From Thermoplasmata archaeon (GTDB lineage: Archaea > Thermoplasmatota > DTKX01 > VGTL01), in assembly GCA_038851035.1 (NCBI GenBank), contig JAWCLH010000017.1:1-56035 (forward strand): DNA of 56,035 nucleotides, read 5' to 3'. The notes under the pieces are model-generated. The model worked only from the letters and a program-made list of their open reading frames with translations. It ran no database searches and had not been told where the DNA came from. Below, one piece after another: positions 1-56,035 of this stretch; positions within the stretch are counted from its first letter, which is position 1, and every line of letters begins with the position of its first letter. A program made the position numbers and the translations under genes.

Positions 1-1373
1 TTCCCCTGGCTCGCGACCTGGTCCATTATCGGGCTCAGGACCGGGTAGCGGTTCACGTAGAGCGTCCTTGAGGCGAGCGGTGTGCCCATGAGCGCCAGCC
101 AGACGGTGTGGTTCCCGCCCTCGGGAATCCAGGTGAAATTCATTTCAGTCTCGGCCTGCGGCACAAGCGCCAGCTCCGTGCCGTATATCTCTCGCGAGCC
201 CTCGAAGCTCTCGCCGTCGTGGATTGAGACCCGAATTCTTATTTCCTCGGGCGCGGGGTTCTCGAACGTGGCGTTGAGCTCGACTGTGTCCCCCTCGTCG
301 AGGAGCACCGGGGCGACCGAGAAGCTCCTGAACTTCACCGGCCTCTCCTCCTGCCCGAGGCTCGCCTTCGGCTCCGGGGGTTTGTAGGGACGGACGAGGG
401 CCCAATCCCAGACGGAGGAGCCGTCGTAGGAGCCGAAATTCAGCGCTGGATAGCCAGCTCTACCGCTCCAGCCGACCGACTGCCACTCCCCGTCGTTAAG
501 CCTCGCCCTCACGCTCGAGCCATCGTGGTATATTTCCTCGATGTACCAAGTATTCTTGGCCCAGTTCCCTGGTCTTGAGTCCCACCTGACAAAGTCATCA
601 AGGAAGGATATTTCGTTCAAAGCCGTGAAGCCGCGAAGAACATAGTTGTAGCCCCTTCCATCGCTTGTCCCTGTCTTAATGCTTAGGCCAATTCTCTCGT
701 CCTTGTCATAGCCGCCGGTTATCTTGAACTTTGACCGCAGGATGTAGTAGTTCTCCGTGGAAGCTTTTAGTGCAATCGCCTTCCCTGGCTGGAGGCTTCC
801 GTCAGCATAAATGGTGAAGAAGCCATCAGAAACTGAATAGGAGCCTGGGTGGATAAGCAGCCACTTTGAAGTGTCTAGACTGTTGCCGCTGAAGTCGTCG
901 AAGAAATTGAAGACCTTGTCTCCGCTAGAGACCGGCGGGGCCGAGGGGTTTCCATAGTACATGTACACAACCTTTGAGGAGCGGGAAGGTATGCTAGGCA
1001 CCTTCAGCCATATGTCCCCGCCGGGCTCGAGCCAGTAGCTCAGCTCCGTGGCGCCATCACAGTCTATGAACCTCAGGTCCGCTAGGTCGACCTTGAGCTT
1101 GCCGGAGGAAACCAGCGCCTGTAGTCCCGCGCTGATGTTAATTCTCACAGGATAGTTCGTCAGGGTCTCGGAGTTCTGGCTGTTGTCCAACGTCAGCGGA
1201 GCCCTGTAGCCCCAGGCGTAGTTCCACCATGGAATGAATTCAGTTGTGTGGTCATCTTCGCCTGCATGGAATAAACCGTTTGATGAGCCCCAGGACAGGA
1301 ACGCTAGTGCGATGCTGACGACCCAGAAAGCCGTCCCCCGACCCGGCCCGCAGAGGCCTCCACAGTGGGACAT
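1..1373 (-). CDS. Secreted DUF2341-containing surface protein (5' part, runs off window)
   Basis: The minus strand is open from an ATG at 1373 to the window edge, about 457 codons, so the C-terminus is missing. The N-terminus has a short Gly/Arg segment and a hydrophobic stretch (FWVVSIALAFLSWG), which looks like a signal peptide. A DUF2341 module follows, with the typical order WNYAWGYRAPLTLDN, LRFIDCDG, YWLEPGG, VYMYYGNPSA and FFDDFSG. Next comes a concanavalin-like sugar-binding-type segment and then a CARDB-like Ig segment (FSVAPVLLDEGDTVELNATF). DUF2341 proteins are usually extracellular. A TATA-like tract lies at 1419-1433 and a G-rich stretch sits just before the ATG. The other surface proteins of this window end in one membrane segment, so the same is likely here, but it is not visible. 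Confidence 0.85.
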   Translation of the reverse strand, partial: MSHCGGLCGPGRGTAFWVVSIALAFLSWGSSNGLFHAGEDDHTTEFIPWWNYAWGYRAPLTLDNSQNSETLTNYPVRINISAGLQALVSSGKLKVDLADLRFIDCDGATELSYWLEPGGDIWLKVPSIPSRSSKVVYMYYGNPSAPPVSSGDKVFNFFDDFSGNSLDTSKWLLIHPGSYSVSDGFFTIYADGSLQPGKAIALKASTENYYILRSKFKITGGYDKDERIGLSIKTGTSDGRGYNYVLRGFTALNEISFLDDFVRWDSRPGNWAKNTWYIEEIYHDGSSVRARLNDGEWQSVGWSGRAGYPALNFGSYDGSSVWDWALVRPYKPPEPKASLGQEERPVKFRSFSVAPVLLDEGDTVELNATFENPAPEEIRIRVSIHDGESFEGSREIYGTELALVPQAETEMNFTWIPEGGNHTVWLALMGTPLASRTLYVNRYPVLSPIMDQVASQG

Positions 1374-1418
1374 GACATTAACCCCCGGAGAGATTGGTGA
1401 GGCGCTATTCCGCTCTGA

Positions 1419-1433
1419 ATATATAATATTTCT
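1419..1433 (-). promoter_or_regulatory. TATA-like promoter of the DUF2341 gene
   Basis: AAATATTATATATTC on the minus strand lies about 50 bases before the ATG at 1373. That spacing predicts a transcript start near 1398 and a leader of about 25 bases. No BRE was scored. Confidence 0.5.
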
Positions 1434-1566
1434 TACTCACAATTTTCTTATTCACAATTTGCTCTGTTAGGCCTTCTGCCTTGCCGTGTTCGAGCCGTCG
1501 ATGGTGCGCGGGTGGTTGATGGCGAATTTACTACTAAAGCCGAGGGCGTATGGCGCCCGAGGGGGT

Positions 1567-1590
1567 GCCGGGCGCAGTTTTGCGCCCGGC
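1567..1590. terminator. Perfect 10-bp hairpin downstream of tRNA-Ala
   Basis: GCCGGGCGCA and TGCGCCCGGC form a perfect 10-bp stem around a 4-base loop. No T-run follows on either strand. It lies 62 bases past the 3' end of the tRNA on the minus strand and could limit transcription between the tRNA and the DUF2341 gene. The function is inferred. Confidence 0.35.
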
Positions 1591-1611
1591 ACATGCGAAG
1601 CCTTCTTTGTC

Positions 1612-1647
1612 GAACTTTCTGGCAACGATTGCGCAGAAAGAAAGTTC
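1612..1647. repeat. Inverted repeat directly after tRNA-Ala
   Basis: GAACTTTCT (1612-1620) pairs with AGAAAGTTC (1639-1647), and a smaller GCAA/TTGC stem lies inside. On the minus strand it starts 4 bases past the tRNA 3' end and includes the pyrimidine-rich run CTTTCTTTCT, so it may be the tRNA terminator or a processing signal. Confidence 0.35.
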
Positions 1648-1651
1648 GGTA

Positions 1652-1724
1652 TGGACCGGTGGGGATTTGAACCCCAGGCCTCCACATTGCAAGTGTGGCG
1701 ATCTTCCAGCTGATCTACCGGCCC
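1652..1724 (-). tRNA. tRNA-Ala (anticodon TGC)
   Basis: This is a 73-base cloverleaf with no intron. The acceptor stem GGGCCGG pairs with CCGGTCC and contains the G3-U70 wobble pair that identifies alanine tRNAs. The anticodon stem-loop is CCACA-CTTGCAA-TGTGG with anticodon TGC. The T arm contains GGTTCAAATCC and the discriminator is A. The CCA end is not encoded, so it must be added after transcription. Confidence 0.97.
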
Positions 1725-1996
1725 GCAGAGACGGTAGCGCTCACCGATGCGCGCCTCGTTTTTTGAATGCGGTCCCCAGCGAGGGGCGCCCGCCCCATCC
1801 CGTCCAGAGGCGCATGCCCGAAATCATGATAGATGTGGGGGTATATTAGCAATGGCGTTTTAAATTCCAGAACGCGTGATATCCTCATCCCCTGCCGTTT
1901 GATGGGCAGCGGCTGCGAGCCCGCCGATATCCCCTGCCGGGCCTAGAGAACAATTTTATTGTATCAATAGGCGATTATCGCGCGGGAGAAAGGACC
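1725..1996. promoter_or_regulatory. Intergenic region between tRNA-Ala and dtdA with dtdA promoter
   Basis: AATTTTATT at 1952-1960 is a TATA-like box for dtdA, and GGGAGAAAGG at 1984-1993 is its ribosome binding site. TTCAAAAAAC (minus strand, about 1759-1768) is a weak TATA candidate for the tRNA. No convincing gene is seen. Confidence 0.5.
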
Positions 1997-2830
1997 ATGA
2001 AGCTCCTCGTGCGCTCGTCGACTGACCCCGCCAGCGTGAACATCACCGACCGGCTCCTCGAGCTCGGCGGCTGGACGGAGGGAGGTATTTTCGAGGGCTC
2101 GCCCGTGCTCAGGAAAGGAAAGGTTGCGCTGGTCACGATTCCCTCGCACCACCTTTACTACGACGATATCGACGCAAGGTTCGCGAGCGCGCTCGGCGAG
2201 CGACCCTCCCTTGTCGTGTTCGCCTCTCGGCACACCAGCGCATCGAACCTGAGGACGCTGACCGCCCATCCGATAGGGAATTTCGGGAGGGCGGACTACG
2301 GTGGCCGTGAGGGGGCGCTGGTCCCGGCCGCGCCGCGGGAGATGACCCTCGCCTACAGACTCATGCGAAAAGTGGCGGGGGAGGCGGGGCTCGAGTATCA
2401 GGTCTCGCTAGAGGCGACGCACCACGGCCCTTTCCTCTCGACCCCATCGTTCTACATCGAGATTGGGAGTGACGAGACCGCGTGGAGGGATGGGGAGGCG
2501 GCGCGGGCGCTGGCCGCGGCGATAGAGGGATCGATTCTCTCGGAGCCCCCGGAGGAGCCAGTCGCGCTGGGCGTCGGGGGCGGGCACTACGTTCCACGGA
2601 TCTCGGATGTGGCGTGGGAGAGGAGGGTGAGCTTCGGCCACATGCTTCCCTCGTACGTTCTGGAGCAGGGCTTCAGGCCGGACCTACTACAAAAGATGAT
2701 TGAGGCCACGCCGGGCGCGGAGCTCGTCTACTTCCACAAGAAGGCCATCAGGAGCCCGCTGCTCAGGCAGATGGAGGCCTGGTTCATGGAGAGGGGCATC
2801 CGGCCCGTCAGCTCGGGAGAGCTAGGATAG
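1997..2830 (+). CDS. dtdA: D-aminoacyl-tRNA deacylase (archaeal/plant DtdA, GEK1 family)
   Basis: The 277-residue product has the usual length of the zinc-dependent DtdA family, which frees tRNAs from mischarged D-amino acids in the cytoplasm. Visible family signatures are ASRHTSASNLRTLTAHPIGN (about 76-95), EATHHGP (139-145), VGGGHYVPR (193-201) and GHMLPSY (214-220). The His residues of these motifs are the expected metal and catalytic positions. The ATG at 1997 follows a clear ribosome binding site. The gene is transcribed away from the tRNA gene and converges on a radical SAM gene. The assignment is firm from family knowledge. Confidence 0.95.
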   Translation: MKLLVRSSTDPASVNITDRLLELGGWTEGGIFEGSPVLRKGKVALVTIPSHHLYYDDIDARFASALGERPSLVVFASRHTSASNLRTLTAHPIGNFGRADYGGREGALVPAAPREMTLAYRLMRKVAGEAGLEYQVSLEATHHGPFLSTPSFYIEIGSDETAWRDGEAARALAAAIEGSILSEPPEEPVALGVGGGHYVPRISDVAWERRVSFGHMLPSYVLEQGFRPDLLQKMIEATPGAELVYFHKKAIRSPLLRQMEAWFMERGIRPVSSGELG

Positions 2831-2982
2831 GTGCGGACACCGCTCCCCTCACAGCACCAATCGCTCATCCGGAGGAGCGGTGGACAGGTGCTCTAATGCC
2901 ACGCCGAGCTGGCGCGGGACACGGGATTACCGGGAAGACATCCCTTCCCGAGCACAATGGGGATGAACATCTCAATGCTCAT
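2831..2982. repeat. Convergent intergenic region with interleaved inverted repeats (possible pseudoknot)
   Basis: CACCGCTCC (2838-2846) pairs with GGAGCGGTG (2874-2882). AGCACC (2853-2858), inside that loop, pairs with GGTGCT (2887-2892) outside it. This is the A-B-A'-B' order of an H-type pseudoknot. It lies just after the dtdA stop codon and may act as a 3' end or terminator structure. No gene is seen. Confidence 0.35.
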
Positions 2983-3879
2983 TCATATCGCCCTCTCCAT
3001 CTCATCCTGCAGAATTCCCGCGGCCCGGAGCGCTCTTTGCCCCTCTTTCGTTAATGCAGAATCAATGGTCTCGAGGAGATACTCTTTGTCCTCCGGCAGC
3101 TTGCCCTGAAGCAGGAGATAGTTCGAGCCGTGACTGTACAGAAGGCAGTCGAGGCTTAGGCTCTCGAAGAGGAGGCGGGTCTCCCTGACCACCTCCTCCA
3201 TTCCGGAGGGCCTGAAGACGCCGCGGAGAAACTCTTGATAGAGGGGCGCGCCGGGGTCGAGCATCAGAGTGTGGAGCCTGAGCTCGTGCGGCTGAATTTT
3301 ATTTAGAAGCTCTGCCGTGGCGGTGGCATGCTCCCTCCACCTGTCTCTTCCTCCAAGACCGAGGACTATCGTCGTGGAGAGAAGGAGGCCCGCCTCCTTC
3401 ACCCTCAGGCAGGCGGCGAGGGTCTCCCCGGGGGTAATTCCCTTGCCTACCCTCTCGAGAACGATGGGGTCGCCGGATTCGACCCCCATATACACCTTGC
3501 TCAGCCCTGCCTCGCGAATTCTCTTCAGCTCCTCTGGCGTCTTTCGAAGGACGAATTTCGCGCCCGCGTAGGAGGCGATCTGCAGGACGCCAGGGAATGC
3601 GCGCTTTATCTCCCCAAGGAGCTCGACGAGCTGGTCGGTCTTCATTATTATTGTGTTGGCGTCTGCCAGGAACACAGAGCGGACGTGGGGGCCATACTCC
3701 TTCAGCGCCTCGGCGATGTCGGCTTTTATCTCATCCATTTTCTTGATGCGAAAGCGCTTCGTTTTGTAGGCGAAGCAGAAGGTGCATTTATTGTGGGGAC
3801 AGCCGATCGTGGGCTGGAGAATCAGCGACCACGCCTCGACTGGCGGTCTGTAGAGCGGGAGGTCGTACCTCAGGGGCAT
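2983..3879 (-). CDS. Radical SAM protein
   Basis: The 298-residue protein starts at the ATG at 3879. The frame is open further upstream but would run into the divergent HD gene. The cluster motif is C27-PHNK-C32-TF-C35, a CX4CX2C variant typical of the radical SAM group with the PTIGCPHNKCTFC signature, rather than the classic CX3CX2C. A TIM-barrel pattern follows, with GVESGDPIVLERVGKG and STTIVLGLGG. No extra cysteine cluster or SPASM domain is seen. The substrate is unknown. The gene is divergent from the HD phosphohydrolase across about 46 bases. Confidence 0.85.
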   Translation of the reverse strand: MPLRYDLPLYRPPVEAWSLILQPTIGCPHNKCTFCFAYKTKRFRIKKMDEIKADIAEALKEYGPHVRSVFLADANTIIMKTDQLVELLGEIKRAFPGVLQIASYAGAKFVLRKTPEELKRIREAGLSKVYMGVESGDPIVLERVGKGITPGETLAACLRVKEAGLLLSTTIVLGLGGRDRWREHATATAELLNKIQPHELRLHTLMLDPGAPLYQEFLRGVFRPSGMEEVVRETRLLFESLSLDCLLYSHGSNYLLLQGKLPEDKEYLLETIDSALTKEGQRALRAAGILQDEMERAI

Positions 3880-3905
3880 CGGCGCACGAATTCGGCGGGT
3901 GGTAT

Positions 3906-3926
3906 TAACCCTTTCCAGAAGGGTTA
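3906..3926. promoter_or_regulatory. Perfect 8-bp palindrome between divergent genes
   Basis: TAACCCTT-TCCAG-AAGGGTTA has 8-bp arms and a 5-base spacer. Its last base is the A of the ATG of the HD gene, and it lies 27-47 bases upstream of the radical SAM start. This is a good position for an operator acting on both genes. No regulator is identified. Confidence 0.4.
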
Positions 3927-4483
3927 TGCCGAGAAGGAGCGATTCAGAGCGCATGCTGGATATTGGGCTGGTAAGGTCTGCTGGGAAGCTGAAGCTGGTG
4001 AAGAGGCAGGGCTGGGTGGAGGCGGGAGTCCCTGTGGGCAAGGTGGAGAGCGTGGCGGACCACTGCTTCCGCACTGCGCTCATCGTCGCTTTCTACAGGG
4101 GAGCGGAGGTGGACACCCTGAGGGCTGTCAGGATGGCCCTCGTCCACGACATCGGCGAGGCGATGGTCGGGGATATAACGCCCCGCTCCGGTGTGGCCCG
4201 GGAAGAGAAGCTGCGGCTGGAGGAGGAGGCTGTCAGGGCCCTCGGGAGCGAGGAGGCCCTGGCGCTCTGGAGGGAATATGCGGAGGGCGAGACGCCCGAG
4301 GCCCGGCTGGTCAGAGAGGCGGACGTTCTCGAGATGCTAGCACAGGCGAGGGAGTACGAGGAGGCCGGGCACCCGAGAAGGGCGCTGGAGCACTTCTGGG
4401 AGGGCTGGAGCCGCGAGATACTTAGTCCAGGTATGCGCGTTGTGGTCAGGAAGCTAATGGAAGCGAGCGACATTGTGAAATAG
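3926..4483 (+). CDS. HD-domain phosphohydrolase, HDDC2/YfbR-like
   Basis: The 185-residue protein belongs to the HD superfamily group of HDDC2 and YfbR, which act as 5'-deoxynucleotidases on nucleoside monophosphates. The metal site is visible as SVADHCFR (H46), ALVHDIGEAMVGDITP (H74-D75, E78) and the later Asp in VREADVLEMLAQA. ATG at 3926 is chosen; a GTG at 3899 would add nine residues. The specificity is inferred from the family only. The TATA sequence is not clear, because the start codon overlaps a palindrome. Confidence 0.85.
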   Translation: MPRRSDSERMLDIGLVRSAGKLKLVKRQGWVEAGVPVGKVESVADHCFRTALIVAFYRGAEVDTLRAVRMALVHDIGEAMVGDITPRSGVAREEKLRLEEEAVRALGSEEALALWREYAEGETPEARLVREADVLEMLAQAREYEEAGHPRRALEHFWEGWSREILSPGMRVVVRKLMEASDIVK

Positions 4484-4508
4484 TATTTATGAAATAGTAT
4501 ATGGGATA

Positions 4509-7500
4509 ATGATAAGGTGGGTGAGGGGAATGACCTCAAGGGCTCAGGTATTGTATGCCATGGTGCTGACGGCTTTTGTTCTGGTCCCTCCCCTCAGCGA
4601 GGTCGGGGTCGGACACACGGGGGACGCATCTCCCGCTCCCAGACCAGCGACAGTCACATTTACAAACGTGTCCGAATCGGCGGGCTTGTCAGGCCTGAGC
4701 GCGAACTTCCTCGCGTGGGGAGACTACGACCGCGATGGCGACGAGGACCTTCTCGTGCAGGGCTCGCGCCTCTTCCGCAACAACGGTCCCCCGGGCTGGG
4801 ACTTCACGGAAGTCACACAGGCCGCGGGCCTCTCAGGGTCATTCACGAGCGGCACCTGGGGCGACTACAACAACGACGGCTGGCTCGACTTCTACGCCGG
4901 CGGGACCGCGAGCGACAAACTGTATAGGAACAATGGCGACGGGACGTTCACCGATGTAACGGTGGCCGCGGGCAACCTCAGGGACACCTTCCCGACAACG
5001 GCCGCTGGCTGGGGCGACTATGATCGCGACGGCGATTTGGACCTTTACGTCGCCAATGGAGAGGACTGGAACGGAGGGAATCCGATATATTTCCCTGACA
5101 TTTTCTACAAAAACAACGGCGACGGAACATTTACCAACGCAACCATCTCAGCCAACCTGAGCGAAGGGGACCACCCTTACTATGGGAGAGGAGTCGCCTG
5201 GGCCGACTTCAACAATGACGGCTGGCTGGATATCTATGTGTCGAACTACCGCCTAAGCCCAAACTACCTATACGTCAACAACCACGACGGCACCTTCACC
5301 GAGATGGGCAGGGAGCTGGGGTGCGCGGGCGTCTACGACCCCTACCGTTACTGGGACGCCCAGACGCAGCGCTACTGGGGCCCCAACTACGGCCATACCA
5401 TAGGGTCCGCGTGGGCCGACTTCGACAGCGACGGAGACCTTGACCTCTGGACGACCAATCTGGTGCACAAGTACGTCGGCCCTTACGGCTCGGGACAGTA
5501 CGATATCAGGGGCTATGTGTGCGACGACTCAAAGATGTACAAAAACAACGGCGCGCCCTTCTACAACTTCACGGACATCCGGGCAACCTGTGGAATTCCC
5601 ATAAAGCCAATCGGAGGCTCGGGAGTCTTTCAAGGCGACGAGCTCTTCGATGGTGTCGCGTGGGGCGACTTCGATAGCGACGGTGACCTTGACCTCTGGA
5701 TACCGCAGGTCTACGACCTCAATTACGCCTACTCGTACCTCTACGAGCAGGACGGGGCTGGGAACGGGAGCTGCCACTGGACCGACAGGGCCGGGGAGCT
5801 CGGTATGAGGGTCTACAACACCTACGCCGGCGTCTGGTGCGACTACGACAACGACGGGGACCTGGACCTCCTGACGGGCGGGAAGAGCCCGTATGTTGGG
5901 GAGAACCAGGGTACCTACGCCCTCCACCTCTACCGCAACAGCGGCAACTCGAACAGCTGGCTGAAGGTCAGGCTGGTGGGGAGGGACTGCAACCGCGCGG
6001 CGATAGGAGCACGGGTAACGGTGAAATCGGGGAATCTCACGCAGATTCGCGAGGTCGAGGGGGGGATGGGATGCCACGGCTCGCAGAACTCGCTCGTTCA
6101 GCACTTCGGCCTCTACAACCGGAGTTCCATAGACTGGGTCGAGGTCAGGTGGCCCTGCGGGAGAATCGAGAAGTTCACCGGGGTTTCAGTCAACACAACC
6201 CTGAACATAACCGAAAGCTCTCTTCCGGTCCCACGCGTCCTGTCCGCCTCCGCGAGCCCCCCTTCTCCTCTCGAGGACCAGCCGGTCTCCTTCAGTGCCA
6301 GCGCGAATGTCGAGGGCGGGAGCATAGCGAAATATGAATGGGACTTCACCTCCGACAACACCTATGACTGGGCTTCTGAGGTCGGCGGAAGCGCCAGCCA
6401 CTCATACAGCAAAAGCGGCATCTATCACGCGAGACTGCGCGCCTGGAGCGACCGCGGCATCGGGGTCGAGTACGGACCGGTGGTCGTCACTGTCCTCAAC
6501 GCCCCCCCGGTTGCGGAGGCTGGCCCGGACATCAGCGCCGCGATGGACGAGCTCGTCCGGTTCGACGGGAGCGGCTCGACCGACACCCAGGGCGACATGT
6601 CGAGAGGCCTCCAGTACAACTGGAGCTTCGGCGACGGCTCTCATTCGGGCTGGAGCGCCTCGCCTCTCGCGAACCACACCTACACCGCGCCCGGCGAGTA
6701 CACAGTCAGGCTGAGCGTGAGGGACGACGATGGCGCGGTGGCCTCCGACACACTCGTCGTGCGAGTGCGCAATGTGCCCCCGACGGTGACGGTCATGGAG
6801 CCCGTGAGCGCTCTCGAGGACGAGGAGGTCCAGTTCACCGGTAGGGGGAGCGACACGCCCTCGGACGCCGCGACCCTTGTCTACAAATGGGACTTCGGAG
6901 ACGGGAACTCGACCGCCTGGTCAACCAACCCTAGTGCGCGTCACGCCTACACGGCGAAAGGAATCTACACCGCCCGACTCTTTGTCAGGGACCAGAGGTC
7001 AATGATGGCCGAGGGCGCAGTAAATGTCACTGTCATCAACCCTCCTCCCGTCTGTCACATCAATCCCGAGTGCCAGGAGCTGAGCGCAAGTGAGGACCAC
7101 CTCCTAACCTTCGAGGGCTGGGGGGCCGACACTCCCTCTGACCTGCCCTATCTGATGTACATGTGGGACTTCGGAGACGGCAACAGAACGGAATGGTCCG
7201 AGCTCTGCGCCGCCTCCCACGCCTACGCCGTGGAGGGGACCTACACACTCACGCTCTTCGCGCGAGACGACGACGGCGACACGGGAAGTGAGCAGACGGT
7301 GGTCCGCGTCGAGAATTCCCCGCCCACGGCCGAGATTCTGAGCGAGGGGGGCGAGGCCGCGGAGGACCAGACGATTCTGTTCACGGGCGAGGGCAGGGAC
7401 ACGCCCTCGGACCTCCCCTTGCTCGAGTACAGGTGGGACTTCGGAGACGGGAGCAGGTCGGATTGGTCTCCCGTCCCTGAGGCGAGCCACGCCTACCCCT

Positions 7501-8408
7501 CCGCGGGGACCTACGAGGTCACGCTCTCCGTGCGCGACGACCAGGGCGCGAGGTTCACCACCCGACCGCTCGTCATCGAGGTCAGGAACCTGCCACCCGT
7601 CGCGGTCGCGAGCTCGGCCCTCCGAAATGTTGACGAGGACACCGAGGTCTGGTTCAGCGCGGCCAACTCCACCGATACTCCCTCGGACATGAGCAGCCTG
7701 ACGTATCGCTGGTTCTTCGGTGATGGCTCGGAGGAGGAGGGCATCGAGGTCTCGCACGTTTTCGTAAAATCCGGAACCTACACAGTGAGACTCGTCGTGA
7801 CCGACAACGACGGCGCCACGGGGGAGGACTCATCAATCAAGATCAGGGTCAGGAACCTCCAGCCGACGGCGAGCGCCTCAGCCGACAGGATGGAGGCGCG
7901 TGTGGGGGAGAGGGTCTCTTTTAGGGGCTCGGGAAACGACACGCCCACGGACGCGCTGAAGCTGAGGTTTAGGTGGTACTTCGGCGATGGTTCTCAGTGG
8001 GAGGGGAGGGACGCGGAGCACGTCTACAACGGCGAGGGCTCGTTCCGGGTAAGGCTGGAGGTCTCGGACCCTGAGGGGGATGTCGGTGTCGCCGAGTTGA
8101 CCATCAATGTAACAGCGGTGAGGGTGCCTTCGCCCCAGCCGGCGCACAAACTGGACCCGGCTGTGCTTTGGGGAGCAGCCGCGCTGGTAGTGCTCGTCGC
8201 AGCCATTGCGGCGCTCATCTGGAGGAGGTCCTCCCGCGCACCGCCCGAGGCAGAGCCCGCGGGGCCAGAGGAGGAGGGGCCCATGGAGAGCCAGATAGGC
8301 GGCGACGGCGGGGACCGGGGAGAAGACGGCAAGAGCGAGGACCGCAATGGGCGGTTTAACGGAGGAACGGCCGAGGGCAGAGGAGCGAGAGCCCCCCCGG
8401 GTGGCTGA
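4509..8408 (+). CDS. Secreted FG-GAP/VCBS propeller protein with ASPIC/UnbV and seven PKD domains
   Basis: The 1299-residue surface protein has a hydrophobic N-terminal segment (about 11-28) as its signal. FG-GAP/VCBS repeats follow (about 50-470) with calcium-type motifs such as DYDRDGDEDL, DYNNDGWLDF and DSDGDLDLW. An ASPIC/UnbV-like segment (about 475-575) contains NSWLKVRLVGR and WPCGRIEKF. Seven PKD domains (about 580-1215) show WDFGDG or WFFGDG cores. A single membrane helix (LWGAAALVVLVAAIAALIW) and an acidic, Gly-rich tail close it. This predicts an outward-facing, membrane-anchored adhesin or glycan-binding protein. ATG at 4509 is used; ATG at 4530, preceded by GGTGAGGGGA, is an equally plausible start. 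Confidence 0.9.
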   Translation: MIRWVRGMTSRAQVLYAMVLTAFVLVPPLSEVGVGHTGDASPAPRPATVTFTNVSESAGLSGLSANFLAWGDYDRDGDEDLLVQGSRLFRNNGPPGWDFTEVTQAAGLSGSFTSGTWGDYNNDGWLDFYAGGTASDKLYRNNGDGTFTDVTVAAGNLRDTFPTTAAGWGDYDRDGDLDLYVANGEDWNGGNPIYFPDIFYKNNGDGTFTNATISANLSEGDHPYYGRGVAWADFNNDGWLDIYVSNYRLSPNYLYVNNHDGTFTEMGRELGCAGVYDPYRYWDAQTQRYWGPNYGHTIGSAWADFDSDGDLDLWTTNLVHKYVGPYGSGQYDIRGYVCDDSKMYKNNGAPFYNFTDIRATCGIPIKPIGGSGVFQGDELFDGVAWGDFDSDGDLDLWIPQVYDLNYAYSYLYEQDGAGNGSCHWTDRAGELGMRVYNTYAGVWCDYDNDGDLDLLTGGKSPYVGENQGTYALHLYRNSGNSNSWLKVRLVGRDCNRAAIGARVTVKSGNLTQIREVEGGMGCHGSQNSLVQHFGLYNRSSIDWVEVRWPCGRIEKFTGVSVNTTLNITESSLPVPRVLSASASPPSPLEDQPVSFSASANVEGGSIAKYEWDFTSDNTYDWASEVGGSASHSYSKSGIYHARLRAWSDRGIGVEYGPVVVTVLNAPPVAEAGPDISAAMDELVRFDGSGSTDTQGDMSRGLQYNWSFGDGSHSGWSASPLANHTYTAPGEYTVRLSVRDDDGAVASDTLVVRVRNVPPTVTVMEPVSALEDEEVQFTGRGSDTPSDAATLVYKWDFGDGNSTAWSTNPSARHAYTAKGIYTARLFVRDQRSMMAEGAVNVTVINPPPVCHINPECQELSASEDHLLTFEGWGADTPSDLPYLMYMWDFGDGNRTEWSELCAASHAYAVEGTYTLTLFARDDDGDTGSEQTVVRVENSPPTAEILSEGGEAAEDQTILFTGEGRDTPSDLPLLEYRWDFGDGSRSDWSPVPEASHAYPSAGTYEVTLSVRDDQGARFTTRPLVIEVRNLPPVAVASSALRNVDEDTEVWFSAANSTDTPSDMSSLTYRWFFGDGSEEEGIEVSHVFVKSGTYTVRLVVTDNDGATGEDSSIKIRVRNLQPTASASADRMEARVGERVSFRGSGNDTPTDALKLRFRWYFGDGSQWEGRDAEHVYNGEGSFRVRLEVSDPEGDVGVAELTINVTAVRVPSPQPAHKLDPAVLWGAAALVVLVAAIAALIWRRSSRAPPEAEPAGPEEEGPMESQIGGDGGDRGEDGKSEDRNGRFNGGTAEGRGARAPPGG

Positions 8409-8484
8409 GATGCTCGTTGCGGGCCTGCGGCGGCTTCGCCCGGGCGGGTGAGGATGCGCCGCGCCAACACCCGGTATAGAGGCC

Positions 8485-9180
8485 TCATTCCTCCGTCCAG
8501 TCTATAAGGTTCTTCACGAGCTCGAGCTCCCTCACGAACTCAAGGGGGTCTTGGACCGCTCCAACCTCCTCGAGGCTATCGTGAGTATCCGTGCCTATCG
8601 AGAGGCCGACCTTTGTCCCCCTGAGCCGAGAGAAGAAGGCGGCGGAGTGCCTGTATAGCGGCGTCTGGAGCCTTGCGTGGCGGGGGCTTGGGCAGAGCTC
8701 GAGGAAGAGCTTGTTCGTCTCAAGCACTGGTATCAGAACTGATGGATCGACCTCGGCGAAGTTGCGGCCGATGTCGTTGTGGGCCAGCCCCACGGGGGGC
8801 TCGAGCTCTTTCCTCTTATCGAAGAGCTCCCAGAGGCCCATCCCGCCCGCCTCCTCGTCTTGCACGTTTTCAAAGAGGACGAAGTCAAGCTTGTTCAAGA
8901 GGTTGTAGGGGAGGTATTCTAGATCCTGCGTCCTCTCGTGGCAGGCGTCTATCTCCACCCCGACGAGGACGCGAATTCGGTCCCTGTACTGCGCCGCCAG
9001 CCTCCGGACGTGCTCTATATAATCCTCCAAAGCGGAGGGCACGATGGAGCGCTTCCTGGTGGTCCTGTAGTGGTCGGAGATTCCCACGACCTTCAGCCTT
9101 GCGTGAATAGCGGCCTCGACAATATCGCGCGGGCTGAACCTCCCGTCGGAGTAAGTGGTGTGGTTGTGCAGGTTCATCAT
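8485..9180 (-). CDS. PHP-domain phosphoesterase
   Basis: The 231-residue protein has the complete set of PHP metal ligands: HNHTTYSDG at the N-terminus, GISDHYR, VGVEIDACHER, LAHNDIG and, near the end, SIGTDTHD. PHP proteins hydrolyse phosphoesters, for example histidinol phosphate or nucleotides, with a trinuclear metal site. The gene is last in the operon that runs from 13754. Its ATG overlaps the TGA of the cPGS-like gene as ATGA, so translation is probably coupled. The substrate cannot be read from the sequence; context allows a phosphoglycerate-type substrate but does not show it. Confidence 0.85.
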   Translation of the reverse strand: MMNLHNHTTYSDGRFSPRDIVEAAIHARLKVVGISDHYRTTRKRSIVPSALEDYIEHVRRLAAQYRDRIRVLVGVEIDACHERTQDLEYLPYNLLNKLDFVLFENVQDEEAGGMGLWELFDKRKELEPPVGLAHNDIGRNFAEVDPSVLIPVLETNKLFLELCPSPRHARLQTPLYRHSAAFFSRLRGTKVGLSIGTDTHDSLEEVGAVQDPLEFVRELELVKNLIDWTEE

Positions 9181-10547
9181 TTCAGCTTACCCTCGGACTT
9201 CATTTTGGCGATGAACTTGTCCATGACTTCCTTCAGATCCGGCTTGCCGATCTCCTGAAGCTCGTACCTGACGCGAACTATCGGCTTCTTCACTTTTATA
9301 GCGCGGCTCAGGTCAATGGGCGTTCCGGATATCACGAGATCGCATGGCGCGGAGTTAATCACCTGCTCAAGCTCTTCGCACTGGGGGTCGGTGTAGCCCA
9401 TCGCCGGCAGAATCGTGCCGAGGTGCGGGTAGGCCTCGTAGGTGCTCTTTATCGAGCCGATTGCGTATGGCCTGGGGTCCACTATCTCCGCCGCCCCGAA
9501 CTCCCTCGCCGCGATGAACCCAGCGCCGAATTTCATTCCCCCGTGGGTCACGGTCGGGCCGTCCTCGACCACCAGCACCCTCTTGCCCTGTATTTTCTTC
9601 CCGTCCCCCTCGACTGTCAGGGGGGAGGCGGCGTCGATGATGATCGCGCCGGGCCGGACGGCTCTGATGTTTCTTCTGACGATCTCCACATTTTCTCCAT
9701 CCGCCGTATCGACTTTGTTGATAATCACGACGTCCGCCATCCTGAGGTTAGTCTCGCCCGGGTGGTAGGTAACCTCGTGCCCGGGGCGGAATGGGTCTGC
9801 GATTACGATGTGGAGGTCGGAGTGGTAGAAGGAGGTATCGTTGTTGCCTCCGTCCCAGATAATCACATCGGCCTCCTTTTCGGCCATGTGGAGTATTTTC
9901 TCGTAATCTACGCCCGCGAACACCACCACGCCGTTGGCGATGTGGGGCTCGTACTCTTCCCTCTCTTCAATGGTGCAGTCTTCTCTGTCCATGTCTTCGA
10001 ACGAGGCGAAGCGCTGGGCGACCTGCCTTGAGAGGTCCCCGTAGGGCATCGGGTGTCTTATCGCGACGACCCTGTATCCCCTCTCTTTTAGAATTCTCGA
10101 TATCGCCCGTGTTGTTTGGCTCTTTCCAGCGCCCGTCCGGACCGCACAGACCGATATCACCGGCAGCCGGCTGCGTAGCATTGTTGGGGTGGTCCCCATC
10201 AGGCGGAAGTCGGCCCCCAGCGCTAGCACCATTGAGGCCTTGTGCATCAGTTCTACGTGGCTGATGTCACTGTAGGCGAAGATGACCTCGTCCACCTTGT
10301 GCCGCTTTATCAGTTTGGGCAGCTCCTCTTCGGGGTGAATGGGAATTCCTTCGGGGTAGAGTGGCCCGGCCAACACTGGGGGATAGACCCGGCCTGCGAT
10401 GTCCGGTATCTGGGTGGCCGTGAAGGCGACAACCTGGTGGGAGGGGTCGTTTCTGAAAGCGATGTTGAAGTTGTGGAAATCCCTCCCAGCGGCGCCCATT
10501 ATGATAACTCTGCGAGCGTTTTTCAGAAACCCAGTCAAGAATAGCAC
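9177..10547 (-). CDS. Cyclic 2,3-diphosphoglycerate synthetase-like P-loop protein
   Basis: The 456-residue protein matches the archaeal family annotated as cyclic 2,3-diphosphoglycerate synthetase (COG2403-type P-loop protein). The enzyme makes the intramolecular anhydride of 2,3-DPG, a thermoprotectant and phosphate store in some methanogens. An N-terminal Rossmann-like part contains IIMGAAGRDFHNFN and YPEGIPI. A Walker A motif lies at 139-145 (GAGKSQT) and later motifs include WDGGNNDTSF and IINKVD. The start is a GTG at 10547, 3 bases after the TAG of the upstream gene, with GGGGGTG close by. Whether this protein makes cDPG or acts as another P-loop ligase or GTPase is not settled by sequence alone. 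Confidence 0.85.
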   Translation of the reverse strand: MLFLTGFLKNARRVIIMGAAGRDFHNFNIAFRNDPSHQVVAFTATQIPDIAGRVYPPVLAGPLYPEGIPIHPEEELPKLIKRHKVDEVIFAYSDISHVELMHKASMVLALGADFRLMGTTPTMLRSRLPVISVCAVRTGAGKSQTTRAISRILKERGYRVVAIRHPMPYGDLSRQVAQRFASFEDMDREDCTIEEREEYEPHIANGVVVFAGVDYEKILHMAEKEADVIIWDGGNNDTSFYHSDLHIVIADPFRPGHEVTYHPGETNLRMADVVIINKVDTADGENVEIVRRNIRAVRPGAIIIDAASPLTVEGDGKKIQGKRVLVVEDGPTVTHGGMKFGAGFIAAREFGAAEIVDPRPYAIGSIKSTYEAYPHLGTILPAMGYTDPQCEELEQVINSAPCDLVISGTPIDLSRAIKVKKPIVRVRYELQEIGKPDLKEVMDKFIAKMKSEGKLK

Positions 10548-10550
10548 CCC

Positions 10551-13500
10551 CTATTTGACTGTAGCACCGCACTTGAAGCAGCGGATGGCTGTTACAGGAA
10601 TCTGGTTTCCGCACCTCGGGCAGGTCGCCCTGGAGGGCCGGGAGGGGGCGGCGGCTCCTGCCGCCTTCGGGGCTGGTGGGGGTTCGGCCCGAATTCCGCG
10701 CACCGCCCTGTATTCCGCTAGTGCGGCCTCCCTCCCCGCCCTAGCGGCCTCTAGATGGGGCGCGGCCTCCTGTTCCCCGCCTCTCTGGAGGTATATACCG
10801 GCCAGCCTCAGGTTAATTCTGCGTGTGTCGAGGAGACCGAATGTGTCACAGGCGAGCGCCTTCTGATAGCAGTTGATTGCCTCGTTCTCCCTGCCGGCGG
10901 CAAGGGAGGCGTCGCCGTGCCTGACCAATGCTCCGAGATACTCTCTGTTGGAATACTGGTCCAATAGCTGAAATATGAGGAGCGGCAGGTTGAACGGGGC
11001 CATCTCGGAGAGGGCCTCGTGGACACCTCCCGTGGAGACAACCTCCGGGAGGGGCTGGGTCAAGTGGCGACAGGCGGCGGCGGGTCGGGCGATGCCGTGA
11101 ATCTCCTCCCTGAAGAGATAGACATTCACGTCCCTCCAGGCCCCCAGCGCCCCTTTGATGTGGTCCCAGAACTCCCCGCCCTTTAGCTCCGCCAGCCTCT
11201 CCGCCGCCTTCCAATTCCTCTCCGTCAGGTGGTGGTATAGCACGATGCGGTCGCACAGCTCGTTGGCGCTGAGCTCGTCCCTTGCGATGGCCCGGGTATA
11301 GTCCTGCACGAGCTCGTCGAGCTCTCTTGCGAGCACCGCCTCCTCCGGGGAGTTCAGCAGCTTGGCCACCTCGAGCGCCCCGACGAGAACCTGCGCGTAC
11401 ACCGCTAGGTCCTTCGAATCGCCGGTGTCCCTCGCCTCCCTCCTCAGCGCCGGCAGATACTCTCGGCACATCTCGAGCATTGTCTCGAAGTCCTGAAGCT
11501 GGAAAAGGAGGCGCAGCATCAGGGCCACTGCGCGCGCCTCGGGCTTCTCCCGCCTGAGGACCCTCGACGCCTCCAGAAGAAAGCCCGCCCTCGCCAGCTC
11601 CTCAGCGGCATCTAGGAAGCGCGACTGGGCCATGTAGCCCTCCACTCGCGACTTCAGTTCGTCGGGAACTAAGGGCTTGGGTTTCTTCGCCGTGGCCGCG
11701 CGGGTCCAGGCCTCACCAGCACGATCCCTGTCACCCATCCTCGTCAACAGTTTGGCGGCCGTGACCCAGTCCTCGAGCTGCTTCGCAATGGCGACAGCGC
11801 GGTCCGGCTTCCCGGCGTCGATGTAGGCGACCATTGCGGTCCGCATCGCTTTTTCATAAGCGGCGGCGGTTGATGGGCCACGGGGGCGCTTCGCCCATGC
11901 CTGGGCGAGCCTCTCGTAGCTGTCGGCCAGGGTGAGGAACTCCCTCCTCTCTATGATAAGGGGCGCGGCGAGCTCGAGCGCGGCCTGGGCCTCGGCGAGC
12001 CCGACCTCGGTGACTCCCGGCGAGGATAGAATTTCGAGCGCCCTCTCCAGCTCCGCCTCCATCGCGCGCGGACTCCGCGCCCGCGCCTCCGTGAGGGATG
12101 CGAGGGCCTTCCTGCCCAGCTCTGCGGCCTCCCGGAAGTTCCCCAGCTTCAGGCTACCGCGCGCGGCCTCGAGATGGCTCTTTGCCTCGGACACATCGAC
12201 ATCGAGCTTGGCCGCCTCCTGAATTCTTTCGGCCACCGCCTCGAGCTCCTTTCTCGTTTCTGCTCTTGCGGTTCGCTCCTGCCTGATGAGCTGCACTAGC
12301 TCCTCGGCCTGCCGGATGAAAGAGAGGGCCTCTGTGAACATGCCACTCTGGAAGGACGCCTCCGCCTTCTCCGCAAGCCCGTCCAGTTCGGCGATTCTAG
12401 GCTCAGGCCTCTCGAGAACCCCGGTCCCCTCGGTCCCCCTCCCCTCCACCCCCGCCTTCAGCTCATCAATAAAAAGAATCATTTTCGAGAGGGCGTCCGC
12501 GGTATCCCTGCGGAGCTTCTCTCTCTCAAGAGCGATTTTCTCTAGCGCCTCCAGCCCGTTTCGGACCTCGCTCAGGGCCTCCATTGTCGAGGGGTAGTTC
12601 CTAGCCCCCATTCCGGCGGTAGCCTGCCTGAGCGACGCCTCCAGCACGGAGACGTCATGCCCCCCCTTTTTTGCGACCGTGACCGCGGATTGGTGTCTGG
12701 AGATCAGCTCCCTAGCGACCTGAGCGATGTCAAAAATGACGAGCTCCATGGGGCCGCAGAAGGCCGCGAGCCCCGCATCGTCAGAGATGGCTATTGCATA
12801 GACCGCGCCCTTGGCGGAGTACCTCCAGCCGACGAAGCCGGGCCTCGTCACGAAGTGGACAACATTGTCGCCCGTGGAGGCCAAGACGCAGTCCGCGGAG
12901 CCAGAGGCGACCATTTTCACTATATTTGCGCCCAGACTGCAGGACCAGACCCTGAGGCCCTGAGCGTCAAGGCATATCAGCTCTCGCCCCGCGGCCGCGA
13001 CCACGCAATCGCCCCTCGAAGACATCGCCAGCGCGCTCACGGGTGCCCCGCAGTCGTGGGTTGCTAGGGGTATCCCCGTGCCGCTGAACAGGTAAACTTT
13101 ATGGTCGCTCGAGCCGAGGGCCACTACGCCCCCATCAGATGAAATCGCCACGGCGTCCATAGAGTCCCGCGCCTCGTGCGCCCAGAGAAGCTGTCCCGTG
13201 GCGTCCAGATAGGCAGCGGTCCTATCGGCCGAGCCCGCGACCGTCACACGGCCGTCGGCCGATATCGCGGCCGAGACCACCCTGTCCTCGAATCTGTACT
13301 TCCAGGCGAACTTCTTTATCTGGCGCTTCCTGTCGAAAAAGTATAGGTTGCTGTCCTCCCCCCCCGCGACCATGAAGTCCCCGTTCTCCGAGAGCGCGAG
13401 GCACTTCACCAAGCGGCCAACCTCGTGCTTGAACTCAAGGAGGCCACTCCTGCCGAAGAAGTAGATGTTGTTGTCGTCCGAGGCTGTGGCGAGGTAGTCC

Positions 13501-13754
13501 CCGCTCCTGCAGATGCCGACGGTGGATATTGCCTCTCTTGTCTTGTGCTTCCAGTTCAGCTTGCCCGCGCCGTCGTAGAGGGCAATGTAGCCGTGCTGTC
13601 CGGGGACCATCCCGCCAAGCGCGAGGTACCTGCCACCGCGTGAAAGGCCCAGGGCTAGACCGTAGCCCTCGATGGGCACCCTTGTGCTCTCCTGAGCCTC
13701 CCAGAGCCTCGAGGAGCTCAGCCCTGCGCTCTCGCCTGACTGCACACAGGACAC
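10551..13754 (-). CDS. WD40-like propeller / TPR / zinc-ribbon cytoplasmic scaffold
   Basis: The 1067-residue protein has no signal peptide or membrane helix. Residues about 25-345 form about eight WD40/PQQ-like blades (AISSDGGVVALGSSDHKVYLF type). A helical, Glu/Arg-rich region with TPR-like repeats follows (about 350-1000). The C-terminus is a four-cysteine zinc ribbon, CPRCGNQIP...CFKCGATVK. The start is a GTG at 13754; no ATG lies before residue 49. It is first in an operon with the cPGS-like and PHP genes, which suggests a common process, but its partner is unknown. Propeller plus TPR plus zinc ribbon points to protein or nucleic-acid interaction rather than catalysis. Confidence 0.85.
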   Translation of the reverse strand: MSCVQSGESAGLSSSRLWEAQESTRVPIEGYGLALGLSRGGRYLALGGMVPGQHGYIALYDGAGKLNWKHKTREAISTVGICRSGDYLATASDDNNIYFFGRSGLLEFKHEVGRLVKCLALSENGDFMVAGGEDSNLYFFDRKRQIKKFAWKYRFEDRVVSAAISADGRVTVAGSADRTAAYLDATGQLLWAHEARDSMDAVAISSDGGVVALGSSDHKVYLFSGTGIPLATHDCGAPVSALAMSSRGDCVVAAAGRELICLDAQGLRVWSCSLGANIVKMVASGSADCVLASTGDNVVHFVTRPGFVGWRYSAKGAVYAIAISDDAGLAAFCGPMELVIFDIAQVARELISRHQSAVTVAKKGGHDVSVLEASLRQATAGMGARNYPSTMEALSEVRNGLEALEKIALEREKLRRDTADALSKMILFIDELKAGVEGRGTEGTGVLERPEPRIAELDGLAEKAEASFQSGMFTEALSFIRQAEELVQLIRQERTARAETRKELEAVAERIQEAAKLDVDVSEAKSHLEAARGSLKLGNFREAAELGRKALASLTEARARSPRAMEAELERALEILSSPGVTEVGLAEAQAALELAAPLIIERREFLTLADSYERLAQAWAKRPRGPSTAAAYEKAMRTAMVAYIDAGKPDRAVAIAKQLEDWVTAAKLLTRMGDRDRAGEAWTRAATAKKPKPLVPDELKSRVEGYMAQSRFLDAAEELARAGFLLEASRVLRREKPEARAVALMLRLLFQLQDFETMLEMCREYLPALRREARDTGDSKDLAVYAQVLVGALEVAKLLNSPEEAVLARELDELVQDYTRAIARDELSANELCDRIVLYHHLTERNWKAAERLAELKGGEFWDHIKGALGAWRDVNVYLFREEIHGIARPAAACRHLTQPLPEVVSTGGVHEALSEMAPFNLPLLIFQLLDQYSNREYLGALVRHGDASLAAGRENEAINCYQKALACDTFGLLDTRRINLRLAGIYLQRGGEQEAAPHLEAARAGREAALAEYRAVRGIRAEPPPAPKAAGAAAPSRPSRATCPRCGNQIPVTAIRCFKCGATVK

Positions 13755-13896
13755 CAGACCGGCAGTGCTGGATGCCCATTATGACATTTAATATTTTCCA
13801 GAATATATTATTATAAGACCCTCTCTCGCGCCCTGCCCAATGCCCCACAGGGCCGTCCGCAAAAAATATCCAGTGCGCGGGCATTAGCGGGTCGAT
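13755..13896. promoter_or_regulatory. Divergent promoter region
   Basis: TTATAATAATATATTC (minus strand, 13803-13818) suits the leftward operon starting at 13754. AAAAAATAT at 13861-13869 suits the rightward YkgJ gene, with a nearly leaderless start at 13897. Confidence 0.45.
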
Positions 13897-15069
13897 ATGA
13901 CCGACATCAGAGCTGGGGGCGACCGAGATGGAGTCGCGAGCCTTCGAGCGCTAGACAGAAGCGAGCTGGAGGGGCTGGTGCTCGATTGCCCAGAGAGCTG
14001 TGCATACTGCTGCCTCTGTCCCCCGGAACTCCTGAACAGCGAGCTCGAGCGCTTCCTGTCACTCAGGCCGAACGCTGTGGAGCGCCGGTGGGGCTCGTTC
14101 CATCTGGCCCTCCAGGGCGGCCAGGGCGCCTGCACCCTGCTCAAGGACAGAAGGTGCCAGGACTATGGGGGCAGGCCCTTCCACTGCCGGGCCTTTCCCA
14201 TCCGCGTGCACTTCCTTTACAGAGTCCAGGCCTGTGCGATTCTCTCGTGTCGGGGGATAAGAGGGGGAGGATGGTCTCTCCCGCCGGCCCAGGCGGGCCC
14301 GCGCCGCTTCAACGGCTCTGCATCGCCCCCTGAGGCACCTGCGGGGCTGGGACACCGGGACGAGCGCATCCAACGCGCCCCAGTGCCACTGACAGAAATT
14401 CTCGACGCAATCCTTTCTGAAGGGCAGGAGAGGGCGCGCACGATGTCCGCCTCAGCCGAGGCCGCCTGGAGCCGCTTCTCCCGGAGAGCTCGCCGCGCCG
14501 GTATGCTCACCGACCCCCGCGCCCTCAGAGCGGCGATGAGCTCCGAGATCGACCTCTGGCCCGATGGAATTCATGCCGAGGAAGAAGAGGCCCGTGAGAT
14601 AGCTATCGGCATCTTCGGCGCGCGCGACCTCATGGAGCTCCCCATCTACCTCTCCCCAGACCTGAGCTGGCATGTTTTCCGAATTCGCTCGGGGGCTCTC
14701 ACCAGACATATCCTCCACGAAGATGGCTCGCTCTCACCGGCGGGCAGGTGGCGCCTTGAGGATGTTCCTCTTCTCGAGCTCGACGCGGCTGGTAAAGAGG
14801 AGCTCAGGAGGTATCTCCACCTCTTAAACCGTCGGGACTCAACTCTTGCGGCGGCCGCGCACGTCACGGCCTCTGGGGGGTTCGGGGAGGAGCTTGAGGA
14901 GGTCTACTACGACACCTTGCGCGACTGCGCGCTGGACCTCTGGTGGAGGTCCAGCCTTCTGGCCCGGATCAACGGCGCGAATACAATCGGAGGGGCGGAG
15001 TTGCGCGAGGGCGTGGTCTTCTGCGATGCGGACTTCCTCGATATGTCCGGCATCGGCGGGATGCTATGA
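13897..15069 (+). CDS. YkgJ-family cysteine-cluster protein
   Basis: The 390-residue protein starts with a YkgJ-type zinc/iron-binding cysteine cluster: C31, C35, C38-C39 and C41, then KDRRCQDYGGRPFHCRAFP and a later ACAILSC. The cluster domain takes only the first 130 or so residues. The remaining 260 are not recognised and hold no membrane helix. YkgJ proteins are thought to bind a metal or an Fe-S cluster, and no reaction is established. The stop overlaps the start of the next gene as ATGA, so the two are probably coupled. Confidence 0.8.
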   Translation: MTDIRAGGDRDGVASLRALDRSELEGLVLDCPESCAYCCLCPPELLNSELERFLSLRPNAVERRWGSFHLALQGGQGACTLLKDRRCQDYGGRPFHCRAFPIRVHFLYRVQACAILSCRGIRGGGWSLPPAQAGPRRFNGSASPPEAPAGLGHRDERIQRAPVPLTEILDAILSEGQERARTMSASAEAAWSRFSRRARRAGMLTDPRALRAAMSSEIDLWPDGIHAEEEEAREIAIGIFGARDLMELPIYLSPDLSWHVFRIRSGALTRHILHEDGSLSPAGRWRLEDVPLLELDAAGKEELRRYLHLLNRRDSTLAAAAHVTASGGFGEELEEVYYDTLRDCALDLWWRSSLLARINGANTIGGAELREGVVFCDADFLDMSGIGGML

Positions 15070-15773
15070 CTATGATGCGCACCGGGGCCACCTCCCCCGG
15101 GTCGCGGACCCTATCCCGCCCAGCTCCGCCTCCAAGAATCATGAGTGCGCTCCTGATTCTTACGTCGTCCATCGTTGGCTCCGCGGTCTATTCTGGGTTC
15201 GAGCTCTTCTTCAGCGCGATCGGGGTGAGGAAGGGGTCCCATGAGCTCGCGGTCTTCCTCGGCTTCTTCGTCGCTCCCCTCGGAGCGCTCCTCCTGTGGG
15301 GCCGGAGGCCGGAACTCGGCCGCCTTGACCGAGGGTTCTGGGCCGGCGCGGCCGCCTACCAGCTTTTCCTCCCTCCCATTATCCTCGTCATTCCCTCGAA
15401 CCGCGCCTATTTCGAGGCCTACAGGATGGGCGCGGGCGAAGCCGGTCTCTGGGCACTGCTCACCCTCCTGCAGGTCTCGTCCGTGGACTTCTTCACCAGA
15501 CGCGTGGTCCAGCTCGAGGTCGAGAGGGCGTGGGGCCCGGGCCAGGGTCTGCTGGCTGGGTTTATCGCGTGGTGCGCCGGCCATGTGCTCGAGTACGGTT
15601 GGCTCCGGGGGCTGATGGGCCCGCCGGGGACGCTACTCTATATCGGGCTCGCCGGGGTCCTGACGGGCATTGTATATTGGAGGACGAAGAATGCTCTAGG
15701 GCTGATGGCCGGGCATTTCATCCTCAATCTTCTCGCCGCCGTTGCCGCTGTGGCATTGCTCGGTTCTGGCTGA
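15066..15773 (+). CDS. CPBP-type (Abi) intramembrane protein with altered motif 1
   Basis: The 235-residue polytopic membrane protein has about six or seven hydrophobic helices. The second half resembles the CPBP/Abi glutamic protease family: FIAWCAGH corresponds to motif 2 (FxxxH) and GHFILN to motif 3 (HxxxN). The first motif, normally EExxxR, is replaced by SVDFFTRR, so the usual catalytic Glu pair is missing. ATG at 15066 overlaps the upstream stop; ATG at 15141 would begin directly at the first helix. It may be an inactive or divergent member. Confidence 0.65.
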   Translation: MTMMRTGATSPGSRTLSRPAPPPRIMSALLILTSSIVGSAVYSGFELFFSAIGVRKGSHELAVFLGFFVAPLGALLLWGRRPELGRLDRGFWAGAAAYQLFLPPIILVIPSNRAYFEAYRMGAGEAGLWALLTLLQVSSVDFFTRRVVQLEVERAWGPGQGLLAGFIAWCAGHVLEYGWLRGLMGPPGTLLYIGLAGVLTGIVYWRTKNALGLMAGHFILNLLAAVAAVALLGSG

Positions 15774-15823
15774 TTCTATCAGCGAGCCAGTCCGTGCATG
15801 TCCACAGGCCCTCCCCAAGCCGC

Positions 15824-15833
15824 TATTTTTTTA
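15824..15833 (+). promoter_or_regulatory. TATA-like box of the ThiI-like gene
   Basis: TATTTTTTTA lies about 30-40 bases before the ATG at 15863 and predicts a leaderless or nearly leaderless transcript. Confidence 0.45.
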
Positions 15834-15862
15834 TCCTCCCCTCCCCTTGTGTGCTCCCCGTG

Positions 15863-16486
15863 ATGCTGCTCGCGCTCCTCTCCGGCGGAATCGACTCCCC
15901 AGTGGCAGCGCACATGATGCTCTCTCGGGGCGCGGACCTGACAGCCGTCCACTTCGACAACCGGCCCTATGGCGGGCTGGAGCACCAGCTCACCAAAGTG
16001 AGGGAGATGGCCCGGAGGCTTGCGGAGCTTCACGGGCGCGCGGTCCCCGTCATCGTCGCACCCCACGGCGCGAATCACGCTATCTTCCTGGATAGATGCC
16101 GGCCGGGTCTTCATTGCGTCCTCTGCCGCAGAATGATGCTGCGCGTTGCAGGGGCGCTCGGGCTCAGGGAGGGCGCGGCCGCGCTGGTCACGGGAGAGTC
16201 TCTCGGGCAGGTAGCCTCCCAGACTCTCCAGAACCTAGCCACCGAGCTTACCGCCTCTCCCCTACCGGTCCTCCGTCCCTTGATAGGTCTCGACAAGCAG
16301 GAGATCGTTGACATTGCGCGGAGAATCGGCACCTACGAAATATCGATTCAACCGGGCTCCTGCTGCACGGCGGTCCCGGCGAGGCCCTCGGTGGCCGCCT
16401 CTGCCCGTGAGGTGGAGGAGGAGGAGGGGAAGCTGGACATTGAGGCGATGGTGAGGGCCTGCATTGAGGGGGCGAAGAAGCTCTGA
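15863..16486 (+). CDS. Minimal ThiI-like PP-loop sulfurtransferase domain
   Basis: The 207-residue protein equals the C-terminal PP-loop domain of ThiI, which activates U8 of tRNA for 4-thiouridine formation and feeds thiamine sulfur transfer. The ATP pyrophosphatase motif SGGIDSP lies at 7-13. Cysteines C85 and C88 (CVLC) and C167-C168 (GSCC) match the three positions that bind an Fe-S cluster in archaeal ThiI. The N-terminal ferredoxin-like and THUMP domains are absent, and a TATA box plus leaderless start at 15863 argues that the short form is real. ATG is used, although a GTG directly precedes it. RNA binding may need a separate THUMP protein. Confidence 0.85.
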   Translation: MLLALLSGGIDSPVAAHMMLSRGADLTAVHFDNRPYGGLEHQLTKVREMARRLAELHGRAVPVIVAPHGANHAIFLDRCRPGLHCVLCRRMMLRVAGALGLREGAAALVTGESLGQVASQTLQNLATELTASPLPVLRPLIGLDKQEIVDIARRIGTYEISIQPGSCCTAVPARPSVAASAREVEEEEGKLDIEAMVRACIEGAKKL

Positions 16487-16561
16487 GCTGTGTAGCGAGA
16501 GCTGACTGCCCGACGGCCAAGCGGCCATAGGCAAGGTTTCTCGAGCGGCCGGCTCTCCTTC

Positions 16562-19500
16562 TCACTCCTCCTCTCCCCGGGTGGTCCAGCGCTCCCCAAT
16601 TTTCTCCTCTTTTCTACGGCTCCGGAGAGCGACGAAACCTCCGGCGGCCAATCCAGCGGCAACGATACCAACAACCACTGCGGTGGTCAGCTCACCCCGG
16701 CCCGGTTCGGCGCCCGGGTTCTCAACCTTGAGGAAGAGCGTCAGCTCGGGCGAGTGGTCCGTCCCGTCGAATGCCCGGACGGTAATCCTGTGCCACCCGT
16801 TCTTCAGGCTGGTTGTGTCCCAGATGTACTCCCAGGAAGCAGTGCCCGTGGCGGGTCTCCAGGGACCGTCGTCAATCCTGAGCTCGACTAGCTGAATTGA
16901 GGAGCCGAGGCGGGAGGCGGTTCCCGCGATAGTGATTCTCCCCCTGACGGTGGTGGCGTTTAGGGGGAAGTCCACCGACACCGAGAATCCCCATTCCGGG
17001 TTGTGGACGGTGAAGTTTAGCGATGCGGTTTCCGAAAAGACCTCCCCGTCCGAGGCGCGGGCCTCGAGAATGTGAGGGCCGTTGCGGAGCGCTCTTGTGC
17101 TCACCGTGTGGCTCCAAACCACGCCCGCGGCCGTCGACCCCTGCGCGACGGAAGCCTCCTGCCACTCGCCCTCGTCGAGCCTGACCTGGACAGAGACCGC
17201 CGCGCCTTCGGGGTCCCTTGCCGTCCCTGAAAACTCCACCTCGCCCCTCAGGACACTGCCCTCCGCCGGGAAGTCAATGCTTACGCCCGGGGGCTCGTTC
17301 GCCCTGACGACGGTGATTTCCACGGAGGCCGAGGCGTTCCCGCCCCTGGAGTCGTCCACCCAGACGGTGATTCGGTGGCTCCCCTCGGCTAGGGAGCGGC
17401 TGAAGCGCGCCGAGGAGCTGAGGTGGCCGCTCAGGCTCGAGACCCAATAGAATGATAGCTCGTCACCGTCCTCGTCGTAGCTCGAGGAGGCGTCGAAGCG
17501 CACGCTCTCTCGTGTGGTGAATGTGGAGCCGTTCTGGGGCTGGGTGATGCGCGCCACCGGGGGTCTGTTGAAGGGCACGATTGTGATATTGACGGTCGCG
17601 GATACATTGTAGTCGGGGCCGTCGCTCAGCCACAGGGTCACCCGGTGCTCCCCGACGCTGAGCCTAGCGTAGAAGGCGGGCTCCGCGCCGAGGAATCCGT
17701 CCCTGCTCGAGACCCAGTAGAACATCAGCGGGTCGCCGTCGGGGTCGTGGCTCCTCGAGCCGTCGAAGAGAATCTCATCGGTGTCGTTGTGGAGCGACCC
17801 ATCGGCGGGGGAGTCGATGATGGGGACAGGCGCCCGGTTGGGCGCTAACACCGTTATCGGCACCGAGGCGCTCCCGGAGCGCCCCTTCGTGTCATTCGCG
17901 AAGAGGGTGACGAGGTGCCTGCCGGGCTGGAGCACCGCCCTCAGCCTCGGGCCGGAGCCCACCGCGCCCGAAATATTGGAGACCCACTCGAAGCGCAGGG
18001 TCTCGCCGAAGGAGGGTGTGCTGTTGGCGCCGTCGAAATATACGGAGGCGCCGGGCTCGAAGACGCTGTGCGCCTTCGGGGAGGATATGACGGCCTTCGG
18101 CACCGTCCTGCGCGCGATGGTGTACCTGGCCACAGCACCTGACTGGCCCACGAGGAGGGCGTGGGAACCGTCCGGCGCGAAGGAGACGTCGAGGAAGGAA
18201 ATGTCGGTCCCGGAGCGCGGGTGGATGAACCCGTAGCTGACGAAGAGCAGGAGCTTTCCGTATACGCCTCCGGCGAGCGCGTATCCGCTTCCGGGCATCC
18301 AGTCGATGCTGTAGAGAGTGTCCGTTGTGTCCGAGGGCAATTGCTGGACGGCGGTGTCGTTGACCCTCGCCACGACACCCTGCGTGCCAGCGACCATCGC
18401 CTCAGGGGAGGGGCCACCGCGCCAGGATATCGAGAAGAAGGCCGTGGCGGGCGTGCCCGCGCCCGTGAGCTTCGTGACGCAGAAGTCGAGCGGTGGGGGG
18501 AGGTGGCGCTCCTCGTATCTGGCGAGCGTGCCGCTGACGCCGCCGATGAGCGCGTAGGCGCCGTCAGGCTTCCAGGCGACGTCGAGATAGTTTACGCCGC
18601 CGACCTGCTTCAGGACAAAGTCACGTCCGTCGTAGGCGACGAGCTTCCCGAAGTCTCCGACGAGGAGTGCATACGAGCCGTCGGGCTTCCAGCTCACGCC
18701 CGTGTAGTTGACCGTGAGCCCGAGGCCCGTTTCCAGAAGCTCGATGACGGAAGAGGAGTGGTTGTACCTGAGCACGGTGCCGTCCCTGCCGCATATCAGG
18801 GCGTAGCCCCCCCCTGGGTGCCAGGCCACGGCGGCTAGCTCGGCCGAGACCGGGCTCTGGAGCTGCCGTAGTCCGCTTCCGTCGAGCCTGAGCACTCGCC
18901 CCGATGAGCCCACAATGAGAGCGCAGCTCCCGTCGGGCCTCCAAGCGGCGTCGCTGAAGTCGGACCTCATGGTCGAGGGAATCTCGACGAACTCCACGCC
19001 CGTGTACTCGGCCACAAGGCCTCTCGAGCCGACGAGGAGGGCGATGTCCACTCCCGGCTCCCAGACCACGCCCCTCAAAGCGAAAGTCAGGTTGCACTCA
19101 AGGGCATGGAGCCCAGATGAGTCGAGAAGGTAGGCCGAGGCGCCGTAGGTTGCGCCGTCCAGCCCTGCGATGAGAGCCGCCGTGCCGTCGCGCTTCCAGG
19201 CGGCCGTGTAAAATGTCTTTTGAGGTGCGGTGCCGAGCACCGAGAAGCCCGAGCCGTCGAAGCCCAGCACCGCGCCCCCCCCACCCGCGACGACCGCGTA
19301 GGAGCCGTCGGGTCTGAACGCGACAGCGTTAAGGCTCTGGGTGACGCCGGTGCTCAGGGGTGCGCAGGTGCTTCCGTTGAATTTGCAGGCGAAGCCGCCC
19401 GCGCCCGTTATCAGGGCAAAGTCGCGGCCCCACGCGACCGCCCTGAGATCAGCGCCCGTGCCGCTCTCAACACGTCTAACGGAAATCGTGTCGTAGACGA

Positions 19501-19969
19501 GGAGGGTCCCGCGGTCGCCGACTATCACGGCAAAGCTCCCATCGGGGCTCCACGCCGCTGCCCTCAGGGCCACGGAGGTCCCCGTCTCCAGACTCGCGAA
19601 CGACGAGCCGTCGAAGAGGAGAAGGGTCCCGGACGCGCCCGCGAGAAGGTACATTGGCCGGGAGGGGTGGGCCGCAATCGCGTGAAGGTCCTCGTCCGTC
19701 CCCGTCGAGAGCGCGCTGAACGATGGAGGCTGGGCGACGCTGAGGAGGAGTGCAGTCCCCCCCTGACCTGCGATCAGCGCCCTGCTCTCGCCCTCTCTCC
19801 AGGCGACCGCGTTGAGGGTGCTGCCGGTCGGGATGGGGTTAAGCCAGACTAGGCTGTCCTCCTCCGCCCTGCCCAACTCGCCGGAGAGGGGCTCTCCGGG
19901 ACCGGCTCCCGTCGGGGCGGCTCCGGAGAGGAAGAGCGAGACAACAATGAATAGCTCCCGGGCCCTCAT
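16562..19969 (-). CDS. Secreted propeller/Ig-like surface protein with C-terminal anchor
   Basis: The 1135-residue protein starts at ATG 19969, chosen over 19987 because GGAGTGA lies 7 bases upstream. The signal peptide is MRARELFIVVSLFLSG. About twelve repeats of roughly 42 residues follow (about 45-600) with the core AVAWRPDGSYALIVG, a beta-propeller of Ycf48/BNR-like type. Three cadherin/PKD-like domains follow (FDGSRSHDPDGDPLMFYWVSS type), then two Ig-like domains, a single membrane helix (VVVGIVAAGLAAGGFVAL) and a basic tail. It probably sits on the outside of the cell membrane. The ligand is unknown. It converges with the ThiI-like gene. Confidence 0.88.
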   Translation of the reverse strand: MRARELFIVVSLFLSGAAPTGAGPGEPLSGELGRAEEDSLVWLNPIPTGSTLNAVAWREGESRALIAGQGGTALLLSVAQPPSFSALSTGTDEDLHAIAAHPSRPMYLLAGASGTLLLFDGSSFASLETGTSVALRAAAWSPDGSFAVIVGDRGTLLVYDTISVRRVESGTGADLRAVAWGRDFALITGAGGFACKFNGSTCAPLSTGVTQSLNAVAFRPDGSYAVVAGGGGAVLGFDGSGFSVLGTAPQKTFYTAAWKRDGTAALIAGLDGATYGASAYLLDSSGLHALECNLTFALRGVVWEPGVDIALLVGSRGLVAEYTGVEFVEIPSTMRSDFSDAAWRPDGSCALIVGSSGRVLRLDGSGLRQLQSPVSAELAAVAWHPGGGYALICGRDGTVLRYNHSSSVIELLETGLGLTVNYTGVSWKPDGSYALLVGDFGKLVAYDGRDFVLKQVGGVNYLDVAWKPDGAYALIGGVSGTLARYEERHLPPPLDFCVTKLTGAGTPATAFFSISWRGGPSPEAMVAGTQGVVARVNDTAVQQLPSDTTDTLYSIDWMPGSGYALAGGVYGKLLLFVSYGFIHPRSGTDISFLDVSFAPDGSHALLVGQSGAVARYTIARRTVPKAVISSPKAHSVFEPGASVYFDGANSTPSFGETLRFEWVSNISGAVGSGPRLRAVLQPGRHLVTLFANDTKGRSGSASVPITVLAPNRAPVPIIDSPADGSLHNDTDEILFDGSRSHDPDGDPLMFYWVSSRDGFLGAEPAFYARLSVGEHRVTLWLSDGPDYNVSATVNITIVPFNRPPVARITQPQNGSTFTTRESVRFDASSSYDEDGDELSFYWVSSLSGHLSSSARFSRSLAEGSHRITVWVDDSRGGNASASVEITVVRANEPPGVSIDFPAEGSVLRGEVEFSGTARDPEGAAVSVQVRLDEGEWQEASVAQGSTAAGVVWSHTVSTRALRNGPHILEARASDGEVFSETASLNFTVHNPEWGFSVSVDFPLNATTVRGRITIAGTASRLGSSIQLVELRIDDGPWRPATGTASWEYIWDTTSLKNGWHRITVRAFDGTDHSPELTLFLKVENPGAEPGRGELTTAVVVGIVAAGLAAGGFVALRSRRKEEKIGERWTTRGEEE

Positions 19970-20053
19970 GAATTCACTCCTGTGCATAGAATTCCTCGGG
20001 CCGATAATAAGGTATTGGTGCAGTGGCCGTATAGAAACCCTCCGAAAAATGTA

Positions 20054-20104
20054 ACAACGGGCCCCCCTATATAGTTATAGCACAACACACAGGAGGGCCG
20101 TTGT
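20054..20104 (+). promoter_or_regulatory. Transposase promoter enclosed by a hairpin that covers the ribosome binding site
   Basis: ACAACGGGCCCCCCT (20054-20068) pairs with AGGAGGGCCGTTGT (20091-20104), with one bulge and one mismatch. The loop contains a TATA box (TATATAGTTATAG, 20068-20080). Transcripts from that TATA would begin near 20100 and lack the hairpin, whereas read-through RNA would fold and hide the AGGAGG ribosome binding site. Confidence 0.45.
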
Positions 20105-20105
20105 C

Positions 20106-21044
20106 ATGTCCCAAAAGCTCTCAAGGCTGATAAAGTTTGTCCGACAGGTTAATAGGGCCGTTTCAAGGAGCCGTATGCCCCTCCAAAACAGCAAATTCTC
20201 AAACCACATCTACAACAACCATATCCTGACAGCCCTGGCGGCGCTTAGAGAATATCTCCAATTGAGCTATGAAAGGTTCGCGGACTGGCTCCTGACGGCT
20301 GGGAGCGAATTGCGCTCTGCGCTCAGACTTCCAGAAAACAGAACACTCCATTTCACGACAGTAAACAAGTTCACTCTCAGGAGCAAACTGCCCCAGCTCA
20401 AGAGCATCCTCCGGTCTTTCGCCTCTCTCTGCAAATTGAAAAACCTCCACATAGCCATTGATTCCACCGGCTACAGCCTAAGGCGGGCCAGCCATTATTA
20501 TATCCTCACCTTTTCCCGCACCTCTCACGATAGTAAAAGGCGCACAAACGATAAGCGGCCATTGAGGAGGTATCTCAAGTCCACCTTCAGCATAGACCAT
20601 CGCAAGCAATTGGTCATCGCTATTAAGATTCGCCGAGGGCCAGCAAATGATAGTCGTGATTTCGAACCTGTTCTGAACGACTCGGCATCAGGTCCGCAGC
20701 GCGTTGTTTCGACGGTCGCAGATAAGGGATATGACGCAGAATCACATCATTTCTTCTGTCGAGAGACTATCGGCGCAGAGTGCATAATTCCTCTATGACG
20801 GTCGAAGCACAGGGATGATGAGGTTCATGGGCGGTATCGTCGTATGCTTATGAAGAATTTTCCAAAAGAGAAATACAATCGGCGGGCGATTATTGAGACA
20901 GTATTCTCCGTCATGAAACGTCTCATGGGTGATGAAATTGAGGCAAGGAAAACGATCGCTCAAAACAGACAATTATTCTTCCGTGGAATAGCTTACAATG
21001 CGCACAGAATGATGGTAATTTTTTTAGTATTTAAGGATTTCTAG
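20106..21044 (+). pseudogene. DDE transposase interrupted by one in-frame TGA
   Basis: One frame of 313 codons spans 20106-21044 and is broken only by TGA at 20796-20798 (codon 231). The catalytic triad is visible on both sides: D119 (IDSTG), D206 (ADKGYD) and E264 (IIETVFSVMKR). The context IIPL-stop-RSKHRDDEVHG fits a CGA to TGA change of an arginine in the usual IPxR region. The fold is that of IS4/IS5-superfamily transposases. The N-terminal piece of 230 residues lacks the last catalytic Glu, so the copy should be inactive unless the TGA is read through. Confidence 0.85.
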
Positions 21045-21116
21045 GCAGCCTATTACTCGGGTTCTAATATTAATACCTGCAGTTCCTTTGGAAACAGTAA
21101 TCCGATTAGTCGGCCC

Positions 21117-21610
21117 TTAGAGCATGCCCACCCTAATTGACCACTGCAATCGCATTTTATGAGAATTCGCCATGAAAATTTTCGAGCGGCTCAGCCCTTG
21201 AGCTAGTCCCCTGCTCTGGACGGAACAGGAGAACCGGCTACAAACGTTTTTTCGGGGGCCCGAGTGCGCCCGGAGCCGCCTCCAGTTTCGGAACGAGCTA
21301 TCCGATTCTCCGCGCAAGCGGCAGCCTTGTCCTTTATGAGAGGGCTTTCCGGAATCCGCCCATATTCCGGGAACAACGATCTCCATTTTGGAGAATTGTC
21401 CGGGATGGCCGGGAAATACATCATTGAATGAGGAGTGGAGGCCGACGACCCTGAGCTCGTGGGGTGTGTCCTCGATACGCATCTTCCTGCCCGACGCGAA
21501 CGCAGTGCCCAGATAATCCCCCGGTCGCTCTCCCGGGCCCTAGGTCATTTCGGGAAACGAGCTCTCCGCCAACCTGGATCGATAAGCTTATTTAGAACTC
21601 CGCCAACCCC
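21117..21610. other. 494-base region without a confident gene, right of the insertion sequence
   Basis: Neither strand holds a convincing complete gene. On the minus strand, about 21380-21530, a frame reads DYLGTAFASGRKMRIEDTP and then HELRVVGLHSSFND, which looks protein-like before it degenerates. It could be a remnant of a gene broken near the insertion sequence, but I cannot name the family. The part next to 21600 is C-rich and belongs to the end of the VWA gene region. Confidence 0.3.
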
Positions 21611-23752
21611 TCACCCCCCCGCCCCCGCGGCCGCGGCGCGCCGCGCCCTGCCCCCCGCCCTCACGCCCTCCCCGGAGACCTCAGAGTAGTCGGCGAGCAT
21701 GTCCGCCGCCAGCCTCCTCGGGTCGGTGGTGATCAACCTCCCGCCCGCGGCCGCTGTGACCCTCTCGGCGGCCTCGACGAATATTCTCTCCTTCGGCTCG
21801 AGCAGGACGTGGACGAGGCGCGTGTTCCTGAGCCTCCTGAGCTCCGAGGCCTGCGAGAGCGCGTAGGCGAGGCTCCTCTCATAGTCCCCCGCCACCGCCC
21901 TCCCGCCCTCAGTGTAGGCCTCAGGGTAGCCGTCGGTGATCAGGTAGAGAATCTTCAGGTCCGCGCGAGCTGGCGCGAGCAGCTCCCTCGCCACCCTGAT
22001 GGCCTCGCCCGTGTTCGTGAACCCGCCTGGCCGGCTCTCCCAGACCTGAACCAGGTCCATCGGCCTGACCTCGGTGTCGAACCCGATCAAGTCGACGACG
22101 TTCCTCCGGTCTCTCCTCTTCACCGCCTTGTACAGCGCCAGCACCGCCCTCTTCGCCGCCTGAATTCTCCCGTTCTCCTCCATCGAGCTGCTCTTGTCGA
22201 AGGCTAGAACGACGTGCAGGCTCGCCCCCGAGAGCTCCCGGTTCACCCTGACGTCCTCCTCGCTCAGGGTCCGGCTCCGGGGATGCCTGAGGCGCGCCTC
22301 CACAAGGCTCTCGACGATGTCCATTCTGGAGACCTCGTCCAGCGTCCTCAGCCTGTCCCTCTCGTAGGTCCCGAGCTGGAGCGGGGCCCGCCCGAGCGCG
22401 AGCGAGTACCTCTGGGGCAGGTTGCGCAGCTCGGCCGCGAGCGCGATGTCGGCGAATCTGTCGATCAGCCTCGCCGTGACCCTGAGCTCCCCGGTCCTCC
22501 CGTCCCTCGAGAGAAGTCCCGACCTCTCCAGCCCCTCGGCGAGCCTCTCGCGGACCATCCTCTCGGGCTCCTCGGAGGCGCGCCTGCCCATCTCCCGGAG
22601 AAGCCTCTCCCTCTCGCTCGTCGCTTCCTCCTCCCTCCTCCGGTACTCGCCCTCGAGCTCGAGCCTCCTCCTCCTGAGCTCCTCCGCCCTCCTCTCGAGC
22701 TCCCTCGCCTCCTCCTCGGCCTCGCGCCTCCTGCGCGAGAGGAGCTCCTCGAGCCTCATCCTGAAGGCCTCCCTCGCCAGCCTCCCGAACGCGCGCAGGC
22801 TGAGCCTGCGGGCGAGCCTCATCCTGAGCCTCGCGAGAGGGCCGGCCTCCTTCGCCAGGCGGGCCTCGACACCCCTCCTCAGCTCAGGACTGGTCAGCAG
22901 CGCGCCTTCGAACCTCGCCTCCAGGCCCTCGAGGGTCCCGGCGAGACTGGGGAGCTCGACGAGGAGGGACGGCGCGCGGGTCCCCCGCCCCCGCTCCCTC
23001 CTGACCCCAAGCCTCATTAGGAGCCAGCGCCAGAACCGGCGGATCGCGCTCGCGACGGCCGCGAGGAAGGCCCTGACGGCGCGCGCAAGCCTCCGCCAGC
23101 GCGTCTCAGGCTCCGGCGGGGCGGGCGGCGCGCTCGCGATCGCCTTCACCAGCGGGTCCGCGTAGAGGGCCCTCTCAAGGAGCTCGCCGAGCTCCTCCCG
23201 GAGCCTCCTGCGCCTCTCCTCCGCCTCCTCCTCCTCTTTTGAAATTTCGCGGGCTCGCTCCTCCAGTTTGCTCCTCTCCGCTGCGAGCCTCTCGCCCGCC
23301 CTGCGCTCCGCCTCCTCCCTGACCCTCTCCGCCTGCCTCTCTAGTAGGGAGCGGAAGCGCCTCACCGCCGCCGCGATTGATGATTCCTCCGCCGCTTTTT
23401 CTCTCACGAAGCGGTCCAGCGCCCCCGGGCCCTCCTCGAAGATTCTCTTCACCAGCTCGGCCCTCTCGGCGTCCGTGAGCTCGAGCTCCATGGCCGAGAG
23501 CTCGGCGAGGGCCCCGCAGTCGGGGAGCGATAGTCCCCCTCCCGTCAGAATCTTTCCCTCCATTCCCCTTCCAATGCCCTTCGCCCCGCCCCCTCCATCG
23601 CTACCTCCGCCGCCCCCTCCACCGCCCCTTTCCACCACCGCTCCCTCTTCGCTTTCCACTCCGCCAACCCCAATAGCTTCGTCGCCATTCCCCCCTCCAG
23701 TTCCCCTCCTGATAACTCCACCGCTTTCGCCTCCGGCCCCCTCACCGCCCAT
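21611..23752 (-). CDS. VWA-domain protein, partner of the MoxR ATPase
   Basis: The product is about 713 residues long. The N-terminal 65 residues are Gly-rich and probably disordered. A long Glu/Arg-rich coiled-coil region follows, interrupted near the middle by a hydrophobic/basic stretch (AFLAAVASAIRRFWRWLLM). The C-terminal 190 residues or so form a von Willebrand A domain with a MIDAS motif DKSSSM (DxSxS), a TNTGEAI threonine loop and LITDGYPE. The start at 23752 follows GAGGGGAGG and avoids a 70-base overlap with the upstream gene; a longer start at 23878 is possible. MoxR-VWA pairs act in metal insertion or complex assembly. The target is unknown here. Confidence 0.85.
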   Translation of the reverse strand: MGGEGAGGESGGVIRRGTGGGNGDEAIGVGGVESEEGAVVERGGGGGGGGSDGGGGAKGIGRGMEGKILTGGGLSLPDCGALAELSAMELELTDAERAELVKRIFEEGPGALDRFVREKAAEESSIAAAVRRFRSLLERQAERVREEAERRAGERLAAERSKLEERAREISKEEEEAEERRRRLREELGELLERALYADPLVKAIASAPPAPPEPETRWRRLARAVRAFLAAVASAIRRFWRWLLMRLGVRRERGRGTRAPSLLVELPSLAGTLEGLEARFEGALLTSPELRRGVEARLAKEAGPLARLRMRLARRLSLRAFGRLAREAFRMRLEELLSRRRREAEEEARELERRAEELRRRRLELEGEYRRREEEATSERERLLREMGRRASEEPERMVRERLAEGLERSGLLSRDGRTGELRVTARLIDRFADIALAAELRNLPQRYSLALGRAPLQLGTYERDRLRTLDEVSRMDIVESLVEARLRHPRSRTLSEEDVRVNRELSGASLHVVLAFDKSSSMEENGRIQAAKRAVLALYKAVKRRDRRNVVDLIGFDTEVRPMDLVQVWESRPGGFTNTGEAIRVARELLAPARADLKILYLITDGYPEAYTEGGRAVAGDYERSLAYALSQASELRRLRNTRLVHVLLEPKERIFVEAAERVTAAAGGRLITTDPRRLAADMLADYSEVSGEGVRAGGRARRAAAAGAGG

Positions 23753-23807
23753 CCTCCCCTCACACCAGACCCCATCACCGCTCCTGACGCTCCGGTTACC
23801 CGAGGCC

Positions 23808-25388
23808 CTACCTCTTCTCCTCGCACTCGAAGACGTCCAGCTCCTTGAGGAGCCCGAAGGCCTCGAGCGCGGTTTCAACGTCCCCTAGCCCTCCCCTAAA
23901 GCGCTCCCTCGATAGGGCGTAAGAGGCGAAGCGCTGGAACTTCGCCAGCCTCGCGGCCCCCGACGGCCCGGCCCTGAGCGCCTGCGAGCACTCCTCCAGA
24001 ACCCTCTTGGCTTCGCTCTTGTCCCCCTTCAGAACTTCATTGTAGAAGGTGCACCAGTACTCGAGCCCGGCCCTGTGCAGCGCCACGCCGAACTCCTTTC
24101 TCAGGAACTCCTGTACCGTTTTCTCGTCCTGCGCGTAGGAGTCACCGCCCCGTGCGCGGATGTGGCCCAGCATGGCGTCGAGCGCGCCCCTCTTGAAGTG
24201 CTCGAGGGAGACGGCGCGGCCAGGCGCGGCGGCCCACGCGGAATTCCGGGCCCCTCCCCTGCCACCACCATTGCGGGCGCCAGCTCCGCTCCCCCCGGCC
24301 CCAGAAGTATCGGGGGCCGTGTCGCGGCCGATGTCGAGGGCCGCGTAGGCCTCCGAGCGCAGCGCGATGTCGATCATGGTGCGGTTGCTCCCGACCTCGG
24401 ATAGCTCGTATATCTCGCCCGCGCTCCTCCGCCATTCCTCGACGAGATAGACCCCGGCCTCGAGGAAGACCTCTGGGAAGAGGACGCGCGCGGGTCTGGC
24501 CCCGAGCGCCATATTGACTATCAGCCTGTTCTTCAGGTGGCTCCGGTTGAAGCCGACATAGACGTTTGCCAGACGGTCGCTCAGGGGCTCGGTGATGTTG
24601 TCCAGATCCCCCAGATTCGATGTGCAGACCGCGACGAAGGCCGCCGGGAATGTCTCGCGGGACTTCGCGGGCGACACCGTCCCCTCCTGAAGCGCCTGCA
24701 GGAGGACGTTCTGGGTCCCGACGGGGAGCTTGCCGATCTCATCGGCGATGAGGAGCCCGCGGTTCGCCTGCAGGAGCTTCCCCGGCTCCAGAACGAGCGG
24801 GCTCATCGGGTCGCCGAGCTGCTCGAGCCTGTGCAGGTTGACCGAGCCCGTCAGGTTGTCCGGGAAGACCTCCGACGAGCCCTGTATGCGCGCCATCCCG
24901 TGCCCCTCCCTGAGCGTCCCCTCGGCCACGGGCACCGCAGCGGGGTCCACCTCTGAGGCCTTAAAGTCGCGTAGCTCGCCGTGCCTGACGCCTCCGTACT
25001 TCATCCTGCAGAATGGGCAGGGGGGCGCGAGGCGCGAGAAAGCCTCGTCGACAAGGCTGAAGGGGTCGTCCTGGACGGGGCAGTCGGCGACGGCCCAGAC
25101 CTTCTTTGGGAAGAGGGCCCAGACGTCGCGGGCGAGACTGGTCTTCCCTGAGCCCGGCGGCCCGAAGAGAATCACGTGGCTCCCGGCGACCAGCGCGGAC
25201 GTGAGGCTCTCGAGCGTCTCGAGCGGGAGAATCGTCGTCGGGTAGAGGGACTGGAGCGCCTCCTCGTCGCTCAGGCCGCGGGCGCGGAGTTCATCAAGCA
25301 TCCCCAAAATTCTTTCCCTGAGCCTCTCGAAAGGCGTCGCGGGCCTTGCGCCCGAGGCGAGCAGTTCGCGCGCGGTTGTGGCGGCCAT
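23808..25388 (-). CDS. MoxR-type AAA+ ATPase with inserted cysteine motif
   Basis: The 526-residue AAA+ protein has a Walker A motif GPPGSGKTS (76-84) and a Walker B motif LLIADEIGKL (212-221). Sensor-like CTSN and arginine-finger-like PLSDRL motifs follow, as in MoxR and magnesium-chelatase I proteins. Between the Walker motifs lie C103 and CPFC (C124, C127), a possible zinc site not usual for MoxR. A Gly/Ala-rich linker (about 370-400) separates a helical C-terminal domain. The start ATG at 25388 follows a TATA box at 25422-25430. The VWA gene follows 56 bases downstream, a standard MoxR-VWA operon. Confidence 0.88.
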   Translation of the reverse strand: MAATTARELLASGARPATPFERLRERILGMLDELRARGLSDEEALQSLYPTTILPLETLESLTSALVAGSHVILFGPPGSGKTSLARDVWALFPKKVWAVADCPVQDDPFSLVDEAFSRLAPPCPFCRMKYGGVRHGELRDFKASEVDPAAVPVAEGTLREGHGMARIQGSSEVFPDNLTGSVNLHRLEQLGDPMSPLVLEPGKLLQANRGLLIADEIGKLPVGTQNVLLQALQEGTVSPAKSRETFPAAFVAVCTSNLGDLDNITEPLSDRLANVYVGFNRSHLKNRLIVNMALGARPARVLFPEVFLEAGVYLVEEWRRSAGEIYELSEVGSNRTMIDIALRSEAYAALDIGRDTAPDTSGAGGSGAGARNGGGRGGARNSAWAAAPGRAVSLEHFKRGALDAMLGHIRARGGDSYAQDEKTVQEFLRKEFGVALHRAGLEYWCTFYNEVLKGDKSEAKRVLEECSQALRAGPSGAARLAKFQRFASYALSRERFRGGLGDVETALEAFGLLKELDVFECEEKR

Positions 25389-25421
25389 GACAGTCCCTCA
25401 TCGAGGGAAGGGCTTACGGGC

Positions 25422-25430
25422 ATTTAAAGG
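25422..25430 (-). promoter_or_regulatory. TATA box of the MoxR-VWA operon
   Basis: CCTTTAAAT on the minus strand lies about 37 bases before the ATG at 25388 and predicts a nearly leaderless transcript. The rest of 25389-25593 holds a GTCAGC/GCTGAC hairpin (25531-25548) and no gene I can support. Confidence 0.45.
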
Positions 25431-25593
25431 TTGTATTTTTCGGGGCCGGAGTTCTGTCCCCGGCGCCACGTCCTTCGGAGGCGATGCGGGGCCGGCCGGT
25501 GCGCGCTCCAGAATTCAGCTGAGCTCCAGCACGTCAGCTCCTGTGCTGACTTTCACTTTCTCATGAAATCTCGCGGGGGGAGTGGCCCCGCGG

Positions 25594-26232
25594 TCACCTG
25601 ACCATCACAACCCCCATCAGCGTCCCGCGCGGGACGTCCTCCTTCTTGCACGACGAGCCGATGGGGTAGATGTCCCAGCCCAGCTCGGTCGCGATTCTGT
25701 AGGCGTCGATTCCGACCGCCTCCATTGAGGGCCGGGCGCGGAGCTCGTTCCTGCACCTCTCCCCCCTCAGGACCGCACACTCGGCCCTGTGGCAGAAGGT
25801 GCTCCTGCAGGAGCCGGCGGCGAAGCCGACCGCCAGATAGTGGCCGTCGTAGAAGGCCATCGACTCTATCGCGCTCACGATGTCGAAGATTTTTTTATAG
25901 GCCTCGACGCGCTGCATCACGGTCTCCCTGTCCCGCACGATGACCTCCGGCGGGATATCGAGCTTCAGCACTATCGCATGCCTGTACATCGCCACGAGCG
26001 CCCTAGTCTCCTCGGGCCTCAGGGTGTGCGGGGGGCAGTTCGCCGACGTTCCGTAGCCGAAGCACACCGGAACCCTGCACTTCAGCGCGACCCTCTCGTC
26101 CACGACGATTCTCGACGCCGGCACGACCCTCGCGTCGGTCGCGCCGAGCCGAATCGCCTCCCGCCTGTAGCGCTCGAGCTGCTCCAGAAGCTCCTCCTCC
26201 GGGACCTCCAGCCTGATTTTCGCAACGGGCAT
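25594..26232 (-). CDS. DUF2284 predicted metal-binding protein
   Basis: The 212-residue protein belongs to DUF2284, a cysteine-rich archaeal/anaerobe family expected to bind metal or an Fe-S cluster. The Cys motifs are CRVPVCFGYGTSANCPPH, GSCRSTFCHRAECAVL, GERCR and a final SSCKKED. GYGTSANCPPH is the family hallmark. ATG at 26232 fits the family N-terminus (MPVAKIRLEVPEEELL); the upstream 40 codons of open frame look non-coding. The function is unknown. It stands alone between the MoxR operon and the thermosome genes. Confidence 0.85.
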   Translation of the reverse strand: MPVAKIRLEVPEEELLEQLERYRREAIRLGATDARVVPASRIVVDERVALKCRVPVCFGYGTSANCPPHTLRPEETRALVAMYRHAIVLKLDIPPEVIVRDRETVMQRVEAYKKIFDIVSAIESMAFYDGHYLAVGFAAGSCRSTFCHRAECAVLRGERCRNELRARPSMEAVGIDAYRIATELGWDIYPIGSSCKKEDVPRGTLMGVVMVR

Positions 26233-26504
26233 TCCGCCCCCTCCCTCCTGACAGCGGGAACGGGGGGCTCTGCTCCCGGCTCGGGGGCAGAACTCGCCCT
26301 CCATCCCCCTACCATTAGAGCAAGCGGGTCCCGGGCGGAGGAGTGGGACCATCCTTGCAGGTAGGCGCAGGCCTCCGCCCCACGCCGGGAGGCACGGGCC
26401 TCTCCTCGACGATGGAGCTCTCAGGCCCCTCGTCTATTATCCGGGGACCGGGACCGGCGCGCGCGGTCCGGCCCCGGCCCCCGTCCCTCCGTCGCCCACG
26501 GGCC
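26233..26504. other. Intergenic region between the first thermosome gene and DUF2284
   Basis: The region is very GC-rich. Short GGACCGG/CCGGTCC repeats near 26440-26475 could form a hairpin downstream of the thermosome stop. No gene and no clear TATA box for DUF2284 are seen. Confidence 0.3.
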
Positions 26505-28160
26505 TCAGTCCTCGCCCGCGCCCCCCTCCCCGCCCTCCTCGAGGCCCTTGCCCTTCTTCCCGGGCGCCCCGGGGATCTCGCGCTTGGCCGCGATGACATT
26601 GTCTATCCTCAATATCATCGTTGCGGCCTCGGTCGCGGAGAGAATCGCCTGCCTCCCGAGCCTGAGGGGCTCGAGCACGCTCTCGGCCTTCATGTCCACG
26701 ATTTTGCCCGTGAACACGTTGACGCCGGCGTGCCTCTGGCCCTCCTTGTGCGCCTTCCTCAGGTCGATCAGGGTGTTGATCGGGTCCAGACCAGCGTTCT
26801 CCGCCAGCGCCCTCGGGACGACCTCGAGGGCCTCTGCGAAGGCCTGCACCGCGAGCTGCTCCCTGCCCCCGACCGTCGCAGCGTAGTCCCTGAGCTTCAG
26901 CGAGAGCTCCATCGCGGTCGAGCCCCCGCCGGTGCATATCCTCCCGTCCTCCACGGCCGCCGAGACCACGCTGAGCGCGTCGTGCAGGGAGCGCTCCATC
27001 TCGTCCACGACGTGCTCCGTGCCCCCGCGAATCAGGATGGACACGGATTTCGCCCCCTCGCACTCCGTCACGAAGGTCATCTTCTCGTCCCCGACCTTCC
27101 TCTCCTCGACGAGGCCGGCCCTCCCGAGGTCGTCGGGGCTCAGCTCGTCGAGCCTCGAGACGATTCTGGCGCCCGTGGCCCTCGCCAGCTTCTCCATGTC
27201 GGACCTCTTGAGCCTTCTGGCGGCGTATATCTTGGCCTTCGCCAGATAGTACTGCACGAGGTCGTCTATGCCCTTCTGGCAGAGCACGACGTTCGCGCCC
27301 GTGGCCTTTATCTTCTCGGCCATCTCCTTCAGCCGCCTCTCCTCCTCCGCCAGGAAGGCGTTCATCTTCGACGGGTCCCGAATCTCGATCTTCGCCTCGA
27401 CCTCGGTCTTCTTGATCTCGAGGGCGCAGTCGAGCAGGGCGATTCTCGCCCCCTCGACGACCTTCGGCATCGCCGGGTGCACGGCCTCCTTGTCTATGAT
27501 TATGCCGCGCACGAGCTCGGTGTCGTCTATGGAGCCCCCGTGCTTCTTCACGACCTGAATGTTCTCGATGTCGGCGACCCTCCTGCCCTCCCTCTCCTCG
27601 ACTATCGCCGCCACCGCGTCCACCGCGAGCCCCGCCAGCATCTCCTTCGAGTGCGAGGCCCCCTTACTGGATATCGAGGTTGTCGCGAGCTTTTTGAGGG
27701 TCTCCCTGTCGTCGGGCTTTATCGGCTCGGCCGCCTCCTGAAGCAGCTCGACGGCCCTGTCCGCGGCCATCCTGAAGCCGGTGGTTATGAGAGTGGGGTG
27801 GAGGTTGAGCGATATCAGCTCCTCCGCCCTCTTCAGCAGCTCGCCCGCGAGAACCACCGCGGTCGTCGTCCCGTCCCCGACCTCCTGGTCCTGGGCCTTC
27901 GCGACCTCGACCATCATCTTGGCCGCGGGGTGCTCGATGTCCACCTCCTTCAGGATGGTCACGCCGTCGTTGGTTATGACGACGTCGCCCATCGAGTCGA
28001 CGAGCATCTTGTCCATCCCCCTCGGGCCCAGCGTGGTCCGGACCGCGTCCGCCACGGCCCTCGCCGCCATTATGTTGTTCATCAGGGCGGCCCTGCCCTT
28101 CTCGGTCCTCGTCCCCTCCTTCAGCAACAGCACAGGCACCTGCTGTCCCATCATATCCAT
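26505..28160 (-). CDS. Thermosome (group II chaperonin) subunit
   Basis: The product is about 551 residues, the usual thermosome length. Nucleotide-binding motifs include [38 protein letters not shown] and GGGSTAMEL. The apical and lid regions follow family order. The C-terminus is acidic and Gly-rich ([11 protein letters not shown]) and lacks the usual GGM tail. Several ATGs lie at the start (28160, 28154, 28151) behind GGGAGGT; 28154 has the best spacing. It lies 28 bases after the second subunit gene on the same strand, so the two may be co-transcribed. It would assemble with the other subunit into a two-ring ATP-driven folding chamber. Confidence 0.96.
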
Positions 28161-28188
28161 CAACCTCCCTGACCCTTATGTTCGGGGC

Positions 28189-29856
28189 TCAGCCGCCGAT
28201 TCCGCAACCCCCGGGCGGGCAGTAGCCCCCGCCGCCGCCCCCGCCCCTCTTCTCCTTCTCCTTCTCCTCCGCCTCCTTCGTGAAGTCCTTCGCCGCGATA
28301 ATGTCGTCTATCCTCAGAATCATCGTCGCGGCCTCGGTCGCGGACTTCAGCACCTGCCTCCCGACCCTGAGGGGCTCGACAACGTTGTGCGCCCTCATGT
28401 CCTCGACCTTTCCCGTGAACACGTTCACACCCGCATGCTTCTGGCCCTGCGCGTGGGCGCGCCTGAGGTCTATGAGGACGTCGATCGGGTCCAGGCCAGA
28501 ATTCTCGGCGAGCGCGCGCGGAATTCCCTCGAGAGCGTCCGCGTAGGCCTCGATCGCGAGCTGCTCCCTGCCGCCCGAGCTCGCCGCGAGCTCCCTGAGC
28601 TCCCGGCTCAGCTCCATCGCGGCCGCGCCCGCGCCCGTGTAGACCTTCCCGTCCTCGACCACGTCCGCCACGACGCTCAGCGCGTCGTGCAGGGAGCGCT
28701 CCATCTCGTCCACGACATGCTCCGTGCCGCCGCGAATCAGGATGGAAACGGCCCTCGCGCCCTCGCAGCCGGTGACGAAGGTCATCAGATCGCTGCCGAC
28801 CCTGACCTCCTCGACCAGCCCGGCCTTGCCGAGGTCCTCTTTGGTGATGTCCCGAATTCGGGAGACAATGGAGCCGCCGGTCGCCCTCGCGAGCTTCTCC
28901 ATGTCGGACTTCTTGACCCTCCTGACCGCGAGCACGCCCGCCCTCGCGAGGAAGTGCTGGGCCATGTCGTCTATGCCCCTCTGGCTCACGACCACATTGG
29001 CCCCGGTCGCCAGCACATCGTCCACCATCTTCTTGAGCGTGCCCTCCTCCTCCGCCAGGAAGGCCTGCAGCTTCTCGGGCGCCTCTACGGTGATTTTCGC
29101 GTCCACCTCGGTCTTCTTGATCTCGAGCGCGCAGTCGAGGAGGGCGATTCTGGCGTCCTTCACCCTCTTCGGCATCGCCGCGTGGACGACCTCCTTGTCG
29201 AGAATGACACCCTCGAACATTTTCGTGTCGCGCGCGGACCCGCCGTGCTTCTTTATTACGAGAATGTTGTCCAGATCCGCCCTGACCCTCCCCCTCCTCT
29301 CCTCCGCTATCGCAAGGACCGACTTTACAGCGAGGTCCGCGAGCTGCTCCCTGACGCCCGAGACGCTCTTGCTCATCATGGCGGTCATTGCCACGCTCTT
29401 CAGTTTCTCGGTGTCCCTCCTGTCCACCGGCTCCGCGAGCGCTTCCAGAGCCTTGAGGGCCCTCTCGGAGGCCATCCTGTAGCCCGCGGTGATGGTTGTC
29501 GGGTGGATGTTCTTGTCAAGGAGCTCCTCGGCGCGCCTGAGAAGCTCGCCCGCGAGTATGACCGCGGTCGTCGTCCCGTCGCCCGACTCCTGGTCCTGCA
29601 CCTTCGCGACCTCGACCAGCATCTTGGCCGCGGGGTGCTGGACGTCCACCTCCTTCAGAATCGTGGCGCCGTCGTTGGTGATTACTATATCGCCAAGACT
29701 GTCCACGAGCATCTTGTCCATACCCTTCGGGCCGAGCGTGCTGCGGACCGCGTCCGCGATCGCAAGCGCGGCCGCGATGTTGTTGTGGTGCGCGCCCCTG
29801 CCCCTTTCCCTCTGCGTCCCCTCCTTGAGAATGAGCACCGGCTGTCCCGACATCAT
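28189..29856 (-). CDS. Thermosome (group II chaperonin) subunit with Cys-containing tail
   Basis: The 555-residue chaperonin subunit has [38 protein letters not shown] and GINVFTG-like [10 protein letters not shown] motifs. It is clearly paralogous to the gene at 26505. The C-terminus is unusual: a Lys/Glu run, eight glycines, then [11 protein letters not shown] with two cysteines. The tail points into the chamber in known thermosomes. ATG at 29856 is preceded by GGAGG (29864-29868) and a TATA box at 29894-29903. Confidence 0.96.
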
Positions 29857-29893
29857 TGATATTCCTCCGGGGGTGGGGGATATAAATGCGGTT

Positions 29894-29903
29894 CTATATA
29901 TAG
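29894..29903 (-). promoter_or_regulatory. TATA box of the thermosome genes
   Basis: CTATATATAG lies about 25 bases before the predicted transcript start near 29873, leaving a short leader that holds GGAGG. A second TATA-like sequence, TTTATATC (29879-29886), is closer to the gene. Confidence 0.55.
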
Positions 29904-30068
29904 TTTGCTGTTATTGGCCCTTACACGGGTCCCGGCCCCTCCGGCCCCCCTCTGGACCGTCGGAGCAGCCGGGCACGCGTGGCGCAGCCGTGGACCCGCG
30001 CCCGGGCGGCCCGCTCGCTCCTCCATGGCGGTCAGGGAGCCTCACACCTATCACGAATTCCGGGGGCG

Positions 30069-30431
30069 CTATCTGTGCCTCCTCCTCAGCGCCAGATAGC
30101 CCGCGGCGGCGGCCCCCGCGATGATTATGATGATTGCCACCAGCAGGAGCCAGTCAGTCTTCTCAGACGGGGTTTGAGGCGGCGGCTTCGGCGGCGAGTA
30201 GCTCAGCACGAGCTCCGTCGTGTTGATATTCCCGGCCGCGTTGCGGGCCTCGATAACAAACCGATTCTCCCCCTTCTCCAGAACTACCGGCAGCGCAAAT
30301 ATTCCCCCGGTGCCGCCGACGGGCTCGCCATTGACGGTCACGGCCGCCCCCGGCTCGCTCTGAATTCTCAGCTCGCCTCTTGTGATCTTCAGGATATTCA
30401 ATGGGGACTTGCCGGCGCAGGTGGCGCTCAC
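30069..30431 (-). CDS. Small C-terminally anchored protein coupled to the Kelch/Ig gene
   Basis: The 120-residue protein starts at GTG 30431, which overlaps the TGA of the preceding gene as GTGA. Residues about 15-45 resemble a PEGA-like motif ([20 protein letters not shown]), then an Ig-like strand pattern ([19 protein letters not shown]), a Pro-rich linker, a membrane helix ([22 protein letters not shown]) and RRRHR. It lacks a signal peptide, so its outer domain could face outward only if the helix acts as a signal, or if it was once fused to the upstream protein. No family is recognised with confidence. Confidence 0.6.
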
Positions 30432-33400
30432 CGGCGCACCCTCCCCGCCCTCCAGCGCCTCCAGAGCCAGAGCGCTCCGGCCGCCCCGAGCGCGCACGCC
30501 ACAATCACCAGCGCCGACAGCGCGGCCCCGGCGAGCGGGCCCCCTTCCCCCGAAGGCCTGTAGACAATTCTCGCCACCGCCTCCGCCTCGTTCCCGGCGC
30601 GGTCGCTCACCACGACATAAACCGTTTTCGTACCGTGGCCGCCCGGTAGCGTCCAGTTCCTCTCCGTGCTGAATGGCTCCCACTCCGTGTAATTGACCCC
30701 GTCATTGCTGAGGCGCATCCTTTCCGGCCCGGAGAGCTCGTCGCTCGCCGATACCGTCAGGCGGACGAGCCTCCGCTCCGTATATCGCGCCCCGCCGTTG
30801 ACGAGGACCGAGACATTCACCGGAGGAGTCCTGTCAATGTAAATCGTCACCCGCGCATCGCGACTGTTCCCCGCAGCATCCAGCGCCCTCACGGTGACCT
30901 CATGGACACCGTCCCCAACTCCCTCCGCCCTCCACGGACTCGTCGCCTTCATGAACGACCCGCCGCCCACCTGAAGCTCGTAGCCCGCAATCCCGCTCAG
31001 CCCGTCGCTCGTGTTGAACCGGACCTCCGGCGGCGTATTTGTCCAGCCCCCGGGAACCACCACGGGCTCGAAGGGCATCGGGGGCGTCCTGTCGACGAGG
31101 GCGGTGGCAGTCCCCTCGACAAAATTCCCGGCCCTGTCGAAGGCCCTCACGACGATTGTGTGGGCGCCATCGCCCAGATTTGCCGGCACGAAGGGGCTGG
31201 TCTGCACAGAGAAGTCCCCCCCGTCCACGCTGACCTCGTGGCGCTCGACCCCGCTCAGGCCATCCTCCGCAACGAAAACAACCACAGGGTCCCCGTTCGT
31301 CCATCCGGAGGGCTCCACCGAGAGCCCCAGAAATTCCGGGGCCGTCCTGTCGATATATACAGTGACATTAGCTTCGCGGAAGTTTCCCGCGCGGTCGTGG
31401 GCCCTGACGACGACGTTGTGGGTTCCGTCGCTCAGGTCAGGAAGGACGCACGGGCTACTATGGACAGTGAAGGGCCCGCCGTCCACGGAGACCTCGTAGC
31501 GCTCGACTCCGCTCAGCCTGTCCTCCGCATTGAAGAATATCTGCGGAGCGCTCCTCGTCCAGCACGGGGGGGACGCCAGCGGCTCGAAGGGCTCCGGAGG
31601 GCTCCGGTCTATGTATATCTCCACCCTCCCGTCCCTGAAGTTCCCGGCCCTGTCAAAGGCCCTGACCACGACCTCGTGAGCGCCCTCGCCCGGGTCGGGC
31701 GGCGTGAAGGGGTTCTCCTGAAACGCGTAGGCCTCGCCGTCGATGAAAAACTCGTAGCGGTCGATGCCGCTTGCGTCGTCCGATGTGGAGTAAGAAATGG
31801 ACGGAACCACACTCGTCCAGCCGGAGGGCGCGGCCTCCGGAGCGAAGGGGCGGGGGGGCGTCGCGTCCAGCCAGAGCTCGCGCGCCTCGCTGAACGGCCC
31901 CCAGTCGCCGTCCCTGTCCCTCGTCCTGACCCTCCAGTACCAGACGCCGTCCTTGATTGAAATGGAGGGGGCGTGGGAGGTGTTCCCCGACTCGACCTCC
32001 CCGCTCGTGTACAGCGCCGGGGAGAATTTCAGGCTCCGGTCGAGCTGGAGTTCGTAGCCGCCCTGTACGGAGGAGTCGGCGTCTCTGAATATCCATGTAA
32101 AAACCGGCCTGCTAACATTGGTCCATTTCTTTTCCGGTGGACTCACCAGCGCGGGCGCCTCGGGAATGCGATTGTATGTTATGACAACTTTATATAGCGA
32201 GGGCGTCAGGGACTGGTTCTCCGTCTTCAAAAGCGCCCTGTACTGGAACCACCTCGCGCCGTGCGGGACGCCATGGATTGTGGAGTTCTCGGTGTAATAT
32301 GAATCGGGAGTTCCGTCCGGGCCGACGAAGTCCGCAGACTGGAGCGCGCTCTCGCTCTCAGCCGCGCGGAGCTGGAAGAGAATGGAGGTCCCGGGCGGCG
32401 CGGCCGCTGTCCAGCAGAGCGCCACAAGCCGCGAGGGGCCGCCGAGGTCGAGGTAGGGGGAGCGGTAGGTGCCGTTCCAAAGGTAGGGAGAAAAGCTGTA
32501 GACCCACGTATCGTTCAGCACATTACCGCTTGAAAAATTATAGCCTCCGAATAAAACGACAAGGTCTTTATTTTTTACCGGCGCCATCGCAGTCGTACTC
32601 CGGCCCGGCGGTTTGTCTGATGGTTCTCTTAAATACCATTGATCATCCCCGGCGTCATATATCCATGTTTCCGCCCAGTCAATATTTGGAGCAAGCAGGC
32701 AGCCCCCGAACATGATGGCTTTATCATCAAAAAATACGGTCGCTTCCGTTTGCCTCCATCTGGCAGAAGGAGGGTTCGATTGCGACCGCAGGCTCCACCT
32801 GTTCTCGCTTGTATCATATACCCAAGTCTCATTCGTGAATTCATAATCGTTATATCCGCCGAACATTACAAATTTATCGTCATTCCATATAGCAGCCATT
32901 GAATGATCACTTCTTTTTCCGGGATTGCCTTCAGTAGCAAGAAAGCACCATTGATTTGTCTTGATATCGTATCTCCAGAAATCCGAGAGATATCCTCCAG
33001 CATGGGCTCTACCTCCGTAAAGAAAGATTCCGGAGTCATTAATGCTCGAGGCCATGGCATGCCCCCAGCGAGAGGGATAGGGGTGAACGCCGGTGTCGAT
33101 AAGAAACCATTGATTCTCACTCAGGTCGTACACCCATGTTCCATTGATATTCGAATCGGTCATATTGTTCGAATGCCCGCCGTAAAGCACCACCTTATCG
33201 TCACCCCAGATGGTCGCCATCGCGTGAGCGTATCTTCCTGAGGGGTCGCGCGGGGGAAACGTGTGGGTCCAGGTATTTTCGCTCAAATCGTAGACCCATG
33301 TGTCATTGAGTAGAATCCATCCGCTGTATTCTTTGCTCAGTCCTCCATAGAGGATTATTTTATCGTCATTGCCGATCGCGGCCATCGCGTGCCAGCACCT

Positions 33401-33658
33401 TGGAGCGGGAGAAACCGACGGGGCCCTTTCTTTCCAGACCCCCGTCAGGTTGAGATCTAGTTCAATGCGGGCGTCGGTGCCAGTGCCTCGGATCAGACAA
33501 TTCTCAAAGAGGCAGCCCGTTCCATTGAAATCCATGTCATTGCTCGTTATTGTCGGAGATATTGTCGAATGGTCTGAGGAACTTTCCAGAGATGTCGTTA
33601 AGGATGCGAATAGTATCATATGCGCCATCATCAATATTTGTGCTCTCCTGCGCGGCAT
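30428..33658 (-). CDS. Secreted Kelch-repeat / Ig-like surface protein
   Basis: The 1076-residue protein has a signal peptide (about 6-22), then about six Kelch repeats (80-400) with cores such as HAMAAIGNDDKIILYGG and NDTWVYDLSENTW. After a linker region and an FN3-like segment (about 505-610) come five Ig-like repeats (about 610-1030) of the form SGVERYEVSVDGG..HNVVVRAHDRAGN, then a single membrane helix and [10 protein letters not shown]. It is probably an external, membrane-anchored protein. The Kelch half is AT-richer than the Ig half. GGAG lies 3-4 bases before the ATG. Confidence 0.88.
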   Translation of the reverse strand: MPRRRAQILMMAHMILFASLTTSLESSSDHSTISPTITSNDMDFNGTGCLFENCLIRGTGTDARIELDLNLTGVWKERAPSVSPAPRCWHAMAAIGNDDKIILYGGLSKEYSGWILLNDTWVYDLSENTWTHTFPPRDPSGRYAHAMATIWGDDKVVLYGGHSNNMTDSNINGTWVYDLSENQWFLIDTGVHPYPSRWGHAMASSINDSGIFLYGGRAHAGGYLSDFWRYDIKTNQWCFLATEGNPGKRSDHSMAAIWNDDKFVMFGGYNDYEFTNETWVYDTSENRWSLRSQSNPPSARWRQTEATVFFDDKAIMFGGCLLAPNIDWAETWIYDAGDDQWYLREPSDKPPGRSTTAMAPVKNKDLVVLFGGYNFSSGNVLNDTWVYSFSPYLWNGTYRSPYLDLGGPSRLVALCWTAAAPPGTSILFQLRAAESESALQSADFVGPDGTPDSYYTENSTIHGVPHGARWFQYRALLKTENQSLTPSLYKVVITYNRIPEAPALVSPPEKKWTNVSRPVFTWIFRDADSSVQGGYELQLDRSLKFSPALYTSGEVESGNTSHAPSISIKDGVWYWRVRTRDRDGDWGPFSEARELWLDATPPRPFAPEAAPSGWTSVVPSISYSTSDDASGIDRYEFFIDGEAYAFQENPFTPPDPGEGAHEVVVRAFDRAGNFRDGRVEIYIDRSPPEPFEPLASPPCWTRSAPQIFFNAEDRLSGVERYEVSVDGGPFTVHSSPCVLPDLSDGTHNVVVRAHDRAGNFREANVTVYIDRTAPEFLGLSVEPSGWTNGDPVVVFVAEDGLSGVERHEVSVDGGDFSVQTSPFVPANLGDGAHTIVVRAFDRAGNFVEGTATALVDRTPPMPFEPVVVPGGWTNTPPEVRFNTSDGLSGIAGYELQVGGGSFMKATSPWRAEGVGDGVHEVTVRALDAAGNSRDARVTIYIDRTPPVNVSVLVNGGARYTERRLVRLTVSASDELSGPERMRLSNDGVNYTEWEPFSTERNWTLPGGHGTKTVYVVVSDRAGNEAEAVARIVYRPSGEGGPLAGAALSALVIVACALGAAGALWLWRRWRAGRVRR

Positions 33659-33820
33659 TTACTCCTCCGTCCCGCCATTTATTGATTCCAGTATTTCGAT
33701 ATTGATACATATATTAACTTTGATATATTCATCTAATTGTTAAATCAAACTTGTTTTTGCTCGGGAATTACTTTCGCTCCTGTTTCCGCGGCCCGCGTTG
33801 CGTTTCTAAGAGCCCCGCCC
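33659..33820 (-). promoter_or_regulatory. AT-rich promoter region of the Kelch/Ig gene
   Basis: This 160-base AT-rich tract has several TATA-like words on the minus strand (around 33695-33730, for example ATATATCAAAG and TTAATATATG). It is also the space after the DUF2240 stop codon. No gene is seen. Confidence 0.4.
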
Positions 33821-34396
33821 CTACTCCTCCTCGTCCCTCTTTGGCCCCACCGGCTCGCGCTCGACCCTGCGAGCGATTCTCTCCCTTATCGCCCTCTCGG
33901 CCTCGTCCAGCATCGGGTCGATGTCCACGCCCGAGGCGCGCGCGATGAGGAGCGCCGCGATCTCGGGCTCGAGCCCCAGCTCCTCCCGCCTTTTGTTTAT
34001 CTCGGCCATCACTGCGGGCCTCTCCCTCCCCGATTTCTTTGCGATGTCGTCCGCGATGCGCGTCAGGAGCGTCTCCGGCATTGGCGATGGCCCTGCCGTC
34101 AGGATAGAGGCCGAGGGCCTGAAGCCCGGCGGGAGCTCGACGCTCCTGTGGTTGAAGGTCGGCGTGACTGCCTTCCCCTCGCGCCTGACCAGCCCGGCCC
34201 GTAGCGCGGTCTCGAGCAGCCTCATTGCGTCCGAGTAGTTGAACCAGCGTAGGTCCATCGATGCCGAGAAGACGAACTCCCTGTCCGTCAGGAAGTCCTT
34301 GGCCTTCCGCCTGAATATCAGAGCCACGGCGCGCCTGAGCTCCTCCGTCTCGCTCGCGCGGCCCCCGCCTCCCGCCTCCGCGGACAAGAGTCTCAC
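33821..34396 (-). CDS. DUF2240 archaeal protein
   Basis: The 191-residue protein fits DUF2240, an archaeal family of unknown function. The signature is LRRAVALIFRRKAKDFLTDREFVFSASMDLRWF (written here in part), then SDAMRLLETALRAGLV and TPTFNHRSVELPPGFRPS. The fold is probably winged-helix-like in the N-terminal half and helical in the C-terminal half. The GTG at 34396 overlaps the TGA of the HisA/F-related gene (GTGA), so the two are coupled. A nucleic-acid role is a guess from the helix pattern. Confidence 0.75.
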   Translation of the reverse strand: MRLLSAEAGGGGRASETEELRRAVALIFRRKAKDFLTDREFVFSASMDLRWFNYSDAMRLLETALRAGLVRREGKAVTPTFNHRSVELPPGFRPSASILTAGPSPMPETLLTRIADDIAKKSGRERPAVMAEINKRREELGLEPEIAALLIARASGVDIDPMLDEAERAIRERIARRVEREPVGPKRDEEE

Positions 34397-35052
34397 CCCG
34401 CTTCCTTCACGATGGACAAAAGGCTGAGCAGTGCGCCCTTCGCGCCCGCCGCCTTTATCGCCGGAAGGTCGTCCTGCATCACGCCACCGCCGACATAGAG
34501 CTCGAGCGGCCCCCTCGTGAGCTCTGAGATGATTCGCGCCTCGATGGGCTTCCTCGAGTTGCTTCGGCCAAGGTCGTTAAAGAATATCCTTTTCAGGCCT
34601 AGGTTACGCGAGATGTCGAGCAGCGTCCGGGGGCTCAGATGCTTTAGCTGCTCGTCGAAAGCCACTACCCGGCCCTCCCAGTCTATTCCGAGCGAGACCT
34701 CCTCTGTGTCGCCCAGGGCCTTCGAGAGCTCCTCGACTCCCGCCAGCGTCTTGGTGCCGAAGACCACGTGGGCCGCGCCCGCGACGAGCACGTCGAGCGC
34801 GGTCTCCGCCTTCCTGACGCCCGGGTCCACCCATATCTCGCCCGCCTCCGAGAGCTCCTGGAGCAGCCGGAGCTGGGGCTCGCCGGTCTCTATGCCGGTG
34901 ATGTCTACTATGAAGGCTCTCTCATAGCTCTCCATCAGCTGCTCGACGAAAGAGGCGGGGTCGAGGGGTCTGCCGCTCTCGTCCTCGAGCCTCTCGTACC
35001 GGCCTCCCCTGACGATAACGATTTCGCCGTCGAGGACGGACACGGCGGGCAT
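34393..35052 (-). CDS. HisA/HisF-related (beta-alpha)8 barrel protein
   Basis: The 219-residue protein belongs to the archaeal hisA/hisF-related family, distinct from true HisA. It begins MPAVSVLDGEIVIVRGG, like the VxDLxxGxxV strand of HisA. IVDITGIE, WVDPGVRK, SLGIDWEG, FFNDLGR and YVGGGV mark successive barrel strands. No histidine biosynthesis genes are nearby, so a HisA role is not supported. ATG at 35052 is chosen; a GTG 12 codons upstream is possible. A TATA box lies at 35104-35115. It is coupled to DUF2240 and divergent from iscU. Confidence 0.8.
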   Translation of the reverse strand: MPAVSVLDGEIVIVRGGRYERLEDESGRPLDPASFVEQLMESYERAFIVDITGIETGEPQLRLLQELSEAGEIWVDPGVRKAETALDVLVAGAAHVVFGTKTLAGVEELSKALGDTEEVSLGIDWEGRVVAFDEQLKHLSPRTLLDISRNLGLKRIFFNDLGRSNSRKPIEARIISELTRGPLELYVGGGVMQDDLPAIKAAGAKGALLSLLSIVKEAG

Positions 35053-35317
35053 CACGTCGAACCCCCGCTCCTGCGTTTGAATCACCGGGGAAGCATCTGC
35101 GCCGTTATATTTAAAGAGAGCGAAGGAGCGGCGACCGCCGACGCGCGAGCGATTTCGCCGGGGGCGTGTGGCGCCGCATTCGCGCGGGCAGAGAGTCCCC
35201 GCCGGGGCACCGTTTCGCCCCGATGCCGGACAGTCGCGCAGTTTGAAAGGGGATATCGGGAGCCCCACCCATAAAATATATATTAAGGCGCACCGGTTAA
35301 GCGCCGAAGGTGCAGGG
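35053..35317. promoter_or_regulatory. Divergent promoter region between HisA/F-related gene and iscU
   Basis: TTTAAATATAAC (minus strand, 35104-35115) serves the leftward gene and AAAATATATATTA (35273-35285) serves iscU. Between them is a GC-rich stretch of about 150 bases with short inverted repeats. A small RNA is possible but nothing diagnostic is seen. Confidence 0.5.
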
Positions 35318-35752
35318 ATGTACTCAGAGAAGGTCATGGACCACTTCATGAACCCGCGCAACATGGGCGAGATGAAGGACGCGGACGGCGTCGGGAAGGT
35401 GGGGAACCCGACCTGCGGGGATCTGATGTTTGTTTACATAAAGGTTAAGGACGACGTCATCACTGACATCAAGTTCAAGACCTTCGGCTGCGGCGCTGCG
35501 ATCGCGACGAGCAGCATGGTGACAGAGCTCGCGAAGGGCAAGACGCTCGACGAGGCGCTGAGAATCACTAGGGCCGACATCGCAAGCGAGCTCGGAGGCC
35601 TTCCACCGGTCAAGATGCACTGCTCCAATCTTGCCGCGGACGCTCTCCACGCCGCAATAAAGGACTATCTGGAGAAGAATGGCCGGGACGCCTCGCACAT
35701 AAAGGTCAGGACGGAGGTCGAGTGCCACCTCGAGAAGGCCGGGTCCAGGTGA
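35318..35752 (+). CDS. iscU: IscU/NifU-like Fe-S cluster scaffold
   Basis: The 144-residue protein has the three cluster cysteines of the U-type scaffold: C33 in NPTCGD (with D35), C58 in GCGAA and C102 in MHCSNLA. It receives sulfur from a cysteine desulfurase and passes Fe-S clusters to apoproteins in the cytoplasm. No desulfurase gene lies next to it here. ATG at 35318 matches the family start MYSEKVMDHFMNPRNMGEM. A TATA box lies at 35273-35285. The next gene starts 4 bases after its stop. Confidence 0.95.
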   Translation: MYSEKVMDHFMNPRNMGEMKDADGVGKVGNPTCGDLMFVYIKVKDDVITDIKFKTFGCGAAIATSSMVTELAKGKTLDEALRITRADIASELGGLPPVKMHCSNLAADALHAAIKDYLEKNGRDASHIKVRTEVECHLEKAGSR

Positions 35753-35756
35753 AAAA

Positions 35757-36632
35757 TTGGAGCTCGTCGAGATTCAGCCCTGCACTGAGGAGGGGCTCGT
35801 CACGCTCGAGGCCTGGCTGGGGGGCAGGGAGTGCGCCGCGTTCTTCGACCCAGTGCTCCTCTGCCGCCTCCTCCTCGCCTCCCCCTTCTTCGAGAGCATT
35901 CGCTGCTCGGACCAGATGGGCTACGGAATCGCGGAGAGGGGGGGCCAGAGGGTCCATGTGTTCAGGACGGGAAAGTTGATCGTCCGGAGGGCGCCGGGGA
36001 GGGAGAGCGCCATGGAGGCCCTGAGGCTGACGGGGAGGTGCCTCTGGGGGGCAATGGTCCGCGCCTCCGGGAGGACGGTGCTCGATGAGCTCCTCACCGG
36101 GGAGAGCGCGGGGGAGCTGCCCCCTCCGCCGGGCTCCGGAGACATCACTGGAGGAGCCGCGCTCGGCCTTGGAGAGGCTCTCAGGACGGCAAGGGCCCTG
36201 CCTTCATGGAAGAGCGTCGAGGGAGGGCTGGAGATTCTCAGAACCCTCCTCGACGAGCTGGCGAGCTCCGGTGAGGCCGCGGAAAGGGCCGAGCGCCAGA
36301 GGCGCGCCGAGGCCCACTTTCTCGACTTCGCGGGTGGCGCGGAGGACGCGAGGCCCGCTTCCGTCGCTCTCGTCTTTCTGGCGCTCTCGCTCTCGCTCGA
36401 GAGGGCCGCGGCCGCTCTCGAGGCCATCCCAGCCGACGACAGAAAGGGGATGTGGGCGGCGATGGCCGAGGTGCTCGAGGCCGTCGCTTCGGGCCGAGCG
36501 TCCGAGAGGAATAGGCTCGAGGAGAGAATTCTCGTGGAGGCCAGGGAGGAGGAGCTGGCCCCGGAGGTCTTTCTCGCGCCGCTCAACCTCCTCTCTGTGA
36601 GACTCCCGGGTCCCGGAAAGCCTGCTGGCTGA
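35757..36632 (+). CDS. Unknown protein downstream of iscU
   Basis: The 291-residue soluble protein is not recognised. It starts at TTG 35757, supported by AGGTGA overlapping the iscU stop. The N-terminal half (1-115) has an alpha/beta look with MGYGIAERGGQRVHVFRTGKL (in part), VRRAPGRESAMEALRL and two Cys (C9, C36). The C-terminal half is helical and Ala/Glu/Arg-rich. Tight linkage with iscU suggests a role linked to Fe-S metabolism or its control, but this is context only. No signal peptide or membrane helix is visible. Confidence 0.7.
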   Translation: MELVEIQPCTEEGLVTLEAWLGGRECAAFFDPVLLCRLLLASPFFESIRCSDQMGYGIAERGGQRVHVFRTGKLIVRRAPGRESAMEALRLTGRCLWGAMVRASGRTVLDELLTGESAGELPPPPGSGDITGGAALGLGEALRTARALPSWKSVEGGLEILRTLLDELASSGEAAERAERQRRAEAHFLDFAGGAEDARPASVALVFLALSLSLERAAAALEAIPADDRKGMWAAMAEVLEAVASGRASERNRLEERILVEAREEELAPEVFLAPLNLLSVRLPGPGKPAG

Positions 36633-36636
36633 GAGC

Positions 36637-38229
36637 TCAGGAGCCGGCCTGGAGGAGCGAGACCAGCCCCCGGAGCGGGATGTCAACAAGACGCGGCCTG
36701 TGGCGGGCCTCATAGAGGATTTCGTAGAGCGCCTTCTGAATCATCCAGACGCGGACGGACACCATGAGCCCCCTCATCCCCTTCCTTCTCACCGAGCGCG
36801 GGCAGGAGGAGAGGTATCCTTCGACAAAAGCATCGGAGACCCCCTTCTCCCAATCCGCCGCGCGGGCCTCCGCCTCCCTCCACGACGCACCCGTGGGGTG
36901 GAATTCTCCTTCGCCGCCTCCTGCCCCTTCCCCCGCATCCTTCCCCGGAAACCTCCCGCCTCTTCCCTGCCCCGCGCGAGCGGCCCTGAGGGCCAGAGCG
37001 GAGGCGTATGAGAAGGAGCGGAGCATCCCCGCCACGTCCCTCTCGGGCGGAAGCCTCTCGACGCGCCTTGCGCCTCGCCTGAGGGGCTCACCCTCGAAGT
37101 CCAGAAACCTGAAGCCGCGCGGGCATATCAGGACCTGCGCGAGATGCATGTCTTGATGTGTCCGAATCTTCAGCCCTCCGGGCCAGCGCTCCATCGGGAG
37201 GAGGGCTTCCTCAACCGTCCCCCGGGCAGCCTCGAGCTCCCTGCGGCGCCATCCGCGCAGGGCGGAGACGGCCCTTCCGTAGTCGCCGAGGATTTCGTCC
37301 CTCCACCTCGCCACATCGTCCCGATCGATGATACCGGGCCGGAGCTCCGGCGGAGCGCGCGTTGAGCTGAGCTGGCTGTGCAGCTCGCCCAGCGCCATCC
37401 CGAGCCTCCCCGGAACGCACGTGTGGTGGCCCAGCCCGCGCCGAATCGCCCTGCGCGCGTTGCCTACGAAGGCTGGAAGGGCCGGGAAGCCCTCGATGTG
37501 CTCGATGAGGATCGCGGCGCACAGGGGCCTGCCCCCGGGAAAACCTCCCTCTGGGTGGTGGGGCGCAAGCGAGGCCGGCTCCTCCGGAGGCCGGGAGACC
37601 ATTGGAGAGCCTGGAGCCCCGGAGGGGCTGGAGGTAGCGGCCTGTCCTCCCCCAGCGGGCTCGAAAAAAGCCTCCCCGAGGACGCGGGGCGCGAGACGCG
37701 CGCCCCTCTCCGTCAGAAAAGCGAGCATCTCCGGCTCCGGGTTGAAGGGGTCGAGGCGTCTGTAGCTCTTGAGCACAACCCTCCGCCTCCCGATGCAAAA
37801 GGAGACGAGGGCGTTGCTGGTGTCGCCGCCGAGCGCCTCAGGCCGGCCCGCACGGCCGCGCGGGAGCTCCCTCATCCTCCACACAACCCTCCCGCGATCG
37901 CCCGCGCTGGTCCGGCCCGCCCTCATGCTCTCCACGACGAATGAGACGAACTCGGGGGTGGTCTCGGCCTCGCGGAACCACATTCCCGCGCTCCGGAAGG
38001 GCCCGGGGCCCGCAAGGCGCTCCGGAGAAGCGACGAGAGAGACGAAGCGGAGGTCAGGATCGGGCGGGAAGGACAGGACGGCACAGAAGAAGAACGCCCC
38101 GCGCCTCTCGAAGAGGGGGACGATCGCGTGAACCTCAACCTGCTCCGCGCCCCCGCACCCCGACCAGCGCGCGGCGGCGAGGTGCCTCGCCGAACCCCTC
38201 AGCGCGGCCTCAACAACATCCTCATCCAT
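36637..38229 (-). CDS. Maltokinase-like (Mak/Pep2 family) kinase
   Basis: The 530-residue protein matches maltokinase, which makes maltose 1-phosphate from maltose and ATP. Features are an N-cap region, LVSFCIGRRRVVLKSYRRLD (K154), a catalytic loop HQDMHLAQ (358-365, D360), the metal motif FLDFEGEP (D377, E379) and the C-terminal signature QKALYEILYEARHRPRLVDIPL (in part). A Pro/Gly-rich insert (about 190-235) is unusual, as is a Gly-rich insert in the last third. ATG at 38229 follows CAGGGGA. It is the last gene of the glucan cluster. Other sugar kinases of this fold are possible, but the tail signature favours maltokinase. Confidence 0.85.
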   Translation of the reverse strand: MDEDVVEAALRGSARHLAAARWSGCGGAEQVEVHAIVPLFERRGAFFFCAVLSFPPDPDLRFVSLVASPERLAGPGPFRSAGMWFREAETTPEFVSFVVESMRAGRTSAGDRGRVVWRMRELPRGRAGRPEALGGDTSNALVSFCIGRRRVVLKSYRRLDPFNPEPEMLAFLTERGARLAPRVLGEAFFEPAGGGQAATSSPSGAPGSPMVSRPPEEPASLAPHHPEGGFPGGRPLCAAILIEHIEGFPALPAFVGNARRAIRRGLGHHTCVPGRLGMALGELHSQLSSTRAPPELRPGIIDRDDVARWRDEILGDYGRAVSALRGWRRRELEAARGTVEEALLPMERWPGGLKIRTHQDMHLAQVLICPRGFRFLDFEGEPLRRGARRVERLPPERDVAGMLRSFSYASALALRAARAGQGRGGRFPGKDAGEGAGGGEGEFHPTGASWREAEARAADWEKGVSDAFVEGYLSSCPRSVRRKGMRGLMVSVRVWMIQKALYEILYEARHRPRLVDIPLRGLVSLLQAGS

Positions 38230-38460
38230 TCCCCTGTGCCCCTTTCGCTCCATGGACGCCAACGCCCTGCGGAATACGCTGCCGGTTCAGTCCCGCAATC
38301 GCCTCCCTTTCACTCTCCGCACCGAATCTCCTCCCTCACCCCCTCAGCGCGTGCCCCTGCCGCTCTATCAGCACCTCCGACCGCTTTTTTCTCCGCGCCG
38401 GCGCATTTCGCTCCTCTGGGAGCCGGTGCCCGCCACTCATCCGGACCGCCTCCCGACCCC
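38230..38460. other. 231-base C-rich spacer between GT4 and maltokinase genes
   Basis: No gene is supported. The minus strand is purine-rich and lacks a good TATA box, so the maltokinase is probably read from the upstream cluster transcript. Confidence 0.3.
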
Positions 38461-39735
38461 TCAGACCCTCCCGCAGAGCCGCCTATAGATGTCGAGGGTC
38501 TTCCTTGCAGCGATGTCCCATGTGAATCGCCTCTCCACCCTCTCCCTCGCTCGTCGCGCGAATCTTTCCCTCAGCTCTTCGTCGCCGAGGAGGCGGCTGA
38601 CCGCTTCCGCGAGCGCGCGCGAGTCCCCGGGAGGGACGAGGAAGCCGCTCCTCCCGTCCTCGACGATTTCGGGAATTCCGCCGACGCGAGACGCGACCAC
38701 GGGAGACCCGCAGGCCATCGCCTCCAGAACAACGAGGCCGAAGGGCTCGTAGAGCGAGGGGGTCACCGAGACCGACGCGGATGAGTAGAGGGCCACGAGC
38801 TCCCTCCTGTCGAGCGCGCGGTTGAGCCAGACGACGTCCCTCCTTCCCTTCAGCAACCCCGCCAGCTCGGCCACTATGCCGGGCTCGTCGGGCCTGCCCG
38901 TGGCGAGGACCGTCTGAGTCCCGGGCGGGAAGCCCCGGGAGGCCTCAACCAGCACCTGAACGCCCTTCTGGCGGGTCAGCCTGCCGACGAAGAGGACGTA
39001 GGGCCTCCCGACGCCGCACCTTTTCAGGACCCTCATGTCCTGCGAGGGCCTGAAAACGCGCGGGTCGATGCCGTTGTGCACGACCGATATTTTTGAGGGG
39101 GGGATGGGGTAGCACCTCGTTATGTCCCTTTTCATTCCCTCGGAAACGGCAATGACTCGGTCGCAGGCGAGCAGGCCCTCCCGCTCCATCCATTTGCTCA
39201 GCTCGTAGCCGCGGCCTAGCTGCTCGGCCTTCCAGGGCCTCAGGGGCTCCAGACTGTGGACGGTCGCGACCGCCGGAATTCCGTAGAGCTTCTTCGCGAG
39301 CGCGCCCGCGAGGTTCATGTACCATGTGTGCGAGTGGACGATGTCGCAGTCCATCGGGTCGGAGACGAGCTCGATGTCCAGCCTGAGGGCGTCGAGGGCG
39401 GGCTGATGGGAAGGCGGGCTGGCGGAGTACGTCACCGCTCTCGGCACCATCCGTCCCCCGTCGGGACAGGAGCGCCTCCTCCGCGCGCTCCCGCCACCAC
39501 CGCCGGAGCTCCTGACAGCCGCGGGCAGCTTTCCTCGCCCCGCTCCGGCTCCGCGCCCCCAGAACTCCTTTCCGTATCTCCTCACTCCCCTCTCCCCGCG
39601 CGCCCCGGGGACCCAGAGCGTCCTGACCTCCACATCAATATGCCTCGAGAGGGCGGAGGCCATCGCCGCGACGTGGTGGCCGACGCCGCCGTAGACGTTG
39701 GGCGGGTACTCGAGTGAGAGGATGCAGACCTTCAT
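38461..39735 (-). CDS. GT4 glycogen synthase / maltose-1-phosphate synthase (GlgA-Coryne/GlgM-like)
   Basis: The 424-residue glycosyltransferase has the GT-B fold: [21 protein letters not shown] at the N-terminus (in part), [23 protein letters not shown] and the donor-site motif [18 protein letters not shown]. This is the actinobacterial GlgA type, whose mycobacterial member GlgM joins ADP-glucose and glucose 1-phosphate into maltose 1-phosphate. A Gly/Arg/Ser-rich insert (about 45-95) is atypical. ATG at 39735 is chosen because upstream codons look non-coding. It is flanked by branching enzyme and maltokinase genes. Confidence 0.85.
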
Positions 39736-39878
39736 GGCGCCACACGGCTCAATGCGGCTGGACGCTATTAAGGGTTGCCTGGTGGGGTACAGAGCGGGGG
39801 CGCCGGGGCTCCCGAAGGCGGTCCGGAGCAGCAGGCCGGGTATGTGATCGGGGGCAGCCTCGCAAGCGCGCTTTCGGT

Positions 39879-41513
39879 CTAGATGTACAGACCGGGCTCC
39901 AGCCACGGGAAGATATTGTCCATATCCCTCAGCCTATCGAGCTCGGCCTGCCCCTGGCCCTCGACCGCGGCCCTGAGCGCGGCGAAGCGCTCCAGATGCC
40001 CCCTGAACCTCTCCACGGCGTACTCTCTCGCCTGGAACGTCGAGACGAGGAACTCCCAGTCGCTCGCCTCGAGCAGCATCAGCTCGCGCGCGGCCTGAGC
40101 GAGCAGCTCCCTCTTCGAAGGGTCTCCCGAGTGGCGGCGCGCCGCCTCCTCCATCCATCGCTCGGCCTGATGGATTTCCCTCCACATCCACTCCGTGTCC
40201 GGGTTGAGCCAGACCCTGTGGTCCCCGCCCGCGCCCCACGAGCTCTCCGGCAGGGATATCTCCTCCGAGGGCGGGTGCTCCGCGAGATACGCGCCGCACG
40301 AGAGCGCCTCGACGCCCGCGGCCGGGAGCTTCTCCAGAACCATCGTCAGCCACCTGACGCCCTCGTACCACCAGTGCCCGAATAGCTCGAGGTCGTAGGG
40401 AGCGACGATGACCGGCGCCCCCTCGCCCGCGTGCTCCTTTAGAAGGGAGGCCGCGAGCCCGGCGAAGTGCGCGCTGTGCTCCTCGAGCCTCGGCCCGACT
40501 TTATCCGGCTCGTAGAGCTGCTTCGTCCCGAGGTCGCGGGACTGCCTGTCGGTCACCCTCCAGTACTGAAGGCCGCTGACGGAATCCCTCTTGTGGAACT
40601 CGCGGTACCAGCCGTCGCCGGGGTAGCCCCAGTCCGCGCTCCAGACCTGCAGCCCGGTCCTCTCGTTCCTCCCAAGCACGGCGACCGGTGTGCCCCCGGA
40701 GCCTACGATATAGGGCCTGAAGGTGCTCCTCCCCGAAGGGGCCCTCTCGACGCTCCCGTCCGGTCCCCGGGGCCTCGCCAGGAATGGGAACCTCTCCCAG
40801 TAGACCCCCCCGGCCCTCCCGCCCTCGATCGTGTGATGGTCGACAATGAAGTACCGAATTCCCTCCTCTGCAAGAAAGCTCTCGAGCCCCGGCCTCTGAA
40901 CCTCGCGCCCGCTCCCCGGCTCCCTCCACACTCCCGCGGGCCTGTAGCCGCACTCGGGGAGCCAGATGCCCTCCGGGTTCTTGCCGAAGGCCCTGCGGTG
41001 CGCCTCCGTCCCAGCCCGAATCTGGGCCCGAATCGCGCTCTCGGTCCCGAGCAGGGGGAGGTAGGCGTGGGTTGCGGCGGATGTCATCAGCTCGACCCTG
41101 CCCTCCTCTTCTAGTTTCCTGAATTCGCCCGCGAGGTCTCTGCCCATCCTGTCCCTGAAGTCGACGAGGGTGGAGTGGTAGCGGGTCTCGTACATCTGAG
41201 CCAGCGCCCTCCTCTCGGGCCTGTCCCTGTGGCGGTCGACGTCCTTGGCGCAGAGATCGATTCTGTGGTAGAGGTACTGCTCGAACCTTTGCTTCATGTA
41301 GCCGTCGCAGAGCTGCTCGAGGAGCACGGGTGTCAGGCTGATCGTGAGGAGGGGCCTGCGGGGTCTGGGGATCGACTCGAGCGCCCTGAGGACGGGGATG
41401 TAGGAGCTGGCCATGACTTCGAAGAGCCACTCCTCGCCGAATGGCCAGACGCCCGCCTTCCTCACATAGGGTATGTGGGCGTGGAGGACGAAGCTCAGGG
41501 CCCCTTCGCTCAC
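39879..41513 (-). CDS. GH57 1,4-alpha-glucan branching enzyme
   Basis: The 544-residue protein is a GH57 branching enzyme with a DUF1957-type helical C-terminal domain. HAHIPY (11-16), the nucleophile region WLPECGYRP (E187) and the acid region APYDLELFGHWWYEG (D374) are intact. The enzyme forms alpha-1,6 branches in glycogen-like glucan. It starts with GTG at 41513, overlapping the stop of the mutase-like gene (GTGA). The GT4 gene follows 143 bases downstream. Confidence 0.92.
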   Translation of the reverse strand: MSEGALSFVLHAHIPYVRKAGVWPFGEEWLFEVMASSYIPVLRALESIPRPRRPLLTISLTPVLLEQLCDGYMKQRFEQYLYHRIDLCAKDVDRHRDRPERRALAQMYETRYHSTLVDFRDRMGRDLAGEFRKLEEEGRVELMTSAATHAYLPLLGTESAIRAQIRAGTEAHRRAFGKNPEGIWLPECGYRPAGVWREPGSGREVQRPGLESFLAEEGIRYFIVDHHTIEGGRAGGVYWERFPFLARPRGPDGSVERAPSGRSTFRPYIVGSGGTPVAVLGRNERTGLQVWSADWGYPGDGWYREFHKRDSVSGLQYWRVTDRQSRDLGTKQLYEPDKVGPRLEEHSAHFAGLAASLLKEHAGEGAPVIVAPYDLELFGHWWYEGVRWLTMVLEKLPAAGVEALSCGAYLAEHPPSEEISLPESSWGAGGDHRVWLNPDTEWMWREIHQAERWMEEAARRHSGDPSKRELLAQAARELMLLEASDWEFLVSTFQAREYAVERFRGHLERFAALRAAVEGQGQAELDRLRDMDNIFPWLEPGLYI

Positions 41514-42304
41514 CGGCCCACCCCCACGTTGCTGTTCCGGGGCCTGAAGTCCTTCAGGAAAAGGAGCAGGTCCTTGAGTCCGTGCCTCTCGTCCAACTTC
41601 TCCCCTGAGGCGCTGTACACCTCGACAACGTCGACGAACCTCAGTCCGAGGTGGGGCCTCTCGCGCCTGAGCGCCTCTAGGAATTCCTCCTTAGGCCTCG
41701 GCTGTCCGTAGCCCGAGACGAGGCCGTTGAAGAGCTGGACTTTCATCCCGTACTTCTCGAGAAGCCCCGGGACGAGGGCCGCGAGAGGCGTGGTCTGGCA
41801 GTCCGCCAGAATAGAGAGGGGGTTCCTGAAGGATATCTCGGAGTAGAGGCACTCGATGTAGTCCTCGATGCCATTGGGGTAGTAGAGAATTGTCCCTAGG
41901 TCCATGAGGCTGACCGTTCGCCGGCCGCCCCCACCTCCATCCCTCCCCTCGCCCGCCATCAGGCTCATGATTCTCCGCACGGTCTCGGGGTCCGCGGGCT
42001 CGCCCCGGCTGTTGTAGAGGCTCACGCCCACCTTCGAGCCGTCGAAGAAGACATAAATTCCAGCCCCCATGCCCTGCTTCCTGACCTCGTACCTGAGCAC
42101 CTCCTCGGGCACGAGCCTCATGTCCAGCACCGAGACCCCCAGACTCGCCAGCCCTACCGTCAGCGCCCTCCTGACCAGCCTCGAGACCGGTCGGCCGTCG
42201 GTGCCGGTCATCACCATCGCGTTCTGCCCCATCCAGGAGCCCAAGGCCAGCCCGAGCTCCAGGCACTCCCTCGCATCACAGGTCTCGCTCTCGTATATCC
42301 TCAT
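41510..42304 (-). CDS. Degenerate phosphohexomutase-like protein (two domains only)
   Basis: The 264-residue protein matches the first two domains of phosphoglucomutase/phosphomannomutase: GTDGRPVSRLVRRALTVGLAS near the start (in part) and GIEDYIECLYSEISFRNPLSI later. The catalytic TASHNP loop is replaced by MGAGIYVFFDGSKVG, and the DGDGDR metal loop by FVDVVEVY. Domains 3 and 4 are missing. It is therefore almost certainly not a mutase. In cyanobacteria and actinobacteria a similar dead mutase domain is fused to a sugar-nucleotidyltransferase; here it is a separate gene 42 bases after one. A regulatory or oligomerising partner role is inferred. Confidence 0.75.
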   Translation of the reverse strand: MRIYESETCDARECLELGLALGSWMGQNAMVMTGTDGRPVSRLVRRALTVGLASLGVSVLDMRLVPEEVLRYEVRKQGMGAGIYVFFDGSKVGVSLYNSRGEPADPETVRRIMSLMAGEGRDGGGGGRRTVSLMDLGTILYYPNGIEDYIECLYSEISFRNPLSILADCQTTPLAALVPGLLEKYGMKVQLFNGLVSGYGQPRPKEEFLEALRRERPHLGLRFVDVVEVYSASGEKLDERHGLKDLLLFLKDFRPRNSNVGVGR

Positions 42305-42346
42305 TGCAGACCCTTCCCTCCGAGCTTCGCTCGCTCCCGCCGGGCC

Positions 42347-43432
42347 TCACTGGTCCGGTATCATCACCGTCCCCGGGCCCAGCCTGGAGCCGTACCACAG
42401 CTTTATATTTGTTCCTATCCTGCAGCCCTCACCCACGATGCACCTGTCGCCGGCGACGCAGCCCGTCTCGAAGAGCGTGCCGGGGCCGAGCTCGCAGCCC
42501 TCGCCGATGATCGTCTCCCTGAGCCGCACGCCGTCGCCGATCCTCGTCCCGGACCACACTATCGACCTCGATATCTCCACGTTCTTCCCGACCTCGACGT
42601 CGTTCCCGAGTATCGCGAAGCCGTCGACATGGATGCTGCCGTGAATCACGCAGTTGCGGCCGCTGATGAGAGTCCTCTCGCCGTTCGTGAAGGGCGCGCC
42701 GCGGGGGTGGAGGCCCCTGAGCCTGAGCTTTCCCTTAAGAGCGTCCTCGCTCGCGGAGAGGTAGGTCCCCGGGAGGCCGAGGTCGTTCCAGTACTCGGAG
42801 AACTCGTAGCCGTACACCGGCGCATCCTTCTGAATCAGTCTCGGGAAGAAGTCCCTAGAGAAGTCGAACCGTGTGCCGGGGGGTACCTCCCTGAAGGCCT
42901 CCGTTTCGAGCACGTAGACCCCCGTGTTCACGGTGTTGCTGAACGCCTGGTCCCGGGAGGGCTTCTCTAGGAAGCGCCTTATCCTCTTCTCCTCGTCCAG
43001 AAGGGCGATGCCGTACTGGCAAGGGTTATCGACCCTCGAGAGGGCGATCGAAGCGATTCCGCCCTTGCTCTCGTGAAAGGCGATGAGCTCCCTCAGGTTC
43101 AAGTTGGTCACGATATCGGCAGAAACAACGAGGAATGGCGAGTCGAGCTCCCTGACGATTTTATTGCACGCGCCGGCGGTTCCATAGGGCTCGTTGTCCG
43201 TGTAGTAACCGATGCGCAGCCCGTATCTCGAGCCGTCGCCGCAGTGCCTCATCAACTGCTCCTGCATGTAGTCAACCAGCATGAATACCCTGTCGGCCCT
43301 CAGCCGAGCGATATCGTGGAGAATGTAGTCGATCAGGGGGGTGTTGAGGAAGGGAATCATGGGCTTGGGCCTGCTAACCGTCAGAGGAAGGAGCCTAGTG
43401 CCCCTCCCGGCCGCCATCACAACGACGTCCAT
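42347..43432 (-). CDS. Sugar-1-phosphate nucleotidyltransferase with LbH repeats
   Basis: The 361-residue protein has an NTP-transferase domain with AAGRGTRLLPLTVSRPKPM at 7-25, VVSADIVTN as the metal-binding Asp motif, EKPS and TGVYV. A left-handed beta-helix of hexapeptide repeats follows (IHGSIHVDGFAILGNDVEVG type). Such enzymes make GDP-mannose, dTDP-glucose, UDP-glucose or ADP-glucose. In this cluster an NDP-glucose donor for the GT4 enzyme is most likely, but sequence alone does not fix the base or sugar. It is the first gene of the cluster, and ATG at 43432 is supported by the canonical N-terminus MDVVVMAAG. Confidence 0.88.
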   Translation of the reverse strand: MDVVVMAAGRGTRLLPLTVSRPKPMIPFLNTPLIDYILHDIARLRADRVFMLVDYMQEQLMRHCGDGSRYGLRIGYYTDNEPYGTAGACNKIVRELDSPFLVVSADIVTNLNLRELIAFHESKGGIASIALSRVDNPCQYGIALLDEEKRIRRFLEKPSRDQAFSNTVNTGVYVLETEAFREVPPGTRFDFSRDFFPRLIQKDAPVYGYEFSEYWNDLGLPGTYLSASEDALKGKLRLRGLHPRGAPFTNGERTLISGRNCVIHGSIHVDGFAILGNDVEVGKNVEISRSIVWSGTRIGDGVRLRETIIGEGCELGPGTLFETGCVAGDRCIVGEGCRIGTNIKLWYGSRLGPGTVMIPDQ

Positions 43433-43636
43433 GCTCCACCGACCGCTCCCGCAGAGTCCTGCGGCGGGGGACCTGTCGCTGGGGCGCCCCCCACTCGCAC
43501 CCCACACAGCGCCCCCCGGACCTCCCCCGCCGCGGGGCCAACCCCATCGCGCCCCGCCTGCAAAAGATTTGCGGTCCCTGTGGTCAAGGAGGGTTATCAA
43601 AAAATAGTAAAGGGTCCTCCACCATATAGATAAACA
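43433..43636. promoter_or_regulatory. Divergent region between glucan cluster and surface protein
   Basis: AAAAAATAG (43601-43609) is a TATA-like box about 30 bases before the rightward ATG at 43637. CTATTTTTTGATAAC on the minus strand (same tract) could serve the glucan cluster, leaving a leader of about 145 bases. The remainder is GC-rich without a gene. Confidence 0.4.
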
Positions 43637-44590
43637 ATGAGAGGCTATAGGTTCGCCCCGCTCGCGCTGCTGGCCCTGATCATCGTGGGCACAGGCATCT
43701 GCGCTGCACCTGCGCGGGCGAGTCCCAACCCGATTCCCGTGATGTCCCTCCAGCTCACGCCCTCTGGGGCAGTCGCGGCGCCGGACCCTGTGGCGCCGGG
43801 CTTCGCGCAGCTCTCCGGGACCATATCCATCGATAAAATCCCGGGGGAGAGGCTGGCGGTCTACATCACTGGCACCGTGGACACGGGTTGGCAGGTCCAA
43901 TGCTCCCCCAGCGTCCTCCTACTCACCACGAACAAGATGAGTGACTTTACCGCCACCGTCGTGGTCCCGCCCGCCACTCCCGCCAGCTCCGTCGGCATCC
44001 TGAGGGTCGAGGCCCAAGCGCAGGGCCTGGGATTCTTCCTGAGGGCGGTCGCGGAGGCCCTCGTGACCGTCAGGCCATACTACAGAGTCTTCCTCGACTC
44101 GCCCATGCCCTACAAGGAGATAACCCCAGGCGCGAAGACCTCATTCGTACTCGAGGTCCAGAACTGGGGGAACTCCATGGACACCTTCGACATAGAAATC
44201 TCCAACGCGGCCGAGCTCGCGTACCGCGGCTGGCTCATCTCCTTCTCCGTCTCCTCCGCCTCCCGCATAGCGCCGATGGGCACGAAGCGCATAGCGATGT
44301 ATGTCCAGTCCCCGATGGTCTTCACACCGTGGAAGGCCGAGGCGACACTGATTCTCATCAGGGCTTCCTCGCAAAATTCAGGCGACACGGGGGAGCTCGT
44401 GGAGCAGTCTTTCATATTCGTCGTCTACGAGAGGGGGGTATACATCAACGAGCCTGGCTGGGCCCTCATCGCCTTTGTGATTCTGCTAGCCGTGCTGGGG
44501 TCTTATTTAGCTGTCTGGAGGAGGAGAAAGCGGCGCGTGGCACCGGCAGAGGGCAGCGGGGACGCGGGGAGTAGCGCGGACGAGGACTGA
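43637..44590 (+). CDS. Membrane-anchored surface protein with Ig-like domains
   Basis: The 317-residue protein has a signal peptide (about 5-28, ending APARA-S), an extracellular part of two beta-sandwich-like domains with CARDB/NEW3-type features (KTSFVLEVQNWGNSMDTFDI), one membrane helix (WALIAFVILLAVLGSYLAVW), a basic RRRKRR stop-transfer and an acidic tail. No enzyme motif is visible. It is divergent from the glucan cluster and convergent with EF-2. It is the smallest of the surface proteins in this window. Confidence 0.8.
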   Translation: MRGYRFAPLALLALIIVGTGICAAPARASPNPIPVMSLQLTPSGAVAAPDPVAPGFAQLSGTISIDKIPGERLAVYITGTVDTGWQVQCSPSVLLLTTNKMSDFTATVVVPPATPASSVGILRVEAQAQGLGFFLRAVAEALVTVRPYYRVFLDSPMPYKEITPGAKTSFVLEVQNWGNSMDTFDIEISNAAELAYRGWLISFSVSSASRIAPMGTKRIAMYVQSPMVFTPWKAEATLILIRASSQNSGDTGELVEQSFIFVVYERGVYINEPGWALIAFVILLAVLGSYLAVWRRRKRRVAPAEGSGDAGSSADED

Positions 44591-44744
44591 ACCGGAGACG
44601 GAGACGTGGTGGAAGGGCCCGGTGTGACGACCGCGCGAGAGGATTGGGCAGTTCTCGGAAAGGTGATTGCCAGAGGGTCGATGAAGAGAATTCCAGCGGG
44701 CCGTGGCGGGGGAGGGGGCTTCCTTCGGGGCCTGAACTCAGAAA
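44591..44744. other. Convergent intergenic region after EF-2
   Basis: These 154 bases lie between two converging stop codons. No gene for EF-1 alpha or uS10, which often follow EF-2 in archaea, is present. Confidence 0.4.
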
Positions 44745-46949
44745 TCAGGCGGCGTAGTATGATTCGTCGTAGGGCTCGGGCTTCAGGCCTTTGCGCGTCC
44801 TGACCTCCGCAATGACGCTGGGGCTGAGTTCCGGCGGAACTCGCTGGTAGCCGATGTTCTCCGACCCCCAGAGCACGCGGCCCCCGCTCGCGCTTCTTAT
44901 AGACGAGGCGAAGCCGAACATCGCCGCCACAGGCGCCTTTGTAATTATGGTCGTCAGGTCGCCGACCTGCTCTATGGACTGAATCTCGTTGCGCCTTTGA
45001 AGGAGCTCGCGGTTTACGTTCCCCACGATGTCGTCGGGGACGTTCAGGGTCACTTTGACTATCGGCTCGAGTAGGATGCGGCCCGCCTGGCACATCGCGC
45101 CGTATATCGAGGACCGGACCGCGGGAATCACCTGCGCGGGTCCTCTGTGAATAGAATCCTCGTGGAGCTTTGCGTCAACGAGGGAGACTTTAAGGCCCCT
45201 GACCTTCTCGGCGGCAAGAGGTCCACGGTCCATTGCCTCTTTAAAGCCCTCTATTATGAGCTCCATCGTCTCGTGTAGGTACTGGATGCCCTTGGTCATG
45301 TCGAGGAGGATGTTGGTCATGTGTATCGCCACCACGCCCTTCGCCTCCTCCTTGGACATTCCCAGCTCCTGCAGCTTCTTCGCCAGTGCCTTCTGGTCCT
45401 TGATTCTGGTGTCCGAGGGAATCTCGCCGTCGAGAATCGCCCTGACCACGGCCTCGGGGAGTGGCTCGACCTCGAAGTAGAACCGATTGTGCTTGTTTGG
45501 AGACTTGCCTTCGAACGGCCCACCCTTTCGCTCCACGCACTCCCTGTATACCACTATCGGCTTGGAGGTCACGACCTCGACCTTGTGGTCGTTGACGATT
45601 CTATAGACGGTGATCTCGATGTGCAGCTCCCCCATCCCGGAGAGCAGGTTCTCCCCGGTCTCCTGGTTGATTTCCACGCGCAGGGACGCGTCCTCCTTCG
45701 CGACCTTCCGCAGCACCTCGATTAGCTTGGGCAGGTCCTTCATCTGCTTCGCCTCGATCGCGACCGTGACCACGGGCTCGGAGACGTGCCGGATTTCCTC
45801 GAAGGGCTCCATGTCCTTGAGCGAGGATATCGTGTTGCCGGTCACAGCGTTGCGAAGGCCGGTGACTGCGGCGATGTTGCCCGCCACGACGCCCTCGGGA
45901 ATCATCAGCCTCTGCGGGCCCATGAAGACCGCAACGTCGTGGCACTTGTTTTTCTGATTAGTGCCGCAGATGTAGTACTCCTCGCCCGGCACAATCCTGC
46001 CGCTGAAGACACGCCCGGTCGCGATCTCACCAGCGTGCTCGTCAATGGTGATGTCGGTTATCATGAAGGTCAGGGGGCCGTCCTTGTCCACCGAGAGCAT
46101 CGCCTTCCCCGCGTCGCTCTCCAGGTCGCCCCTCCATATCTGCGGAATTCTGTACTTCTGGGCCTGAAGGGGGCTGGGCAGGTGCTTCACGACCATGTCG
46201 AAGACGACGTCGTTGATTCTGGCCCTCTCGGCCAGCTCCTTGTGTTTCCCCTGGCTGCAGAGCTCTATGATGTCCTTGAACTTCACTCCGGTCTTGAGCA
46301 TGTAGGGCACTGAGAGCGCCCAGTTGTGGTAGGCACTGCCGAACGCGACGCTCCCGTCGTTCACGTTCACGAACCACTTGTCCTTGAACTCCTCCGGGAC
46401 CATCTTGCGAATCAGCTCGTTGACCTCCTCGATGATTTTCTTGAAGCGCGCCTGGAGCATCTCGGGGGTGAGCTTGAGCTCGTTTATCGCCCTGTCGACC
46501 TTTGAGATGAAGAGCACGGGCTTGACCTTCTCCCTGAGCGCCTGCCTGAGAACCGTCTCGGTCTGGGCCATCACGCCCTCGACCGCGCAGACCAGCACTA
46601 TCGCCCCATCCACTGCCCTCATTGCTCTAGTCACGTCACCGCCGAAATCCACGTGGCCGGGGGTATCTATGAGATTTATCAGGTACTCCTTCCCCTCCCA
46701 CGGGTGGACGATGGACACGTTGGCCGAGTTTATGGTCAGGCACCTCGCCTGCTCTTGCTCGTCGAAGTTGAGGTAGAGCTGCTTCCCCGCCAGCTCGGGG
46801 CTTATCATCCCGGCGGCGGCGAGGAGGTTGTCGGAGAGGGTGGTCTTGCCGTGGTGGATGTGCGCCACGATGCCTATGTTCCTTATATACTCGGGCTTGT
46901 GCATCATCACCTTTATTTTCTGCGCCAGCTCCTCCTTGATATACGCCAT
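44745..46949 (-). CDS. Translation elongation factor EF-2 with altered GTPase motifs
   Basis: The 734-residue protein has the full five-domain EF-2 length. It drives ribosome translocation with GTP. The diphthamide histidine is present (H601 in DSIHRGPAQ), G3 is intact (DTPGHVD, 96-102) and domain IV/V motifs follow. Four canonical spots differ: AHIHHGKT (H32 instead of Asp), ARCLTI (C70-L71 instead of Gly-Ile), LVCAVEG (C121 instead of Asp) and ISKVD (S149 instead of Asn of NKxD). I rechecked these codons in the DNA. The gene follows rps7 by 30 bases with AGAGGTG before the ATG, so it is part of the str-type operon. Confidence 0.95.
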
Positions 46950-46979
46950 TGACCCACACCTCTCAATCTTGCAGAAAAA

Positions 46980-47810
46980 TTACCTCGCCGATGCCGCCAC
47001 CCTCTCTATCTCTCCCTTCTTAGCGATGGCGTAGCTATTGACATCGCCCCGCGCGGCCATGATCAGCTCCTCGGCGAGGGCGTGCTCTATCCTCCTGTTC
47101 TTGCCGCGCTTGGAGTTTATAGCGCCCTGACAGATGTGCTTGAGCGCGATGTTCACCCTTCTGTAGGAGGAGGTGTCCACGGCCTTCGGAACCGATATCC
47201 CGCCGTACTTCAGCCGCGTAACCTCTTCGCGTGGCGAGCCGTTGACCACGGCGTCCACAAGGACCTGTATCGGGTTCTGCTTCGTCCTCTCCTCGATTAT
47301 CCTAAAGGCTTCCTTGACCATTCTTGTGGTCCGGGCCTTCTCGCCCGTGGCGTGCTCCGTCCTCATCATACCGTTGATGAGCCTCTCGACGATGTTGACT
47401 TTCGCCTTTGAGAATGGGCGGTTGGCGTGCCTGGCGCTCGTGTGGGGGACTGCGATGGGGCTGATGTTGATGTACTTCTTCAGAGCGGGGTCCCGGACGA
47501 CGACGCCGTCGAAGGAGTAGCGTCCAAAGAGCAGCGGGAGGTTGAACTTTCTCTCCGGCACTGGAGGCTGCTCGGGCGGTGGGGAGACCTCCTGAGCGGC
47601 CGGGGCCTCCTGCGCGGGAGGAGCGGGGGTCGTGGGCTGGGGTGGAGCTGACGTGGCCGGGGGCTGGGTGGCGGGCGGTGGAACAGAAGCTGGGGGCGCC
47701 TGAGATTTCTGGTTGGCCCTTTGCTCCTCATCGCCCTGTGGCTTCTGCGGAGTTGTGCTCTCGGGCACCCCAGCGCTTTCGGTCTTCTGGCCCTCCTCCA
47801 ACCCCCTCAC
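46980..47810 (-). CDS. rps7: Ribosomal protein uS7 with long Pro/Ala-rich N-terminal extension
   Basis: The core (about residues 88-276) is a normal archaeal uS7, with [19 protein letters not shown]-like [20 protein letters not shown] and [19 protein letters not shown]. It binds the 3' major domain of 16S rRNA. The frame runs back to a GTG at 47810 that overlaps the rps12 stop as GTGA. That start adds about 86 residues rich in Pro, Ala, Gln and Thr (for example [20 protein letters not shown]). No Met codon lies between it and the core. A later GTG 6 codons before the core is the only short alternative and lacks a ribosome binding site. Confidence 0.9.
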
Positions 47811-48235
47811 CTCACCGGTTTCTCCTTCTTGCCCCGCACGAGCTGGTCGAGCGAGACTCCGTTGACCTGAATCACCTTGTACCTCACCCCGGGTATGTCG
47901 CCGTAGGAGCGGCCCATCCTTCCTCCGATGCCCTCGACCAACACCTCGTCGTGCTCGTCGATGTAGTTGATGGCCCCGTCGCCCACGGCGAAGGCCGTTA
48001 TCTGCCTCCCGTTCTTTATGAGCTGGACCTTGACGCACTTCCGAATCGCGGAGTTGGGCTGCTTCGCCTCTATGCCGACCTTCTCCAGGACAATGCCCCG
48101 GGCCTGCGGCGTTCCCTCGAGAGGGTCGGAGCGCTCCTTCAGACGTAGCATCCGCTTCTTGTAGTACCTATCGCTCCACCGGAACTTCTTCCGGTTCTCG
48201 ATGAGTTTCCGGGCGGTGTAGAGGCCCGTCGGCAT
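47807..48235 (-). CDS. rps12: Ribosomal protein uS12
   Basis: The 142-residue protein is archaeal uS12, part of the decoding centre. [20 protein letters not shown] is the conserved loop region (20 residues), and [13 protein letters not shown] and [14 protein letters not shown] follow. ATG at 48235 has AAGGTGA 4 bases upstream, and a TATA box lies at 48286-48294. It is the first gene of the rps12-rps7-EF-2 operon. Confidence 0.97.
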
Positions 48236-48285
48236 GGGTTCACCTTTGTTTTTTTTCTCTCCAGGGGGACCCTAAATGGTATACC

Positions 48286-48294
48286 CTATATAAA
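48286..48294 (-). promoter_or_regulatory. TATA box of the rps12-rps7-EF-2 operon
   Basis: TTTATATAG lies about 55 bases before the ATG of rps12. It predicts a start near 48264 and a leader of about 28 bases that contains the ribosome binding site. The ribosomal genes therefore have their own promoter. Confidence 0.65.
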
Positions 48295-48324
48295 GATTGA
48301 GGGCGGGACTGGTGTGGGCCTCTC

Positions 48325-48432
48325 TCACCGCCGGCCGCCCCTCTCCTCCACCGGCACCACCTCCGCGTCCGACATCTCGATGGTCTCGGGGTCCTCCTTC
48401 CTGGCGTACTCGGAGAGGATGCTATCCCCCGG
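48325..48432 (-). pseudogene. Short C-terminal coding remnant upstream of the rps12 promoter
   Basis: A frame without a start codon reads NPGDSILSEYARKEDPETIE then MSDAEVVPVEERGGRR and stops at 48325, just before the rps12 promoter. Its composition looks like a real charged protein tail. Its 5' part is missing, and the frame is entered from the end of the large FN3 gene. It may be the tail of a former upstream operon neighbour cut off by a rearrangement. I cannot name the family. Confidence 0.35.
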
Positions 48433-51400
48433 GTTTTTTCATCGTCAACGAGCCATCTGCGTCCTTGTTACGAATATAATTATGGATAACGATATAGGCC
48501 CCGCCGGCCAGGAGGAGCGCCAGAGCGACCCAGACCAGCCAGGGAGCTCCGCCAACAACGGTGACAACGTCCCTGCCGGGCGGCTCGGGCCCGGGGCCAC
48601 CCTTCAGGGTCCTGAAGGTCATGTCTCCGCTCGGAGGTGCCCAGTTCCCTGTGGCATCCCTGGACAATACCCTGAAGTGGTAGGTCGTCCCGGGCAGGAG
48701 GCCCACTAACTGGACAGAGTGATTGAAGACCAGCACGCCTGAACTCTGCGAGCGGCCGTAGTGGATGTCCGGACCAAACTCTACCAGGCTGTCCGAGGGC
48801 TCGTCGGTCGTCCAGCGGATGATGGCGGTCGTGTCGGTAATATCCACCACGACGATGTCCGTGATTACGGGCGGCGTCGTGTCTGGCACGGCGCCTGTGA
48901 CGAATATGAATTCGGGACTGATCGAAGGTCCATTGCCCCAGATATCGGTCGACAGCACTCTGAAGTAGTACTGGGTGGAGGGGGAGAGGCCGCGGAGCAC
49001 AAGGCTGTGGAAAAAAGTATGGGATGGGTCGCTCGCCCTCAGGCCGTGGATGGTGGAGTTGCCGAACTCAACCTCGCTGTCGGCGAGTTCATCTGTGTAC
49101 CAGGTCACGACCACTCTGTCCATGGAGACGCCTGCAACCTGCACCCGGCTTATCACGGGTGGGGTGATATCGGGTGCCGCGGGCATCCTCCTGGTTCTGA
49201 AGCTGATCTCGGGACCTGTGGCAACGTTACCGCTGGCGTCGCTCGAGCGAACGCGTACATGATATATCGTATCGGGCCGGAGGCCCAGCAGCAGGAGGCT
49301 GTGGCGCAGGACGAGGGCACCGTCAGCCGTGGTCATGCCGTATGAGCCCGCCGGACCGAACTCGACGAAGCTGTCCGAGGGCTCGTCGGTCTCCCACACG
49401 ACCACCGCGGATACATCGGCGACGCTTTCGATGCTGATTCCAGAAATAACCGGAGGGGTAGTGTCGGGAACTTCGGCGGTGGTGAAGCTCATATCCTCAC
49501 TGGATGAGGGCCCGTTGCCGGTGGCGTCCCTTGACATTACGCGAAAATGATACGTCGTCGCGGGCAGGAGTCCGGACAGCCTGATCTCGTGCAGACGGAC
49601 CAGTCTGCCATCCCTGACGCTCAGCCCGTAGGCGGCCGTGGTTCCGTACTCCACCAGGCTGTCGGCTGGCTCGTCGGTCTCCCAGGAGACCACGGCCATC
49701 CTGTCGGTGATGACGCTGACCCTGACGCTGGATATAATCGGTGGGGCTGTGTCGGGCGCCGAGAGAGTTCTGAAAGTATAGTCCCCGCTCCTCGCGGGTC
49801 CGTTCCCGCTCGGATCTCGCGACTCGACCCTGAAGTGATAGACCGTTGACGGCGAGAGCTCCCGGAGCACGATACTGTGCTTCAGAACGAAATTACTCTC
49901 CGAAACACTGAGGCCGTAGGAGGTGGTCAAACCGTAGTGCACGGTGCTGTCGGCGGGCTCGTTGGTGACCCAGCTTATAACGGCCAGCCTGTCAGTGACG
50001 CCGGACACGCTGACGCGGGTGATGAACGGCGCTATCGTATCAAGACCGGCCGCAGTGATGAAAATATAGTCCCCAGAGTAGCTCGCGGGATTTCCCGCCC
50101 TGTCCCTGGAGGAAACCCTGAAGTGATAGGTTGTGCTCGGGCTCAGTCCCTTCAGCGTGAGCGAGTGGGCAGTGGCAAAGACCTCATCCTTCAAAGACGA
50201 GCCGTAGGAACCCGTCAGGCCCCACTCCACGCCGCTGTCCGCCTCCTCGCTCGTCTCCCAGATGACTGTGGCCGATGTGTCGGTTATGCCGACGACCTGC
50301 ACATTCGATATCAGCGGGGGAATCGTGTCAAGCACGATGGTATCTGTGGCCGGTCCGGCGATGTTCCCCGCCCTGTCCCTGACCCTGAAATAAATCGTCT
50401 TGAGACCGTCCCCGGCGGGGAGGGTGTGGACCTTCGTCTCAGTGAACTCCTCCCACTCGCTCCACCCCGTCCCGTCGTCGCTTAGCTGCATGGCATAGAC
50501 CCCGGAGGCGGGCTCTGGGTCGTCGGCTTCGAGCGTCAGGGTAACAGACCGTGAGGTGGTGTATGCGGCGCCATTGTTAATCACGACGCTGAGCCGGCCC
50601 GGTTCAACCCTGTCCAGAAAAATCGTGTCGTTGAGCGGCCCCCCGATGTTGCCGGCTCTGTCCCGGACCTGCAGATGCACGGCCTTCAAACCGTCCGTGT
50701 CGGTGCCACCAGTTCCGTTTACAAGGCTCCAGTTGCTCTTGCGCGCAGTGAATGGCTCCCAGAAACCCAGAAAGCTCTCGCTGTTTGCGATAGACATTTC
50801 CGAGATCCCCGAGGACGGGTCCCGGTCCTGGCCCATAACTGTGAGACTGACGATACTCTCGTTTGTGAACTCCGCCCCGTCATTTATCATCAGTCCGAGC
50901 TGCTCCGGAGGGCGCCGATCCAGAAATATGCTCGAATTAACCGGACCGCCCACGTTTCCGGCGCGGTCCTGAACCCTGAAATACACTGTCTTTTTTCCGT
51001 CGCTGTCCGTGCCCCCGGCACCGTCCGTCAGGGACCAGACGGCGCTCTCCCGCCAGTCCGTCCAGTTGGAGTAAATGATGCCGTCGTTGCTGAAGGCCAT
51101 CCTCCACAGGCCCGAGCCGGGCATCGGGTCCCTCGCACCGAGTGTGAGCTCCACCTCCGCCGAGGAAGTGTACGGGGCGCCCCCATTGATCACAATGTTC
51201 AATCTATCGGGAGGAACGGTGTCGATCCTGATCGGACCGAAATGTGTGGCCGTGGTGTTCCAGTTGAGCGCATTGTCGCGGGCCCTTATATGAAAATAAT
51301 AACTTTCGCCGTCGGGAAGGACCGGGCTGCTCGCGTCGTGCACCGTCTCCTCGCAGCTCTTCAGAGCCGGGGGAACCGTGGTTGCATTCGTGTCCCAGAC

Positions 51401-52741
51401 ATATGAGTAGCCGTCTATGCCGCTCCGGTCGCTGCCCCGGTCCGCCCACATCACATGGACCACATTCCTTGCGTACCATTCCCCGGGAACAGGATGGGTG
51501 TCGCTTGTAACCACCGGATTGCGCGGCGGGGAAAGGTCATTGATGAACTCGTATGCGTGGCCATCCGCACACGCACCATAAATGCCGTTAATGGAATCAT
51601 TATAAAAGGAGGCGAGCGCAATAGAGTTCATGGCGTCGCTCCCGGAGCCGACCCCGATTGAGTTCCAGGAATCTGTGCCAGCATCATACGAAAGCTGGAG
51701 AACCTGACCGTCTACTCTGCTTATATAAACCTCGTTTTTGCCATCTCCATTCCCATCTCCTATACATATATCATAAATGAACATAACTCCGGCCGTATAT
51801 ATGACCCGATTGCCCCATGAATGGGACAGTTTGTCATATTTAAAACAATACACGGTCTGGTTTATGTATGAGATGGAATAGATTTCATTGTTAAAATCAT
51901 TATCCCCATCGCCTAAAGCTATATCGGTCATTCCGAAAGTTATGGATTGCCATGTATTATTTTCCCCCTCCCCGACTTTGGTAATGTTCCACATTGACCC
52001 ATTGTATTTGAATTGATAGACATGATTGTTGGTGGTTGATGCATATATCTCATTTTTACCGTCATTGTCACCATCGCCCAGTGTAATGCCTGTCACCATT
52101 GGAATCTCCCAATTTGCGCCCATTTTGAATTGGGGCACGGCTCCTATGCTCTGTTGATCCCATAATGTTCCTTTTTTTGAATATTTATAAATTTCACCGT
52201 TTACATTTCCACCATACAACTCGTTTTTTCCATCATTATCACCATCGCCGACGCAAATATCTTTAAGCCATGGATAGGTATCAATCTCAGTCCTCTTCCA
52301 TGCTGTACCATTATAATAAAATTGACATAATATGAATTTGTAGTCTTCCTTCGGTGAGCTTTTATAATAACCACTCACATAGAGTTCACTCAATCCATCA
52401 TCGTCTCCATCGCCAAAAGCGATTGCTGTCCACCCAAACATACTGGCGTCAGCTATCGCGCCTATGCTCCTGCTGGACCAGCCATCTTCACAGTAATTAA
52501 ATTCATATATTTTACCATCATCACAACAAATAAAATATGCCTCGATTTTACCATCGTGATTCCCATCTCCTACGCACACATCGGTCAAACCTTCATTCGC
52601 CGCCATATTATAGGGCTTCCCCAAATCGGTCTTGCACCAATAATCCGCAGGAAGGGGTGGTGTTGAGAAGAGAATATGTCCCGTTAGAAGGAGAGTGGTC
52701 AGCACAGCATATCTCGTTGGAGCCTTAAGCCCGATTTGCAT
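48422..52741 (-). CDS. Secreted VCBS/FG-GAP, Ig-like and FN3 surface protein
   Basis: The product is about 1439 residues. ATG at 52741 is chosen over GTG 52750 because AAGGTGA lies 5 bases upstream of it. A signal peptide (about 8-30) is followed by about seven FG-GAP/VCBS repeats (55-400) with VGDGNHDGKIEAYF and LGDGDNDGKNEIY cores. Ig-like segments (about 410-810) come next, with RAGNVGGPVNSSIFLDRRPP-type ends. Six FN3-like repeats of about 92 residues (about 815-1370) show TPPVISGISI..AVVVWETDEPSDS..VEFG. A membrane helix (WLVWVALALLLAGGAYIVI) and basic tail close it. The propeller half is AT-rich and the FN3 half GC-rich. Confidence 0.88.
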   Translation of the reverse strand: MQIGLKAPTRYAVLTTLLLTGHILFSTPPLPADYWCKTDLGKPYNMAANEGLTDVCVGDGNHDGKIEAYFICCDDGKIYEFNYCEDGWSSRSIGAIADASMFGWTAIAFGDGDDDGLSELYVSGYYKSSPKEDYKFILCQFYYNGTAWKRTEIDTYPWLKDICVGDGDNDGKNELYGGNVNGEIYKYSKKGTLWDQQSIGAVPQFKMGANWEIPMVTGITLGDGDNDGKNEIYASTTNNHVYQFKYNGSMWNITKVGEGENNTWQSITFGMTDIALGDGDNDFNNEIYSISYINQTVYCFKYDKLSHSWGNRVIYTAGVMFIYDICIGDGNGDGKNEVYISRVDGQVLQLSYDAGTDSWNSIGVGSGSDAMNSIALASFYNDSINGIYGACADGHAYEFINDLSPPRNPVVTSDTHPVPGEWYARNVVHVMWADRGSDRSGIDGYSYVWDTNATTVPPALKSCEETVHDASSPVLPDGESYYFHIRARDNALNWNTTATHFGPIRIDTVPPDRLNIVINGGAPYTSSAEVELTLGARDPMPGSGLWRMAFSNDGIIYSNWTDWRESAVWSLTDGAGGTDSDGKKTVYFRVQDRAGNVGGPVNSSIFLDRRPPEQLGLMINDGAEFTNESIVSLTVMGQDRDPSSGISEMSIANSESFLGFWEPFTARKSNWSLVNGTGGTDTDGLKAVHLQVRDRAGNIGGPLNDTIFLDRVEPGRLSVVINNGAAYTTSRSVTLTLEADDPEPASGVYAMQLSDDGTGWSEWEEFTETKVHTLPAGDGLKTIYFRVRDRAGNIAGPATDTIVLDTIPPLISNVQVVGITDTSATVIWETSEEADSGVEWGLTGSYGSSLKDEVFATAHSLTLKGLSPSTTYHFRVSSRDRAGNPASYSGDYIFITAAGLDTIAPFITRVSVSGVTDRLAVISWVTNEPADSTVHYGLTTSYGLSVSESNFVLKHSIVLRELSPSTVYHFRVESRDPSGNGPARSGDYTFRTLSAPDTAPPIISSVRVSVITDRMAVVSWETDEPADSLVEYGTTAAYGLSVRDGRLVRLHEIRLSGLLPATTYHFRVMSRDATGNGPSSSEDMSFTTAEVPDTTPPVISGISIESVADVSAVVVWETDEPSDSFVEFGPAGSYGMTTADGALVLRHSLLLLGLRPDTIYHVRVRSSDASGNVATGPEISFRTRRMPAAPDITPPVISRVQVAGVSMDRVVVTWYTDELADSEVEFGNSTIHGLRASDPSHTFFHSLVLRGLSPSTQYYFRVLSTDIWGNGPSISPEFIFVTGAVPDTTPPVITDIVVVDITDTTAIIRWTTDEPSDSLVEFGPDIHYGRSQSSGVLVFNHSVQLVGLLPGTTYHFRVLSRDATGNWAPPSGDMTFRTLKGGPGPEPPGRDVVTVVGGAPWLVWVALALLLAGGAYIVIHNYIRNKDADGSLTMKKPGG

Positions 52742-52969
52742 CCTTTTCACCTTTCTGCCAAATAATAAATAATATAATAATACGACATATATAATTTATG
52801 GTATACTCTTTTTATCATAAGAGAATTTTGACACAATATCCTCGCGACAGCCCTTCCCAACCATAGTGATATGCTCTACATGTATTGAATTTCCTGTTCT
52901 TAGGACAACAATGAGCATATCGGCACAGTCATCAGTGAATTAACTTTCTTGTTCATATGAAAGCCCCAC
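52742..52969. promoter_or_regulatory. AT-rich region upstream of the VCBS/FN3 gene
   Basis: Several TATA-like words lie at about 52760-52805 on the minus strand. Farther from the gene, GATATGCTC (52868-52876) and GAGCATATC (52913-52921) form a 9-bp inverted repeat, possibly the terminator of the pseudogene that ends at 52970. No gene is seen. Confidence 0.4.
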
Positions 52970-55390
52970 CTATCCCCAAAATTTTGGCCAACCTGCCTGC
53001 TGGGTTAATTCATTATCCGTCCCCCAGCGATTTATCATACCATCATGCGAGCCAATAGAATTATATCTTGTATCATAGGACCAGCCCACTGTATTGAGTT
53101 GTCCGCCATAAATACTGATTGATGTTATGCCATCAGTATCTCCCAGTCCCCAATCATTCCAACCGTCTAATGTTCCTTGTTGACTGTTGATTTTCATTAC
53201 CAACGCATCAAAATCATTTCCGTTCCAATAATATCCACCGGCGTAAATGGTATTATATCCAAAAACAATGGATCTAATTGAATCTTCGCCGGGGTTGCTC
53301 CAGATATAACTCCATTCGGGACTGGACCCCCATAATATTCTTTTTTGAATTAATGGGTCCGGTCCATTTGCGGTTTCAGTATACCCACCAATATAGAACT
53401 GACCATTTCCAATGAGTATTGAATTTGCGCAGTCATCTCCATTTTGTTGCTCATTATTCCATCTAATACCCATCCACCACCCAGTCAATTTATTCACATT
53501 GAATATAGACACGTCCTTTTTAGTCTCGATAGTAGTAATATAACCGGCGATATAAGCATTGTTGGAATCCAGTACAATTGCGTTACCGGAATCGTCCAAG
53601 GCACAGCTTAGAGTTGTTATTGGCCATAAGATATTTGGTATATTAATGTATAATCCGCCATCCTTATCATATTTTAATACGAATGTTTCGAGGTTCATCT
53701 GTGGATTATAATCACCGCATCCTGTAACAAATATATCGCCAGACGTACCCATGTCCGCTGCTACTGCATTTGCCCATTCATTGCCTCCATTATCCCAGAT
53801 TCGCGCCCATTTTATATCGCCAGTCAAATCATATTTAATAAGTAATGAATCTTTATTGTTATCATCTTCATCCGCCGTGTAACCGGCGACGTATAAAAAT
53901 GTTCCATCGGTGCAAATCGAATTAGAGCAATCTATCCCTCCGCCATTCCATGTCACCCACCACTGACATACGAAATTTGAATTGTATTTTGCGACAAAAA
54001 CATCCTTGGTGATGTGTCCGCTTGGATTGTTACAGCCGGATGCTCCCGAGCCATAGCTTTCTGTAGTACCTGTCATATATATATCCTCATCTATTATGAC
54101 ATGGGATGTGAAGATATCGTATAAACTATCCCCGTATAATATCGGCCAGCCATCGACCCAATTCTGAGAATTATAATCATATTTCAATATTATCGCCTCG
54201 CAACATTGCGCGGCAGCGTAATAAAATGAGTAGCCCACTATATATATATGCATTTCATCATCTGACGAATAAATTCCTAATTCTCTGCCGCAATCATGAT
54301 TATTGAATGGAGCGTTCCAGGTAGTCCAAAATGATTGGTCAGTATCTAAATCAAACCAATATAGAAGAAGATTCATTCCCCTTTCCCCTGTTAAAAAAAT
54401 GGAATTCGTATTTGAATCGTATCCTATTCCATAGGCGTAATCTTGGATTTCATCAGCCAATCCAAATGTATCAAACCGATGGTTGATTCCATTTTCATCA
54501 ATTTGTGACCAATATATCGCATAATCAGAACCGACGAATATGACTCATGTAGCATAAGCGTAGCTTCCGTCCGTTGTTATTTCATATCCGTAATCATTTC
54601 CACCACCAGCCTCCCATTTTGTCCAAAGTAAATTACCACCTTTTGAATAACCTAATATAAGCACATCATATCCCCAAATCGGATTATTAGTCCTTCCATT
54701 ACTATATCCAATAATATATAACATCGAATTAGCTGCAGCGATCGACATCCCGAAATCTTGTTTCAAAATCCCATTACTATCCCAGACAACCCGCCAATTA
54801 AAAGTTCCATATTTATCAAATTTATATATGACGATATCTGAATCACCTCGCTCATTAAAAGAATAGGAGGACCCGATTATATAGATGTAATCGTCATCAA
54901 TTGCAATATCTAATCCGAAATCATCATTTGAGCCGCCCGTTTTTATGGGCCATTCAGGATTCTGGTCTTCATCCTCATCAATAATCTGGTTGCCATTTAA
55001 ATCATATTTCCATATTATAATATCATATCCTCCTTGGGTGATACCATTGGTATATCCAACAAGGTATATGTTGTTCTCATCAATTGCTATTCCAAATCCC
55101 TTGTCATCGTTAGGAGCGTAAATATTGTTATTGCCCCATGTCTTTCTCCAGACGACATTGCCATTTGGACCATACTTGCAGACGACCATATCTTCCCCGG
55201 TCCACATGCTGTCCCCGTAACTTCCAGTGTGGCCGACTACATAGATGTTACCACTCTCATCAACCGCCAAATCCTCGTATACTTCGTTTTCAAAAGCACC
55301 AGCGGAAACAGGGACGCTCCCTAAAAACGTCATCAGCTGCGACAACATCATCGCTGCGAGACCGAGACACAGGCTCCTTCTATTTCTCAT
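52970..55390 (-). pseudogene. AT-rich secreted propeller (SBBP-like) gene with one in-frame TGA
   Basis: One continuous frame of about 807 codons starts at ATG 55390 (behind GGGTGGGAAGGT) and ends at 52970. It is broken only by TGA at 54545-54547, between DGSYAYAT and VIFVGSDYAIYW. Both sides carry the same beta-propeller repeats (NIYVVGHTGSYG, IYIIGSSYS, FYIGGYTETANG), as in SBBP-type secreted propellers. The signal peptide is about 5-32. No membrane anchor is seen at the end. GC content is far below that of the neighbours, which suggests recent gain or relaxed selection. The original codon at the break could have been GGA or TGG. Confidence 0.8.
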
Positions 55391-55454
55391 TACCTTCCCA
55401 CCCTTTTCGATATATTTCATTTATCACAACTTCTATAAAACCCTTCCTCCGCCT

Positions 55455-55516
55455 CGATATATATCCGCGATATATATTTTGGATATATATCGAAAATATA
55501 TATTTTGGATATATAT
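55455..55516. repeat. TATA-rich direct and inverted repeats upstream of the propeller pseudogene
   Basis: The 21-base word ATATATATTTTGGATATATAT occurs at 55470-55490 and 55496-55516, 26 bases apart. CGATATATATCC (55455-55466) and GGATATATATCG (55481-55492) form a perfect 12-bp inverted repeat. They lie 65-125 bases before the ATG at 55390 and give several overlapping TATA boxes. Confidence 0.6.
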
Positions 55517-55777
55517 TTTCGTTAGACTTTTTTCGGCAGCGAATAGTGACCTATCCCAATACGCATAATCGGTGCGCATCCTCTCAGAGAGAGAGGCAAA
55601 TTCTCTTTTCAGATTCTGGATGCCTGGGCATTTCTGATTATCTGAACGCGTACACAGACCACAACTTTATAAAGGCTTATAAAATGGATGATCGGGATGA
55701 CACTTTTTTCTATCGGTGGAAAAAAAATAATATTAATATTTTGCTGTTAATTTTTCCAGTAAGTTATTTATATTCCG
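55517..55777. other. AT-rich spacer without a gene
   Basis: The stretch is AT-rich with runs of A and T and no supported gene. TATTTATAT (55765-55773) could be a rightward promoter for a frame that opens at ATG 55805. Confidence 0.35.
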
Positions 55778-56035
55778 CTATTGGTAAATAAAAATGTGGG
55801 ATAGATGAACGCAGGTCATTGCGCACCCCACCGCCCGTTCCCGCCCTGTCTCCCGATAGCCATTTGCAGTCTCTTCCAGTCCCACGCGGCAGACGGGGCA
55901 CGGAATCCCCACACAGATAGAAAGGATATCGTCAATATAATCCCTCACCGCTCCGGCGACAATGCCCATGCCCTGTTCAGACCGGACGCTTATGTCGTAT
56001 TGAGAATTCTCAGGGCGCTCTGGGACGCGGGCGGC
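55778..56035 (-). CDS. Possible C-terminal part of a gene running off the window
   Basis: The minus strand is open from the edge to a TAG at 55778, 85 codons. It includes QYDISVRSEQGMGIVAGAV and a possible zinc knuckle, IPCPVC. The first-codon-position G content looks coding. No family is recognised. On the plus strand an equally long frame opens at ATG 55805 behind a TATA-like box (55765-55773) and reads KDIVNIIPHRSGDNAHALF and then RPDAYVVLRILRALWDAGG to the edge. Only one of the two is likely to be real, and the window is too short to decide. Confidence 0.35.
   Translation of the reverse strand, partial: AARVPERPENSQYDISVRSEQGMGIVAGAVRDYIDDILSICVGIPCPVCRVGLEETANGYRETGRERAVGCAMTCVHLSHIFIYQ

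What the first reader, a model, noticed from the sequence alone, without database searches (positions are those of the whole stretch)
41510..42304. Catalytically dead two-domain phosphohexomutase as a separate gene beside its nucleotidyltransferase
Both active-site loops (TASHNP, DGDGDR) are gone and domains 3 and 4 are missing, yet the gene is intact and tightly linked. In other lineages a dead mutase domain is fused to the C-terminus of the same type of nucleotidyltransferase. The split form suggests a conserved non-catalytic role such as allosteric control or oligomerisation.
Basis: partly seen in the sequence, partly recalled or inferred. Interest (0 to 1): 0.5.

Follow-up and report, generated by a model that had tools for sequence, protein, structure and literature searches.

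The report
Conserved dead mutase partnering a nucleotidyltransferase
A small protein that looks like the front half of a sugar-phosphate mutase but has lost its catalytic loops is kept by two archaeal lineages, usually beside an enzyme that makes activated sugars, so it probably controls enzymes rather than acting as one.

Summary
In detail: 41510-42304(-) encodes 264 aa with a phosphohexomutase fold, both catalytic loops gone, domains 3-4 missing. It is not decay: standalone copies occur in 13 Thermoplasmatota genomes and in 93 of 115 genomes of a Thermococcales-containing phylum, with low dN/dS outside the window's own family. A fused bacterial form exists (NTase plus dead four-domain mutase), often behind glgC-type genes. 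Split and fused forms share an Arg pair (D-x5-R-x3-R) in 74/74 and 7/7 sequences against 0/59 true mutases, though three named bacterial fusions and a divergent fused group lack it. T. kodakarensis appears to be one of the 29. Best reading: a pseudoenzyme regulator in sugar-nucleotide/glycogen metabolism, needed by this NTase but with at least one other client. Physical interaction was not shown.

The parts
41510..42304 (-). dead two-domain phosphohexomutase-like protein, 264 aa
42167..42199 (-). D36..R42..R46 signature (D-x5-R-x3-R) shared with bacterial fused forms
   Evidence: 74/74 split, 7/7 fused, 0/59 true mutases
42029..42055 (-). residues 84-92, remnant where the catalytic serine loop should be
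   Evidence: alignment; no SH[NM]P in 74 of 74 split sequences
41615..41641 (-). residues 222-230, remnant where the metal loop DGDGDR should be
   Evidence: alignment; no D.D.D[RK] in 74 of 74 split sequences
42347..43432 (-). sugar-1-phosphate nucleotidyltransferase with left-handed beta-helix tail, 361 aa; longer ORF listed to 43900
39879..41513 (-). GH57 branching enzyme, catalytic motifs present, start overlaps the mutase stop
38461..39906 (-). GT4 glycogen synthase (TIGR02149 414 bits, cut-off 302); the true start is probably further in
36637..38262 (-). maltokinase-like protein (TIGR02457 E 4.8e-42, below its cut-off)

Best explanation
The gene encodes a pseudoenzyme: the first two domains of a phosphohexomutase kept as a protein-binding regulatory or assembly subunit. 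Shown: it has the fold, lacks the catalytic loops and domains 3-4, is conserved across two archaeal phyla, and lies directly after a sugar-1-phosphate NTase gene in all 13 Thermoplasmatota loci. Shown in Thermococcales: that NTase is never found without it, while it is often found without the NTase. Inferred: it binds the NTase, probably building or tuning its oligomer, with the R42/R46 face as partner- or anion-binding site, and so sets NDP-glucose supply for glycogen; and it has at least one further client. A candidate second client is a paralogous NTase found in 7 of 7 genomes examined.
For: Fold and lost loops. Conservation: 13 Thermoplasmatota genomes and 93 of 115 genomes in the phylum of G503. 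NTase adjacent in 64 of 64 Thermococcales genomes that have it. Purifying selection. Fused bacterial forms. Shared Arg pair. Glycogen context: GH57 and GT4 in the window, glgC-type gene directly before 4 of 6 fused genes, alpha-glucan phosphorylase gene near 16 of 20 NTase-lacking Thermococcales loci. NTase losses with intact mutase. Paralogous NTase clade in 7 of 7 genomes. Precedent for a mutase fold acting by binding: GlmM inhibits CdaA (abstract).
Against: No contact shown: joined model pTM 0.47. 29 of 93 genomes keep the mutase without this NTase, so the NTase is not its only reason to exist. Split and fused NTases are not sisters in the best tree. The Arg pair is lacking in two Streptomyces and one Sulfuricurvum fusion and in five divergent fusions. 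No glycogen gene follows in 6 of 13 Thermoplasmatota loci. Window against L005 dN/dS is 0.371.
Confidence: 0.5

Rival explanations
1. Its main job is independent of nucleotidyltransferases: a metabolite sensor or binding protein (for a sugar phosphate or nucleotide, through the Arg pair) that acts on other enzymes, the NTase being a later or occasional neighbour.
For: 29 of 93 Thermococcales genomes keep it without the NTase; dN/dS stays low there, e.g. L216-L238 0.020; the gene stays beside tmk in 20 of 20 and beside PEPCK in 19 of 20 such loci.
Against: The NTase is never seen without it (64 of 64), and bacteria fuse the same kind of module to an NTase.
Confidence: 0.28
2. It is an enzyme with a different chemistry, the Arg pair being part of a new active site.
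For: Invariant residues beyond fold needs (R42, R46, R63) and strong constraint.
Against: Only two domains, no active-site cleft between four domains; T. kodakarensis TK1404, which I infer to be this protein, is reported without PGM/PMM activity (passage), which does not exclude other activities.
Confidence: 0.1
3. It is a decaying relic of a full-length mutase.
For: Loss of catalytic loops and two domains; window against L005 dN/dS 0.371.
Against: Same truncated form in two phyla, dN/dS mostly 0.02-0.15, intact where the neighbouring NTase is a pseudogene.
Confidence: 0.02
4. A read-through fusion: the single in-frame TGA between NTase and mutase in the window is partly read through to give one long protein.
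For: In window, L005, L042, L043 and L075 one TGA alone separates the two frames.
Against: In the other 8 of 13 Thermoplasmatota loci the genes are in different frames.
Confidence: 0.02

Closest known systems
Bacterial 'sugar phosphate nucleotidyltransferase' fusions (815-860 aa; Streptomyces, Nonomuraea, Sulfuricurvum, phylum of G511)
   Same: NTase with beta-helix followed by a dead mutase module; partly the same Arg pair; often beside glgC-type genes
   Different: One polypeptide and all four mutase domains; no description of the dead module found in the papers searched
T. kodakarensis TK1404 (identity inferred)
   Same: Member of this split family: 236 aa, between tmk and PEPCK
   Different: No adjacent NTase; annotated as phosphomannomutase, only TK1108 of the three tested showed activity (passage)
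GMPPA-GMPPB and ADP-glucose pyrophosphorylase large subunits
   Same: A non-catalytic protein tuning a sugar-nucleotide NTase of the same fold as this NTase (role recalled; chains listed)
   Different: There the regulator is a dead NTase paralogue, here a dead mutase
GlmM-CdaA complex (7OLH, 7OJS, 9G69)
   Same: A phosphohexomutase acting as binding inhibitor of another enzyme (abstract); high in the fold list
   Different: GlmM is itself an active, four-domain enzyme; the client is a diadenylate cyclase
PGM5/aciculin (6Y8X-6Y8Z)
   Same: Mutase-fold protein with a non-catalytic role (recalled); in the fold list
   Different: Animal, four domains, adhesion-related (recalled)

Membership tests
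Active alpha-D-phosphohexomutase | phosphoserine loop (T/S-A-S-H-N-P) | tested here: not met
   0 of 74 split sequences, window included
Active alpha-D-phosphohexomutase | metal loop (D-x-D-x-D-R) | tested here: not met
   0 of 74 split sequences
Active alpha-D-phosphohexomutase | domains 3 and 4 present | tested here: not met
   264 aa; no Pfam domain III hit and sequence aligned to domains 1-2 only
Phosphohexomutase fold superfamily | domain 1-2 fold and sequence relation | tested here: met
   PF02878 over cut-off; Foldseek E 1.7e-18; VIA Z 25.6, rmsd 3.9, 253 aligned
NTase + dead-mutase fusion family of bacteria | same polypeptide as the NTase | tested here: not met
   separate genes; 8 of 13 loci out of frame
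NTase + dead-mutase fusion family of bacteria | common ancestry of the dead module | tested here: inconclusive
   shared D-x5-R-x3-R but unrooted mutase tree; NTase union not rejected, p-AU 0.247
Regulatory subunit of an NTase (GMPPA-like role) | physical complex with the NTase | tested here: inconclusive
   joined AlphaFold2 chain pTM 0.47 on 9 sequences
Regulatory subunit of an NTase (GMPPA-like role) | change of NTase kinetics or effector response | not testable with these tools
   needs purified proteins

The most novel reading that the evidence does not exclude
An ancient archaeal family of stand-alone pseudomutases is a general control protein of sugar-nucleotide supply. It has swapped mutase chemistry for a new Arg-pair site that senses an anionic metabolite or docks partners, and it serves more than one nucleotidyltransferase; the same module was joined permanently to an NTase in bacteria. 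A T. kodakarensis protein annotated as phosphomannomutase (TK1404) would be its best experimental handle.
Probability: 0.3. Interest if true: 0.7.

Novelty: new variant of a known kind. Interest (0 to 1): 0.5.

Why it matters
Archaeal glycogen metabolism and its regulation are described as mainly unexplored (passage of PMC11046441). A conserved dead mutase that an NTase seems to need, but that outlives it, is a testable regulator in T. kodakarensis, which has genetics (recalled). It also corrects the annotation of about a hundred genomes in which a mutase-like gene cannot be an ordinary mutase.

Tried and rejected
Stop-codon read-through fusion: the single in-frame TGA looked striking in the first four loci, but 8 of 13 loci are out of frame.

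Decay: contradicted by conservation and dN/dS.

The first single-sequence scan of genome contigs found no relative.

The plasmid search with the window protein gave one record, a Priestia plasmid whose match is an ordinary GlmM-like mutase. The search with a fused domain gave 15 records, of which I opened 5: two Streptomyces, Nonomuraea and Sulfuricurvum are dead fusions, Priestia is the true mutase.

The joined-chain structure (pTM 0.47) says nothing on the interface.

Papers: no description of the split pair, or of the dead mutase in the fusions, came up in searches; the library holds open-licence PMC papers only. Seen: passages and one section of PMC11940775, one passage of PMC11921379, passages of PMC11046441, outline with abstract of PMC8573169; all others as search listings only. 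Cyanobacterial fusions are recalled, not tested.

Full report
Observation. The ORF at 41510-42304(-) encodes 264 aa. Pfam sees only domain I of the phosphohexomutases (E 4e-11). phmmer against the PDB aligns residues 7-257 to mutase residues 24-274, and AlphaFold2 on 36 natural relatives gives pLDDT 92.5 and pTM 0.87. The nearest solved folds are phosphohexomutases (Foldseek E 1.7e-18, TMq 0.76; VIA Z 25.6, rmsd 3.9, 253 aligned). None of 74 distinct split sequences has the serine-loop or metal-loop motif, and no domain III is recognised in the window protein, L067 or L216. The VIA ranges reach chain residue about 362, so a terminal element may occupy a place of domain 3; only end points are given. 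The genome has two other mutases with the loops, on other contigs.

Surroundings. On the same strand follow, in order, the NTase (my start 43432; 361 aa, aligned), the dead mutase, a GH57 branching enzyme whose start overlaps the mutase stop, a GT4 glycogen synthase over the TIGR02149 cut-off, and a maltokinase-like gene below its cut-off. The NTase reaches no NCBIfam cut-off among the 25 best rows shown; glucose-1-phosphate as substrate is inferred from context.

Relatives. Thirteen Thermoplasmatota genomes carry it: G000, G004, G252 and G255 (4 of 292 genomes drawn from the phylum) and nine more in a profile search (11 strong hits in 300 genomes of one class, two already known). In all 13 the NTase lies directly 5' (in L073 only its tail is on the contig). 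A GH57-like gene is directly 3' in 7 of 13: window, G004 and L067-L071. Of these the window and L067 were Pfam-tested and positive, L070 has no Pfam hit, and the others rest on alignment. None follows in L042, L043, L072, L073, L074 and L075 (L072 and L073 lie on contigs of about 4 kb).

Thermococcales. Two named loci (L077, L078) led to a phylum search: 93 of 115 genomes have a strong match (E 1e-36 or better, open frames of 234-277 aa). I dropped the weaker rows, which lie in longer frames of full-length mutases. The orthologous NTase (E up to 1e-80) is in 64 of 115; all 64 are adjacent to the dead mutase and none occurs without it. In 29 of 93 the dead mutase stands without that NTase. I looked at 22 of these 29. 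Three show remnants: L239 (353 of 361 codons, 3 stops), L237 (252 codons, 4 stops) and L247 (83 codons, no stop in the piece); 19 show none. On a quick tree of 64 Thermococcales sequences plus two outgroup rows, NTase presence needs 7 changes, at least 3 forced by starred branches, and one group of 15 lacks it wholly. That tree has 24 weak forks.

Selection. dN/dS by my own NG86 script: median 0.06 in 82 pairs with NTase, 0.10 in 32 mixed pairs, 0.042 in 10 pairs without (range 0.016-0.217; pairs with dS 0.05-1.0 only). L247, with an NTase remnant, against its sister L254 with NTase: 0.027; L237 against L239: 0.020 at dS 1.1. In Thermoplasmatota: L042-L043 0.073, L069-L071 0.089, L073-L074 0.146, but window-L005 0.371 (other pairs there are too distant). 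The window's own lineage is therefore less clearly constrained.

Known organism. G615 has a contig of 2,088,737 bases, the T. kodakarensis genome size. Its dead mutase lies next to the PEPCK gene, which is TK1405 (passage). PMC11940775 lists TK1404 among four ORFs annotated as phosphomannomutase; it says TK1777 is a phosphopentomutase and that of the remaining three only TK1108 showed PGM and PMM activity (passage). I infer that TK1404 is this protein; the primary assay paper was not available.

Fused forms. Of 59 genomes in the phylum of G511, 17 have a match at 1e-60; in seven (G518, G519, G521, G522, G535, G540, G542) the match runs through NTase and mutase in frames of 815-860 aa. Pfam on one (L224) gives NTase, beta-helix and mutase domains I-III. 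The catalytic motifs are absent in 7 of 7 distinct fused rows. In 4 of 6 loci fetched with flanks a glgC-type gene lies directly 5'; Pfam was run on the two genes of L223. Named examples are annotated 'sugar phosphate nucleotidyltransferase'.

Shared signature. D-x5-R-x3-R early in domain 1: 74/74 split, 7/7 fused, 0/59 true mutases. Nonomuraea has it too. Two Streptomyces fusions, the Sulfuricurvum fusion and five divergent fusions (L191-L195) lack it.

Trees. Mutase domains: split (100/100), fused (100/100) and true (98/96) are each one group, unrooted, with the true mutases mostly archaeal. NTases: split NTases are one group (100/99), apart from the bacterial group holding the fusions. Joining split, all fused and the three nested mutase-less rows is not rejected (p-AU 0.247). 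A narrower grouping is rejected (p 0.0015), but it cuts through nested rows. One origin or two stays open.

Mechanism. A partner that the NTase seems unable to do without, but that can do without the NTase, is best read as a regulatory or assembly subunit with more than one client. A second NTase group with one member in each of 7 of 7 genomes searched (G000, G255, G306, G602, G606, G615, G617; support 93/84) is a candidate client; whether genomes without the dead mutase have it was not tested. The joined model gave pTM 0.47 on nine sequences: no evidence for or against contact. GlmM inhibiting CdaA (abstract) shows that the fold can act by binding.

Verdict. Observation confirmed; interpretation half right; a new variant of pseudoenzyme control, interest 0.5.

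Noticed in passing
L067 6533-8188, L068 6860-8461, L069 4071-5687, L070 6894-8243, L071 7125-8663: In one Thermoplasmatota family (f50) the GH57 branching-enzyme-like gene after the pair has lost the residues aligned to the WLPEC and APYD catalytic motifs of the window's GH57, in 5 of 5 loci: a second likely pseudoenzyme in the same cluster.
   Followed up: partly
L239 3780-4858, L237 about 3013-3756: NTase pseudogenes with frameshifts and stops beside an intact dead mutase in two Thermococcales genomes.
   Followed up: yes
L187, L189, L190: Bacterial NTases nested among the fused ones that lack the mutase part; L189 and L190 also end in a shortened beta-helix. Possible loss of the fused module.
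   Followed up: no
L045 and L044 (G004 contigs C80 and C78): The two contig ends carry the same end of the dead mutase, so the NTase-mutase-GH57 order is split by an assembly break.
   Followed up: partly
window 4509-8408, 10551-13754, 16562-19987, 30428-33658, 48422-52750: Several very long ORFs of 1067-1442 aa, some with signal-like N-termini, possibly large surface proteins.
   Followed up: no
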